From: Planctomycetota bacterium
Lineage (GTDB): Bacteria > Planctomycetota > Planctomycetia > Pirellulales > Pirellulaceae
NCBI GenBank assembly: GCA_024276655.1
Contig: JAJRWU010000255.1
Location: 1 to 47,884 of the forward strand
Length of the DNA stretch: 47,884 nt
Direction of reading: 5' to 3'
In this document: positions 1 through 47,884 of the stretch, one piece after another
How positions within the stretch are numbered: the stretch's first letter is position 1
How the letters are laid out: each line of letters starts with the position of its first letter
The notes under the pieces: model-generated
The model's input: only the letters and a program-made list of their open reading frames with translations
Database searches by the model: none
What the model was told of the DNA's origin: nothing
Made by a program: the position numbers and the translations under genes

Positions 1-429
1 GAGGTCGTCAAACCCCTTGATTTTCTTGGGGTTTCCCTGGGCCACGAGAATCACGGCGCGCTGCGAGGCGATCGGAAAGACTTCATCAACCAACTGGTAC
101 TGTTTGCGAGCGTCGTCGAGGTAGGTCATCGAAGCGGCAATGTAAACGTCGCCGGCGCCCGCCACGCGGAGGTCGGACAACAAAGCTCCCGAACCGCGAA
201 AAACGAACTCCGCCGGTACGCCGAACTCTTCCCGGTAGGCCTTGGCCACGGCTTCCACCGGTGTGCGCAAACCGGCCGCGCAGTAGATCGTTAAAGGCTG
301 ACTTTGAGCGCCCCCTCCCGACGACGAAAAAACGGGAGAAGAAGACGACCCGCCCCAGCTCAACGCAAAAACCAGCCCAGAAAGGAGGGCCAGTGATAAG
401 ACAGCGATAACGCCGAATCCAAATTTCAT
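1..429 (-). CDS. modA: ModA-like molybdate ABC transporter substrate-binding protein (5' part; 3' end outside window)
   Basis: This is the first 143 codons of a periplasmic or extracytoplasmic binding protein; the reading frame runs off the left edge. The N-terminus is a hydrophobic signal segment (residues 1-23) followed by a Ser/Gly-rich linker. The mature part begins LTIYCAAGLRTPVEAVAK, then RGSGALLSDLRVAGAGDVYI, the layout of the ModA/WtpA fold (oxyanion-binding CAA-G and SG-L segments). In that family the protein captures molybdate or tungstate and delivers it to a ModBC-type importer. The start is the ATG at 427-429, with an AGGTG ribosome site 6-10 bases upstream. No transporter partner is visible on this side of the window. 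Family assignment is good; the exact ligand is inferred. Confidence 0.8.
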   Translation of the reverse strand, partial: MKFGFGVIAVLSLALLSGLVFALSWGGSSSSPVFSSSGGGAQSQPLTIYCAAGLRTPVEAVAKAYREEFGVPAEFVFRGSGALLSDLRVAGAGDVYIAASMTYLDDARKQYQLVDEVFPIASQRAVILVAQGNPKKIKGFDDL

Positions 430-635
430 CGTGTTCACCTGAGGACGGTTGGCGGGACGGGTTGGCAACTCTTAAACGTTGACCCCATCAATTTAGCACG
501 GATAAAGCCGTGTCGCACTCTCCAGCCCCATTCTTAATGAAATCTTCATGAGGAGCGTTCGGGAAATAATATCTGACTAGCCGCATGGCGCTCCGCGAAA
601 GCACGCTACTTTCGCGGGTCGAAAGGCGACGCTAA

Positions 636-721
636 GGAACAGTCCCGAAATAAGTTCTCGGCTGTCGATCAAAAAAGCCCGGCATTTTCAAAATGCCGGG
701 CTTTTAATTCGGCACTGTTAC
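636..721. repeat. Family A palindromic repeat, copy 1 (internally deleted)
   Basis: The left end GGAACAGTCCCGAA matches the left end of the copies at 5761 and 10386. The right end TTCGGCACTGTTAC is a degenerate inverted repeat of it. The central hairpin has arms AAAAGCCCGGCATTT / AAATGCCGGGCTTTT. It is about 13 bases shorter than the 99-bp copies because the segment between the hairpin and the right end is missing. Confidence 0.75.
673..705 (-). terminator. Hairpin terminator downstream of the response regulator (subtype A)
   Basis: Perfect 15-bp stem with an A-run on one side and a T-run on the other, so it can work in either direction. It starts 51 bases past the stop of the response regulator gene. 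Confidence 0.7.
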
Positions 722-755
722 GAATTGCTCCAATGGTCGTTCACCCAGCGCGGCC

Positions 756-1388
756 TCACACCAAGCCCTTGCGCACCGCCCACACGGCGGCTTGGGTTCG
801 ATCGGACACTCCCACCTTCCGCAATATATGCTGCACATGCTCCTTCACCGTTTCGTAGCTGATGTGCAATGTTTGCGCGATTTCCTTGTTGGTCAGCCCC
901 AGAGCCAACTGCCGCAGAACTTCGCTTTCGCGTTGGGTTAGCGGAACTTCGACATCGGCATTGAGACGCGGCGTGGCCAGCGCGCCGGTAACGCGCCGCA
1001 GTTCTTCACGCGTCCAGGCGCTTTCGCCCTTGGCGGCGGTGCGAATGGTCGACAAGAGTTTGTCGCGGGTGGCGCCTTTGAGCACATAGCCAGCGGCGCC
1101 CAAGGCCACCGCGCGCGCCACATACGTGGGATTATCGTACGTGGAGAGCATCACGACGGGCAAATCGGGCCGGTCGAGTTTGATGCGCCCCAGAGCATTC
1201 AAACCATCGCCGTTGGGCATTCTGACATCCAACAGCACGACGCCAGGATTCTCACTAAGCGCTTTTTCGACCGCCTCATTCCCAGACGTGGCTTCCGCAA
1301 TGATCTCGATTTCCGTACCGGCAATGAGGTTTCGCAACCCACACCGCACAACTTCGTGGTCGTCGGCGATAAGAAGTCGGATCGTCAT
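756..1388 (-). CDS. NarL/FixJ-family response regulator transcription factor
   Basis: A 210-residue two-component response regulator. Residues 1-120 form a receiver domain: acidic pair D9-D10, phospho-acceptor D54 in the VVLLDVRMP strand, a Ser/Thr switch in VVMLST and the conserved Lys in GYVLKG. Residues about 145-207 are a LuxR-type HTH (LTQRESEVLRQLA, GLTNKEIAQTLHIS, TVKEHVQHILRKVGV). Phosphorylation by a sensor kinase would change DNA binding. The ATG at 1386-1388 was chosen because it starts directly at the receiver domain and has GGGGAA upstream; an ORF extended to 1505 would add 39 low-complexity residues. No histidine kinase lies next to it, so partner and regulon are unknown. A subtype A hairpin follows its stop. 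Confidence 0.93.
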   Translation of the reverse strand: MTIRLLIADDHEVVRCGLRNLIAGTEIEIIAEATSGNEAVEKALSENPGVVLLDVRMPNGDGLNALGRIKLDRPDLPVVMLSTYDNPTYVARAVALGAAGYVLKGATRDKLLSTIRTAAKGESAWTREELRRVTGALATPRLNADVEVPLTQRESEVLRQLALGLTNKEIAQTLHISYETVKEHVQHILRKVGVSDRTQAAVWAVRKGLV

Positions 1389-1520
1389 GAGCTTCCCCTG
1401 GGAAAAGATCAGCTGGCGGGCGTGGCGGCTGTTTGAATCGCTGGCGCACAGCGAAACATGGCCGGACCGAGCATAGCTCAGCCAGGGGGGGAAAGCAAGT
1501 ACCACCCCCTCCCCAGGTGA

Positions 1521-2576
1521 TCAAGAGGTTGGGTTCGCCAGCACTTCAGGATTACGGGTAACCGTGAAGCCCAGGTCTTCCAGCATTTGGTAATCTTCGT
1601 CGGGCGCTTGGCCTTCGGTGGTCAGGTAGTCGCCCACGAAAATGGAATTCGCGGCGTAAAGACCCAGCGGTTGCAGACTGCGTAAATGCAATTCACGGCC
1701 TCCGGCAATGCGAATTTCTCGGTCAGGATTTGCAAAACGGAACATGGCCAGCGTGCGCAAACAATCGCGAGGGCTCAACGCGTTGCGTGTTTCCAGCGTG
1801 GCGCCTTCAATTTCGATGAGAAAATTCACCGGAATCGATTGCACCCCCAAGTCGCGCAGTTCGAGCGCCATTTGCACCGTGTCTTGCGGTTTTTCCCCCA
1901 TGCCCACAATGCCGCCGGAGCAAATTTCCAGCCCCGCTTCCCGCACGGCGTTCAGTGTGTCGACGCGGTCGTCGTAGGTGTGCGTGGTGCAGATGTTGCC
2001 GTAATGCGCGCGCCCCGTATTGAGGTTATGATTCACCCGGTCGACGCCGCAGTCTGTCAAGCGGCGAGATTGCTCAGCCGTGAGCAGCCCCAAACACGCG
2101 CAAATTTTAAGGTCGTACTGCTGCTTGATTTCAGGAACGATCGTTTCAACCGCCCGCATTTCGCTCTCGCTAGGACCACGCGCCGAGATCACGATGCAAT
2201 ACGTTTTGGCCTGCCTTTCAAAAGCCAGGCGAGCGCCATCGAGCAGTTTTTGGCGATTGAGCAGGTTGTATTTGGGGATTTCCGCGTCGGAGTTTTTCGA
2301 TTGCGAACAATAAGAGCAGTCTTCGGGGCAGAGTCCGCTCTTGGCGTTCATCAAAAAATACAGTTGGACGTCAACGCCGAAATAACGCCGCCTGAGGCGA
2401 AACGCGGCCGCCAGCAGGTCGAGAATTTCAGCGTCCGACGACTCAAGAATCGCCAAGCCCTCCTGGTGGGTGAGTTGGTGTCCGGCCAAAATGCGTTGGG
2501 CGAGCCCGTGCCAAACGCCGTTTTCGTTGGCGGCGGCTGGAGAATCGCACTGGGGAGTGAGGGTCGGTTCGATCAT
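1521..2576 (-). CDS. bioB: Biotin synthase
   Basis: Radical SAM enzyme that inserts sulfur into dethiobiotin, the last step of biotin synthesis; cytoplasmic. The 351-residue length fits the family (about 320-350). The [4Fe-4S]/SAM motif CPEDCSYC has C83, C87 and C90. Downstream are YCIVISARGP, the VNHNLNTGRAHYGNICTTHTY segment characteristic of BioB, and the C-terminal AGGRELHL region expected to carry the [2Fe-2S] ligands. The start is placed at the ATG at 2574-2576 (MIEPTLTPQ); longer in-frame starts to 2981 would overlap the divergent gene and add a non-conserved leader. No strong ribosome site is visible. No other bio genes are nearby, so it appears to be a single-gene unit. Confidence 0.96.
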   Translation of the reverse strand: MIEPTLTPQCDSPAAANENGVWHGLAQRILAGHQLTHQEGLAILESSDAEILDLLAAAFRLRRRYFGVDVQLYFLMNAKSGLCPEDCSYCSQSKNSDAEIPKYNLLNRQKLLDGARLAFERQAKTYCIVISARGPSESEMRAVETIVPEIKQQYDLKICACLGLLTAEQSRRLTDCGVDRVNHNLNTGRAHYGNICTTHTYDDRVDTLNAVREAGLEICSGGIVGMGEKPQDTVQMALELRDLGVQSIPVNFLIEIEGATLETRNALSPRDCLRTLAMFRFANPDREIRIAGGRELHLRSLQPLGLYAANSIFVGDYLTTEGQAPDEDYQMLEDLGFTVTRNPEVLANPTS

Positions 2577-2812
2577 GAGAAGTTCGCGTCGGTGTGTGGG
2601 AGCGCAAAGCCGGTGGGTTCGTTCACATGAAGTATCGTAACGAGAGCAGCGATTGTTGAGAATAGACGGTCTTGCCGTTTCTGGGCCGATATTCGCCGCT
2701 TTCGTGAATCGCCGCCTATCGGTTTCCAGTGGCGGACGGCCATTGCCGCGGGTATGATCGGCGGTGGGGGCGGAAACCGGGTGAACGTCGGCGCTCTGGG
2801 GATATAGAATTC

Positions 2813-3361
2813 GTGTCACAATTGCACTTGGTGAGAGTTGGCCTCTTGGGCTCCGTGGGGCGATTTCAAGCCTCTGGCGCCGAGCGGTTCGAGCGCGGCG
2901 CGCGGGTGGTCTGCCAAACCGACCGCGGTCTTGAAGTGGGCGAAGTGCTAGCCGCCCTAGCCCTGGGAGAAGACATTTCACGAGCCGATGGCCAATTGCT
3001 TCGTGGACTGACCTCCGAAGACGACATGCTCTTGGAGCGGCTGACGCGGCACAAAGAAGAAGCGTTCACCGCTTGTGAGCGGCTGCTGCGCGAGGCCAAT
3101 CTGGAAGCCACCCTGATGGATGTCGAACATCTGTTTGATGGCCGCTCACTGTACTTTTATTTCCTCGGCCAGACGCCTCCCGAAGTGGAGTTGCTGACCG
3201 CGCAATTAGCCCAAACCTATGAGGCCCAAGTGCAATTTCGGGAGTTTTCCGAAACTCTGGCTCAGGGCTGTGGACCGGATTGCGGCGTCGGAGAAAAAGA
3301 AGATTGCGGCGATGGCTGCATTTCGTGCCACATCGCGGCGGCTTGCCCTAGCAAAAACTGA
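2813..3361 (+). CDS. PSP1-domain protein with cysteine-rich tail (RicT/YaaT-like)
   Basis: A 182-residue protein with the PSP1 fold: LVRVGLLGSVGRF at the start, then RVVCQTDRGLEVGEVLA, a helical segment HKEEAFTACERLL, and DGRSLYFYFLGQTPPEVE. PSP1 proteins include RicT/YaaT of Bacillus, part of an iron-sulfur complex that affects RNA maturation; that role is only an analogy here. The last 35 residues carry six cysteines in the order C-x3-C-x7-C-x3-C-x2-C-x5-C, a plausible metal or cluster site. The protein is shorter than Bacillus YaaT (about 275 residues). I prefer the GTG at 2813 because homology-like sequence starts there; an ATG at 2729 would extend it by 28 basic residues. It diverges from bioB. 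Confidence 0.72.
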   Translation: MSQLHLVRVGLLGSVGRFQASGAERFERGARVVCQTDRGLEVGEVLAALALGEDISRADGQLLRGLTSEDDMLLERLTRHKEEAFTACERLLREANLEATLMDVEHLFDGRSLYFYFLGQTPPEVELLTAQLAQTYEAQVQFREFSETLAQGCGPDCGVGEKEDCGDGCISCHIAAACPSKN

Positions 3362-3704
3362 ATCGGTCCAACGCGGCAGTCGGGAGAGTGGAGGAAGAGA
3401 TAGCCCGCAGGCTGCAACAAAGCCGAAGCGGTCGCGCCGCTCCAAGAAACGCCTGCTCCAAGAAAAAAAGAAAGGGGACACCGGCGGGGCAGACGCCGGG
3501 GACCCCCTCTGTCGGGACGATTTCTCGCCCCTAACAGAAGTTTCATCGGGATTTTCACTAATAAAGGTGAGTGTTTTAAAGCGAATGCGGATACTCACAA
3601 GCCATTAGCGGGCTGTTTCATGCAGCCTTTTTCGATCAGACAGGTTAAACGCGGAATGATCGGGTAGAATGGGGTGTTTGGCCACACAGGAGGATGAAAG
3701 ACGC
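3362..3704. other. Gene-free interval between the PSP1 gene and the SGNH hydrolase
   Basis: No convincing coding sequence. It contains an A/G-rich stretch (3410-3480), a small hairpin with T-run (3611-3632) and the AGGAGG ribosome site of the next gene (3688-3693). Confidence 0.5.
3611..3632 (+). terminator. Weak hairpin with T-run
   Basis: GGCTG / CAGCC stem of 5 bp, 7-base loop, then five Ts. It is far (250 bases) from the upstream stop, so function is uncertain. Confidence 0.3.
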
Positions 3705-4835
3705 ATGTCGAAGTTACGGATTTTGCTGCTTGCCGCGTTTGTGTTATGCATTGTACAGCGGACGCAGGCCGAACCTGGTGTCGCCGTCTCGCCGGTGCGA
3801 GTCGATGAAAAACAAGGGCTGGACTGGCGCCGCGCTCAAGATATCGGCCTCAGCGGACAAGGCTGGGCGAACACGAAGGCGCCGTTTGATCGCCTTCCCG
3901 CAAAAGCGGAGAAAATCGTCCGCCGGCCGGTTTGGTCGCTGAGTCGCCATTCGGCGGGAATCTATGTTCATTTCACCACCAACTCGCCGAAAATCAGCGT
4001 GCGTTGGAAGCTCATCGGAAAAAATCTGGGCATGCCGCATATGCCGGCTACCGGTGTGAGCGGCGTCGATTTGTACGTCCGCTGGCAAGGCAAGTGGCGT
4101 TGGCTGGCCAATGGTCGTCCGACCAAGTGGCCGGTGAATGAACAAGAAATGGTGGCCGGGCTATCGCCTGAAAATCGGGAGTACCTGCTTTTCCTGCCGC
4201 TTTACAATGGCGTCAGCGAAGTCGAGATCGGGGTCGCGGCGGGGAGTCAAATCGAGCGCACGGTTTCGTCCGGCAAGAAGAAAAAACTCCCCATCGTGTT
4301 TTGGGGCACCTCGATCACCCAAGGTGGCTGCGCCTCCCGACCGGGAATGGTCCATACCGCCATATTGGCCCGCCGCCTTGACCGGGAAACGATCAACCTC
4401 GGTTTCTCGGGCAACGGAAAAATGGAACTTGTAATGGCCGGCCTGTTGGCTGAAATCGAGGCTGCCGTTTATGTGCTCGACTGCCTGCCGAATCTCAATG
4501 CGAAAGAAGTCGCGGAGCGCACCGAACCGGTGGTGCGCATCCTACGAGCGGCGCACCCCTACACGCCGATCTTGCTGGTTGAAGATCGAAACTACCCCAA
4601 CGGTTTCCTGGTGGCCAGCCTGCGAATCCGCAACGCGACCGATCAGGCGGCGCTGCGCGGCGCGTTTGAGAGGCTTCAAGCCGCCGGAGTTGGTGATCTT
4701 TTTTACCTGGAGGGCGAGAAACTTTTGGGCCCAGATGGCGAAGATACGGTCGACGGTTCGCATCCGACCGATCTCGGCTTCGTGCGCATGGCCGACGCTT
4801 TTGAAAAAGTGCTGCGTCCGCTGCTCGAAGAATGA
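3705..4835 (+). CDS. Secreted SGNH/GDSL-family hydrolase
   Basis: A 376-residue exported esterase/acylhydrolase-type enzyme. Residues 1-22 are a Sec signal peptide ending QRTQA. Residues about 40-185 form a beta-rich N-terminal domain of the kind found in the SsfX3-like group. The SGNH domain follows: block I VFWGTSITQGGCA with nucleophile S203, GFSGNGKMEL (G235-N237 region) for the oxyanion hole, LDCLPN, and block V with D350-G-S-H353 completing the catalytic pair. The family removes acyl groups from carbohydrates or lipids; the natural substrate cannot be read from sequence. Start chosen at the ATG at 3705 because AGGAGG lies 11 bases upstream and the signal peptide begins there. A bidirectional hairpin separates it from the convergent next gene. 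Confidence 0.88.
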   Translation: MSKLRILLLAAFVLCIVQRTQAEPGVAVSPVRVDEKQGLDWRRAQDIGLSGQGWANTKAPFDRLPAKAEKIVRRPVWSLSRHSAGIYVHFTTNSPKISVRWKLIGKNLGMPHMPATGVSGVDLYVRWQGKWRWLANGRPTKWPVNEQEMVAGLSPENREYLLFLPLYNGVSEVEIGVAAGSQIERTVSSGKKKKLPIVFWGTSITQGGCASRPGMVHTAILARRLDRETINLGFSGNGKMELVMAGLLAEIEAAVYVLDCLPNLNAKEVAERTEPVVRILRAAHPYTPILLVEDRNYPNGFLVASLRIRNATDQAALRGAFERLQAAGVGDLFYLEGEKLLGPDGEDTVDGSHPTDLGFVRMADAFEKVLRPLLEE

Positions 4836-4867
4836 TCAATCTGAATAGGACTCGCTGAACCAACGTA

Positions 4868-4900
4868 AAAAGCCCGGCATTTTCGAAATGCCGGGCTTTT
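4868..4900. terminator. Bidirectional hairpin terminator between convergent genes (subtype A core)
   Basis: Arms AAAAGCCCGGCATTT and AAATGCCGGGCTTTT around a 3-base centre. It lies 33 bases after the SGNH hydrolase stop and 18 bases after the stop of the opposite gene. Only the core of the family A repeat is recognisable here; the terminal repeats are not. Confidence 0.85.
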
Positions 4901-4917
4901 ATTTCTAGAACCAAAGC

Positions 4918-5538
4918 CTATTTCTTTTTCGCCGCGCTGCGAGCCTGATGCAACGCCTCCACAAACTGCGCTTCGGTGTAGATGCGACCGGTGGGGCGGC
5001 GAAGGTTTTTCACCTGCGGCGACTTGCCGGAACGCCCCTTGGGCAAAAACTCCTCCATGCTCGGCGCGCCCTGATGCACTTTCCACTTGGCGTATCGGTG
5101 GCCATCCGGCAGACGTGCTAAATCGTGGATGAGTCGCTGTCCGCCGGTCATGGCGCCGATGCGATCGAGCCGATCAAAAATGAGTCGGTAAGACGATGTC
5201 TTGCGCATAAACGCTTTCCCCTTGGTGGTTCGCATCTCGCGCACCAAAAGATGGTTTGCGGGCAACATCTCTTCCAGCAGCGGCAATTTCGTGGCGCCTC
5301 GCCAACCCTTCTTTTCCAGTTGGGTCATCAGTGTGGAAACATCGTCCCGCGAAATGAGGTCGCCTTTTCGATAACCTTTTAGTTGGGAGAAATGGTCTTG
5401 CACGAGCGCGTCGATCCTCGCCACGCTCGGCATTTTTTTTGATTTTCGGGCCGCGAGTGAAATCGTTGGCGCCAACACCAAGCATGCCAAAATCACGGCT
5501 AGGAGTCGGCCGGAGCGGCGCTGCGCGAGGGAGGTCAT
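4918..5538 (-). CDS. Secreted protein of unknown function
   Basis: A 206-residue protein I do not recognise. Residues 1-30 are a signal peptide (positively charged start, core LLAVILACLVLAP, cleavage near SLAA). The mature part is basic, with KSKKMPSVARID, a helix-rich centre containing LVQDHFSQLKGYRKGDLI and SYRLIFDRLDRIGAMTGGQRLI, and a Lys-rich tail (RSAAKKK). No catalytic motif or membrane segment after the signal is visible. The start is the ATG at 5536-5538 with GGAGAG upstream; a longer frame to 5643 has no signal-like start. It converges on the SGNH hydrolase gene and shares its terminator hairpin. Confidence 0.7.
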   Translation of the reverse strand: MTSLAQRRSGRLLAVILACLVLAPTISLAARKSKKMPSVARIDALVQDHFSQLKGYRKGDLISRDDVSTLMTQLEKKGWRGATKLPLLEEMLPANHLLVREMRTTKGKAFMRKTSSYRLIFDRLDRIGAMTGGQRLIHDLARLPDGHRYAKWKVHQGAPSMEEFLPKGRSGKSPQVKNLRRPTGRIYTEAQFVEALHQARSAAKKK

Positions 5539-5760
5539 CTCGATACTCTCCAGGGTGGGACGCGGGCAGGACAGATAAAAAGACACCGAGAAAATGCAAA
5601 CGCCATGAAAGCCGCAACGCGGCGCAGCGGCTGATTCCCACAACGGAGGTGTGAGAATTGGCGCATACGTTATTCCACACTCTTTTAGCTATCGAGCTGC
5701 TGTGCGTCGGCACTTCAAGCCTGTCAAAAACGACCGGTTATAACGATTACTCGCCGGCCA

Positions 5761-5859
5761 GGAACCGTCCCGAAATAAGTTCCCGGTGGTAGCTCAAAAA
5801 AGCCCGGCATTTTCGAAATGCCGGGCTTTTAATTCAGTAGGTAAATTCGGGACGATTCC
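5761..5859. repeat. Family A palindromic repeat, copy 2 (complete, 99 bp)
   Basis: Terminal inverted repeats GGAACCGTCCCGAA and TTCGGGACGATTCC differ at one position when paired. Between them are AGTTCCCGGTGGTAGCTC and the perfect hairpin at 5798-5830. It is roughly 89% identical by eye to the copy at 10386. No ORF is encoded. Confidence 0.88.
5798..5830 (-). terminator. Hairpin terminator downstream of the amidohydrolase (subtype A)
   Basis: 15-bp stem AAAAGCCCGGCATTT / AAATGCCGGGCTTTT with flanking A and T runs, about 40 bases 3' of the amidohydrolase stop. Confidence 0.75.
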
Positions 5860-5871
5860 TAAACGGTTCCG

Positions 5872-6828
5872 CTACGAAAAGAACACGCGGGCGGCGGTTT
5901 TACGCAAGAGCCACTGGCGGTCGCCGGCGGAGAGGTCGGGGTAGTGTTTGAGAATCAGGTTGATGGAAGGGCCGTAATGGTGGCCGTTCACAACCTGAAA
6001 CGGTCCGTCACTGGCCCACATCAGCCGTTCGGGGCCGAAGGCGTCGAGCAAGCGGCGAATCATCGGCAACAGATCGGTATAGGGCGCCTGTTTTTTTCCC
6101 AACGCATAAAAGGCCGATGTTTTTACCGAGACCTTCCGATGGCGCGCCAAGTTGCAAAGCGCCTGAATATCGTGCTCCCGCACGACGCCATCAATACCGA
6201 TGCGGGCGAAGTGATCGATCACCACGGGCGTATCGGGGTGTTCGCGGCACATGCGGTCGACCGACGGCAAATACTTTGCGTCGATCAAATGGCACATCGC
6301 CAAACCATGCTCCGCCCCGCATCGCCACATCGCCTTCATGCCCTCGCTCCGCAGCCACTGTTGCGGTGAGTTGCTTTGCGGACGAATCCTAAAACCGCGC
6401 ACGCCTTTCGCTTTCATTTCCAGCATGGTTTCCGCCGGACGGCTGTTTTCGTCGATCACGGCGACGCCCGAAAACGAGCCGGCGTGTTTGTGCATCATGT
6501 CGAGCATGTAGGAGTTGTCGTAGCGGTAATAACTCATCTGGATGAGCACGATCTTCGACACGCCCAGCGGGCGGGCGTGTGAGAACAACTCCTCGGGCGT
6601 GAAACTGGGCGGCTTCATATCCTCACGAACAAAACCCTCGGCCAGCGGATAGTTTTTCAGGTCGGGCGTCCAGACATGCACATGCGCGTCGATATACCCC
6701 GGATTTTTTTGAGGTGCGGCCATGAGCGAACTCCGGGCAATGGCCGCCGTTGCAACAGTTGCCGCGACGCTCCTGGAAATGAAGCCACGACGTGTCACGC
6801 CGGAGAGGTTGTTGGTGTTTGCAGTCAT
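5872..6828 (-). CDS. Tat-exported amidohydrolase (amidohydrolase 2 family)
   Basis: A 318-residue metal-dependent hydrolase of the family that includes L-fuconolactonase and 2-pyrone-4,6-dicarboxylate lactonase. The N-terminus has a twin-arginine signal (TRRGFISRS, residues 12-20) and an Ala-rich hydrophobic stretch to about residue 38. The barrel starts with YIDAHVHVW, whose H49 and H51 are the usual first metal ligands. Further expected residues are the His in AMCHLIDAKY, VVIDHFAR, and the Asp in WASDGPF near the C-terminus. This suggests hydrolysis of a lactone or ring ester outside the cytoplasm. The substrate is unknown. A link to the sugar-acid operon at 39-47 kb (lactonase step) is conceivable but they are not adjacent. 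Confidence 0.85.
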   Translation of the reverse strand: MTANTNNLSGVTRRGFISRSVAATVATAAIARSSLMAAPQKNPGYIDAHVHVWTPDLKNYPLAEGFVREDMKPPSFTPEELFSHARPLGVSKIVLIQMSYYRYDNSYMLDMMHKHAGSFSGVAVIDENSRPAETMLEMKAKGVRGFRIRPQSNSPQQWLRSEGMKAMWRCGAEHGLAMCHLIDAKYLPSVDRMCREHPDTPVVIDHFARIGIDGVVREHDIQALCNLARHRKVSVKTSAFYALGKKQAPYTDLLPMIRRLLDAFGPERLMWASDGPFQVVNGHHYGPSINLILKHYPDLSAGDRQWLLRKTAARVFFS

Positions 6829-6930
6829 GCTGGATTCTCAATAATGATGTCGTTCGGCCTTGGCTGCATATGCAGGACCGTTGGGCGAATGGGCGGCGCT
6901 TTTCATTTCGTGAAAGTAGTATTCTAACAC

Positions 6931-7029
6931 GGAGCGAAAGGCGACAATAAGACAATTATTTCCCGGAAAAGCCCGGCATTTTGAAAGTGCCGGGCTTTTA
7001 ATTCGAGAAGTTAATTCGCGACACGCTCC
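6931..7029. repeat. Family A palindromic repeat, copy 3 (divergent, 99 bp)
   Basis: It has the same length and layout as the copy at 5761, with a central hairpin at 6967-6999, but the ends are GGAGCG...CGCTCC rather than GGAAC...GTTCC. The right end abuts the stop codon of the M16 peptidase gene. Confidence 0.65.
6967..6999 (-). terminator. Hairpin terminator downstream of the M16 peptidase pair (subtype A)
   Basis: AAAAGCCCGGCA / TGCCGGGCTTTT stem with one interior mismatch, 30 bases after the M16 stop. Confidence 0.75.
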
Positions 7030-8267
7030 TAGGCTGGCGCCGCCAGTTCGGTCAAGGGGCCGACCGAGAGCGTTGTGTTGACCGCCAGGGGAAAACGGCG
7101 GGCCATGGCTTCGATATCGTTTTTTGTCACGGCTTGGTAGGCTTGCACGGTTTCCTTAACAGTGCGGTATTTGCGACGTTGGATCCAATTCGAGCCCAGC
7201 GAAAACAGCCGATTCCCCGGCCGTTCGCTCTGCAACACCACGTGCGCACTGGTTTTGGCGATAGCCCTCCGCAGTTCATCCTGGCTGACGCCGGTCTGGG
7301 AAAAAGCAACTTGCATTTCATGCAGGCGGCGTATGTTCTCTTGGGTGTCTTGGGGGGCGCAACAGAGGAAGGTCATGAGCAATCCGGCGCCTTGGTATTC
7401 GTAGGCGCCGCAACTCGCATACTCGGCCAGCCCCGATTCGACAAACTCCCAATACAGGCGGCTGCCGCAATCGTCGCCGAAAATGGTGGCCATGATGCGG
7501 CTGGCGTAGCGGGCCTCGTCTTCGGCCGCCGGGCCGTTGCTTAACTGCACGGTGTATTGTTGGGCGGCTTTGTCGTGGGCCAGAAAATCGAAGCTTTGAT
7601 GCGCTGGCGTGGGCGGTGTTTGGCGAGACGTTGGGAACGCCCGCCACTGGCCGCACTGCTTCTCCGCCTCTTGCACGAGGGCCTCGAAATCGACATTGCC
7701 GGCCGCCGCCAGCACCATCCCGCCGGGGCTGTACCGCTGCTCGAAGTACGCGCGCATGGCGCTGGGCGTGAGCGCCGTGACCGACTCGACCGAACCCAAA
7801 ATATTTCGCGCCAAAGGATGCTCGCCGAAGTGGGAGGCCATGCATTTTTCATGGGCGCCGAACGGCGGTTGGTCGTCGTATTTATAGATCTCTTCGATGA
7901 TGACTTTTTTCTCGGTTTCAAAATCATCTTCCCGCAACGAAGGTCGCATAATATCACACAGCAGCGCCACGGCCCGCGTTTGCAGGTCGGGCAACACGGT
8001 GGCGTAATAAACCGTTTGCTCTTCACTGGTGAAGGCGTTGCAGTGCGAGCCCATTTCGTCGAGTTCGCGATTCACCTCGGCGGCCGTTCGATGCGGCGTA
8101 CCCTTGAACGCCATGTGCTCCAGGAAATGGCTCACGCCGGAGTTGGCGTCGTTTTCATCACGCGAGCCAGCCTTGACAAAAAACGCAATCGCGGTGGAGT
8201 ACGCCGCCGGATTGCACTCGGCAATCACTTCCAGGCCGTTTTCCAGTATGTGTTCACGAAACTCCAT
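7029..8267 (-). CDS. M16-family zinc peptidase, catalytically complete subunit
   Basis: A 412-residue M16 (insulinase/processing-peptidase) protein. The inverted zinc motif HxxEH is intact as H47-F-L-E50-H51, and the third ligand region VIIEEIYKYDD (E125/E126) lies about 75 residues downstream as in the family. It has no obvious signal peptide. The start is the ATG at 8265-8267, which overlaps the end of the upstream M16 gene by 14 bases, so the two are almost certainly translated together. In bacteria such pairs work as heterodimers: this subunit supplies the zinc site and the other a substrate-positioning Arg/Tyr pair. Substrate unknown. Expected to be cytoplasmic or periplasmic; sequence does not decide. 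Confidence 0.93.
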   Translation of the reverse strand: MEFREHILENGLEVIAECNPAAYSTAIAFFVKAGSRDENDANSGVSHFLEHMAFKGTPHRTAAEVNRELDEMGSHCNAFTSEEQTVYYATVLPDLQTRAVALLCDIMRPSLREDDFETEKKVIIEEIYKYDDQPPFGAHEKCMASHFGEHPLARNILGSVESVTALTPSAMRAYFEQRYSPGGMVLAAAGNVDFEALVQEAEKQCGQWRAFPTSRQTPPTPAHQSFDFLAHDKAAQQYTVQLSNGPAAEDEARYASRIMATIFGDDCGSRLYWEFVESGLAEYASCGAYEYQGAGLLMTFLCCAPQDTQENIRRLHEMQVAFSQTGVSQDELRRAIAKTSAHVVLQSERPGNRLFSLGSNWIQRRKYRTVKETVQAYQAVTKNDIEAMARRFPLAVNTTLSVGPLTELAAPA

Positions 8268-9537
8268 CGGGCGGCTCCAAGGGTTGTTCGCCAAGCGTGA
8301 CGATGGTGAAGTCCGCCGGCGGATGCTCCGCCAAATACGCATTGATGCTCTGGCAACTCAGGCGGTCGACATGCTCGCCCAACTCAGCCAGCGTTCTCAC
8401 CCGATTCAAATGATGCCATTCGGCGGCCACGCCGCTGCTCCGCGCCTGGCTCGATTCCTGTATCATGATCAGGGAGCTTTTGAGCCGGGCCTTGAGGCGG
8501 TCAAGTTCGCCTTGCTCCACGCCTTGCCCCAAGCGAATCAGTTCGGCTGTCATGACATCCAGCGTTTCTTGCGCCCGTTCGGTGCTGGTTCCGGCATAGC
8601 AGAGCACGGCGCCATGGCCCCGATGCGCGCTGCCCATCGAAGCGTAAACCGTGTAACACAGGCCCCGATTCTCCCGCACTTCGGTAAACAGGCGGGAGCT
8701 CATGCCGTCGCTCAACACGCCAATGGCGCCCCGCGCCTGGAAATAATTGGGGTCGGCGTAGGGAACGCTAGCAAACGCCACGCCGATTTGCGTTTGTTGC
8801 GAAGCCTGCTGCAAATGTTCGTAGCCGCCGCTGGCCGGCGTTTCCGGCGGCGCGGTCTGCGGGCGATCTTTCCAGTCGGCAAAAATTTTGCCGACGTGCT
8901 CCCGCAGCGACTCCCATTCGATTTTTCCGGCCACGCCCAAAATGGCGCCGCGCGGCACATAATTATTTTGGAAACTGGCTTGCACGTCTTGCAGGGTCGC
9001 TTGTTCGATGGCGACCAACTCGCCCGGCGCGGAGCGTCCATAGGGCGCGGGATAATGACGCCGCCGCAGTCCGCTCATCAGCCGCTGGGCCAGTTCATCT
9101 TCGATGGCGCGAATTTCCTGCACGCACACCATTTTGCCTTCTTCGAGTTGCTCGCCGGGCAAATGCGGGCGGAGCACCAAATCGGCGAAGATACCGAGCA
9201 CTTCCGGCAGCGTGTCGGCCAACATGGCGCCGCCGAAGCTGGTGTGCGTATTGGAAACCGAAGAAGAGGTATCGGCGCCAAGGTTCTCCAGATCTTCCAC
9301 GAACCGGCGGCTGTCTCGCTGGCCGCAGCCGCGTTGCACCATTTCGCAGGTCAGATTCGCCAGGCCCACGCGATTCGGGGCATCGTAAATGCAGCCGGCC
9401 GGCAGCAGCAAGGTAAAGGCGGCTGATTCCAACCAGGGCATCGGCTCGGCCACCAGGACCAAACCGTTTTCGTACTCATGACTCAGTATCGGCGGCGACA
9501 CGTAAAGCTCTCGCAAGGCGGACCGGCCGCGACTCAT
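8254..9537 (-). CDS. M16-family peptidase, non-catalytic partner subunit
   Basis: A 427-residue M16 protein whose zinc motif is degenerate: the HxxEH position reads N61-L-T-C-E65. It retains the C-lobe motif SRLFTEVRENRGLCYTVYA with R282 and Y295, the Arg/Tyr pair that binds substrate in the non-catalytic subunit of heterodimeric M16 enzymes. Together with the overlapping downstream gene this is a complete active/inactive pair. I placed the start at the ATG at 9535-9537; a GTG at 9576 would add 13 Cys-containing residues. No strong ribosome site supports either choice. Confidence 0.9.
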   Translation of the reverse strand: MSRGRSALRELYVSPPILSHEYENGLVLVAEPMPWLESAAFTLLLPAGCIYDAPNRVGLANLTCEMVQRGCGQRDSRRFVEDLENLGADTSSSVSNTHTSFGGAMLADTLPEVLGIFADLVLRPHLPGEQLEEGKMVCVQEIRAIEDELAQRLMSGLRRRHYPAPYGRSAPGELVAIEQATLQDVQASFQNNYVPRGAILGVAGKIEWESLREHVGKIFADWKDRPQTAPPETPASGGYEHLQQASQQTQIGVAFASVPYADPNYFQARGAIGVLSDGMSSRLFTEVRENRGLCYTVYASMGSAHRGHGAVLCYAGTSTERAQETLDVMTAELIRLGQGVEQGELDRLKARLKSSLIMIQESSQARSSGVAAEWHHLNRVRTLAELGEHVDRLSCQSINAYLAEHPPADFTIVTLGEQPLEPPDGVS

Positions 9538-9624
9538 CGAACAGTCACAGCCGGGAAACCGGGCGCCAGAACACACGTTTTAGGCTGCGGCGTCCGCCAC
9601 ATCCAGGCGGGCGGCCAAGCGCCA

Positions 9625-9686
9625 TTGGAGTGTACGTTTCAGCGTGCATTCTACTAGACGAAAACACGCTGAAGGGTACACTCCAA
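9625..9686. repeat. Family C palindrome, copy 1 (possible terminator)
   Basis: 22-base arms beginning TTGGAGTGTACGTTTCAGC and ending GGGTACACTCCAA pair with only two mismatches around an 18-base loop. It lies 59 bases past the stop of the GNAT gene on the minus strand. A related palindrome occurs at 47173-47246. Confidence 0.8.
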
Positions 9687-9745
9687 CGGTGGGCGGCAAA
9701 GTGCGTTCCTGCGGGTCCGGGAAACGGTAGAGCGTACCGTTTGCC

Positions 9746-10354
9746 TCAGGCGTACGCAACCTCCACGGCTTTGTAGACCGTTTTGAATTTGCGAAAACCT
9801 AGCTTTTCATACAGCCGCACGGCGCCGGCGTTTTGGGCGGTCACTTCGAGCACGGCCCTGCGCAAACCCTCCGCCCGAAAGCCATCCAGCGCCTGCAAGA
9901 GTAGTTGGGCGCCGAGCCCTTGCCCGCGATGGTGGGGCGCCACGCCTAAATTTTGGATCGCGCCGGCGCCATCGCTATCGAGTATGCCTTGCACGGTTCC
10001 GCAGAATTCAGCCGTCGGCTGGCCGCCGCCAAAAGCCGAACCGAAGGCGGCGCCTTCCGGCAGAGTGGGAGAGCTGGCCGTTTTACGCAGCAACCAGGTT
10101 GCCGCGGGAAGGAATCCTGGCTTGCGGACAATTTCCCGCATCAGCCGATAACAGCCGTCGCGGTCGCCCAGACAAGGAAACACGTTGGCGTCGAGCTCGA
10201 AACAAAAACTGCGGTATTTGGTGGTTGCGTGTGCATCGAGCAACGAATCACGCCAGGCGACGAATTCATAACACTCAGGCAGTTCGCAGGTGGAAACGGG
10301 CGCTGCGGTTAGGTCGCATTCCATACCGTAACGCTTGAAGTAGGTCACGCCCAT
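9746..10354 (-). CDS. GNAT-family N-acetyltransferase
   Basis: A 202-residue protein with a C-terminal acetyl-CoA-binding GNAT domain: strand NLGVAPHHRGQGLGAQLL (pyrophosphate loop R143-G-Q-G-L-G148), then VLEVTAQNAGAVRLYEKLGF, the standard motif A/B ending. The first 110 residues (MGVTYFKRYGMECDL and a Cys-containing segment) have no recognisable family; they may form a substrate-specificity lobe. The start is the ATG at 10352-10354 with GAGGG upstream. A longer frame to 10441 runs into a family A repeat and is rejected. Acceptor substrate unknown. Confidence 0.87.
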   Translation of the reverse strand: MGVTYFKRYGMECDLTAAPVSTCELPECYEFVAWRDSLLDAHATTKYRSFCFELDANVFPCLGDRDGCYRLMREIVRKPGFLPAATWLLRKTASSPTLPEGAAFGSAFGGGQPTAEFCGTVQGILDSDGAGAIQNLGVAPHHRGQGLGAQLLLQALDGFRAEGLRRAVLEVTAQNAGAVRLYEKLGFRKFKTVYKAVEVAYA

Positions 10355-10385
10355 TCCGTTCGCCCTCAAACTAACAATCGCCTGG

Positions 10386-10484
10386 GGAACAGTCCTGAAA
10401 CAAGTTCCCGGTGGTAGCTCAGAAAAACCCGTCATTTTCAAAATGCCGGGCTTTTAATTCAGTCTGTAAATTCGGGACTGTTCC
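10386..10484. repeat. Family A palindromic repeat, copy 4 (complete, 99 bp)
   Basis: Left end GGAACAGTCCTGAA, right end TTCGGGACTGTTCC (one mismatch when paired). It shares AAGTTCCCGGTGGTAGCTC with the copy at 5761. The central hairpin at 10423-10455 has mismatches in the left arm (ACCCGTCA against TGCCGGGC), so this copy is decaying. Confidence 0.88.
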
Positions 10485-10667
10485 TTGGAGCGTGGTGTCG
10501 GTTGCCCCTAACGGCAGATGCATCGTATCGCTCCCGCAGGGCGTGGTCAACGAAATGACTTCTCGCTGCGGCGGGAAGTCTGGAAAAACACACTGAAGCG
10601 CGCCCTCCCACCGGCAATCGGGTGGAAAACGATAAGTACCGCTCGATAAATAAACGGTCGCATTTGT

Positions 10668-10732
10668 GTAGCCATCGTCGCCAGACGGTGGGTGAGCGGT
10701 GAACCATCCCACGCTCTGGCGAGCATGGCTAC
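10668..10732. repeat. Family D palindrome
   Basis: 25-base arms from GTAGCCATCGTCGCCAGA to TCTGGCGAGCATGGCTAC, with four mismatches as two symmetric dinucleotide swaps, and a 15-base loop. It lies 52 bases 3' of the secreted-protein gene at 10784 (minus strand) and may act as its terminator. Confidence 0.75.
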
Positions 10733-10783
10733 GACACTAATTTTCCGCTCGATGCTAAATTCGGGACGCTTGCCAACCTGGAA

Positions 10784-12220
10784 CTATCGCTTTGCCGGCT
10801 TTTTATGGCGAGCGGCGACGGCTTGTCGCTTTTGGAAGGAAAAGGCGTTTGTCAGCACTTCGTCGGCATTGCCTAGTCGGGCTAAAAGGTCTTCTTCGAC
10901 CGTGACCACGTACGATGCGCTGGCGCCCTGCTCGTTCGACAGATGAAAATAACGCCATTGGATCTTGAGGTCGGAAATCGTTCCCTTGGCCACGACGCGC
11001 AGCAGCCGCAACCCGCCCGACAGCGTGGTTTGGGAGGCCTCTTGGAAAGTGACGGGCTGTTCCCCCAAGGCCGCCTGGATGCCCGCCTGGAATTTTTCCA
11101 GCGAAAGCACGCTGCCCGCTTGGTCGGGCAGCCGCGAGATATTGCATTGGGCGATGAGGTCGCCGCGATCGACCAAACGCAGAACCGTGGCGTCGGGGCG
11201 ATCAAGCATCACCCGCCAGCGGCGGTCGAGCAAGATCTGATAACCGCCCGAAGACATGAACTCCAAAGCCAAATCCTGCGCGCTCGCTTCCAGGGGAATC
11301 ACTTGGAGGAATGCATCCGGCAGGAGGCGCGGTGTGGCCAGCGGGTTGATGCGAACTTTAAGTTTCGCCACCACCTTCAATCCTGGTTCGGCATGCGCAA
11401 TGGCCCGGTCTTCCTCAACGGTCCAATCAATGCTCGTGATTCTCGATTGCGTTCGGGAAAAAGTGTAGGATCCTCGCAACTCGATTTCCGTTTGCACACC
11501 GCCCACGGCGCCGGTGAGTTTGCCCGTCAGGCGGACCAGGGCTGTGTTTTTGTCGATTTTTTCCAGACTGGCGCGAATATCGTTTTGGCTCACGGCGTCG
11601 ATGCCCAGCAGTTTCGGCCAAAGTTTGCTCGCGGGCGACCAGGAATCGCCAATCGCGACTGCGTCAGTCGGCAGGAGCGCTTCGATGATCGAGGTGTTTC
11701 CCTGGATGCTGATCAAATCGAGTTCTTCACGCGTGAGCGGACCGCCCACGCTGCGCAGCTGCAAGCGAGCGTTGTTGTCTTGCACTACGATTTGCTGGCG
11801 GCTGGTCCGCAACGTCGGCTGGACAGATCCTGAACCGATCGAGATTTTCGCTTCGGCGCGTTCGTAGCTGCGCGCCGCCAGGGAAGTTGCGGAGGATAGC
11901 AATCGTTCTTCGTACGCGAATCGTCCTGTTACTTTTAAGGGCGCGGTGACGACTTTTTTGCCATCGGCGTTCATTCGCAACTGGCCAAGCACTTCAATCT
12001 CGGCGTCGACTCGCTGGGCGTCGCCCTTTTTCCAACTCGATTTCAACCGGTATTTGGCCGCCGCCGCCGCCACTGGGGAGCCGAAAGCCCCCAGAAGAAA
12101 GGAGGCGCCCAAGCCCGCCAAAACCACCCGGCGTGTTCGAAATGGATATTTGCCACAATTCGTTGTAACAATCTGGCCACTTCGTGCATCCAAGATATCG
12201 GAAAGTTGATCGAATTGCAT
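10784..12220 (-). CDS. Large exported protein of unknown function
   Basis: A 478-residue protein. The N-terminus carries a twin-arginine-like signal (FRTRRVVLAGLGASFLLG, about residues 27-44), with cleavage likely in the Ala-rich run near residue 55. The mature protein is rich in beta-strand-like segments (YRLKSSWKKGDAQRVDAEIE, LIEALLPTD, GDSWSPASKLWPKLLG, LTGKLTGAVGGVQTEIELRG), as in planctomycete proteins that share a two-lobed repeated beta domain. Residues about 300-440 contain a second unit (LEFMSSGGYQILLDRRWRV, LVDRGDLIAQCNISRLPDQ) resembling a surface-protein domain. No catalytic motif is seen. ATG at 12218-12220 has GAGG 9 bases upstream. Confidence 0.75.
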   Translation of the reverse strand: MQFDQLSDILDARSGQIVTTNCGKYPFRTRRVVLAGLGASFLLGAFGSPVAAAAAKYRLKSSWKKGDAQRVDAEIEVLGQLRMNADGKKVVTAPLKVTGRFAYEERLLSSATSLAARSYERAEAKISIGSGSVQPTLRTSRQQIVVQDNNARLQLRSVGGPLTREELDLISIQGNTSIIEALLPTDAVAIGDSWSPASKLWPKLLGIDAVSQNDIRASLEKIDKNTALVRLTGKLTGAVGGVQTEIELRGSYTFSRTQSRITSIDWTVEEDRAIAHAEPGLKVVAKLKVRINPLATPRLLPDAFLQVIPLEASAQDLALEFMSSGGYQILLDRRWRVMLDRPDATVLRLVDRGDLIAQCNISRLPDQAGSVLSLEKFQAGIQAALGEQPVTFQEASQTTLSGGLRLLRVVAKGTISDLKIQWRYFHLSNEQGASASYVVTVEEDLLARLGNADEVLTNAFSFQKRQAVAARHKKPAKR

Positions 12221-12815
12221 AACTAGCCTCGGTTGTTGTTTGTAGGGGCCGGGTCGCGGTGTTAGTTTTTCAGCGTATGTAAATCTTTTGTGTAAAGTGT
12301 GTTACGACAAAATGGCATAGCCGGAAATCGCTCGCAAAAGTGGTTCCTCATCGAATTCATCGACCACCGACGGAGAGAAATTGAAGCAATAGCAACGACT
12401 TTGAGGGGTTGAGCCGGGCGGGCAAATCTACGCGGTTCAGAAACCACGGCAAAAAAAACAGGTAATAAACTTTGATGCCGAGCATTTGCTTTGCTCGAAT
12501 AGTGAACATTTTGGCCGGAAAGGCCGTCCTACTTTGCATGTTTGGGGCTTGAAAAACCTTCTGGTTTTCGGCTTTGAAAATAACGTAAGGCGTTTCTGGC
12601 AAATAAGTAAGAGAGATAACCGCGGAGAATTCCTGGTGATCACCACTGAACAACCGAAGCCTTGAGGGCGTAGTCAAGGATGCACGTCTTGTCAATCTCG
12701 CCTCGCGAGAATAGTCGCCGGGGATGGCGGCTGGCTATATGCCATCAACCTTTGTCGGGCGTTGGAGTCGCAGGGAACACCGGCAAAGTGTTATAAGAAC
12801 GGAAGGAGAAGTCAG
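12221..12815. other. AT-richer divergent intergenic region upstream of the sigma factor
   Basis: About 595 bases between divergent genes. It is less GC-rich than its surroundings (especially 12270-12660). A minus-strand frame of 112 codons (12357-12695) has no recognisable motif and is not called. The region must hold promoters for both flanking genes; I cannot point to a convincing -35/-10 pair. The sigma factor's ribosome site GGAAGGAGA lies at its right end. Confidence 0.5.
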
Positions 12816-14480
12816 ATGCACAGCCATTACCGAAACTCGAGCCTGAAGCAGCTTTGCGATCAGCAGGTTCGTTTTGCGCCGCGCGAGCGGAAAATGGAGC
12901 AGGTGAATCGGGCCGAAAAGTTACTCAACGAAATCGACCCCAAACGCAATTATACGTACGAATACCTCTGCTTTCGCGTGACCGACTACCGCCCCACCGC
13001 AGGGCAACGAACCGTTCTTTCGGGCGAAGACGTGCAGCATGACCTGCGCTTGCTCGTGGAAGATGTGTCGGACGCCGCCAACGTCGCGATTGAAGAGGTT
13101 GGCGAAACGGTGTACACGGTCGATCAGCTCAGTAAGCAATTCAAGGTTTCCACCAAGACGATTTCGCGCTGGCGCCAGCAGGGTTTGGTTAGCCGGCGGT
13201 TCTTTTTCGGCGGGCGGAAACGCGTTGGATTCTTGCAGAGCAGCGTCGATCGATTTGTGGCGGGTAACCATGAGCGGGTCCGGCGGGGCGAGCGGTTCAC
13301 CCAGTTGACCGAAGCCGAGCGAAACGACATCGTCGAACGAGCCCGGCGGTTGGCCAACGCCGGCGGATGCCCTTCCGAGGTCACGCGGCGCGTCGCGCTG
13401 CACATGGACCGCAGCATCGAGACGATTCGCTATACGCTCAAGCAGTTTGACCAGAAGCATCCTGAATTCGCCGTTTTTCCGGGGCAGACCGGTCCTTTGG
13501 TTGATGAAGCCAAGGAAATAATTTACGACCGGTACCGTAGCGGAGTTTCGGTGGAGGTGTTGTCGAAACAATACTGCCGCACGAAAACCAGTATTTATCG
13601 AGTGATCGGCGAGGTGCGCGTTAATCGGATCAACGCCCTTCCGCTCGATTTCATGGACAACCCTGAGTTCCATCGTCGTGGCGCTGCGGCGCGGATTCTC
13701 ACCGAGATGCCCGAAGCGGCATCGGCGGGGCGTCGATCGGCAATTCCGGCGGGCTTGCCGCCGTATTTGGCGTCGTTGTATGAGGTTCCGCTGCTTACTC
13801 GCGAGCAGGAATACCACTTGTTTCGGCGTTTTAACTTTGTCAAATACCAGGCGGTGAAGTTGCGGGAGAAGTTAGTTGCGAGCGCGCCGAAAGCCGACCT
13901 GATGGATCGTATCGAAGACCTCTACGAGCAGGCCGTCGCGACGAAGAACCAGATTGTGCAGGCGAATCTTCGACTGGTGGTTTCGATCGCGAAGCGCCAT
14001 GTTTCCAGTTCCGACGATTTCTTCGGGCTGGTGAGCGATGGGAATATGTCTTTGATGCGGGCCGCGGAGAAGTTCGATTACGGTCGTGGAAATAAGTTCA
14101 GCACGTACGCCAGCTGGGCGATCATGAAGAATTTCGCCCGCACGATTCCGGCGGAATTCAAAGTCCGCGACCGCTTCCGCACGAGCCTGGAGGAGATGTT
14201 CACCGGCAAGGAAGACCGCCGAGGGAACCATCTGCTGCTGGAATCGGAGCAGCACCAGCGGGAGCGTGAAATCGGAAAGATTTTATCGCGGCTTGACGAA
14301 CGCGAGCAAAAGATTATCATCAGCCGCTTCGGTTTGAATCATGGCCTGGAGCCGCAGACACTTAAAGAAGTGGGTGCGGAAATGGGGGTCACGAAAGAGC
14401 GCGTTCGTCAAATCGAAGCCCGGGCCCTGAACAAGCTTCGCTTGGCGGCCCAAGAAGAGAAGATTGATCTGCCTGAATAA
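12816..14480 (+). CDS. Sigma-70 family RNA polymerase sigma factor with N-terminal HTH domains
   Basis: A 554-residue sigma factor with an unusual build. Residues 98-150 form a MerR/excisionase-like winged HTH (YTVDQLSKQFKVSTKTISRW...GFLQSSVDRFV). Two further HTH-like units follow at about 164-210 and 228-270. A region 1.2-like segment (LPPYLASLYEVPLLTREQEY) is at 314-343, region 2 at 375-445 (ANLRLVVSIAKRH, DGNMSLMRAAEKFDYGRG, KFSTYASWAIMKNFARTI) and region 4 at 487-545 (LDEREQKIIISRFGL, TLKEVGAEMGVTKERVRQIE). Only about 40 residues separate regions 2 and 4, so region 3 is reduced or absent. Start: ATG at 12816 with AGGAGA upstream; an ATG at 12762 lacks a ribosome site. It would direct polymerase to a subset of promoters; the targets are unknown. 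Confidence 0.9.
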   Translation: MHSHYRNSSLKQLCDQQVRFAPRERKMEQVNRAEKLLNEIDPKRNYTYEYLCFRVTDYRPTAGQRTVLSGEDVQHDLRLLVEDVSDAANVAIEEVGETVYTVDQLSKQFKVSTKTISRWRQQGLVSRRFFFGGRKRVGFLQSSVDRFVAGNHERVRRGERFTQLTEAERNDIVERARRLANAGGCPSEVTRRVALHMDRSIETIRYTLKQFDQKHPEFAVFPGQTGPLVDEAKEIIYDRYRSGVSVEVLSKQYCRTKTSIYRVIGEVRVNRINALPLDFMDNPEFHRRGAAARILTEMPEAASAGRRSAIPAGLPPYLASLYEVPLLTREQEYHLFRRFNFVKYQAVKLREKLVASAPKADLMDRIEDLYEQAVATKNQIVQANLRLVVSIAKRHVSSSDDFFGLVSDGNMSLMRAAEKFDYGRGNKFSTYASWAIMKNFARTIPAEFKVRDRFRTSLEEMFTGKEDRRGNHLLLESEQHQREREIGKILSRLDEREQKIIISRFGLNHGLEPQTLKEVGAEMGVTKERVRQIEARALNKLRLAAQEEKIDLPE

Positions 14481-14827
14481 AGTTGCCTCCAAGGGCGGTT
14501 CATCGGCAGAGGGAATGAGTTTGGCGCCCCGAGCGAGGGGATCCTGCATCAAGGAGGTTTTTTAGGCGGTTTTTCTGAAGTGCAATTACCTGGGTCAGCG
14601 CCCTGCCGGTGAGTGCTCTATGGTGAGTACTCTTTCGCGGTTGGGGCGTCGTTCGTGTTTAGCGAGCGAGAATTGCGTTTCGTCTTAAACGAGTTGCTTT
14701 CGGCCGCCTCCCGAGTTTTCTGAATCATGGCTTTTCGGTTTCTTGTATTTTGAATATCTGGCGATGATTTTCGCGAACTCGCCTTGCAAGGAACGGATCT
14801 GTCAGTATATTAGCAGGTTTTCCATGG
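14481..14827. other. Gene-free interval with tRNA operon promoter
   Basis: Between the sigma factor stop and the first tRNA. Apart from the promoter at 14784-14811 I see only T-rich patches near 14560 and no clear terminator hairpin. Confidence 0.5.
14784..14811 (+). promoter_or_regulatory. Sigma-70-type promoter of the tRNA-tuf cluster
   Basis: TTGCAA and TATATT are separated by 16 bases, and the -10 ends 16 bases before the first tRNA base. Position and match to consensus make it the likely promoter for the four-tRNA unit. Confidence 0.65.
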
Positions 14828-14900
14828 GCCAGCGTAGCTCAATTGGCAGAGCAGCTGATTTGTAATCAGCAGGTTGTGGGTTCAAGTCCCCCCGCTGGCT
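14828..14900 (+). tRNA. tRNA-Thr (anticodon TGT)
   Basis: 73-base cloverleaf. Acceptor GCCAGCG pairs with CGCTGGC; the anticodon stem CTGAT/ATCAG encloses loop TTTGTAA, with anticodon TGT reading ACA. T-arm with TTCAAGT is present. No encoded CCA. First tRNA of the four before tuf. Confidence 0.97.
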
Positions 14901-15032
14901 CTGTCGAAGTGGTTCGGCGTCGAAGTGGTTCGGCGTCGAAGTGGCTTGATGCCTGAACGGTTTGGTGCGGGAATTGGTTTCAAGTGTTTCGGTCGCGAGT
15001 GAGGCGAATGCCCGCCGTGTTGATTAGAGAGC

Positions 15033-15115
15033 GGGGGGTTATCCGAGTGGTCAAAGGAGTCAGACTGTAAATCTGATGGCGCACGCCTACGCAGGTTCGA
15101 ATCCTGCACCCCCCA
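15033..15115 (+). tRNA. tRNA-Tyr (anticodon GTA)
   Basis: 83-base class II tRNA with a long variable arm. Acceptor GGGGGGT pairs with ACCCCCC; CAGA/TCTG stem around CTGTAAA gives anticodon GTA. T-loop GTTCGAATC. No encoded CCA. Confidence 0.97.
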
Positions 15116-15189
15116 CTGGCGAGGTGTTCGCTGAGTGAATTATTTTTTTGGACGTTTTTGGCGGGAATAGGTTTTGGCGGCAGTGAATT

Positions 15190-15260
15190 GCGGGTGTAGC
15201 TCAATGGTAGAGCCACAGCCTTCCAAGCTGAAGACGAGGGTTCGATTCCCTTCACCCGCT
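15190..15260 (+). tRNA. tRNA-Gly (anticodon TCC)
   Basis: 71-base cloverleaf; acceptor GCGGGTG pairs with CACCCGC; loop CTTCCAA gives anticodon TCC. The anticodon stem has four standard pairs (CAGC/GCTG) and a closing mismatch. T-loop TTCGATTCC. No encoded CCA. Confidence 0.95.
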
Positions 15261-15361
15261 CTTTAGTTTTGGTGGAATGACGGTTTTTTTAGTTGCCGTC
15301 CGGTGTGTTGGGTTTTGGTGTGTGAGGTAGCGGTTTTGCTTCCAGTGGGTCTGCGGTTGAG

Positions 15362-15434
<73 letters not shown>

Positions 15435-15519
15435 CTAGTCGCTTGGCCGTTTAGTATGTAAGTTTTGTGTAGCTCTTACGATTTAGCCACTAATACTAAG
15501 ATAGGTGTAATAAGAGAAA

Positions 15520-16743
15520 ATGGCCAAGGAGGTATACCAGCGGACAAAACCGCACGTCAATGTGGGCACGATTGGTCATATTGATCACGGCAAGACAACT
15601 TTAACCGCCGCGTTGCTGGCCTGTCAGGCCGCGAAAGGCATGGCGGAAAAGAAGTCCTACGCCGATATCGCGAAGGGCGGTACGGTGCGTGACGACACAA
15701 AGACCGTGACCATTCACGTGTCGCACGTGGAGTACGAGTCGAATGAGCGTCATTACGCTCATATTGACTGCCCGGGCCACGCTGACTTTATTAAGAACAT
15801 GATCACCGGCGCCGCCCAAATGGACGGCGCTATTCTGGTGGTTTCCGCAGCCGATGGCCCCATGCCTCAGACCAAGGAGCACGTGTTGCTTGCTCGGCAG
15901 GTAGGCGTGCCGGCGTTGGTCGTGTTCATGAACAAGGTTGATCTTGTTGATGACGACGAACTGCTCGACTTGGTCTAGATGGAAATCCGGGAGCTGCTTG
16001 ATAAATACGGCTTTGATGGCGATAACACGCCCATCATTCGCGGCTCCGCGTTGCCGGCCAGTCAGAATCCGGACGATGAGTCGGCTCGCGCTTGCATTGA
16101 TGAGCTTCTGGCGGCAGTGGATAGTTATATTCCCCAGCCGCCGCGTGAAGACGATAAGCCGTTCCTGATGGCGATCGAAGACGTGTTCTCGATTGAAGGC
16201 CGTGGTACGGTCGCGACGGGTCGTATTGAACGCGGCGTGATCAAGGTCGGTGAAGAAGTCGAGATCATCGGCTTGGAGGCTGAGTCACGAAAAACGGTTT
16301 GCACGGGCGTTGAAATGTTCCGCAAGTTGCTCGACGAAGGCCGCGCCGGCGATAATGTCGGTTGCCTGCTTCGTGGTGTAAAGCGTGAAGATATCGAACG
16401 CGGTCAGGTGTTGGCGAAACCGGGCAGTATTACGCCGCATATGGAATTCGAGGCGGAGGTTTATTGTCTGTCGAAGGATGAAGGCGGGCGTCATACGCCG
16501 TTCTTCAGCGGGTATCGTCCGCAGTTTTACTTCCGTACGACTGACGTTACCGGCACGGCAAATCTGGTTGACGCCGATATGTGCATGCCAGGTGATAATG
16601 TTAAGTTGACCGTAACGCTTCATAAGCCGATCGCGATGGACGATGGTGTTCGATTCGCAATTCGCGAAGGCGGCCGCACGGTCGGTTCTGGTGTCGTGAC
16701 GAAAATCAAAGACACCAGCGATACTGCGAAAGTCAAGTCGTAG
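15520..16743 (+). pseudogene. tuf: Elongation factor Tu gene interrupted by an in-frame TAG
   Basis: EF-Tu delivers aminoacyl-tRNA to the ribosome. The frame is continuous from ATG 15520 to TAG 16741-16743 (407 codons) except for TAG at 15976-15978, codon 153, where EF-Tu has a conserved Glu in the LLELVEMEVRELL helix of the G domain. Everything else is complete: P-loop GHIDHGKT (19-26), DCPGH (83-87), NKVD (138-141), GSALP, then domains 2 and 3 to [10 protein letters not shown]. Switch I reads [17 protein letters not shown], lacking the usual RGITIN but keeping T64. An ATG directly follows the TAG but has no ribosome site, and restarting there would lose the nucleotide-binding half. TAG is a normal stop elsewhere here, so either the base is wrong, or this copy is inactive and another tuf exists, or an efficient suppressor acts. 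A hairpin follows at 16758. Confidence 0.85.
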
Positions 16744-16757
16744 TTGTTGCAACAGGC

Positions 16758-16791
16758 GAGACGCTCGCCGTTTTCGTGCGGCGTGCGTCTC
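16758..16791 (+). terminator. Strong hairpin downstream of tuf
   Basis: Arms GAGACGCTCGCCG and CGGCGTGCGTCTC pair over 13 positions with one T-T mismatch around an 8-base loop, 15 bases after the tuf stop. There is no T-run, so it may attenuate, stabilise or process RNA rather than terminate. Confidence 0.55.
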
Positions 16792-16852
16792 TGCTTCGAT
16801 GGGCGTGGGGCGGTTCTGTTTCGATGGCCGTCGGGCGCGAGTCGTAATACAA

Positions 16853-16928
<76 letters not shown>

Positions 16929-17099
16929 TACGCGTTTTGGGTAGTTGGGGTTTTTGGTTGGCAGGCTTGTGTGTTGCCGTGATTGGGCGTTCGTTGTGGT
17001 TGCACGTTGGCTGTGGCGGGGCGCTCGTTGGTAGTTGGGCGTCTGGGTGAATTCGCAAGGTAGGTCGCGGTCAGGGATGGCCGGAGGCGAAGGGGTGTA

Positions 17100-17564
17100 A
17101 TGGCAAAGCAAAAAAGCCTTGCAGTGAGCATTGTTCTGCAAGAGATCTTTCATGTGGGTCTCTACAAGCAGACTCAGGGGCGCGTTACTCGGCAGGTGAC
17201 CTTTTTCGCCGCTGCAATTGCGGTGGTTTTGGTGGCTTGGCGATTGTCGGCCTACATGAATACGGCGAATTTGCCGGAATGGCTTGATGCCGTGGAGAAA
17301 ACGCTTCCGGTGCGGGTGATCATTCCCTGGGCGGTTGCGTTTATCGGCTTGTGGATCAGCTATCGGGCGGTTAATTTCCCCCGCTGTGCCGATTTCCTGA
17401 TCGCCGTGCAGGCTGAATTGAACAAGGTTTCCTGGCCCACGCGAGGTGAGTTGGTTCGTAGCTCCATTGTTGTGATAGTCGTTATTTTCTCGATGGCGGC
17501 CGTGTTGTTTCTTTTTGATCTATTTTGGCAGTGGCTGTTCAGGCTAATTGGCGTTTTACGCTGA
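17100..17564 (+). CDS. secE: Preprotein translocase subunit SecE
   Basis: A 154-residue SecE, longer than the short single-helix form (about 60 residues) of most bacteria. It has three predicted membrane segments: about 33-52 (FFAAAIAVVLVAW), 72-92 (VIIPWAVAFIGLWISY) and 120-150 (IVVIVVIFSMAAVLFLFDLFW). The conserved amphipathic motif LNKVSWPTRGEL precedes the last helix and identifies the family. SecE clamps the SecY channel in the inner membrane. ATG at 17100 has GGAGG and AAGGGG upstream. It lies directly before nusG, as in most bacteria. Confidence 0.95.
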   Translation: MAKQKSLAVSIVLQEIFHVGLYKQTQGRVTRQVTFFAAAIAVVLVAWRLSAYMNTANLPEWLDAVEKTLPVRVIIPWAVAFIGLWISYRAVNFPRCADFLIAVQAELNKVSWPTRGELVRSSIVVIVVIFSMAAVLFLFDLFWQWLFRLIGVLR

Positions 17565-17605
17565 GGCAATGAAGTGGCTGGGCCAAATGTTCGGCGGCAA
17601 GCGTT

Positions 17606-18502
17606 ATGACGGACCAAAATCAATCCACTGATGAACTGCCTGATGAAGATCAAGGCGTTGTGTCGGCATCGACTGGCTTGGAATCCGATACGGACCAGCC
17701 TGAGGGCGATGCGGCGGTAAGTGGCGCGGCGGTAAGTGGCGCGGCGGTAAGTGGCGCGGCGGTAAGTGGCGAAAACGCGGGCGATGAAACCGCGTTCGAG
17801 GATTCTGAATCCCCGGAAGATTCGCCACTGAGCGATGTAGCAGAAGAGGCAGCTGAACCAGAAGACGTTGCTGAAACAGAAGAGGCAGCTGAAACAGAAG
17901 AAGCGGTTGTTGGCGGTGAGTCGAGCGAAGAAGAGGAAGAAAGTGAGCCGAAGGAAGAGGCTCCGGCTCTGCAGTGGTACATTTTGAAGGTGGCTAGCAA
18001 CCGAGAGAATTCCATTCGCGACGGGTTGGCCCGGCGGGTGAAAATCGCCGAGTTGGATGAATTCTTTGGCGATATTATCGTTCCGGTCGAAGAGATAGCG
18101 GAGTTTAAGAACGGCAAACGCAGGGTGACCAAACGGAAGATATATCCGGGGTACATTCTGGTGCATATGGAAATCAACGACGACACCTGGTTTCTTGTCC
18201 GCGAGACGCCTGGAATCGGCGACTTCACGGGAGCAGCCGGCAAGCCGACTCCCATGGAGCCGCACGAAGTACAACGCATTTTACGGAAGCCGGAAGACGA
18301 TGAGGAAGGCGTCGAAAAGATCAAAACAGTGATCCCCTTCAATGTGTCGGATCATGTCCGGGTGAAGGATGGACACTTTGAGAATTTCGAGGGCGACGTG
18401 GAGTCGATCGACGAAACGCATGGCCGAGTGACGGTGATGATCAATATATTTGGTCGGCCGACGCCGGTTGAGTTGGAGCACTGGCAAGTCGAGCTGGTTT
18501 GA
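17606..18502 (+). CDS. nusG: Transcription termination/antitermination factor NusG with acidic N-terminal extension
   Basis: A 298-residue NusG, against about 180 in E. coli. The NGN domain starts near residue 122 (LQWYILKVASNRENSIRDGL) and includes the KIYPGYILVHM and VRETPGIGDFTG segments that contact RNA polymerase. The KOW domain (VRVKDGHFENFEGDVESI) ends the protein. The first 120 residues are very acidic and of low complexity, with four perfect AAVSG repeats (residues 36-55) and Glu/Ala-rich runs; they are predicted disordered. NusG couples transcription to translation and to Rho. The gene is 41 bases from secE. Confidence 0.95.
   Translation: MTDQNQSTDELPDEDQGVVSASTGLESDTDQPEGDAAVSGAAVSGAAVSGAAVSGENAGDETAFEDSESPEDSPLSDVAEEAAEPEDVAETEEAAETEEAVVGGESSEEEEESEPKEEAPALQWYILKVASNRENSIRDGLARRVKIAELDEFFGDIIVPVEEIAEFKNGKRRVTKRKIYPGYILVHMEINDDTWFLVRETPGIGDFTGAAGKPTPMEPHEVQRILRKPEDDEEGVEKIKTVIPFNVSDHVRVKDGHFENFEGDVESIDETHGRVTVMINIFGRPTPVELEHWQVELV
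17711..17770 (+). repeat. Perfect 15-bp tandem repeat, four copies, inside nusG
   Basis: The unit GCGGCGGTAAGTGGC occurs four times without change, encoding AAVSG x4. The in-frame unit length and perfect identity indicate recent slippage-type expansion; copy number is likely variable between strains. Confidence 0.95.
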
Positions 18503-18594
18503 TTCGGCATGGTGTTTTTTGTTTTAGCGTGGAAAAATTTTGCATGCATTTTGGTGTTTTTCGGCCGGAATGGTAACGGGATAGAAGTGGACTG

Positions 18595-19020
18595 ATGGCG
18601 AAGCAAATTACGGGTCAGGCGAAGTTTCAGGTGCCGGGCGGTCAAGCGACGCCAGCGCCGCCGGTGGGGACGTCGCTGGGTAAGTATGGCATTAACCTGG
18701 GGCAATTTGTGCAACAGTTTAATGACCGAACCAAGGAATACGCCGGTACGCCGATTCCCGTGGTGGTGACGGTATTTAATGATCGCTCCTTTGAGTTTGT
18801 CACGAAAAGCCCTCCCGCGGCGGCGTTGCTGAAACAGGCGGCTGGTATTGCGAAGGGTTCGGGTGTTCCCAACCGAGATAAAGTGGGGCAAGTCACGCGA
18901 GCCCAGATCGATGATATCTATGAGAAGAAAAAAGCCGACATGAACGCCTCCAGCGTCGAGAAAGGCCGTCTGCTGATTGAAGGCACGGCGCGCAGTATGG
19001 GATTGGAAGTGGTCGACTGA
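18595..19020 (+). CDS. rplK: 50S ribosomal protein L11
   Basis: 141 residues, the standard L11 length. The Pro-rich N-terminal motif PAPPVGTSLGKYGINLGQFV and the rRNA-binding C-terminal domain (SPPAAALLKQAAGIAKGSG, IEGTARSMGLEV) are both present. It forms the GTPase-associated centre with L10 and L7/L12, and binds 23S rRNA. The gene begins the rplK-rplA-rplJ-rplL ribosomal unit, 92 bases after nusG; no strong Shine-Dalgarno is visible. Confidence 0.97.
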   Translation: MAKQITGQAKFQVPGGQATPAPPVGTSLGKYGINLGQFVQQFNDRTKEYAGTPIPVVVTVFNDRSFEFVTKSPPAAALLKQAAGIAKGSGVPNRDKVGQVTRAQIDDIYEKKKADMNASSVEKGRLLIEGTARSMGLEVVD

Positions 19021-19104
19021 GGCGTCCATCGAGACGTGGGCGGCGTGTGTTCGTATTTTGCGGTACGTGTTTAACTTGGCGTTTTTAGTGGTGCATACTT
19101 CGCG

Positions 19105-19785
19105 ATGGTAAAAAAATCTAAACGATATAACGGTTTGGTCGAAAAGCGGCCCACGCTCGAAGCCGTGCCGCTTGAAGCGGCGGTTGAAACGCTCAAGCAG
19201 TTCGACAATACGAAATTCGACCAGTCGGTTGAAATTCACATGCACTTGGGTGTGGATCCCAAACAGGCCGAACAAATTATTCGCGGTTCGATCGTGCTGC
19301 CGCACGGCATTGGCCGCGAGCAGCGCGTGGTTGTGTTCGCCAAAGGCGACTTAGCCGAGGCGGCCAAGGAAGCCGGCGCCGACGAAGTCGGCCAAGAGGA
19401 TCTCGCCAAAAAGATCAAGGACGGCTGGTTCGATTTCGACACCTGCATCGCCGCGCCCGACATGATGGGAGTGGTTGGTCCTTTGGGCCGGGTGCTTGGT
19501 CCTCGCGGCCTGATGCCTTCGCCTCGCGCTGGCACGGTCACGCCGGACGTGGTCCGAGTCATCAAGGAATACAAGGCGGGCAAGGTCGAATTCCGCAACG
19601 ACACCGGTGGAAACGTCCATGCGGTGGTTGGGAAAATCAGTTTCGACGCCGCCCAGTTGGTGGAGAACATTCAGGCTTTTATCGACCTGATCAACAGCAT
19701 GAAGCCGGTTGCGGTCAAGGGGACCTACGTTCAAAGCGTGAATATCGCGGCGACGATGAGTCCTGGCGTGCGGGTCGCGGCCTGA
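19105..19785 (+). CDS. rplA: 50S ribosomal protein L1
   Basis: 226 residues, usual length. Contains [10 protein letters not shown] at the start, [16 protein letters not shown], the [19 protein letters not shown] signature and C-terminal [19 protein letters not shown]1 binds 23S rRNA at the E-site stalk and, in other bacteria, represses its own mRNA. 84 bases after rplK. Confidence 0.97.
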
Positions 19786-19875
19786 GAGTTACGTTGCAAA
19801 TAGCGGCTATGAATATAGCGGTATGCAAAAAGCAGAACAGTTACACCCTTTCCGATTTTTTAACAGACGGTCGAC

Positions 19876-20418
19876 ATGAGTAAATTCGTAAAAGACCTTG
19901 TCTCGAAAGACATTGCCGGTCGCATCGGCGACGTGAACAATGCGTTGCTGGTCAACGTGATTGGCATGTCGGCGAACGACACGGTTTCACTCCGGCGAGA
20001 TTTTCGCGACAAAGGCATTCACCTGTTGGTGATCAAGAACAGTCTGGCCCAGCGTGCGTGTGAAGGCACGGCCTTGGCGCCGGCGTTCGAGGGTATTACA
20101 GGTACGAATGCGTTGGTCTGGGGCGCCGAAGATTTCGTCTCGTTGGTCAAGGAAGTTACGAAGCTCAGCAACGATGAAGCGGTCGAGGGCTTTGAAGCGC
20201 GTGGCGGCGTGATGGACGGCGAGCGTCTCACGGCGGAACGCGTGAAGGAAATCAGCAAGTGGCCCAATCGGGCTGAGCAGTTGAGTATTATTTCCGGCCA
20301 ACTGCTGGCGCCCGGCGCCAATTTGTCGGCGGCGTTGCTCGGCCCTGGCAGCGCGTTGGCCAGTCAGGTGAAACAAAAATCGGAAGAGTCAGCAGAGTCA
20401 ACGGAAGAGGGCGAGTGA
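19876..20418 (+). CDS. rplJ: 50S ribosomal protein L10
   Basis: 180 residues. L10 anchors the L7/L12 stalk. Recognisable segments are ALLVNVIGMSANDTVSLRRD, LLVIKNSLAQRACEGT, and LSIISGQLLAPGANLSAALLGPG before a C-terminal helix that carries L7/L12 dimers. The 90-base leader has short inverted and direct repeats (TTGCA...TGCAA, TAGCGG x2) that might form the regulatory fold bound by L10, but this is not established. Confidence 0.96.
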   Translation: MSKFVKDLVSKDIAGRIGDVNNALLVNVIGMSANDTVSLRRDFRDKGIHLLVIKNSLAQRACEGTALAPAFEGITGTNALVWGAEDFVSLVKEVTKLSNDEAVEGFEARGGVMDGERLTAERVKEISKWPNRAEQLSIISGQLLAPGANLSAALLGPGSALASQVKQKSEESAESTEEGE

Positions 20419-20682
20419 GCCAATGGCGGAGTTGCTTCGCCGGCGGCGCGTCGCTGTTCGCTGGCGTGTTTGTTCGTCGAGTTTTTCTCCAAGATTGAGA
20501 ATCGAGAGTTTGGCCGGCCGGCATCAGCGCTCATTTGCATTTGGGCTCATTTGCATTTGGGCGCAAGCGTCGGGGGGCGGCCTCAAAAGTCAAGAGCCTT
20601 GTTGAGGGCTCAAATAAACATTCCATATTCGTACGTCGGCGCGGCGATCGCCGATACCCCGTGAGAAAGGACCCTTATAGTC
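20419..20682 (+). other. Long rplJ-rplL spacer with a 16-bp duplication
   Basis: 264 bases, longer than typical for this gene pair. It includes a perfect tandem duplication of GCTCATTTGCATTTGG at 20529-20544 and 20545-20560, and ends with an AAAGGA ribosome site 11 bases before rplL. I see no coding frame. Confidence 0.6.
20529..20560. repeat. 16-bp perfect tandem duplication
   Basis: Two adjacent identical copies of GCTCATTTGCATTTGG in the untranslated spacer between rplJ and rplL. Confidence 0.95.
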
Positions 20683-21087
20683 ATGTCTGAAGAAACAGCC
20701 ACCATCGAATTTTCCGACGACGCCAAGTCTCTTGGCGATCAAATTGCCGGTTTGACATTAAAGCAGGCCAAGGAGTTGAGCGATTATCTCGCCGATGCCC
20801 ATGGCATCGAGCCAGCCGCTGGCGGCGCCGTAATGATGGCGCCGGCCGAAGGCGGCGGGGCGGCCGAGGAAGCCCAGACCGAGTTCGATGTCGTTCTCAC
20901 TGGTTTCGGCGATAAGAAATTGCAGGTTGTGAAGGAAGTGAAGGCCGTTACCGGCGCTACACTGATGGAAGCCAAGAAACTCGTCGAGGGTTGCCCCACG
21001 ACGTTGAAGGAAAAGGTCTCGAAGGAAGAGGCCGACGAGCTCAAGACGAAGATGGAAGCCACCGGCGCCAGCGTCGAGATCAAGTAA
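20683..21087 (+). CDS. rplL: 50S ribosomal protein L7/L12
   Basis: 134 residues, slightly longer than the common 120-128. The N-terminal dimerisation domain (LGDQIAGLTLKQAKELSDYL) is joined by an Ala/Gly-rich hinge (residues about 47-65) to the C-terminal domain with FDVVLTGFGDKKLQVVKEV and GATLMEAKKLVEGCP, which recruits translation factors. Ribosome site AAAGGA is 11 bases upstream of ATG 20683. Confidence 0.97.
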   Translation: MSEETATIEFSDDAKSLGDQIAGLTLKQAKELSDYLADAHGIEPAAGGAVMMAPAEGGGAAEEAQTEFDVVLTGFGDKKLQVVKEVKAVTGATLMEAKKLVEGCPTTLKEKVSKEEADELKTKMEATGASVEIK

Positions 21088-21424
21088 TGCCGTAAGACGT
21101 GGCAATTGTGTCTGTTTTTGAGTACGTCGGAGAGAAGCGAAGGCCCAGGCTGCGTTAGCGTGGCTGGGGGTTCGCGGGAAATTTCCACTTGTTTTTTGCT
21201 GTCCTGGCTGCCGTAATTGGGTCTGAGTTCGTTGCGCTGGGAGTGCGCGCCGGTGTTGGTGCGTGCTTGTGCTCAGGCTTTGTCCGGTATTTGGGGCTTT
21301 CCGGTATGCGGGCCTTCCGGAATACGGAGGGCCTTCCGAACACGGGCTTTCCGAACATAGGCCTTCCGAGGCTTTTGGTCCGACATTCTGTGTCGACAAT
21401 CCCTTCCATGGAGTGAGCACCCCT
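21088..21424 (+). other. rplL-rpoB intergenic leader
   Basis: 337 untranslated bases. Contains a degenerate tandem array at 21276-21371. A frame open from 21263 into rpoB exists, but its sequence is repeat-derived and rpoB-like sequence starts at 21425. Confidence 0.6.
21276..21371 (+). repeat. Degenerate short tandem array upstream of rpoB
   Basis: About six imperfect units of 14-19 bases built around GGGCTTTCCGG or GGGCCTTCCGA, with spacers such as TATGC, AATACGGA, ACAC and ACATA. The array ends about 54 bases before the rpoB start. Confidence 0.75.
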
Positions 21425-24400
21425 ATGGCCACGCCAGTCGAGCGACGTTTTCATCCCGAGGAATCTCGTGTTTTCGGTAGTAACCGAGGCGTTTATCCGA
21501 TTTTGGATCTGACGAAAATCCAAACGGGCAGCTACGCAGGTTTCTTACAAGAAAACGTAGCCGCGGACAAACGCAAAGAGCACGGTATTGAAGGCGTGTT
21601 GCGCGAAATATTCCCAGTTCAGAGCTACGACAAGCAGATCACGCTGGAATATTTGCGCTACGATCTGGGCAAACCCAGGTACACGCCCGAGGAGTGTCGG
21701 CAGCTTCGGTTGACGTATGGCCGCCCGTTTCGCGTGTGGCTGCGGCTTAATAAGGAAGAGCCGATCGAGGAAGAGGTCTATCTGGGCGACATGCCCATCA
21801 TGATGGGCGGCGGCGAGTTCATTATCAACGGCGCCGAGCGGGTGGTGGTGAGTCAGCTTCACCGCAGCCCTGGCGTCGACTTCGTTATGGAGCAGGACAC
21901 CACCTCCGACCGCAAACTTGCCAGTTGCCGGATCATTCCCGAACGCGGCAGTTGGATCGAGGTGAATGTCACGAAGAAAGACAGCCTCACGGTGCGAATC
22001 GATCAGAGTGGCAAGTTTTCGGCCACCACGTTGGTTCGCGCCATGGACCCCAAACACAGCAGCGACGCAGATTTGCTGCGAATCTTTTTCGATTCGACCA
22101 AGGAAAAAATCATAGACGGCCGCAGCGTTGGCAAAATTGAGGGCAAGGTTTCCGTCGACGACGTGATCTACCCCAGCGGCAGCGAGCGGGCGGGCGAAAT
22201 TTTGGTGGAGGCTGGCCAACGCATCACCAAGAATACGGCGGAAACGATCTGCACCGCTGGCGTGAAAATGGTTGAGGTCATTCCGGAAGCCAAGGCCTCC
22301 ATTATTTTTGCGGCGTTAGCCGACGACACCACCTCCAGCCACGAAGAGGCGTTGCTGCGAATCTACCAGCGGCTGCGCCCCGGCAACCCGCCGCAGTTGG
22401 AAAAGGCGCGTACGCTGTTCCAAGAAAAATTTTATGATGTCAACCGTTATCGGTTGGGCCGCGTCGGTCGTTTTCGCATTAACCGCAAGTTGGAGTTGGA
22501 TGCTTCGCCCACCGAAATGACGCTGCGTCCTCAAGATTTGATCGCGGCGATCAAATACTTGATGCTGCTCACCGACAACAGCGAAGAAGCGGAAATCGAC
22601 GACATTGATCACCTTGGCAATCGGCGGCTGCGAACCATTGATGAATTGGCCTGCGATGAACTGCGCAAGGGCTTTCTGAAGCTGCGCAGGACCGTGCAAG
22701 AACGCATGAGCTTGAAAGACGCCGCCGATATGACGCCGCGGAGTCTGATCAATCCGAAAAGCATATCGGCCGCGATCGAGTACTTTTTTGGCCGTGGCGA
22801 ACTTTCGCAAGTGGTCGATCAGACGAATCCTCTTTCCCAGCTCACGCACGAGCGGCGGCTTTCGGCGTTGGGCCCCGGCGGCTTGAATCGTAAGCGGGCC
22901 GGCTTCGAGGTTCGCGATGTTCACATTTCGCACTACGGCCGCATTTGCCCGATCGAAACGCCGGAAGGCACGAACATCGGTTTGATTTCCAGCTTGGCGC
23001 TTTATTCGTCGGTCGATGACTACGGCTTCCTGGTGACGCCCTATCGGATCATCAAGAAGGGCAAGTTGACCGAGGAAGTCGTTTTGCTGCGGGCCGACGA
23101 AGAATCGGAAGCCTACGTGGCGCCGGCCGATACGAAAGTCGTGAAAGACAAATTAGTCGGTTCGGTGGGGCAAAGCGTTATCGCTCGGTATCGGGGCGAC
23201 TTTGAAATCGTGGCGCCGGAAGAAGTTGAATACATGGACGTCGCGCCCACGCAAATGATCGGCGTGTCGGCCGGTTTGATTCCATTTCTCGAACACGACG
23301 ACGCGAACCGCGCGCTCATGGGCTCCAACATGCAGCGTCAGGCGGTTCCGCTTTTAATTGCCGAACCGCCTTTGGTGGGCACCGGCATGGAGCGGATCGT
23401 GGCGGAAAACTCCAGTATGTTGGTGCGGGCGCGGCGAGCCGGCAAAATCACCTACTGCGACGCCGACCGCATCGAGATCGGCAGCGAGGTTTATCCGCTG
23501 AAGAAGTTCGTGGGTTTGAACGAGCGCACCTGCCAGAACCAAAAGCCGATAATAAACCTCGGCGACAAAGTCGAGAAGGGGCAGGTGATCGCCGACGGCG
23601 CCGCGACGTTCAACGGTGAGTTGGCGCTGGGCCGCAACGTCTTGGTGGGCTTTATGTCGTTCGATGGCTTCAATTTTGAAGACGCCATCATCATCAGCGA
23701 GGAGCTTGTCAAACGCGACGTCTACACGTCGTTGCACATCGAGGAGTTTGACGTCGAGATTCGCGAAACCAAGCTGGGCCGCGAAGAGTTCACCCGCGAT
23801 ATTCCCAATGTGAGCGAAAAGGTTCTTCGCAATCTCGACGAGAGCGGCATCGTGCAGGTTGGCACTTATGTGAAGCCGGGCGATATTCTCGTGGGCAAGG
23901 TTTCGCCGAAATCAAAAACCGAGTTGACGCCGGAAGAGAAGCTGCTGCACGCCATTTTCGGCCGGGCCGGCGAAGACGTGAAAAACGATTCGCTGGAAGT
24001 GTCGTCGGGCGTGGAAGGCATCGTGATCGATACGCATAAGTTTTCCCGCCGCATGAGCCTGACCGAAGACGAACGAAAGGCCTTCGAGCGAGACCTCAAG
24101 GAGGTGGAAGACGAGGGCAACGCCCAAATTTCTCTCCAATTCACCGCCATGGTCGAAGAGATGGAAGCGACCTTGGGCCGCATGCTCTCCGACGACGACG
24201 ACACGCCCTTGGTGCGAGATCAAGACGCCAAATTCGTTTCGGAGCGGGCGCAACAGTTCCGCCTGGAAACGATCACTCGAAAAATGCGCAGCGCCGATCG
24301 CGTGGCCGATCTGGAAAAAATTCACAAAAACGCTTGGCCTGCGGTTGAAGCCGCGATCGACAATCGTGATCGCCGCCTGAACAGTATGAAGCGGGGCGAC

Positions 24401-25153
24401 GAACTGCGCAGCGGCGTGTTGCAAATGGTGAAGGTTTATATCGCCACCAAGCGCACGATTTCCGTTGGCGACAAAATGGCGGGGCGGCACGGCAATAAGG
24501 GCGTCATCGCAAAAATTCTTCCCGTCGAAGACATGCCCTTTTTAGACGACGGCACTCCGCTGCAAATCTTGCTCAATCCCTTGGGCGTGCCCAGTCGTAT
24601 GAACGTCGGCCAGATTCTGGAAACGCATCTGGGTTGGGCCGGCGCCAAAATGGGATATCAGGCCATCACGCCGGTGTTCGACGGCGCCAGTGAAGAAACC
24701 ATCAATAAGTGTTTGGCCGAAGCCGGCTTGCCGTCGCACGGAAAGGTGCGGCTCAACGATGGCCGAACCGGAGTGCCCATGGATCAGGAAACCACGGTCG
24801 GTTACATCTACATGCTTAAGCTGCACCATCTGGTGGACGACAAGGTTCACGCTCGCAGCACGGGGCCGTATTCGCTTATCACGCAACAGCCCCTGGGTGG
24901 AAAAGCACGCTTCGGCGGGCAGCGGTTCGGAGAAATGGAAGTCTGGGCCTTGGAGGCGTACGGCGCCGCCTACATTTTGCAGGAGTTGCTCACCGTCAAG
25001 AGCGACGACGTAGAAGGCCGCACCAAAATCTACGAATCGATGGTCAAGGGTGAGAATACGTTGGAAGCGGGAACGCCCGCGAGTTTCGATGTGTTGACCA
25101 ACGAGATTCGCGGCCTGGGGCTCAATATGCAACTGGAAAAGCGGCGAGTGTGA
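21425..25153 (+). CDS. rpoB: DNA-directed RNA polymerase subunit beta
   Basis: 1242 residues. Contains the beta lobes ([20 protein letters not shown] near the start), the fork/rifampicin region [19 protein letters not shown] (about 460-478), [20 protein letters not shown], the [18 protein letters not shown] segment, and the C-terminal clamp region ([17 protein letters not shown]). It forms half of the catalytic cleft. Start: ATG 21425 ([13 protein letters not shown]), with GGAGTGAG upstream. The rifampicin region has Val at the position of E. coli F514 (V463 here) and of M515 (V464). rpoC follows 86 bases later. Confidence 0.98.
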
Positions 25154-25239
25154 TCAGGCGAGCGGGGTCAAACCAGACTCCACCGCCTCAGCTTCGACTG
25201 CGGCGTTTTCAGGAAAAAACTTTTTAGGAGTACGGTCTT

Positions 25240-28200
25240 ATGGCGACAGACGAAGGCAGCTACGACCGCATCAATGATTACACGGCGGTCAAAATCAATC
25301 TGGCGCGGCCTCACGATATTCGCGGCTGGTCGTTTGGCGAGGTAAAAAAGCCCGAGACCATCAACTACCGAACGTATCGTCCTGAAAAGGACGGCCTGTT
25401 CTGCGAGCGGATTTTCGGTCCTGAAAAAGACTGGGAATGCGCCTGCGGCAAATACCGCGGCATGAAATACAAGGGCATGATCTGCGACCGTTGCGGGGTC
25501 AAGGTGACGCATAGCCGCGTGCGCCGAAAACGCATGGGGCATATCGAACTGGCCGCGCCGGTGGTCCACATTTGGTTCTTCAAGGCCATGCCCAGCCGCC
25601 TGGGCAACTTGCTGAGCATGAAGACGACCAGTCTGGAAAAGGTCATCTATTTCCAAGACTACGTGGTGATCGATCCTGGCGACACCGACCTCGAAAAACA
25701 GCAGTTGCTCACCGAGGAGGAGTATCGGGAGGCCCGCCGCCAATGGGGCGAGGGAAGTTTTGAGGCCAGCCTGGGGGCGGAATCTATCCGCAAGCTGCTG
25801 GAAAACCTCGATCTCGTTACGTTATCGGAAGAGTTGCGCAAGGAACTTGCCGAAACCAACTCCAAGCAAAAGCGAAAAGACCTCACCAACCGCTTGAAGA
25901 TCGTCGAAGCCATTCGCGATAGCGACAACAAACCCGAGTGGATGGTGCTCGATGTCGTGCCCGTGATCCCGCCCGATTTGCGACCGCTCGTGTTGCTCGA
26001 TTCAGGGAACTTCGCCACCAGCGATTTGAACGACCTCTATCGGCGAATCATCAACCGCAACAACCGTCTGCGGAAGTTGGTCGACTTGAACGCGCCCGAA
26101 GTCATCATTCGCAATGAGAAGCGGATGTTGCAGCAATCGGTCGACGCGCTGTTCGACAACAACCGCTGCAAACGCCCAGTTCTGGGAAGCAGCAATCGGC
26201 CGCTGAAATCGCTGACCGACATGATCAAGGGCAAGCAGGGCCGCTTCCGGGAAAACCTGCTCGGCAAACGGGTCGACTATTCGGCTCGCAGCGTGATCGT
26301 GGTCGGTCCTCGGCTCAAGCTCCATCAATGCGGACTTCCCAAGAAGATCGCGTTGGAGCTTTACCAGCCCTTCATTATTCGCCGCTTGAAGGAGATGGGC
26401 CACGCCGACACGATCAAAAGCGCCAAGAAAATGCTGGAGCGCAAAGACGAAGAAGTCTGGGATATTCTCGAATCGGTGATCACGAATCATCCGGTGTTGC
26501 TAAACCGGGCGCCGACCTTGCACCGCATGGGCATTCAGGCATTCGAGCCGATATTGGTCGAAGGCAACGCGATCAACCTGCATCCTTTGGTGTGCCGCGG
26601 ATTCAACGCCGACTTCGATGGCGATCAAATGGCGGTTCATTTGCCGCTTTCGATCGAAGCGCAAGTCGAGGCGCACACGCTGATGATGTCGACGAACAAT
26701 ATTTTCGCGCCATCTAACGGCAACCCGATCATGAGCCCTTCGCAAGACACCGTGATGGGTTGCTACTACATCACGATGGACGCCCCCGCCGACAAGGGGC
26801 GGGATATGGTGTTTAGTTCGCCGGAGGAGGCGAGTCTGGCGCATTCCCTGGGAGTGGTTAGCCTACACGCCAAGATCAAGGTGAGACTGCCGCCCACGCA
26901 GCGTTTGCATTCGGAAGACGGCGCCGGCGCCTTGGGTGCGACCGTGGAAACGACGTACGGCCGGGTGATGTTCAACATAATGCTTCCCGACGGCCTCGAC
27001 TATTACAACATCACGTTGCGGGGCAGCGATTTAGCAACCGTGATTTCCGATTGCTACCAGCGACTGGGCCGCCGCGCCACGATCGACCTGCTCGACGACA
27101 TGAACCAACTCGGCTATCGGCAAAGCACGCTCAGCGGCTTGTCGTTCGCGACCGACGACCTGATCACGCCGGATTCGAAAACCAAGATCATCAGCGACGC
27201 CGAAAAAACCGTACTGAAATATCGCAAGCTGTATGAACGCGGCGTGATCACGGGGCCGGAGCGTTACAACCAGGTGCTCGACGCCTGGACCCACGCTCGC
27301 GAGCAAATCACGCAAGAGATGATGGCAGAAATGGAAAACGACCAGCGGGGCGGCGGATACGTTAACCCGGTGTACCTGATGGCGCATTCCGGCGCCCGTG
27401 GCGGCGTGGAGCAAATTCGGCAGCTTGCCGGTATGCGGGGTTTGATGGCCAAGCCGACGGGCGAGATTATCGAAACGCCGATCAAGGCCAACTTCCGCGA
27501 AGGTCTGACCGTGTTGGAATACTTCAGTTCCACGCACGGCGCCCGCAAGGGCTTGGCCGACACCGCCCTGAAAACGGCCGACTCCGGTTACCTCACACGT
27601 AAACTAGCCGACGTGGCGCAAAACGTGGTCATCACGATGCACGACTGCGGAACGACCCAGGGTATCACGAAGGGCGTTATTTACCGTGGTGAAAAAGTTG
27701 AAGTTCGTCTGGCCGACGCCGTAAAAGGCCGAGTCAGCCGCCAGAGTATCGTGCATCCGATCACCGATGAAGTGATCGTGGGCGAGAGTGAGCCGATCAC
27801 TCCGACCATCGGCCGTAAAATCGAAGAACTCGGTTTGGAGAAAATCCAGGTTCGCAGCGTTGTCACCTGTGAAGCTTCGTTGGGCGTGTGCCGGCTGTGT
27901 TATGGGATCGACCTCTCGACCGGTAGTTTGGTGGAAGAGGGCATGGCGGTCGGCATCATTGCCGCACAGAGTATTGGCGAACCGGGCACGCAGCTGACCA
28001 TGCGAACCTTCCACATTGGTGGAACGGTAAGCACCACGCTGGAGGAAAGTGAAACGAAGGCGACCAAGGGCGGAATCGTCAAGTTTATCCGCTTGAAGAT
28101 TGTCACCAACGCCGAGGGCGAGCAAATCGTGCTGGCGCGAAACGGCGAAATCTCGATTGTTGACGCCAAGAATCGCGAAATCGAGAAACACGAAGTCCCC

Positions 28201-29586
28201 GCTGGCGCCATTGTGAAGGTCAAGGAAGATCAAAAGATCAAGGCGGGCAAAGTGCTCTGCCAATGGGATCCTCACAGCATTCCGATTTTGGCGGAGGTCG
28301 GCGGCAAGGTCCGCTTCGAAGACGTCGTCGACGGCGAAACCATGTTGGTCGAACGCGACGCCGGCGGCACCACCCGCCGCACCATCATGGACCACAAAGG
28401 CGACCTGCACCCGCAGATTGTTCTGGAAGACGCCGAAGGCAAACCGCTCGACGTCTACTATCTGCCGGAGCGGGCTCATATTGAAGTCGAGGAAGGTGAA
28501 GATATTTCGGCGGGCGCCGAGTTGGCCAAGCTGCCGCGTGAATCGGCCGGCGTTTCCGATATTACCGGCGGTCTGCCCCGGGTTACGGAAATCTTTGAAG
28601 CTCGCAAGCCGAAAGATCCCGCCGTGATTGCCGAAATCGATGGCGAAATCGAACTGCTGAGCCAAAAGAAACGCGGCAAGCGGTCGATTGTGGTTCGTAG
28701 TGAAAGCGGCATCGAGCGGGAGCACTTGGTTCCTCACGGAAAACGGTTCTTGGTCCACTCCGGTGATTTTGTCAAAGCCGGTCAGGCGTTGGTCGATGGT
28801 CCGTTGGTGCCGCACGATATCTTGCGTGTTTCGGGCGAAGAAGCCGTGCAACAATATTTGTTACACGAAATCCAGCAGGTGTATCGTAGCCAACGCGTTG
28901 AAATCAACGACAAACATTGCGAGATCATCATTGCCCGCATGCTCCGCAAGGTGCAGATCGAAAACCCTGGAGATACTTCATTGCTGCCCGGTTCGGTTCA
29001 CGATAAGTTCGAGTTCCGGCGAATCAACAAGCAAGTTTCCAAGTGCCTCAAGGTTACCGAACAGGGCGACTCCGATTTTGCCCCAGACACCATCGTTCCT
29101 CGCGAGGTTCTGGAGCAGGTCAACGCTCAAATTGAAGCGTTGGGAGGAACGCCCGCCAAGGGTTCGCGTCCGAAACTGGCCACGGCGAGCACGCAGTTGC
29201 TGGGAATTACCAAAGCGGCCGTGCAGAGCGAAAGTTTCATCTCCGCCGCCAGCTTCCAGGAAACCACCAAAGTGCTCACCGAAGCGGCGCTCGCCGGCAA
29301 GGTCGACAACTTGGTGGGGCTGAAGGAAAACGTCATCCTAGGACACTTGATTCCCGCCGGCACCGGCTTCCGCACCTTCCAAGACGCGGAAGTTCGCTAC
29401 CGTCATGAAGCGTTGGAAGCGCTTGCCGCCCGGCAAGACACTTCGCTTGTCACGAGTTTCCCCTTACTGGAATCGGCCGACGAAGAAGGCAAGCCCAAAG
29501 ACTCGGCTGCCTCCGAGAAAAAAACGCCCACCGGTTTGGAAAGCATGTTTGGCAGTGAAGGCGGCAGCCCCAAATCGGAGAACTAG
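25240..29586 (+). CDS. rpoC: DNA-directed RNA polymerase subunit beta'
   Basis: 1448 residues. N-terminal zinc site C67, C69, C82 and C85 (ECACGKY...ICDRCG), the catalytic magnesium loop NADFDGDQM (456-464), the trigger-loop/bridge-helix region ([41 protein letters not shown]), and the second zinc site region ([15 protein letters not shown]). The last about 40 residues are a polar tail ([12 protein letters not shown]). ATG 25240 has AGGAG 10 bases upstream. Its stop codon is TAG (29584-29586), showing that TAG is read as stop in this genome. Transcription probably ends at the hairpin 29616-29648. Confidence 0.98.
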
Positions 29587-29684
29587 AAAGCTACGCACGA
29601 ATAGTTCACGCAAATAAAAGCCCGGCATTTCAATAATGCCGGGCTTTTTTGAGCTACAACCGGGAACTTATTTACGGACGAGCC
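29587..29684. repeat. Family A palindromic repeat, copy 5 (inverted orientation, about 98 bp)
   Basis: Read on the minus strand it contains AAATAAGTTCCCGG, then TTGTAGCTCAAAAAAGCCCGG, matching the left half of the copy at 5761. The plus-strand left end is degenerate. It fills the whole space between the rpoC stop and the methylase stop. Confidence 0.75.
29616..29648. terminator. Bidirectional hairpin terminator between rpoC and the methylase
   Basis: 14-bp arms AAAAGCCCGGCATT / AATGCCGGGCTTTT with a 5-base loop, 29 bases after the rpoC stop. T-run on the plus side is six bases. Confidence 0.85.
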
Positions 29685-32162
29685 CTAACTCCTCAACAAG
29701 CCCTCTCGCCCCTTTGAGAGGGCTTGTTCGATTTGTTGCGCCAAGCATCGCGATTGTTGGCAGACGCCGAGCAACTGCTGAAAAGTCGCAATTTCCTCCG
29801 CCGACAAACCGCTGCCTCTTCTGGCTTTCAACCAATGCCTGAGCACGGGATAGCCTCCCACGCGCCATTGCCAGTCGTCGGGCGCGACGTCGGTGAACGC
29901 CTGCGTCGGGTTGATGGCGATTTTTCCTGGCTGATTGTCTCCGCTCGGCTCGAATTTCGGAAACCCTCGCCCAATGCGGCCATCGCCCGCGCCCCGCAGC
30001 CTGCTAACGCCAGAAGCAAAACCTGGAAAACAATGCAGCGCCACCAAGCGTTGGCCGAGCGTACTGAGTGTTTGGAATTGCGCCGCGCTACTGGGCCATG
30101 GCGCGCGTGGGAACTCTCGCCGCAGCAAGTCGGCGTTGTTGGCCCGATAGCTTTTTGAATGGAACGCAGCGTATAAAAAAGCGAAGACGTCTTCAGGACC
30201 GAAGCTCTCGGTGAAGTCGCCCTTGCCAACCAAGAGCAGCTTGCGTTGTATGCGGCTGGCGAATTCTTGTAGCCAAGCGTGGTTGAAGTTTGTGCGGCTT
30301 GGCTCGCCTTCCCGCGAGTTTTGCTCTGCGTCCTTGAGGTACAGCGGCGCCAGGAAGGCAGCGCCGTGAGCGCTATAGAAAACCCGATCTGAAACCAAGG
30401 CGTTGACCGCCAGGAAATGATCATACTCGCCATCGTTCGCGCTCTGCCTCATAAACACCAAACCCAAATTGTTCGGCAACATGTGTCGCATCACCTTGAG
30501 GCGGGCGCGGCCCAATAATTTCGGTTCATAGTAGACCCAGCGTTGGTCGAACGGCGCCGTAATATATCGCTGCAAACAGCTCGGTGAAAATTCGCCAAGT
30601 TCCTTGCACGCCGCCAAAAACGCAGTCACTTTCTCTTGGACTTCCGCGCCGGAACGCCCGACAAATACGCGGTCGTTCTTGGTCTGCACGCCCGACACAT
30701 ACTCGCCAAACACTTCGTTCAGCGGGACGCCCTGTTGGTATTCCGGCCGCAGCGTTCGCTGGCCGGTTTGAAAAAAGAAATAGTCGGGCGCCGGCGCCTC
30801 CTCTCGCCAAACCGTCGTTTTCAAACTGGCTTCAGATAGTGTGCGAATTTTCTCCGTGCGTTGGCCGCGAATTTCGGCCAGATGCAAACGCCCCAGACGT
30901 CGTGTTTTTTTCGACGAGCCGCCAGCGGGTCGTTTCACGAACAGATGCAAAGCCACGCCCTGCTGGATGGCGAAAATATTTTCGTCAATGGCCCCGCCCG
31001 ATTGCCGCTTGTGTTTCGCGCCGCCATGCAAGTTGAACACGTACAGTTCGTCGAACGACTCCAGCAACGACTCCCGCATGCGGCGATGCGTAATGCCGGT
31101 CAGAAAAGTGTTGCTGGTCACGTAAGCCAAAATACCGGCGCCGACGCGGTCTAGGCATATTTGCCCCCAGCGCAGAAAGCGAATGTAGTCGTCGTCGAGG
31201 TTGGTCTTTTTTTCGCCCAAGCCGCGTTTGTATTCGTTGAGTTCCTGGCTGATCCAGCGTCCGCCGGCGTGCGAACCGAAGTTGGAATAGGGAGGATTGG
31301 CGAACACAATTAAAATTGGCGGCTGACCATGCGAATGAGCATGAGTTCCCGCGGCTTGGATCCAATCGCCCAGCAGCGGCAACTCCTCCGGCGGGCGAGA
31401 GAGTGGATCAAGACACAACACGCGCCGCCCGTCGCCGTCGGACGAAAGCGAACGCGCCGCGAGACACGTTTGCGGCGCTATTTCAAAACCCAGCAGAGCG
31501 TCAGGAAAGGCATCTACGTTATGTCCGTTCGCGCGGGCCCATTGCATCGCGCCCAGCAGGAAGCCGCCGACGCCGCAAGCCGGGTCGACAGCCATGAGCC
31601 GTCGTTCCCGCAATGGCGAGGTGTCGGCCGGCGCAAAAAGATCGCCCAGCCCATTGGGCGCCGAGAATTGCTCGCGCAACAGGTCATCCACGCTGCGCAC
31701 CAAGTAGCCAATCGCGGCGGCCGGCGTGAAATAAGAGCCCGATTGTTTTCGCAACGCGGGCGAAAATTCCGCCAGGAATTGCTCGTGGTACGCTTGCCAG
31801 GCGTCAAGCGGCGCTGCCTCCACGGCGCGGCGAAAAGCCAAGGCGGTGTTCGAGGAAAACACGCCAGAAGTTTCTCTCGGGGCAAGCACTCCCTGGAGAT
31901 GACGATTGTTTTCACTGGAAGGCGAGCAATGCACCGCCTCGAACACCCATTGTTGCGCCACGAGGCCAGCCAATTGCTCCGCCGAGGCGGCAGCGGGCGA
32001 GAGGCCCAGCGACGCATACATTTTTCGCGCCGTTTGCAACCAGGGTTCGGCTTCGGCGGAACTCCCGCGAAGAATGTTCTCCCGCACCTCTTGGGCGGCG
32101 CGAGCGGTGAGCTTGGCCCACCTTCGGACGACGCGGCGAACCTCGTGTTCGGTTCCAGTCAT
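29685..32162 (-). CDS. Solitary type ISP-like N6-adenine DNA methyltransferase with specificity domain
   Basis: 825 residues. A helical N-terminal region (1-140) precedes the gamma-class adenine methylase core: SGSYFTPAAAIGYLV, SAM motif DPACGVGGFLLGAM (193-206), and catalytic NPPYSN (288-293). Next come ILAYVTSNTFLTGITHRRM, and a C-terminal recognition module containing YITAPFDQRWVYYEPKLLGR and FGPEDVFAFLYAAFHSKSY, typical of type ISP (LlaBIII-like) enzymes. Those enzymes are about 1,500 residues with nuclease and helicase domains in front; both are absent here, so this is a methylase-specificity half. It would methylate adenine in a specific site. The ATG follows the TGA of the upstream DUF1501 gene with no gap, so the two are probably co-translated. 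The stop abuts a family A repeat. Confidence 0.87.
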   Translation of the reverse strand: MTGTEHEVRRVVRRWAKLTARAAQEVRENILRGSSAEAEPWLQTARKMYASLGLSPAAASAEQLAGLVAQQWVFEAVHCSPSSENNRHLQGVLAPRETSGVFSSNTALAFRRAVEAAPLDAWQAYHEQFLAEFSPALRKQSGSYFTPAAAIGYLVRSVDDLLREQFSAPNGLGDLFAPADTSPLRERRLMAVDPACGVGGFLLGAMQWARANGHNVDAFPDALLGFEIAPQTCLAARSLSSDGDGRRVLCLDPLSRPPEELPLLGDWIQAAGTHAHSHGQPPILIVFANPPYSNFGSHAGGRWISQELNEYKRGLGEKKTNLDDDYIRFLRWGQICLDRVGAGILAYVTSNTFLTGITHRRMRESLLESFDELYVFNLHGGAKHKRQSGGAIDENIFAIQQGVALHLFVKRPAGGSSKKTRRLGRLHLAEIRGQRTEKIRTLSEASLKTTVWREEAPAPDYFFFQTGQRTLRPEYQQGVPLNEVFGEYVSGVQTKNDRVFVGRSGAEVQEKVTAFLAACKELGEFSPSCLQRYITAPFDQRWVYYEPKLLGRARLKVMRHMLPNNLGLVFMRQSANDGEYDHFLAVNALVSDRVFYSAHGAAFLAPLYLKDAEQNSREGEPSRTNFNHAWLQEFASRIQRKLLLVGKGDFTESFGPEDVFAFLYAAFHSKSYRANNADLLRREFPRAPWPSSAAQFQTLSTLGQRLVALHCFPGFASGVSRLRGAGDGRIGRGFPKFEPSGDNQPGKIAINPTQAFTDVAPDDWQWRVGGYPVLRHWLKARRGSGLSAEEIATFQQLLGVCQQSRCLAQQIEQALSKGREGLLRS

Positions 32163-33641
32163 TCAACCAAAAAGTTGTGTTACCGCTTCCGCCTTGACCA
32201 ACTCTCGCGGCTGATTCAAATGATTGTAGACAATCGTTTGCGGGTCGATGCCGATGGCGTGGTAAATCGTGGCCAATAGCTCCATGGGATGCACCGGCTT
32301 TTCCAACGGGGCCGAAGCGGTTGCGTCTGACTTGCCATGCACATGGCCGCGACGAATACCAGCGCCGGCCAAGCAGGCGGTGTAACAATAGGGCCAGTGG
32401 TCGCGGCCGTCGTCGCTGTTGCCGTTGCCGGAAGTGCTCACGCCGCGCTGCGGGCTGCGGCCGAATTCACCCACCGCGACCACCAGCGTTTCATCGAGAA
32501 CGCCGCGGTCGTCCATGTCGGCAATCAGGGCGGAGAGGCCGGCGTCGAGCATTGGGGCCGATTGCGTTTTCATCCGTTTGGTCAGGCCGGTGTGGACATC
32601 CCAGGAATGGTTATCGGAATTCGCGACCTTCGGCCAAATGACCTCCACCACGCGCGTGCCGGCTTCCACCAACCGCCGAGCCAACAGGCAACTCTGGCCA
32701 AACGTATTGCGGCCGTAGGCGTCGCGAAGTTTGTCGGACTCTTGCGACAAATCGAAAGCGTTTCGCGCCCGGCCGGACGATATCAAGTTCATCGCCGACG
32801 CATAATATTTGTCGAGCCCGTACTTGGCGACCGCTTTCTCGATATCCGGCATGCCGCTGCTGAGCAAACCTCTTAAGTCGGCCCGGCGTCGCAACCGGGC
32901 CCCGCTGACTTCATCGCGCAGCTTCAGGTCATCGACATTGATCTTGTTCATCTTGTTCATGTCGAGGTCGCCGCCGGGCGGGAACAAGTAATAAGGATCA
33001 TACGCCCGGCCCAAAAATCCCGCCGTTCCCGATTTATTCACCACGTTGCTTTCCTGCAACGGACGCGGCATCATCACGAACGGCAGCATCGGCTGTTCGG
33101 GAGGTTTCAACCGGATGATTTGCGAACCGAAGTTGGGAAAATCTTTGGGTGAGGGAGGCTCAAGCTGCCCCGAAGGACTGACCTTGTCGGCCGTGTAGCC
33201 GGTATGCATTTGGTAGATGGCCGCCGTGTGGTTGAACAGCCCCACCGGCGTATAACTCATCGAGCGGATGAGTGTGAGTTTGTCGGTCACGTCGGCGAAC
33301 TTCGGCATCAGCTCCGTGACATCGAGCCCGCCGACTTTCGTCGGAATGCGTTTGAAGACGCTGCGAACATTATCGGGCACGTTATCCTTGGGGTCCCACA
33401 GATCCAAATGGCTGGGTCCGCCTTGCAGATAAATCAGCACGACGCTTTTGGCCCGATTCCATCCCGCGGCGCCGGCCGAACTACTGGCGGAATCGGCGGC
33501 GGAGGCGTCTTGCATTTGCAGCATCTGGCCGAGTGTGGCACCCAGCATGGCCGAACCGCCGACACGCAAAATGTCGCGACGCGTGGGCCCCAGATGAGAA
33601 TCGCAGACGTCTTTACCATGCTGACCAGGAATGACAAACAT
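32163..33641 (-). CDS. DUF1501 protein with Tat signal
   Basis: 492 residues. A twin-arginine signal ([15 protein letters not shown]) lies near residues 20-35, then [21 protein letters not shown], the family signature, [37 protein letters not shown] and [17 protein letters not shown]. The conserved Asp/His/Glu set and the fold relate it, as I recall, to the alkaline phosphatase/sulfatase superfamily, but activity has not been shown for most members. These proteins are very abundant in planctomycetes, usually beside DUF1549/DUF1553 c-type cytochrome proteins, which are missing here. Start: ATG at 33639-33641 with GGAG upstream; five residues longer is possible. Confidence 0.92.
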
Positions 33642-34079
33642 GCTATTACTCCACAAAGGCGAATGAGGGAACGCAACACTAGGGGAACGAATCAGGGGGA
33701 AAGGGGTGCGTGCCGGCCGTCAGCAGACGACCAACACATTCGCTCGGCCCTTTAAGTTTTTCAGTTGCAACGACTTGCGACCACAAACCGCATGCAGCCC
33801 CGAGTATAATCGAACGCTTTCTCCGCTGTCAACTTTCGGCGGTTTCGCGACTGACCCGTTACGCCGCCTATACTTCTATACTTCACACGGCTTGCCGTTA
33901 AACCAAAAAGTTACTGTTCACGGGTTTTGAACCGTCGGCTGGATAGCTACCTGCATAACGTATCGGCCGTTCTGTCGACAAATAGTTCCACGGAGGGGCG
34001 CGTAAGCCTTGTCATTATCGGTTTTGCGCTACAATAACCTTTGTGTAAACCTCTGTGCGGCCTGAAAGAGGGAAAGGAT
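33642..34079. other. Divergent gene-free interval
   Basis: 438 bases between the DUF1501 gene (minus) and the next gene (plus). Contains the promoter at 34009-34035. Short open frames here lack motifs and are not called. Confidence 0.55.
34009..34035 (+). promoter_or_regulatory. Sigma-70-type promoter of the membrane-anchored orphan gene
   Basis: TTGTCA and TACAAT with a 15-base spacer (slightly short). Predicted transcript start near 34042 gives a leader of about 38 bases, which also rules out an ATG at 34041 as the start. Confidence 0.55.
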
Positions 34080-35426
34080 ATGAAGCAATCCTGGCGGCGG
34101 AAATTGGGCGCGGCGGCTTGGTGCGTTTGCTTGCTGGCGTTGGCCGGTTGGATTCGCCGTGAACCGGCGGTTTCGCAATTGGCGAAAGATCTTTGGCAAT
34201 ATGCGTCGGGGCGGCAAACCAAGGTTATGTTGCGCAGCAAGGCGTCGATGCTGGCGGCGGTGGGTGATCCTATTTATGTGGAACACGAAGGCGGCTTTCG
34301 GCAAGTCGGCGAAATTATCTTCTTGGCCGGAGAAGGCGACCGCCAGCGCCCCGTCTATACCAAAGAGGCGGAAGCACTCTTTTACGCCGACGCCCCGCCC
34401 TTGCACGCGAAAATGGTGCTGAAGGTTCATCGCACGCCCGACTCTCTGGAATGGATCTTGGCGACGTTACTGCCGCCGGAAAAAAGAACGCAGATTGCCG
34501 GCGAATTGAAGCAGGCTTTCGCGGCGCATCAGGCGGAAATATTGGCGGAGTTGCAACCCGTGGCGGAGGCGGGGCTCAAGGAGGCGGTGGGCGTTGCCCA
34601 GGAGGAATTTACGGTGGCGGTGCAGCGTCATCGGGCCGACATCCATCAAATTGGCCAGCGCTACCAGCGGGAATTGGTCGATGAAGAACTCACCGAATTG
34701 TTCGAGCAGCAGGTCTGGCCGATTGTTCGCCGTCATGCCGAACCGGTGGCCGAAGACGTGGGCATGGAAATCTGGCAGCGGGTTTCGTTTTGGCGTTTTG
34801 CTTGGCGTTATGCGTACGACAAGACACCGCTCTCCCGGGAAAGTCTGACAAAGCAGGAGTGGTCTCGGTTTCTCGACGAAGAGGCGCTTCCCGTATTGGA
34901 AAAACACACGCCGCAAATCGTCGCCATGCAGCAGCGCATTCTGGCCGATGTGGCCAAGAACGAACAGGTTCGGGCATCGCTCCAGAAAAACGCCACGCGC
35001 ATCGTCGACGACCCAGCGATACGCAAACTCATGGGAGGCATTTTGCACGAGGTGTTCGTGGAAAGCCCTCGCTTGAAGCAAGTGTTTCAAAAACATTGGC
35101 GCAGCGAGCGTTTTCAACACGCCTTGACCTTGGCCGCGCAACGGGCCGACCCCGTTGTCAGGCGAATCGGCGAATTGATGGTCGGCACGAGAGCCGACGG
35201 CGCCACGCCCGAATTCGCCGCCGTGTTGCGCAATCAAATTCTAGCCAAGGACCGACGCTGGTTCGTGCTGGAATCGGCCGGCAACAACGCCATGACAGCG
35301 CCGGCGTCTACCGCCCCAGCTCATATGATTCCGTCGCGTATGACGCCCTCGCGCATGACCGTGTTACCGGTGCTCCCCGGCGAACCAGCCGCCGCCAACC
35401 CATTTCTCTCGCCACGGGAGAACTAA
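34080..35426 (+). CDS. Membrane-anchored protein of unknown function
   Basis: 448 residues, not recognised. The N-terminus has one hydrophobic helix (LGAAAWCVCLLALAGW, residues 9-24) after a positive start, so it is a signal anchor or signal peptide. Residues about 50-100 look beta-rich (MLAAVGDPIYVEHEGGFRQV), faintly like the VG-P...VG pattern of MCE-type domains, which is only a suggestion. Residues 130-400 are strongly helical and charged (KRTQIAGELKQAFAAHQAEI, YQRELVDEELTELFEQQVWP). The C-terminal about 45 residues are low complexity, including SRMTPSRMTV. ATG 34080 has AAAGGA upstream. Stands alone with its own promoter, converging with the next gene. Confidence 0.7.
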   Translation: MKQSWRRKLGAAAWCVCLLALAGWIRREPAVSQLAKDLWQYASGRQTKVMLRSKASMLAAVGDPIYVEHEGGFRQVGEIIFLAGEGDRQRPVYTKEAEALFYADAPPLHAKMVLKVHRTPDSLEWILATLLPPEKRTQIAGELKQAFAAHQAEILAELQPVAEAGLKEAVGVAQEEFTVAVQRHRADIHQIGQRYQRELVDEELTELFEQQVWPIVRRHAEPVAEDVGMEIWQRVSFWRFAWRYAYDKTPLSRESLTKQEWSRFLDEEALPVLEKHTPQIVAMQQRILADVAKNEQVRASLQKNATRIVDDPAIRKLMGGILHEVFVESPRLKQVFQKHWRSERFQHALTLAAQRADPVVRRIGELMVGTRADGATPEFAAVLRNQILAKDRRWFVLESAGNNAMTAPASTAPAHMIPSRMTPSRMTVLPVLPGEPAAANPFLSPREN

Positions 35427-35520
35427 AGCAACCGTTCGCAGGTTTGAACTCTTGGATAGATGTTATCGCAATTTTCTGCGACACCGAGAACGGTTACTTT
35501 TCGGCGCACTCTACTCGCAA

Positions 35521-36858
35521 TCAGACAAACTTTGTTTGGCCGGGCGTGGCGATGGTCGCCGGCGGCGGCGCGATGCTCATGTCGTAATGCTTGAGGGTGA
35601 AATCTTGCCGGGAGTTCAGGGCCTGGTCCCAACTGATTTTCTGGCCGGTGTAGGTTGTCATGCGGCCCATAATGGCCAACATGGTGCTGCGACACATATA
35701 CTCGCCGTTGTTGAGCGGTTGGCCCTGACGAATGCTGGCGAAGAGTTCATCTTGCTCGGCCTGATGCATCGTGTTGCGTTTCTCGGCGAACTTCCAAATC
35801 TGTTTGCCCGACGACTCTTGCACCGTGTGTTTTTCGATGTGGCTGGTTCCCTTTGAGCCCATCACGATCGTGGAAACTTCGTTCGCGCAGCCGGGCTGCT
35901 GGCGGCAGTAATGGAAATGCCGCACGCCGCCGGGGTATTCGTACACGACGGCGTGGTGGTCGAAAATTTGGCCGGGGTCGGCCTTGGTGTTGATGCGCGT
36001 TTGTAGCCCGCCCAAACCGACCGCCGAAAGCGGCGGTTCATCGTGCATCGCCCAAGCGGCTTTGTCGATACTGTGAATGGCCTGCTCCACGATATGATCG
36101 CCAGAAAGCCAAGTGAACCAATACCAGTTATGGAGTTGCCATTCGAGATCGGTCCAACCGGTATCACGCGGCATGGGCCAAGGTTTTCCAGGACGGCTGG
36201 CGTTGTAGTTGGTTTGAATCGCGACAATATCTCCGATTTGCCCATCGTGAACGCGCTGCATCGTGGCGCCGGCGCCGTTGTGGTAACGCCAGCATAAGCC
36301 GGAAACCATCGCCAAATTGCGGCGTTTCGCTTCCTGGCACGAAGCCAACACCGAACGCACGCCCGGCGCGTCGACCGCCACCGGCTTTTCAGCAAACACA
36401 TGCTTGTTCGCCTCCACGCAGGCTTTCAACTGCACCGGGCGAAAATGAGGCGGCGTGGCCAGCAAGACGACATCCACATCCGACGCCAACAGTTTCTGGT
36501 AGGCGTCGAATCCAACGAACTGCTGCTCCGGCGAAACATCGACCCGGTCGCCCACCGGCGAGCGTTTGAGAAGCTGCAAACTGTTCGCCACTTGGCTCTC
36601 GAATACATCGGCGAGCGCCACTAATTTCGTGTGAGGATCGGCCTTCAAGGCCTGCACGGCGGAGCCGCGTCCGCGTCCGCCACAACCGATCAGGCCCACT
36701 CTCAGAATATCGCTGCCGGCGGCGTGCGCGGTGCGGGAAATGCCGGCATGGAGCGTCAAACCAACTCCAGCCGCAGCCGCCGAATTTTGCAGGAAATTAC
36801 GGCGCGACGCGCCAAGCCGGCGACCTGCTTCAGAAGGCTGCTGATTCAACTGATTCAT
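35521..36858 (-). CDS. Tat-exported Gfo/Idh/MocA-family oxidoreductase
   Basis: 445 residues. Twin-arginine signal SRRNFLQNS (residues 19-26) and hydrophobic Ala-rich stretch to about residue 47. The NAD(P)-binding fold starts LRVGLIGCGGRGRG (52-65); the family motif EKP occurs as FAEKPVAVDAPG (156-167). The C-terminal domain has the expected long beta sheet (GDHIVEQAIHSIDKAAWAMH) with a catalytic-type His. Such proteins are numerous in planctomycetes and are thought to act on sugars; substrate unknown. GGAG lies 12 bases before the ATG at 36856-36858. It follows the epimerase-like gene at 37012 on the same strand, but a hairpin separates them. Confidence 0.92.
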   Translation of the reverse strand: MNQLNQQPSEAGRRLGASRRNFLQNSAAAAGVGLTLHAGISRTAHAAGSDILRVGLIGCGGRGRGSAVQALKADPHTKLVALADVFESQVANSLQLLKRSPVGDRVDVSPEQQFVGFDAYQKLLASDVDVVLLATPPHFRPVQLKACVEANKHVFAEKPVAVDAPGVRSVLASCQEAKRRNLAMVSGLCWRYHNGAGATMQRVHDGQIGDIVAIQTNYNASRPGKPWPMPRDTGWTDLEWQLHNWYWFTWLSGDHIVEQAIHSIDKAAWAMHDEPPLSAVGLGGLQTRINTKADPGQIFDHHAVVYEYPGGVRHFHYCRQQPGCANEVSTIVMGSKGTSHIEKHTVQESSGKQIWKFAEKRNTMHQAEQDELFASIRQGQPLNNGEYMCRSTMLAIMGRMTTYTGQKISWDQALNSRQDFTLKHYDMSIAPPPATIATPGQTKFV

Positions 36859-36931
36859 GGAATATGGCTCCGTGTGAGAAAATAAATGAGTGAAGAAAGC
36901 GTGGAACTATAAAATCCCGCAGTGGCGCCTG

Positions 36932-36964
36932 AGAAGCCCGGCTTTTTGAAAAAGCCGGGCTTCT
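36932..36964 (-). terminator. Hairpin terminator (subtype B) between the epimerase and oxidoreductase genes
   Basis: Perfect stem AGAAGCCCGGCTTTTT / AAAAAGCCGGGCTTCT, 48 bases past the epimerase stop. Read on the minus strand, flanking GGAAAGTCTGAAAACTAC and TTCCCGGTTCAG resemble the left half of family A. Confidence 0.75.
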
Positions 36965-37011
36965 GAACCGGGAAGTAGTTTTCAGACTTTCCAACGTATT
37001 GGCTGCAAGTT

Positions 37012-37890
37012 TCAAAGTTGCAGAACGCGGTCCAGGCGTTGGGCAATGTCGGCTAGGCGTTCTCGTCCGCCGCCGCGCACTTCGGCCGTGGCCCAGCCTG
37101 TAGTATAGCCGATATCGGCCAGGGCAGCGCGAACGGCGGGCCAATCGCAATCGCCGTCTCCAATTTCAACATTGAATCCCTTCCAAACGCCCTCCTCTTT
37201 TTGCTTGGTGCGGCTGTACGCCTTGACGTCTAACTTCACGATGCGTTTGCCGAGAATACGGATCCAATGTGCGGGCCAGCCGAATCGAACTACGTTGCCG
37301 ATATCGAAATACGAACCGATGGCTGGACTTTCCAGTTCATCTAGAAATCGGGCCATTTCCAGAGGACTCAACAAAAAATTGTTCCACACATTCTCCACCA
37401 GCAACTTCACGCCCTGTTTTTCGGCGTGCGGCAGGGCCTTCCTCAGGCGGTCTTGCTGCTCGCGATAGACTTGGTCGTAGGCATGCGTTTTGTCGACTTT
37501 GCCGGCCACCACCAATACGCTCGTGGCGCCATAGAATTTTGCGTTGTCAATCGCCGAGACAAGATCCGGCTTGCTGCTGTTCAGAAAGCCGTGAATCGCG
37601 ACTCCGGTCGCTTCGCTGGCCTTGCGGGCTTCGTTCCGGTCGACCTTGCTGGTCACATGGATTTCAGTCCCTTCAAACCCCAAATCTTTCAATAGTTTGA
37701 ACTTATCGAGCACCGACAACTTGCCTTGAATCATGTGGTACTTCACGGCCTTTTTGATTTTCGGCTTGGCCGGTTCAGCGGCAGATGCAATACCCGCGCG
37801 TCCGCAACCGACGCCCAATCCCGCCGCCGCCGCCAGCCCGCCTTGCAGCAGGCTGCGGCGCGAGTAGCGATTGGTATTTTTGCTTGTCAT
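37012..37890 (-). CDS. Tat-exported sugar phosphate isomerase/epimerase-like TIM barrel
   Basis: 292 residues. Twin-arginine signal SRRSLLQGG (10-18) followed by a hydrophobic stretch and cleavage near IASAAEP. The barrel has GFEGTEIHVTSKVDR, LLVENVWNNFLLSP, IGSYFDIGNVVRFGWP and IGDGDCDWPAVRAAL, the xylose-isomerase-like pattern with metal-binding Glu, Asp and His. Predicted to isomerise or epimerise a sugar in the periplasm; substrate unknown. AAGGA ribosome site 5 bases before the ATG. Likely in the same functional group as the oxidoreductase downstream. Confidence 0.88.
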   Translation of the reverse strand: MTSKNTNRYSRRSLLQGGLAAAAGLGVGCGRAGIASAAEPAKPKIKKAVKYHMIQGKLSVLDKFKLLKDLGFEGTEIHVTSKVDRNEARKASEATGVAIHGFLNSSKPDLVSAIDNAKFYGATSVLVVAGKVDKTHAYDQVYREQQDRLRKALPHAEKQGVKLLVENVWNNFLLSPLEMARFLDELESPAIGSYFDIGNVVRFGWPAHWIRILGKRIVKLDVKAYSRTKQKEEGVWKGFNVEIGDGDCDWPAVRAALADIGYTTGWATAEVRGGGRERLADIAQRLDRVLQL

Positions 37891-38432
37891 GATTCCTTGC
37901 TCCCTTTATTTGTAACGGTTCACCCTGTTTTCCGCATATCTGGGTTTCATTTTCTTCGAGTTTCTTTTGGCTTGCAATCAGAGGGCTTGCCGATGGCATG
38001 AGAAAGGTAGGCCATCGGCAGTGTCCACTGGGCAATATTTTTTTGTTAGGTCAGCCGTTTCGCGACTTGCAAAAAACACCATTGACGTAAGTTGTTTTTC
38101 CTATTTCGATATCGACAGCCGGGCAGTGTGGCCGCAGTCATCGCGCGTTGCTATTGTGATGGTAGGAAGAAAGAAAGCAAAAAGCATCGGCCAATCGCTC
38201 CCGCTTCCTTGGCGCCGAAGGCAACAGCCGGCGACTGCACGCTCGCACGCTCGGGGCGTTGCCGATTATTTGAAGGAAGTCAGCCGGATCGAGTAGATCC
38301 CCAAAAAATGGCCGACTTTTCAACAACGAGATGTGCGGAAAATAAGGTTCACGGTTAACTGGAAAAGCCACCTCTCATTCAGAAACCCGGCTTTTTCAAA
38401 AAGCCGGGTTTCTCAAACGCCATTTCAGGAAC
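37891..38432. other. Gene-free interval upstream of the epimerase gene
   Basis: 542 bases containing the subtype B hairpin at 38381-38413 and presumably the epimerase promoter. Short frames on the plus strand here have no motif or ribosome site. Nothing else is recognised. Confidence 0.5.
38381..38413 (-). terminator. Hairpin terminator downstream of the FadR-type regulator (subtype B)
   Basis: AGAAACCCGGCTTTTT / AAAAAGCCGGGTTTCT. Relative to the copy at 41005 it carries a paired change in the stem (GCCC to ACCC with GGGC to GGGT), which keeps the pairing. 19 bases past the regulator stop. Confidence 0.8.
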
Positions 38433-39242
38433 TCATTGTTCCGCGCATTCCTTGCCAGCCGCCGAACACGCTGGCGGAGGTTGGCGGATCTGGTCGAGTA
38501 GCGAATTGTAGGCGTCTTGCAGGTGGGCCTGTATTTCGGTCTGGGCGATGGCAACGTCACCGGCAACGAGCGCCGAATAGAGCCGGGCGTGCGATTCGTC
38601 GGTTCGCAGATGACGCTCGTCCGACCAGCGAAGTTCTTGCAGGTGCGGCTCCAGTTCTTCCAGCAGCGCGCCAAGCATTGCGGTCATGACCGCGTTGCCC
38701 GACAAACGGGCAATTTCGAGATGAAACGCGATATCGAGCGGCGTGTAGCGGTCGTGGCGCTGCTCAGGTGGAATCGCGGCCATTTCCTCCAAGATGCGTC
38801 GTAGGGGGAAGAGGTCTTGCAGTTCTCGTTTGCGTGCCGCGCGGGCGATCAAATCGAGCTCCAGCGTTTCTCGTGCGTCCAATAGATGGAACAGGTTCTG
38901 GTCTTGCGCGGCAAGCAGTTCACGCAAACGCGCGCCGGTTCGTCCCGCCGTCGTGACGTTGGTCGGCAATTTATCGACCGCCTCCACGAACGCGCCCGCT
39001 CGCGGCAGCACCTTGATAATTCCCCTGCCTTGGGCGTCGAGCAACGTATCGCGAACAACGCCCACCTTCACGCCAAATTTGGAAGCCAAGTCGCGTATGG
39101 AAGGCAGCCGGTCGCCGGGTTTGAGTTGATGTTCGGCAATAAAGCGGCCAAGCAAATCAGCCACGTCGGCAGGTCGGCTGGCGGGGGCTGATGTGGCCAA
39201 GGGTTGTACCTTCTTACGAAAAAACACAGGTAATTGCGTCAC
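38433..39242 (-). CDS. GntR/FadR-subfamily transcriptional regulator
   Basis: 269 residues. The winged HTH covers about 25-90 (LLGRFIAEHQLKPGDRLPS, IRDLASKFGVKVGVVRDTLL, GIIKVLPRAGAFVE) and the FCD ligand domain about 105-245, with DIAFHLEIARLSGN and DESHARLYSALVAGD carrying the usual metal-binding Asp and His residues. FCD regulators sense organic or sugar acids and most often repress adjacent operons. It is divergent from the aldolase-bicupin gene, with 100 bases between them containing two 21-bp palindromic sites. The start is GTG at 39240-39242; no strong ribosome site. Confidence 0.93.
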   Translation of the reverse strand: MTQLPVFFRKKVQPLATSAPASRPADVADLLGRFIAEHQLKPGDRLPSIRDLASKFGVKVGVVRDTLLDAQGRGIIKVLPRAGAFVEAVDKLPTNVTTAGRTGARLRELLAAQDQNLFHLLDARETLELDLIARAARKRELQDLFPLRRILEEMAAIPPEQRHDRYTPLDIAFHLEIARLSGNAVMTAMLGALLEELEPHLQELRWSDERHLRTDESHARLYSALVAGDVAIAQTEIQAHLQDAYNSLLDQIRQPPPACSAAGKECAEQ

Positions 39243-39263
39243 TTGCTTGACGCCGCACGTACG

Positions 39264-39315
39264 TGATCATACACTAACCGATCAGTGGAGTCAATGATCG
39301 CTCAGTGGTTGATCA
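39264..39315. promoter_or_regulatory. Two candidate operators for the FadR-type regulator
   Basis: Two 21-bp sites of form TGATC-N11-GATCA, at 39264-39284 and 39295-39315, with centres 31 bases apart (three helical turns). Their N11 spacers are related in inverted orientation (7 of 11 positions match after reversing one). They lie in the regulator/operon divergent space. Confidence 0.55.
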
Positions 39316-39342
39316 CCAGCACAACCTTTTGGATTTCCTCTC

Positions 39343-41001
39343 ATGAAACCTCGGGCGTTGCAAAATTTTCGCGGCAAACTGGCGCGGGGTGAATCGGTTC
39401 ACGGCCTCTGGGTGACGCTCGAATCGGCCACGCTCACAGAAATGGCCGTGGCGTTGGGGTTGGACTGGGTCGTGATCGACGCCGAGCATGGTCATCTTGA
39501 TTGGAAAGATATCAATGAGCACATTCGCGCGGGGCTGCGCAGTGATACCGTCGTGTTGGTGAGGTTGGCCGAACGCAGCACATCGCTGACAAAACGCGCG
39601 CTCGATATCGGCGCCGACGGCGTCGTTATTCCATGGGTGGAATCGGCAGCGCAACTCGAAGCAGCCGTGGCCGATTGCCGTTATCCGCCGGAGGGTCGGC
39701 GCGGCATTGGCGGGGAGCGAGCGACCGTGTGGGGCCAATGTTTTGCCGAACATGCGGCCGAGGCGAATGAGCATGTGCTGGTCGTGCCGATGATCGAAAG
39801 CGTGGCCGCGATTCCGAACGTGGCCGCGATGTGCGACGTCGACGGCCTGGACGCATTCTTTTTTGGGCCGGCCGATTTTTCCTCCTCCGCCGGCTTTAGC
39901 GGTCAGTGGGAAGGGCCGGGAGTCGCGGAGCAAATTCTGGAATTGAAAGACACCATCCACTCGGCTGGAAAATACTGCGGCCTGATCACAACCAGCGTCG
40001 AAGATTTGAAACGGCGGCGCGAGCAGGGATTTCAGATGCTCGGTCTGGGCGCCGATACCGGGCTCTTGTTGCGCTCGTTGCATGCGTCGCTGCAAGCGGT
40101 GGGTGGCGACCGTTTGCCAGCCACGAGCCTCGAACCGGCGGACGGACGAGCCGTTCAATTGCCACTCCCCCAACCGCCGGCGCACATGCAACCCGATCGC
40201 GAAGAAGTCATCACGGAACTCAACGAGGGCGAACCGGTGGAGTTGCAGGCGGGCGTCTGGCTCACGCCATTGGTTGGCGGCTTCAATACAGCTCGCAATC
40301 TGACCACCGGCATCGTGACTCTCGAACCCCAAGCCTCGCTCGACTGCCACAGGCATCCTGGCAGTGAGGCGGTCACGGTGTTGGAAGGCGAAGCCGAGAT
40401 CACGGTGGAAGGCCGCGTGTATCGCTTGGCCCCGTTAGATAACATCGTCATTCCCCGCTGGCTGCCGCATGCATCGAAGAACCCGAACGCGACAAAACCC
40501 TCGCGGCTGCACGTCGCACTTGCCATGAGCACGCCGGAGCGGGAGCTCGTATCGCGCGAGTTCACTCGCATCGAGACGCCCGCCGATTCCAACGGCCTGC
40601 CGGGGTTTGAACGCGTGACCCGTTTCCAAACCGCGAAGCGAGTGGGCGGCGTCGGTCCTGGCGTTGCATTCATCGACTACTTCAATGCCGAACTGGTTCC
40701 AGGGCTCGAAATGAGCGGCGGCTTCGCGCGTTTCCAAGTTGGCGGACGCCTGCCCTCGCACCTGCATGATTTTGACGAATCGATCTGCATCGTGGCTGGC
40801 GAAGCGAACTGCCTAGTGGAAGGACGGCGGTACGCGCTTGCGAACTGTGCCACGGCAATGGTTCCACGCGGCCGGGTTCACTATTTCATCAATGAATCGA
40901 CCACCACGATGGACATGATCTGGGTCTATGCCGGACCGATGCCGGAGCGAATCTTGATCGAGGAAGATTACCTAGTCAAGCGAGGGAAAACGACGTCCTG
41001 A
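39343..41001 (+). CDS. HpcH/HpaI-family aldolase fused to a bicupin
   Basis: 552 residues with two parts. Residues 1-255 are a class II HpcH/HpaI aldolase: IDAEHGH with catalytic H49, VVLVRL with R74, metal ligands E152 (VPMIES) and D178 (FFFGPADFS). The family cleaves 2-keto-3-deoxy sugar acids to pyruvate and an aldehyde (RhmA cleaves 2-keto-3-deoxy-L-rhamnonate). Residues about 295-540 are two cupins with complete metal sites: H336, H338, E342 and H376; H473, H475, E479 and H513. The junction is a Pro-rich linker (LPLPQPPAHMQP). Cupins of this type are often sugar isomerases, dioxygenases or ligand sensors. First gene of the catabolic cluster. A hairpin follows its stop at 41005. Confidence 0.88.
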   Translation: MKPRALQNFRGKLARGESVHGLWVTLESATLTEMAVALGLDWVVIDAEHGHLDWKDINEHIRAGLRSDTVVLVRLAERSTSLTKRALDIGADGVVIPWVESAAQLEAAVADCRYPPEGRRGIGGERATVWGQCFAEHAAEANEHVLVVPMIESVAAIPNVAAMCDVDGLDAFFFGPADFSSSAGFSGQWEGPGVAEQILELKDTIHSAGKYCGLITTSVEDLKRRREQGFQMLGLGADTGLLLRSLHASLQAVGGDRLPATSLEPADGRAVQLPLPQPPAHMQPDREEVITELNEGEPVELQAGVWLTPLVGGFNTARNLTTGIVTLEPQASLDCHRHPGSEAVTVLEGEAEITVEGRVYRLAPLDNIVIPRWLPHASKNPNATKPSRLHVALAMSTPERELVSREFTRIETPADSNGLPGFERVTRFQTAKRVGGVGPGVAFIDYFNAELVPGLEMSGGFARFQVGGRLPSHLHDFDESICIVAGEANCLVEGRRYALANCATAMVPRGRVHYFINESTTTMDMIWVYAGPMPERILIEEDYLVKRGKTTS

Positions 41002-41004
41002 TTC

Positions 41005-41037
41005 AGAAGCCCGGCTTTTTGAAAAAGCCGGGCTTCT
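41005..41037 (+). terminator. Hairpin (subtype B) between the aldolase-bicupin and dehydrogenase genes
   Basis: AGAAGCCCGGCTTTTT / AAAAAGCCGGGCTTCT, a near-perfect stem starting 4 bases after the stop. No long T-run; may reduce downstream expression rather than end it. Confidence 0.65.
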
Positions 41038-41046
41038 AAAACGCCA

Positions 41047-42168
41047 ATGCGGAACACAAATGATTCATGTTTCCTTGCCTCACCACAAAAGCAGCCCGTG
41101 AATAATTCACCACGACCAGCCTTTCGTATTGCCCAGACGGCCGACTTTTACGATGAAGCCGGCGAGCCCAAGTTCGCCGATTTGGGGTTGGGCGTGTTCG
41201 AGGGGCAGAGGCACATCGTGGTCTCGAAGTTCAGCGAACACCAGGCGGAAATCGCGCCGGCGCAGTTGGCCGACGCGCAGGGCGTGATCGTGTTGACGCC
41301 GCAAGTGACGGCCGATTCGTTGGCCGCCTGCGACGAACTGTTGGCCGTCGGGCGATTTGGCGTCGGCTACGATAATGTCGATGTGGCGGCCTGCACTGCG
41401 AACAACGTGCTGGCGATGATCACCGCCGGAGCGGTCGACCGCCCGGTGGCGGAAGCGACCCTCGGCTGGATGCTCGCCCTGACACACCACATGCTCGTAA
41501 AAGATCGGCTGGTGCGCAGCGGACAATGGGACGACCGAACCCAATACATGGGCTGCGAACTGCGCGACCGCACGCTAGGCGTGATCGGGCTGGGCGGCAT
41601 CGGGCGAACGCTCGTGACGCTGCTGCAAGGGTTTGGAATGCAACAGCCCGTTGCTTTTGATCCGCTGGCGCCGGCCGAGGTGTTTGAAGAACTGGGTGTC
41701 CGACGAGTGGGGCTTGATGAGCTGCTCGGCACGGCAGATTTTGTCTCGATCCACTGCCCGTTGAACGAGCAGACGCGAGGCTTGATCGGCGCCGCGGAAT
41801 TGCAACGTATGAAACGCGGCGCGTATCTGATCAACACGGCGCGGGGCGGCATCGTGGATGAAGACGCACTGTTCGCCGCTCTCAAAAGCCGGCGGATCGC
41901 CGGCGCGGCGCTCGATTGCTTCGCCGAAGAGCCGGTCAAAAAACCGCACCGATTCGGCGAACTCGAAAACGTCATTCTGGCCCCGCACTCCATCGCCTGG
42001 ACAGCCGAACTGTTTCGCGATATCGGCCGCACCGCCTGCCAAGGCATGCTCGACCTCTCGCTGGGAAAAAGACCGACCGGCGTTCTGAATCCTGAACTGT
42101 TTGCGCAGGAAAGTTTTCGGGTGAAGTGGTCTCGGATCACAGCGATACCCCAGGAGGGCTTGGAATGA
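41047..42168 (+). CDS. D-isomer-specific 2-hydroxyacid dehydrogenase
   Basis: 373 residues. NAD-binding motif GLGGIG (181-186) with the acidic position of the second strand in AFDPLAP, substrate loop FGVGYDNVD, catalytic R266 (NTARGGIVDE), E295 region (CFAEEP) and H314 (LAPHSIAW). The family oxidises or reduces 2-hydroxy acids such as phosphoglycerate or glycerate. Start is weakly defined: ATG 41047 has no ribosome site, and a GTG at 41098 is possible. The stop overlaps the next start (ATGA at 42165). Probably handles an aldehyde- or acid-derived intermediate of the cluster's pathway. Confidence 0.88.
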   Translation: MRNTNDSCFLASPQKQPVNNSPRPAFRIAQTADFYDEAGEPKFADLGLGVFEGQRHIVVSKFSEHQAEIAPAQLADAQGVIVLTPQVTADSLAACDELLAVGRFGVGYDNVDVAACTANNVLAMITAGAVDRPVAEATLGWMLALTHHMLVKDRLVRSGQWDDRTQYMGCELRDRTLGVIGLGGIGRTLVTLLQGFGMQQPVAFDPLAPAEVFEELGVRRVGLDELLGTADFVSIHCPLNEQTRGLIGAAELQRMKRGAYLINTARGGIVDEDALFAALKSRRIAGAALDCFAEEPVKKPHRFGELENVILAPHSIAWTAELFRDIGRTACQGMLDLSLGKRPTGVLNPELFAQESFRVKWSRITAIPQEGLE

Positions 42169-42998
42169 CCGCACGGCTTGCCGGGCGAGTGGCCTGGATC
42201 AGCGGAGCGGCGTTGGGAATTGGCGCCGCCACGGCGAGGTTATTCGCGGCCGAAGGCGCGTCGGTCGTTATCGTCGACATTCGCGGCGCGGAGGGCGAGC
42301 AAATCGTTAGCGAGATCAACGCAGCCGGCGGGCAAGCATTTTACTCTTCGTGCGATGTCTCGAACAGCGAGCAAGTGCGCGAGTCGATCGCGTTGAGTGT
42401 TGCGCAGTTTGGCGGTCTTCACATCGTGGTGAACTGCGCGGGCATCGTGCATGTCGGGCTGCTGCACGAATACGCCGAACACGATTGGGACCGGCTCATG
42501 GGCGTGAACGTGAAGAGCATTTTCTTCTCGCTCAAGCACGCGCTTCCGCATCTTGGCCGCAACGCCCGCAGTTATATGGTGAACGTGGGTTCGATCAGCA
42601 GCCACGTCGGGCAGCGCGCCACGCCAGCGTACACTGCGTCGAAAGGTGCGGTGCTTTCGCTCACGCAGTCGATGGCGCTCGACTACGCCGCGCTCGGCCT
42701 GCGATGCAATTGTGTGTGTCCTGGAATTACCGATACGCCAATGTTGCGCGAGCATCTCGACACGACGCCCAACCCCGAGGAAACACCGCGGCAGCGGGTG
42801 CGCCGCGTGCCGATGCATCGAGCCATGCAGCCGGATGATATCGCCCGCACGATTCTGTATCTATCTTGTGAAGATTCGGCCGGCGTGACGGGAACTTCCA
42901 TCGTGGTGGATGGCGGGTATCTGGCTGCTGCTGAATGGGATACGGCCGACGATTCCCCGCTGCTTCGAGATCAATCGTCGCCGGGAGAGGAATCATGA
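42165..42998 (+). CDS. Short-chain dehydrogenase/reductase
   Basis: 277 residues. Cofactor motif SGAALGIGAA (13-22) with D38 after the second strand, suggesting NAD(H) preference, NCAGI (90-94), and catalytic S143/S145, Y156 and K160 (YTASK). ATG 42165 lies in an ATGA overlap with the upstream stop, and AGGAGG is 7 bases before it, so translation is coupled. In rhamnose and sugar-acid pathways SDRs oxidise the sugar or a keto-deoxy acid; this is the most likely role but the substrate is inferred from neighbours. Confidence 0.92.
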   Translation: MTARLAGRVAWISGAALGIGAATARLFAAEGASVVIVDIRGAEGEQIVSEINAAGGQAFYSSCDVSNSEQVRESIALSVAQFGGLHIVVNCAGIVHVGLLHEYAEHDWDRLMGVNVKSIFFSLKHALPHLGRNARSYMVNVGSISSHVGQRATPAYTASKGAVLSLTQSMALDYAALGLRCNCVCPGITDTPMLREHLDTTPNPEETPRQRVRRVPMHRAMQPDDIARTILYLSCEDSAGVTGTSIVVDGGYLAAAEWDTADDSPLLRDQSSPGEES

Positions 42999-43834
42999 CA
43001 TTTCCCTTGGCCTGCGCCGACTTTGCCTTCCCGCTGCTTTCGCACGAACACGCGCTCGATTTGATTGCAATGCTAGGATTCGAGGGCGTCGACATCGGGC
43101 TGTTTGAAGGGCGGTCGCACCTGCATCCTTCACGAGAATTCGCCAACGCATCGGCGGCAAAAACGTTGAAGAAGAAGGTTGCCGAACGTGGATTGAGAGT
43201 GGCGGATGTGTTCCTTCAAACCGATCCCGACTTCAAAACGTGTGCCGTGAACCATCCCGACGCGGCGTGCCGCGCCAAGGCGCGCGACTGGTTCCAGAAA
43301 ACACTCGACTACGCCGCCGCCTGCGAATGCCCACACGTAACAACACTGCCCGGCGTGCTGTTTGACGAAGAACCGGCCGCGAATTCTCTCGCACGCTGTC
43401 ACGAGGAACTTGCCTGGCGCGTCGAACGAGCAAACGCCGCCGGTATAGTGTTTGGAGTTGAGGCGCATGTCGGTTCGATCGCGCCAACGCCGCAACAGGC
43501 GTTGGAGCTGGTCGAGTCGGTTCCAGGACTCACCCTCACCTTGGACTACACGCACTTCACGCGCGATGGCGTCGCCGATTCGCAAATCGAACCGCTGGTG
43601 GCTCACGCCTCGCACTTTCACGCCCGCGGCGCGCGCGAAGGCCGTCTGCAATGTTCGTTCCAGGACAACACCATCGACTACGCTCGCATCGTCGACGTCA
43701 TGAAGAATGAAGGCTACTCCGGATACCTCGGCGTCGAATACGTGTGGATCGACTGGGAGCATTGCAACGAAGTCGACAACTTATCGGAGACAATCCTGCT
43801 CCGCGATTTCCTCAAAACGAAGGCCAACCGATGA
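42995..43834 (+). CDS. Sugar phosphate isomerase/epimerase-like TIM barrel
   Basis: 279 residues, no signal peptide (unlike the homologue at 37012). Barrel segments DLIAMLGFEGVDIGLFEG, TTLPGVLFDEEP, IVFGVEAHVGS, LTLDYTHFTRDG, ASHFHARGAREGR and YLGVEYVWIDWE carry the Glu, Asp and His metal ligands of the xylose-isomerase-like family. ATG 42995 sits in an ATGA overlap with the SDR stop and has GGGAGAGG upstream. Predicted cytoplasmic; acts on a sugar or keto-acid in the pathway. Confidence 0.88.
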   Translation: MTFPLACADFAFPLLSHEHALDLIAMLGFEGVDIGLFEGRSHLHPSREFANASAAKTLKKKVAERGLRVADVFLQTDPDFKTCAVNHPDAACRAKARDWFQKTLDYAAACECPHVTTLPGVLFDEEPAANSLARCHEELAWRVERANAAGIVFGVEAHVGSIAPTPQQALELVESVPGLTLTLDYTHFTRDGVADSQIEPLVAHASHFHARGAREGRLQCSFQDNTIDYARIVDVMKNEGYSGYLGVEYVWIDWEHCNEVDNLSETILLRDFLKTKANR

Positions 43835-46800
43835 TGCATCCCGCTCGAAAACTGCCGCTTCTGTTGGCAACGGTTGTTCTGCTCTTGCTCCCGCCGCACG
43901 CGGTTGCCGAAGAGTCGCCGGGGCGTTTGAAGGCCGCCGACCCGCGCTGCGAACACCTCGTCAATCCACTGGGGATTGACGACCTGCAACCTCGCCTGAG
44001 TTGGAAACTCACGGCAACCGCCGACCGGCTGCGCGGTCTTCGGCAGTCGGCGTATCAACTGATCGTGGCCAGTGATCGGCAACTGCTCGAAAACCATCAG
44101 GGAGACATGTGGGATTCGGGGCGGGTCGAATCCGAGCAATCGCAGCTTGTGCCTTATGCGGGCAAGCCGCTTCCATCGGGTGCGGTGTGCTGGTGGAAGG
44201 TGCGCGTCTGGGATGGCCAAGGAAACGTTTCGCCATGGAGTTCCGCCGCGTTTTGGTCGATGGGCCTGCTGACGCCGGAAGCCTGGAAAGAAGCGAAGTG
44301 GATCGGAGCCCGCGAAACGGCGGAGCCGGGAATCCCGACTGCCGACATCAAAACCGCCCATTGGTTGGCGTATCCTGAGGGCAACCCCGCTTTCGATGCA
44401 CCGGTGGGCGCGCGGTGGTATCGGCGCGATATCAGAATACCTTCGAATCGGAAAATAGTTCGCGCCCACTGCTTTTTCGCCGCCGACGATTCCGCCCAGC
44501 TTTTCGTCAACGGCGAGTTGGTTGGCGGTAGCAATGGGCATCCGAATCTGGCGACGGTCGAGCTTATCGACCATCTCCAACCGGGGTTGAATCAACTCGC
44601 GGCAGTTGTCAGAAACGGAAACGCCAACGTGCCGAATAACCCTGGCGGTTGGATTAACGCGCTGCGCATCGAATTCGACAGCGGCCCTCCGCTCGTAATG
44701 CACTCCGACAACACCTGGAAGGTTCGCAAGTCGGTGAGCGATGACTGGCAAACCGCCAACACCACGGCGCCCCCATGGGTTGCCGCCATGGACCTTGGCA
44801 AGGCCGGCATCGGTCCTTGGGGCATCCCCTGGAAAGAGCACTCGCAACCCGAACATCGCCGCCTTGCCGGGAGATATTTGCGGCGTCGGTTTCAAACGCT
44901 GGAGGGGAAAACGCTCCGGCGCGCGACGGCGTCCGTCTGTGGACTCGGCTTTTTCGATTTGTATGTCAACGGCCGTTTGATCGGCGACCAACTCATGAAC
45001 CCGGCGCTCACCGGCTACGACAAACGCGATCTGTACGTAACGTTTGACGTGACAAACGCCATGCGTTCCGGCGCGAACGTGGTCGGCTCCGTGCTCAGCA
45101 ACGGCCGTTTCTTTGCGCCGCGCTCGCAAAAACCCGTGCCGATGCATTCCTATGGCGATCCTCGAATGCTCGCTCAGATACGCCTGCAATATAATGACGG
45201 ATCTGAGCAAACGATTGTCACCGATGCGTCGTGGAAGTCGACCGCCGCTGGTCCGCTGCGAGCGAGCAACGAATTCGATGGCGAGGAATACGACGCCCGC
45301 ATGGAAATGCCCGGCTGGTCGGCGCCGCGTTTCGACGCCTCGAAATGGCAGGCCGTGCAAATAAGCCAACCTCCCGGCGGGCGGCTTGAAGCGCAGATGA
45401 TGGAGCCGATTCGCGTCACCGAAGTGCTCCAGCCGGTGCGAATCGTGCAGCCCAAGCCGGGCGTCTGGATGGTCGATTTTGGGCAAGCCTTTTATGGAGT
45501 GGTTCGGCTGAAAGTGAAAGGTCGGGCGGGAACGCGTGTCAGCTTGCGAACAAGTTTCAACGTGCTGCCCGACGGAACGCTCAACTACCACAACGACCGC
45601 AGCGCGAGAAATACCGATATCTACACGCTGAAAGGCGAGGGCCTGGAAACTTGGCATCCTCGGTTTCGCGGCAACGCCACGCGTTGGGTGCAAGTGGAAG
45701 GTTTTCCCGGCGAACCGACGAAAGAAAGCTTCGCCGGCTTGGTCACGCATACCGATCACGAAGCGGTGGGTGAATTCGCCTGCTCCAACGAACTGATCAA
45801 TAAAATTTACTTGAACGCTCGCTGGGGCACGCGGATGCAGAACCGTAGCGTGCCGATGGAGCCCGATCGCGACGAACGCATGCCGTGGTCGGGGCATCCG
45901 GCGAAAACTTCGGAAAGCGAAGGTTGGGCGTTCAACGTGGCCCGTTTCTACGAACACTTTCTGCACAACTATAGGATGCACCAAGCCGACGATGGCAGTC
46001 TGCAAGAAATACTGCCGCCGTACTGGAAATTCAACAGCCGGGATATTATCTGGCCCAGTGTCGTGACGATCATTCCCGATTGGTATTACAACTTCTACGG
46101 CGACGACCGCCCGCTGCGAGACAACTTCGAAATGATGAAGCGGTTTGTTTTGTATCATGAGCGGGTGAATCTCAAACCCGACAACACCATGGACCATTGC
46201 AACTACGGCGATTGGGTCGATACGGCGTCGATCGGAGCGAATAGCCGAAATTCCGGCGCCACTTCGCGGCCGCTCATGGGCACGGCGTATCTATATAACA
46301 ACTGCCGCATCGTCGAACGGGCGGCGCGAATTCTTGGCAAACCAGCCGATGAGAAATACTTCCGTGAATTGGCTGATCGGATTTTCGTCGGCTTCAACAA
46401 ACGATTTTTCGACGAAAAAACAGGAACCTACGAAAGCGCCACGCAGTGTGCGGCGGAGTTGCCGCTGGCCTTTGGACTTGTTCCAAAAAAGCATCGCGCT
46501 GCGGTAATCAAGCATCTGCTCGACGACATCATCATAGCCCACAAAGGACACACCTCCGTCGGACTGATCGGCGCGCAATGGCAGATGCAGGTGCTCACGA
46601 ACATCGGCCATCCTGAAGTTGCTTATCAAATCGCCACGCAAACAGACCGCCCCAGTTGGGGTTACATGATCGGCAAGGGCGCCACCACGATTTGGGAGCG
46701 TTGGGATACCGACACCCAGAGCGGCGGCATGAACGGCGAGAGCCAAAAGATTCTTTCCGGCAACTTCGAGGCCTGGTGTTACCAAACGCTCGGCGGCATC

Positions 46801-47145
46801 AACTACGATTCCGAACAGCCGGGTTTTAAGCACATTATTTTGCGTCCTCGCATCGTGGGCGATCTAACCTGGGCGCGAGCTTCGCACGTGAGTGTTTACG
46901 GCAAGATCGAAAGCTACTGGAAAATAGCCGACGGAAAAATACATTGGCGAGTCGTCGTGCCTCCGAACACGACAGCCACGGCTTATATCCCCACTTCATC
47001 GGCGGAGCTTGTGCGTGAATCGAGCGAATTGCTTGAGGGGCGCCCCGGTGTTCGATTGTTGGAATCCCGGCCGGACGCGGCGGTGGTGGCGCTAGGATCG
47101 GGAACGTACAAATTCACAGCGCCTTTCATGTTCAAGAAACCGTAG
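43831..47145 (+). CDS. Secreted alpha-L-rhamnosidase (glycoside hydrolase family 78)
   Basis: 1104 residues. Residues 1-26 are a signal peptide (core LLLATVVLLLLPP, cleavage near HAVA). After an Ig-like N-terminal domain (SWKLTATADRLRGLRQSAYQ) come the lectin-like beta domains and the (alpha/alpha)6 barrel. The DER signature RDERMPW contains E682, the expected general acid; TTIWERWD contains E956, the expected general base, followed by NGESQK. GH78 enzymes release terminal L-rhamnose from plant or algal polysaccharides and glycosides. Typical GH78 continues DERLGWTGD; here it reads DERMPWSGH. ATG 43831 lies in an ATGA overlap with the upstream stop, tying it to the catabolic operon. TAG stop. 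Confidence 0.93.
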   Translation: MMHPARKLPLLLATVVLLLLPPHAVAEESPGRLKAADPRCEHLVNPLGIDDLQPRLSWKLTATADRLRGLRQSAYQLIVASDRQLLENHQGDMWDSGRVESEQSQLVPYAGKPLPSGAVCWWKVRVWDGQGNVSPWSSAAFWSMGLLTPEAWKEAKWIGARETAEPGIPTADIKTAHWLAYPEGNPAFDAPVGARWYRRDIRIPSNRKIVRAHCFFAADDSAQLFVNGELVGGSNGHPNLATVELIDHLQPGLNQLAAVVRNGNANVPNNPGGWINALRIEFDSGPPLVMHSDNTWKVRKSVSDDWQTANTTAPPWVAAMDLGKAGIGPWGIPWKEHSQPEHRRLAGRYLRRRFQTLEGKTLRRATASVCGLGFFDLYVNGRLIGDQLMNPALTGYDKRDLYVTFDVTNAMRSGANVVGSVLSNGRFFAPRSQKPVPMHSYGDPRMLAQIRLQYNDGSEQTIVTDASWKSTAAGPLRASNEFDGEEYDARMEMPGWSAPRFDASKWQAVQISQPPGGRLEAQMMEPIRVTEVLQPVRIVQPKPGVWMVDFGQAFYGVVRLKVKGRAGTRVSLRTSFNVLPDGTLNYHNDRSARNTDIYTLKGEGLETWHPRFRGNATRWVQVEGFPGEPTKESFAGLVTHTDHEAVGEFACSNELINKIYLNARWGTRMQNRSVPMEPDRDERMPWSGHPAKTSESEGWAFNVARFYEHFLHNYRMHQADDGSLQEILPPYWKFNSRDIIWPSVVTIIPDWYYNFYGDDRPLRDNFEMMKRFVLYHERVNLKPDNTMDHCNYGDWVDTASIGANSRNSGATSRPLMGTAYLYNNCRIVERAARILGKPADEKYFRELADRIFVGFNKRFFDEKTGTYESATQCAAELPLAFGLVPKKHRAAVIKHLLDDIIIAHKGHTSVGLIGAQWQMQVLTNIGHPEVAYQIATQTDRPSWGYMIGKGATTIWERWDTDTQSGGMNGESQKILSGNFEAWCYQTLGGINYDSEQPGFKHIILRPRIVGDLTWARASHVSVYGKIESYWKIADGKIHWRVVVPPNTTATAYIPTSSAELVRESSELLEGRPGVRLLESRPDAAVVALGSGTYKFTAPFMFKKP

Positions 47146-47172
47146 AGCGGTTGCAACCAGCGTTTCGGCAAT

Positions 47173-47246
47173 GTTGGAGTGTACGTGTCAGCGTTTTTTC
47201 GTGCTTTTCGCGAATGCCGAAAACAGCCTGAAGGCTGAACTCCAAC
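47173..47246. repeat. Family C palindrome, copy 2 (possible bidirectional terminator)
   Basis: GTTGGAGTGTACGTGTCAGC on the left and CTGAAGGCTGAACTCCAAC on the right. It shares TTGGAGTGTACG-TTCAG-type arms with the palindrome at 9625. It lies between convergent genes, 27 bases after the rhamnosidase stop. Confidence 0.65.
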
Positions 47247-47259
47247 GGCGCGTGCATGC

Positions 47260-47884
47260 TCAACTGTTTTCGCGGCCTTCGTCTTTCGGCAGCAAGGCGT
47301 AAGCCGCCATCGCGAGGAGTGTGTAGCCGGCGATGCTTGTCAGGCATAGGGCCGCCACCTGATCATCGACGCCGGTGTGAATGAAGCCGAAAATGCGGCG
47401 GGCGACGGTGTCGATTCCCGGCGGGACCACCAACACGCTGGTCGTGACATCTCCCGTCGCGACGGCAAACGCGGCCAGCCAGGCAAGGGCGAAGCCGCGT
47501 ACATTGGGAACGGCGGCCATGGCCCAAAACTGCCGCCAGGGCGAGGCGCCTTCGGTGGCGGCGCTGTCGAGCGTATCGTCGGAAGTGCTTCCCATGGCAT
47601 GCCAACAAATCAACAGAGCCAGGGGAATGGCTCGAACCGACGTCGCCAGCACCGGCGCCGCAATGGTGCGGCTGTACAGCCAATCGACCAGCGGCCACTG
47701 CGAGGCATTCATCAGCGATATGATTTGGAGGCCGATCACGGGGCCGGGAATCGCCCAGCCAAGCGAGATCAGACAAACCGCGGCAGCCGCCCACATGCCG
47801 CCCCGCCGCGCTTTCCAGGCCAGCGGCAGTCCGACCGCTAGCGAAAGCGTGGCCGTGGCCGCGCCGATAAGCGCCGACCACATA
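47260..47884 (-). CDS. ABC transporter permease (C-terminal part; 5' end outside window)
   Basis: At least 207 residues of an integral membrane protein with several hydrophobic helices (TATLSLAVGLPLAWK, AVCLISLGWAIPGPVIGL, PVLATSVRAIPLALLICWHA, AWLAAFAVATGDVTTSVLVV). The EAA-type cytoplasmic loop DSAATEGASPWRQFWAMAAV that contacts the ATPase is present. The sequence resembles the C-terminal half of iron(III)/thiamine-type (FbpB/ThiP) permeases. The frame continues beyond the right edge, so the Met at 47881-47883 may not be the start. Substrate unknown. Confidence 0.82.
   Translation of the reverse strand, partial: MWSALIGAATATLSLAVGLPLAWKARRGGMWAAAAVCLISLGWAIPGPVIGLQIISLMNASQWPLVDWLYSRTIAAPVLATSVRAIPLALLICWHAMGSTSDDTLDSAATEGASPWRQFWAMAAVPNVRGFALAWLAAFAVATGDVTTSVLVVPPGIDTVARRIFGFIHTGVDDQVAALCLTSIAGYTLLAMAAYALLPKDEGRENS

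Follow-up and report, generated by a model that had tools for sequence, protein, structure and literature searches.

The window, a stretch of 47,884 nucleotides (contig JAJRWU010000255.1) of a planctomycete genome of the genus SZUA-33 (here G000), carries two families of short palindromic repeats, A and B, whose copies are listed in Table 1 with their state in G001, one other genome of the genus that is about 95% identical to G000. All family A copies that a sequence-only reading had placed at 636, 5761, 6931 (6930 in our delimitation), 10386 and, inverted, near 29587 are present, although the last lies at 29612-29682 and consists of left arm and hairpin only. The complete copies are non-coding and about 99 bp long, as that reading had it, and are 89% identical to each other; the 636 copy (72%) has a decayed right end and the 6930 copy (61%) a decayed left arm. 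A 15-bp hairpin stem was likewise confirmed, with folding energies of -22.5 kcal/mol for the 33-nt core and -44.4 kcal/mol for the whole 5761 copy. The statement that several copies abut stop codons holds at 7029 and 29685, but not for the 5761 copy, where the nearest stop is 13 bases off, or for the 10386 copy. The triplets flanking these two complete copies are unequal (CCA/TAA and TGG/TTG). Family B, built on the same plan and found at 36.9, 38.4 and 41.0 kb, had escaped the earlier reading.

Table 1. Repeat copies in the window and their state in the sister species G001
Feature	Position	Strand	Remarks
Family A copy	636..735	+	Right end decayed, left arm and hairpin preserved; G001 lacks an A/B match at the orthologous place
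Bare family A hairpin	4866..4911	+	Arms unrecognisable; common to G001
Complete family A copy	5761..5859	+	Different intergenic sequence at G001 place
Terminator-type hairpin core of 5761 copy	5798..5830		33 nt
Family A copy	6930..7028	+	Left arm decayed; right end adjoins stop codon of ORF 7029-8342 (-); common to G001
Complete family A copy	10386..10484	+	Mismatches in hairpin; common to G001
Partial family A copy, inverted	29612..29682	-	Between ORF 25240-29586 (+) and ORF 29685-32162 (-); common to G001
Family B copy	36895..36990	+	Absent in G001, other sequence there
Family B copy	38354..38450	-	Common to G001, where half its hairpin is gone
Family B copy	40977..41074	-	Contains stop codon of ORF 39343-41001; absent in G001, length difference 104 bp

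The repeats are far more abundant than chance would give. A 703,602-bp sample of G000 contains 96 distinct A/B sites at E < 1e-3, which extrapolates to roughly 800 per genome, so that family A, at hundreds of copies by this extrapolation, is not confined to the sites first noted. A part of this sample chosen by contig number (the first 20 kb of C2-C24, leaving aside C4, C14 and C17, where copies were already known; 282,165 bp) holds 37 of the 96 sites, a density about equal to that of the remainder. The genome search itself returned at least 80 match rows at E <= 0.001 among the 40 candidates scored of 554, half of these rows being the palindromic hairpin matched on the opposite strand. Family A occurs in two of 60 related genomes searched, both of the same genus, and its consensus has no match in the 58 genomes of other genera, so that the copies are not fixed at the same positions in distant relatives; the pattern of its arms matched one of 84,980 species. 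Family B was found in three of the 60 genomes; in the third, G024, all matches but one are to the hairpin, and of nine stretches examined there eight are a bare GCCCGGC hairpin, while the ninth, L212, carries a right arm like that of B. Searches of open-licence PMC papers turned up no description of the element, and the name SZUA-33 occurs in none of the papers searched.

Family A is 99 bp long, encodes no transposase and bears at both ends a 14-bp terminal inverted repeat (TIR), GGAACNGTCCCGAA, recognisable at 106 of the 192 distinct sites in the DNA analysed. Among these 106 copies, which include orthologous copies of the two species, the flanking triplets are identical in 30, against 7.8 in shuffles (maximum 16 in 1000), and differ in the other 76; the excess is absent at 1 or 2 bp, which identifies a 3-bp target duplication within the target C-TNA-G. 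The same 3-bp duplication is seen in two other families (C, 23/32 copies; F, 11/18), and for family B none could be established from the flanks of its copies. At some empty sites the two flanking triplets differ by one base.

Comparison with G001 gave the insertion polymorphism that the sequence-only reading had proposed to look for. Fourteen of 24 near-full copies lack an A/B match at the orthologous position of G001, compared with four of 19 partial copies (P 0.028), and decayed copies are common to both species more often than intact ones. Eight of the 14 absences are near-clean, and the other six involve additional changes or different sequence in G001; the length difference between the genomes is exactly 102 bp, i.e. 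99 + 3, at four sites and 98-104 bp at four further ones. In the reverse direction, 27 G001 copies have an orthologous place in the G000 sample, and those absent from G000 comprise 1/10 near-full A, 2/14 partial A and 1/1 partial B copies, with two near-full B copies present; these figures give no rate, because most G001 rows were obtained via G000 sites. The earlier suggestion of a MITE is therefore supported by TIRs, a 3-bp duplication, empty places in the sister species and high copy number, and we consider it highly probable, as an explanation of the whole, that family A, together with the related family B, represents a non-autonomous DNA transposon of about 99 bp that carries a predicted terminator.

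An immobile element, either a host terminator of the usual kind or a structured RNA, whose arms are conserved and which spread through vertical inheritance and gene conversion, would fit the armless hairpins of G024, the copies that G001 has at the same place and the pairing between TIR positions, which exceeds that of shuffles (348 vs 300.1, sd 10.1; clearest at positions 5 and 9-12). It is nevertheless very improbable given the sister places that lack the element, the target duplication, the occurrence of complete arms at unrelated places and the restriction of the element to one genus; related subfamilies can account for the pairing, which we accordingly did not use as evidence for an RNA role.

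The other half of the earlier suggestion, a REP/REPIN-type element mobilised by a RAYT (Y1 HUH transposase), fared poorly. REP/REPIN sequences with RAYTs (GTAG/CGTC repeats) are described as abundant intergenic palindromes, reported also from Planctomycetes (PMC3733652), and family A resembles them in being palindromic, intergenic and of high copy number; it differs from that description in its length of about 99 bp with TIRs, its target duplication and the lack of a link to a RAYT. G000 has two Y1_Tnp matches, one with an internal stop codon, and both genes adjoin repeats of other families, the one at L038 being flanked by family D and the one at L037 by family E, with the family A TIR beside neither. 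As REPINs are not known to make target duplications, the 3-bp duplication also argues against this origin, to which we attach hardly any probability.

The search for a moving partner of the MITE covered both fragmented genomes. No autonomous element with the family A TIR was found among matches to PF01609, PF13358, PF13340 and PF13359, or among the PF01797 matches, searched in G000 only; DDE_Tnp_4 matched neither genome, IS630 matched none in G000 and three in G001, and a cognate transposase was not found among these. Sites that resemble the TIR and are separated from a hairpin by over 110 bp number five in the G000 sample and seven in the G001 rows; two of each set are copies with a mutated hairpin (the 10386 copy of the window and L148), and the others revealed no long element in short snippets, two regions being viewed at greater length. 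Some IS5 groups generate 3-bp TNA duplications, and IS5-like loci occur in both genomes; family A is like IS5-family MITEs in this duplication, but the loci examined carry other TIRs (GAGTCTATCCGGAAATTG at L182, seen at one end only, and GAGCCTGTTTTTGAAT at L168 and L181), and at a third match, L183, the family A TIR was not seen, so we do not claim membership of that family. An IS4-like element of G001 (L166) at first appeared to have GGAACAGTACCGAA at its ends in common with family A; it was dropped because the common letters form an 11-bp direct repeat, GGTACTGTTCC standing at either end, and so in all likelihood represent that insertion sequence's target duplication, not its TIR.

What the sequence-only reading had not recognised is the type of the hairpin. 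In intact copies the 15-bp stem is flanked on both sides by A/T tracts (AAAA/TTTT), and this GC-rich hairpin followed by a T tract looks, from its sequence, like a predicted bidirectional intrinsic terminator. A scan for such hairpins found them at 61 of 427 gene ends (3 in shuffled sequence), and 46 of the 61 lie inside A/B copies; most simple terminator-like hairpins behind genes in the sampled DNA thus sit in these repeats. Two relatives without the element have them at 12 of 213 gene ends (G012, 6/102; G007, 6/111; P 0.0009).

The origin of new intrinsic terminators has so far been mostly guesswork. In the passages on it in PMC3049150, the closest precedent, SPRITE, is a pneumococcal Rho-independent terminator-like element of 30 copies, with a hairpin followed by a U-rich tract, for which terminator co-option is proposed; the TIR given there is only AAAA/TTTT, and no target duplication or empty site is established. 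Family A is like it in being a small interspersed terminator-like repeat near gene 3' ends that is confined to a few closely related organisms, and unlike it, as there described, in its hundreds of copies (extrapolated), 14-bp TIR, 3-bp duplication, empty sites and both-strand hairpin. Measured against that account, a terminator-type hairpin within a unit that has TIRs, target duplication and presence/absence is the clearer case. With prokaryotic MITEs in general, as reviewed in PMC10969869, family A shares short length, lack of coding capacity, TIRs and target duplication; the review's treatment of the subject calls terminators in MITEs "conceivable", citing SPRITE, whereas here the element has a terminator-type hairpin as its core, and the counts behind genes are compared with relatives. 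Terminators of insertion sequences or prophages upstream of genes, as far as described, likewise show transposable elements spreading terminators; here a MITE is the carrier, and many of its copies sit behind genes.

Insertion at, or selection for, gene ends had also been suggested, and insertion there stands for part of the copies: at 11 of 101 element ends a stop codon adjoins or is completed by the element, as expected of a TNA target, which includes TAA and TGA. Control families without a terminator likewise cluster at stops, and the convergent/tandem/divergent placement of family A (18/38/8) is indistinguishable from that of the terminator-free families C (13/21/7), F (4/17/5) and G (4/5/1), so that placement driven by the terminator was dropped as an explanation. 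We infer that a DDE transposase making 3-bp TNA duplications, conceivably of IS5-like type, would move family A in trans. Some copies would land on a stop codon, leaving a stop in place and putting a predicted intrinsic terminator directly behind the gene; copies so placed may be tolerated or useful, and as their arms decay the hairpin might stay as the terminator of that gene.

It is possible, and we propose it tentatively, that in this genus a MITE carrying its own predicted bidirectional terminator runs the supply of intrinsic terminators, its targets including stops, terminator density being raised two- to four-fold, turnover between sister species proceeding by transposition and bare hairpins being kept after arm decay. 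Occupied and empty places in two species so nearly identical make the effect of a terminator's arrival testable site by site. The terminator might instead be a neutral or selfish passenger of the MITE, insulating the element or softening insertion at gene ends with no gain to the host, a reading with close to an even chance of being right. The resemblance in placement to terminator-free families agrees with a passenger, as do two of 25 shared hairpins that are broken in G001, which amount to two of ten among near-full shared copies. Sequence change points the other way: across 20 shared sites the core differs at 30/664 positions and the arms at 186/1346, and at near-full shared sites the hairpin again varies less than the arms (13/264 vs 59/534; P 0.004, computed with 532). 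Compensatory stem changes, which also speak against a mere passenger, were found in two pairs of copies, L076:3354 and C275:55036, the latter with one broken pair as well.

The repeat proved far from confined to the window. A family A profile identified 96 distinct sites (E < 1e-3) in a 703,602-bp sample of the host genome (G000; 5.96 Mb in 328 contigs, the window being C185), comprising the window, five contigs picked for containing a match and the first 20 kb of each of 20 contigs chosen by number; 37 of the 96 lie in the 282,165 bp taken by number, from which C4, C14 and C17 were omitted as copies were known there beforehand. Assignment to the better-scoring model gave 68 sites to family A and 32 to family B, which has the same plan with different arms, among 181 sites split over five repeat families, extrapolating to approximately 575 A and 270 B copies per genome. 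The window copies listed by the sequence-only reading are present, only two being complete, and a bare hairpin and family B are additions to its list (table).

Family A and B copies in the window, and near-full copies facing near-clean empty sites in the sister genome G001
Location	Feature	Length difference, G000 vs G001 (bp)
Window 636	Family A, partial	
Window 4866	Family A, bare hairpin	
Window 5761	Family A, complete (99 bp)	
Window 6930	Family A, partial	
Window 10386	Family A, complete (99 bp)	
Window 29612	Family A, partial, inverted	
Window 36895	Family B	
Window 38354	Family B	
Window 40977	Family B	104
L063:4892	Near-full copy	102
C313:23866	Near-full copy	102
C320:55628	Near-full copy	102
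C313:82607	Near-full copy	102
C125:30357	Near-full copy	98
C313:18408	Near-full copy	99
C320:16641	Near-full copy, family B	100

Family A DNA is present in two of 60 genomes searched (E <= 1e-5), G000 and G001, the sole other genus member among them; the remaining 58, of which 35 belong to the same family and 23 to the same order, gave no match. The arm pattern, compared with an 84,980-species collection that may omit records very near the window, matched 15 stretches in a single MAG. This record, 'Planctomycetaceae bacterium isolate SZUA-33', is the same genome as G001, the two being 100% identical across kilobases. G000 and G001 are syntenic across the window, mostly at 92-96% identity. G001 has about 1 kb extra, apparently coding, at window ~10384, left of the A copy, and about 9 bases in place of window 33865-33962, a G000-only stretch with a TTGCCGTTAAAC repeat.

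Both terminal inverted repeats (TIRs) are recognisable in 106 of 192 distinct sites in all DNA examined (G000/G001 orthologues counted separately). Flanking triplets are identical in 30 of the 106, against 7.8 in shuffled pairs (maximum 16, 1000 shuffles), with no excess at 1 or 2 bp and 3 against 1.1 at 4 bp, identifying a 3-bp target-site duplication (TSD) in family A, flanked as C-TNA-[GGAACNGTCCCGAA ... TTCGGGACNGTTCC]-TNA-G. The same duplication length occurs in families C (23/32; shuffled 9.6) and F (11/18; shuffled 4.0), both without the family A hairpin. No TSD was established for family B, whose ends are readable in only 9 or 10 copies; one clean empty site is compatible with TA.

An orthologous G001 place was available for 43 G000 sites, mostly higher-scoring ones because tags were taken in score order. 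The insertion polymorphism suggested as a check by the sequence-only reading is evident: 14 of 24 near-full copies (A 10/19, B 4/5) lack an A/B match at the G001 place, compared with 4 of 19 partial copies (P = 0.028). Eight of the 14 are near-clean empty sites; in the remaining six G001 has additional changes or different sequence. At window 5761 different intergenic sequence replaces the element. The triplet at C125:30357 is CAA on the left, on the right and in G001, and left and right triplets are one base apart at several empty sites (e.g. TGA/TTA at L063). Family A moves; insertion and precise loss are not separable from two genomes.

A 15-bp stem is predicted for the core, AAAAGCCCGGCATTTTSAAAATGCCGGGCTTTT (-22.5 kcal/mol at 5798-5830), and either strand shows the hairpin followed by a T tract; family A carries a predicted terminator-type hairpin, bidirectional by form. 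We scanned 150 nt downstream of each stop codon in the G000 sample, using ad hoc gene calls (530 genes) and an ad hoc rule on stem, GC and T-tract; as both are rough, the result is the comparison with relatives rather than an absolute count. Terminator-like hits occur at 61 of 427 gene ends (shuffled sequence, 3), the first hit lying inside an A/B site at 46, where one element between convergent genes may count for two ends; two runs agreed on all three figures, and a looser cut-off gave 71, 45 in A/B, and 3 shuffled. The identical scan of 200 kb each of family members G012 and G007, in neither of which the element was found, gave 6/102 and 6/111 (looser, 7 and 6). G000 differs from these relatives (61/427 vs 12/213, P = 0.0009), and no longer does so minus the A/B hits (15/427, P = 0.22). 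Families A and B contain most terminator-like hairpins seen behind genes in the sample.

Of the family A sites in the sample, 18 lie between convergent, 38 between tandem and 8 between divergent genes (4 at edges); for family B the numbers are 7, 18 and 5 (2 within gene calls). The respective counts for control families, which lack the terminator hairpin, are 13, 21 and 7 (C), 4, 17 and 5 (F) and 4, 5 and 1 (G), and no placement distinguishing A/B from these was seen in gene orientation. An A/B site lies between 24/84 convergent, 54/340 tandem and 13/80 divergent pairs. The abutment on stop codons, previously read as insertion at, or selection for, gene ends, holds at 8 of 101 recognised family A ends in the sample, the element's first G completing the stop at 3 more; a terminator-specific cause does not follow, since control families cluster at stops likewise, making the association a property of the target. 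TNA covers TAA and TGA, and such stop codons constitute 385 of 5,850 (6.6%) non-coding TNA triplets. The stop codon of ORF 39343-41001 lies inside the family B copy at window 40977. Elsewhere in the window, ORF 17606-18502 contains in-frame short tandem repeats (17711-17770 and 17836-17901; 15- and 18-bp units).

Among 25 sites common to G000 and G001, the hairpin is broken in G001 at two, both near-full in G000 (L069:15103 and B at window 38354), which counts against constraint there. Over 20 of the other 23 pairs, excluding three with arms >35% different, differences number 30/664 in the core and 186/1346 in the arms (41/764 and 283/1582 with the three restored). The search for sites relied partly on the hairpin, which favours intact hairpins among partial copies; the eight near-full pairs, less affected, give 13/264 against 59/534 (P = 0.004, computed with 532). 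Compensatory stem changes occur in two pairs (L076:3354, C275:55036). From this pattern, the element may be kept for its terminator-type hairpin.

Terminator-like mobile repeats are already known in principle: IS terminators as 'mobile attenuators' (PMC2965389) and the pneumococcal SPRITE, for which 30 copies are reported and neither TSD nor empty site (PMC3049150), a 2024 review calling MITE terminators 'conceivable' and citing SPRITE (PMC10969869). Family A differs in being a MITE in which TIRs, a TSD and empty sites accompany a terminator-type hairpin of bidirectional form; it extrapolates to hundreds of copies and, together with family B, contains most terminator-like hairpins detected behind genes in the G000 sample.

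In the related genus represented by G024, bare GAAGCCCGGCTTTTT-type hairpins without arms occur in 8 of 9 stretches read, so that the family A hairpin looks like a host-type terminator caught between transposon ends. No cognate transposase was found among PF01797 (G000) or PF01609, PF13358, PF13340 and PF13359 (both genomes), in fragmented assemblies from which multi-copy IS may be missing. The 3-bp TNA duplication is reminiscent of IS5-family groups; the IS5-like loci inspected have TIRs different from those of family A. A RAYT-type partner, envisaged earlier, is not borne out: the two Y1 transposase genes, L038 (G000:C129) and L037 (G000:C50; one stop codon in the gene), are flanked by other repeats, TTCGGCTTGCCGTTAAACG and CCGGTGGTGTTCGCTGCGCTCGACCACCGG respectively, and are probably this genome's REPIN systems.

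At L166 (G001:C254) an IS4-like element (1188-2742) lies between 11-bp direct repeats, GGTACTGTTCC, resembling a family A end, as if inserted into one. Tandem GTCGAGTAAACCC copies, fewer in G001, adjoin a shared family A copy at L044 ~2550-2660 (G000:C26). Family F (~145 bp, TIR GGCGAGYGGCRGATGAAAAT; 28 sites in the sample) adjoins the A copy at 15105-15197 in L069. Family C is MITE-like (~120 bp, GCACCGCTCGATAAAT ... CGCTCGATGC; 43 sites in the sample, also L056 and L182), and its copy at window 10632-10756 is absent from the G001 place.
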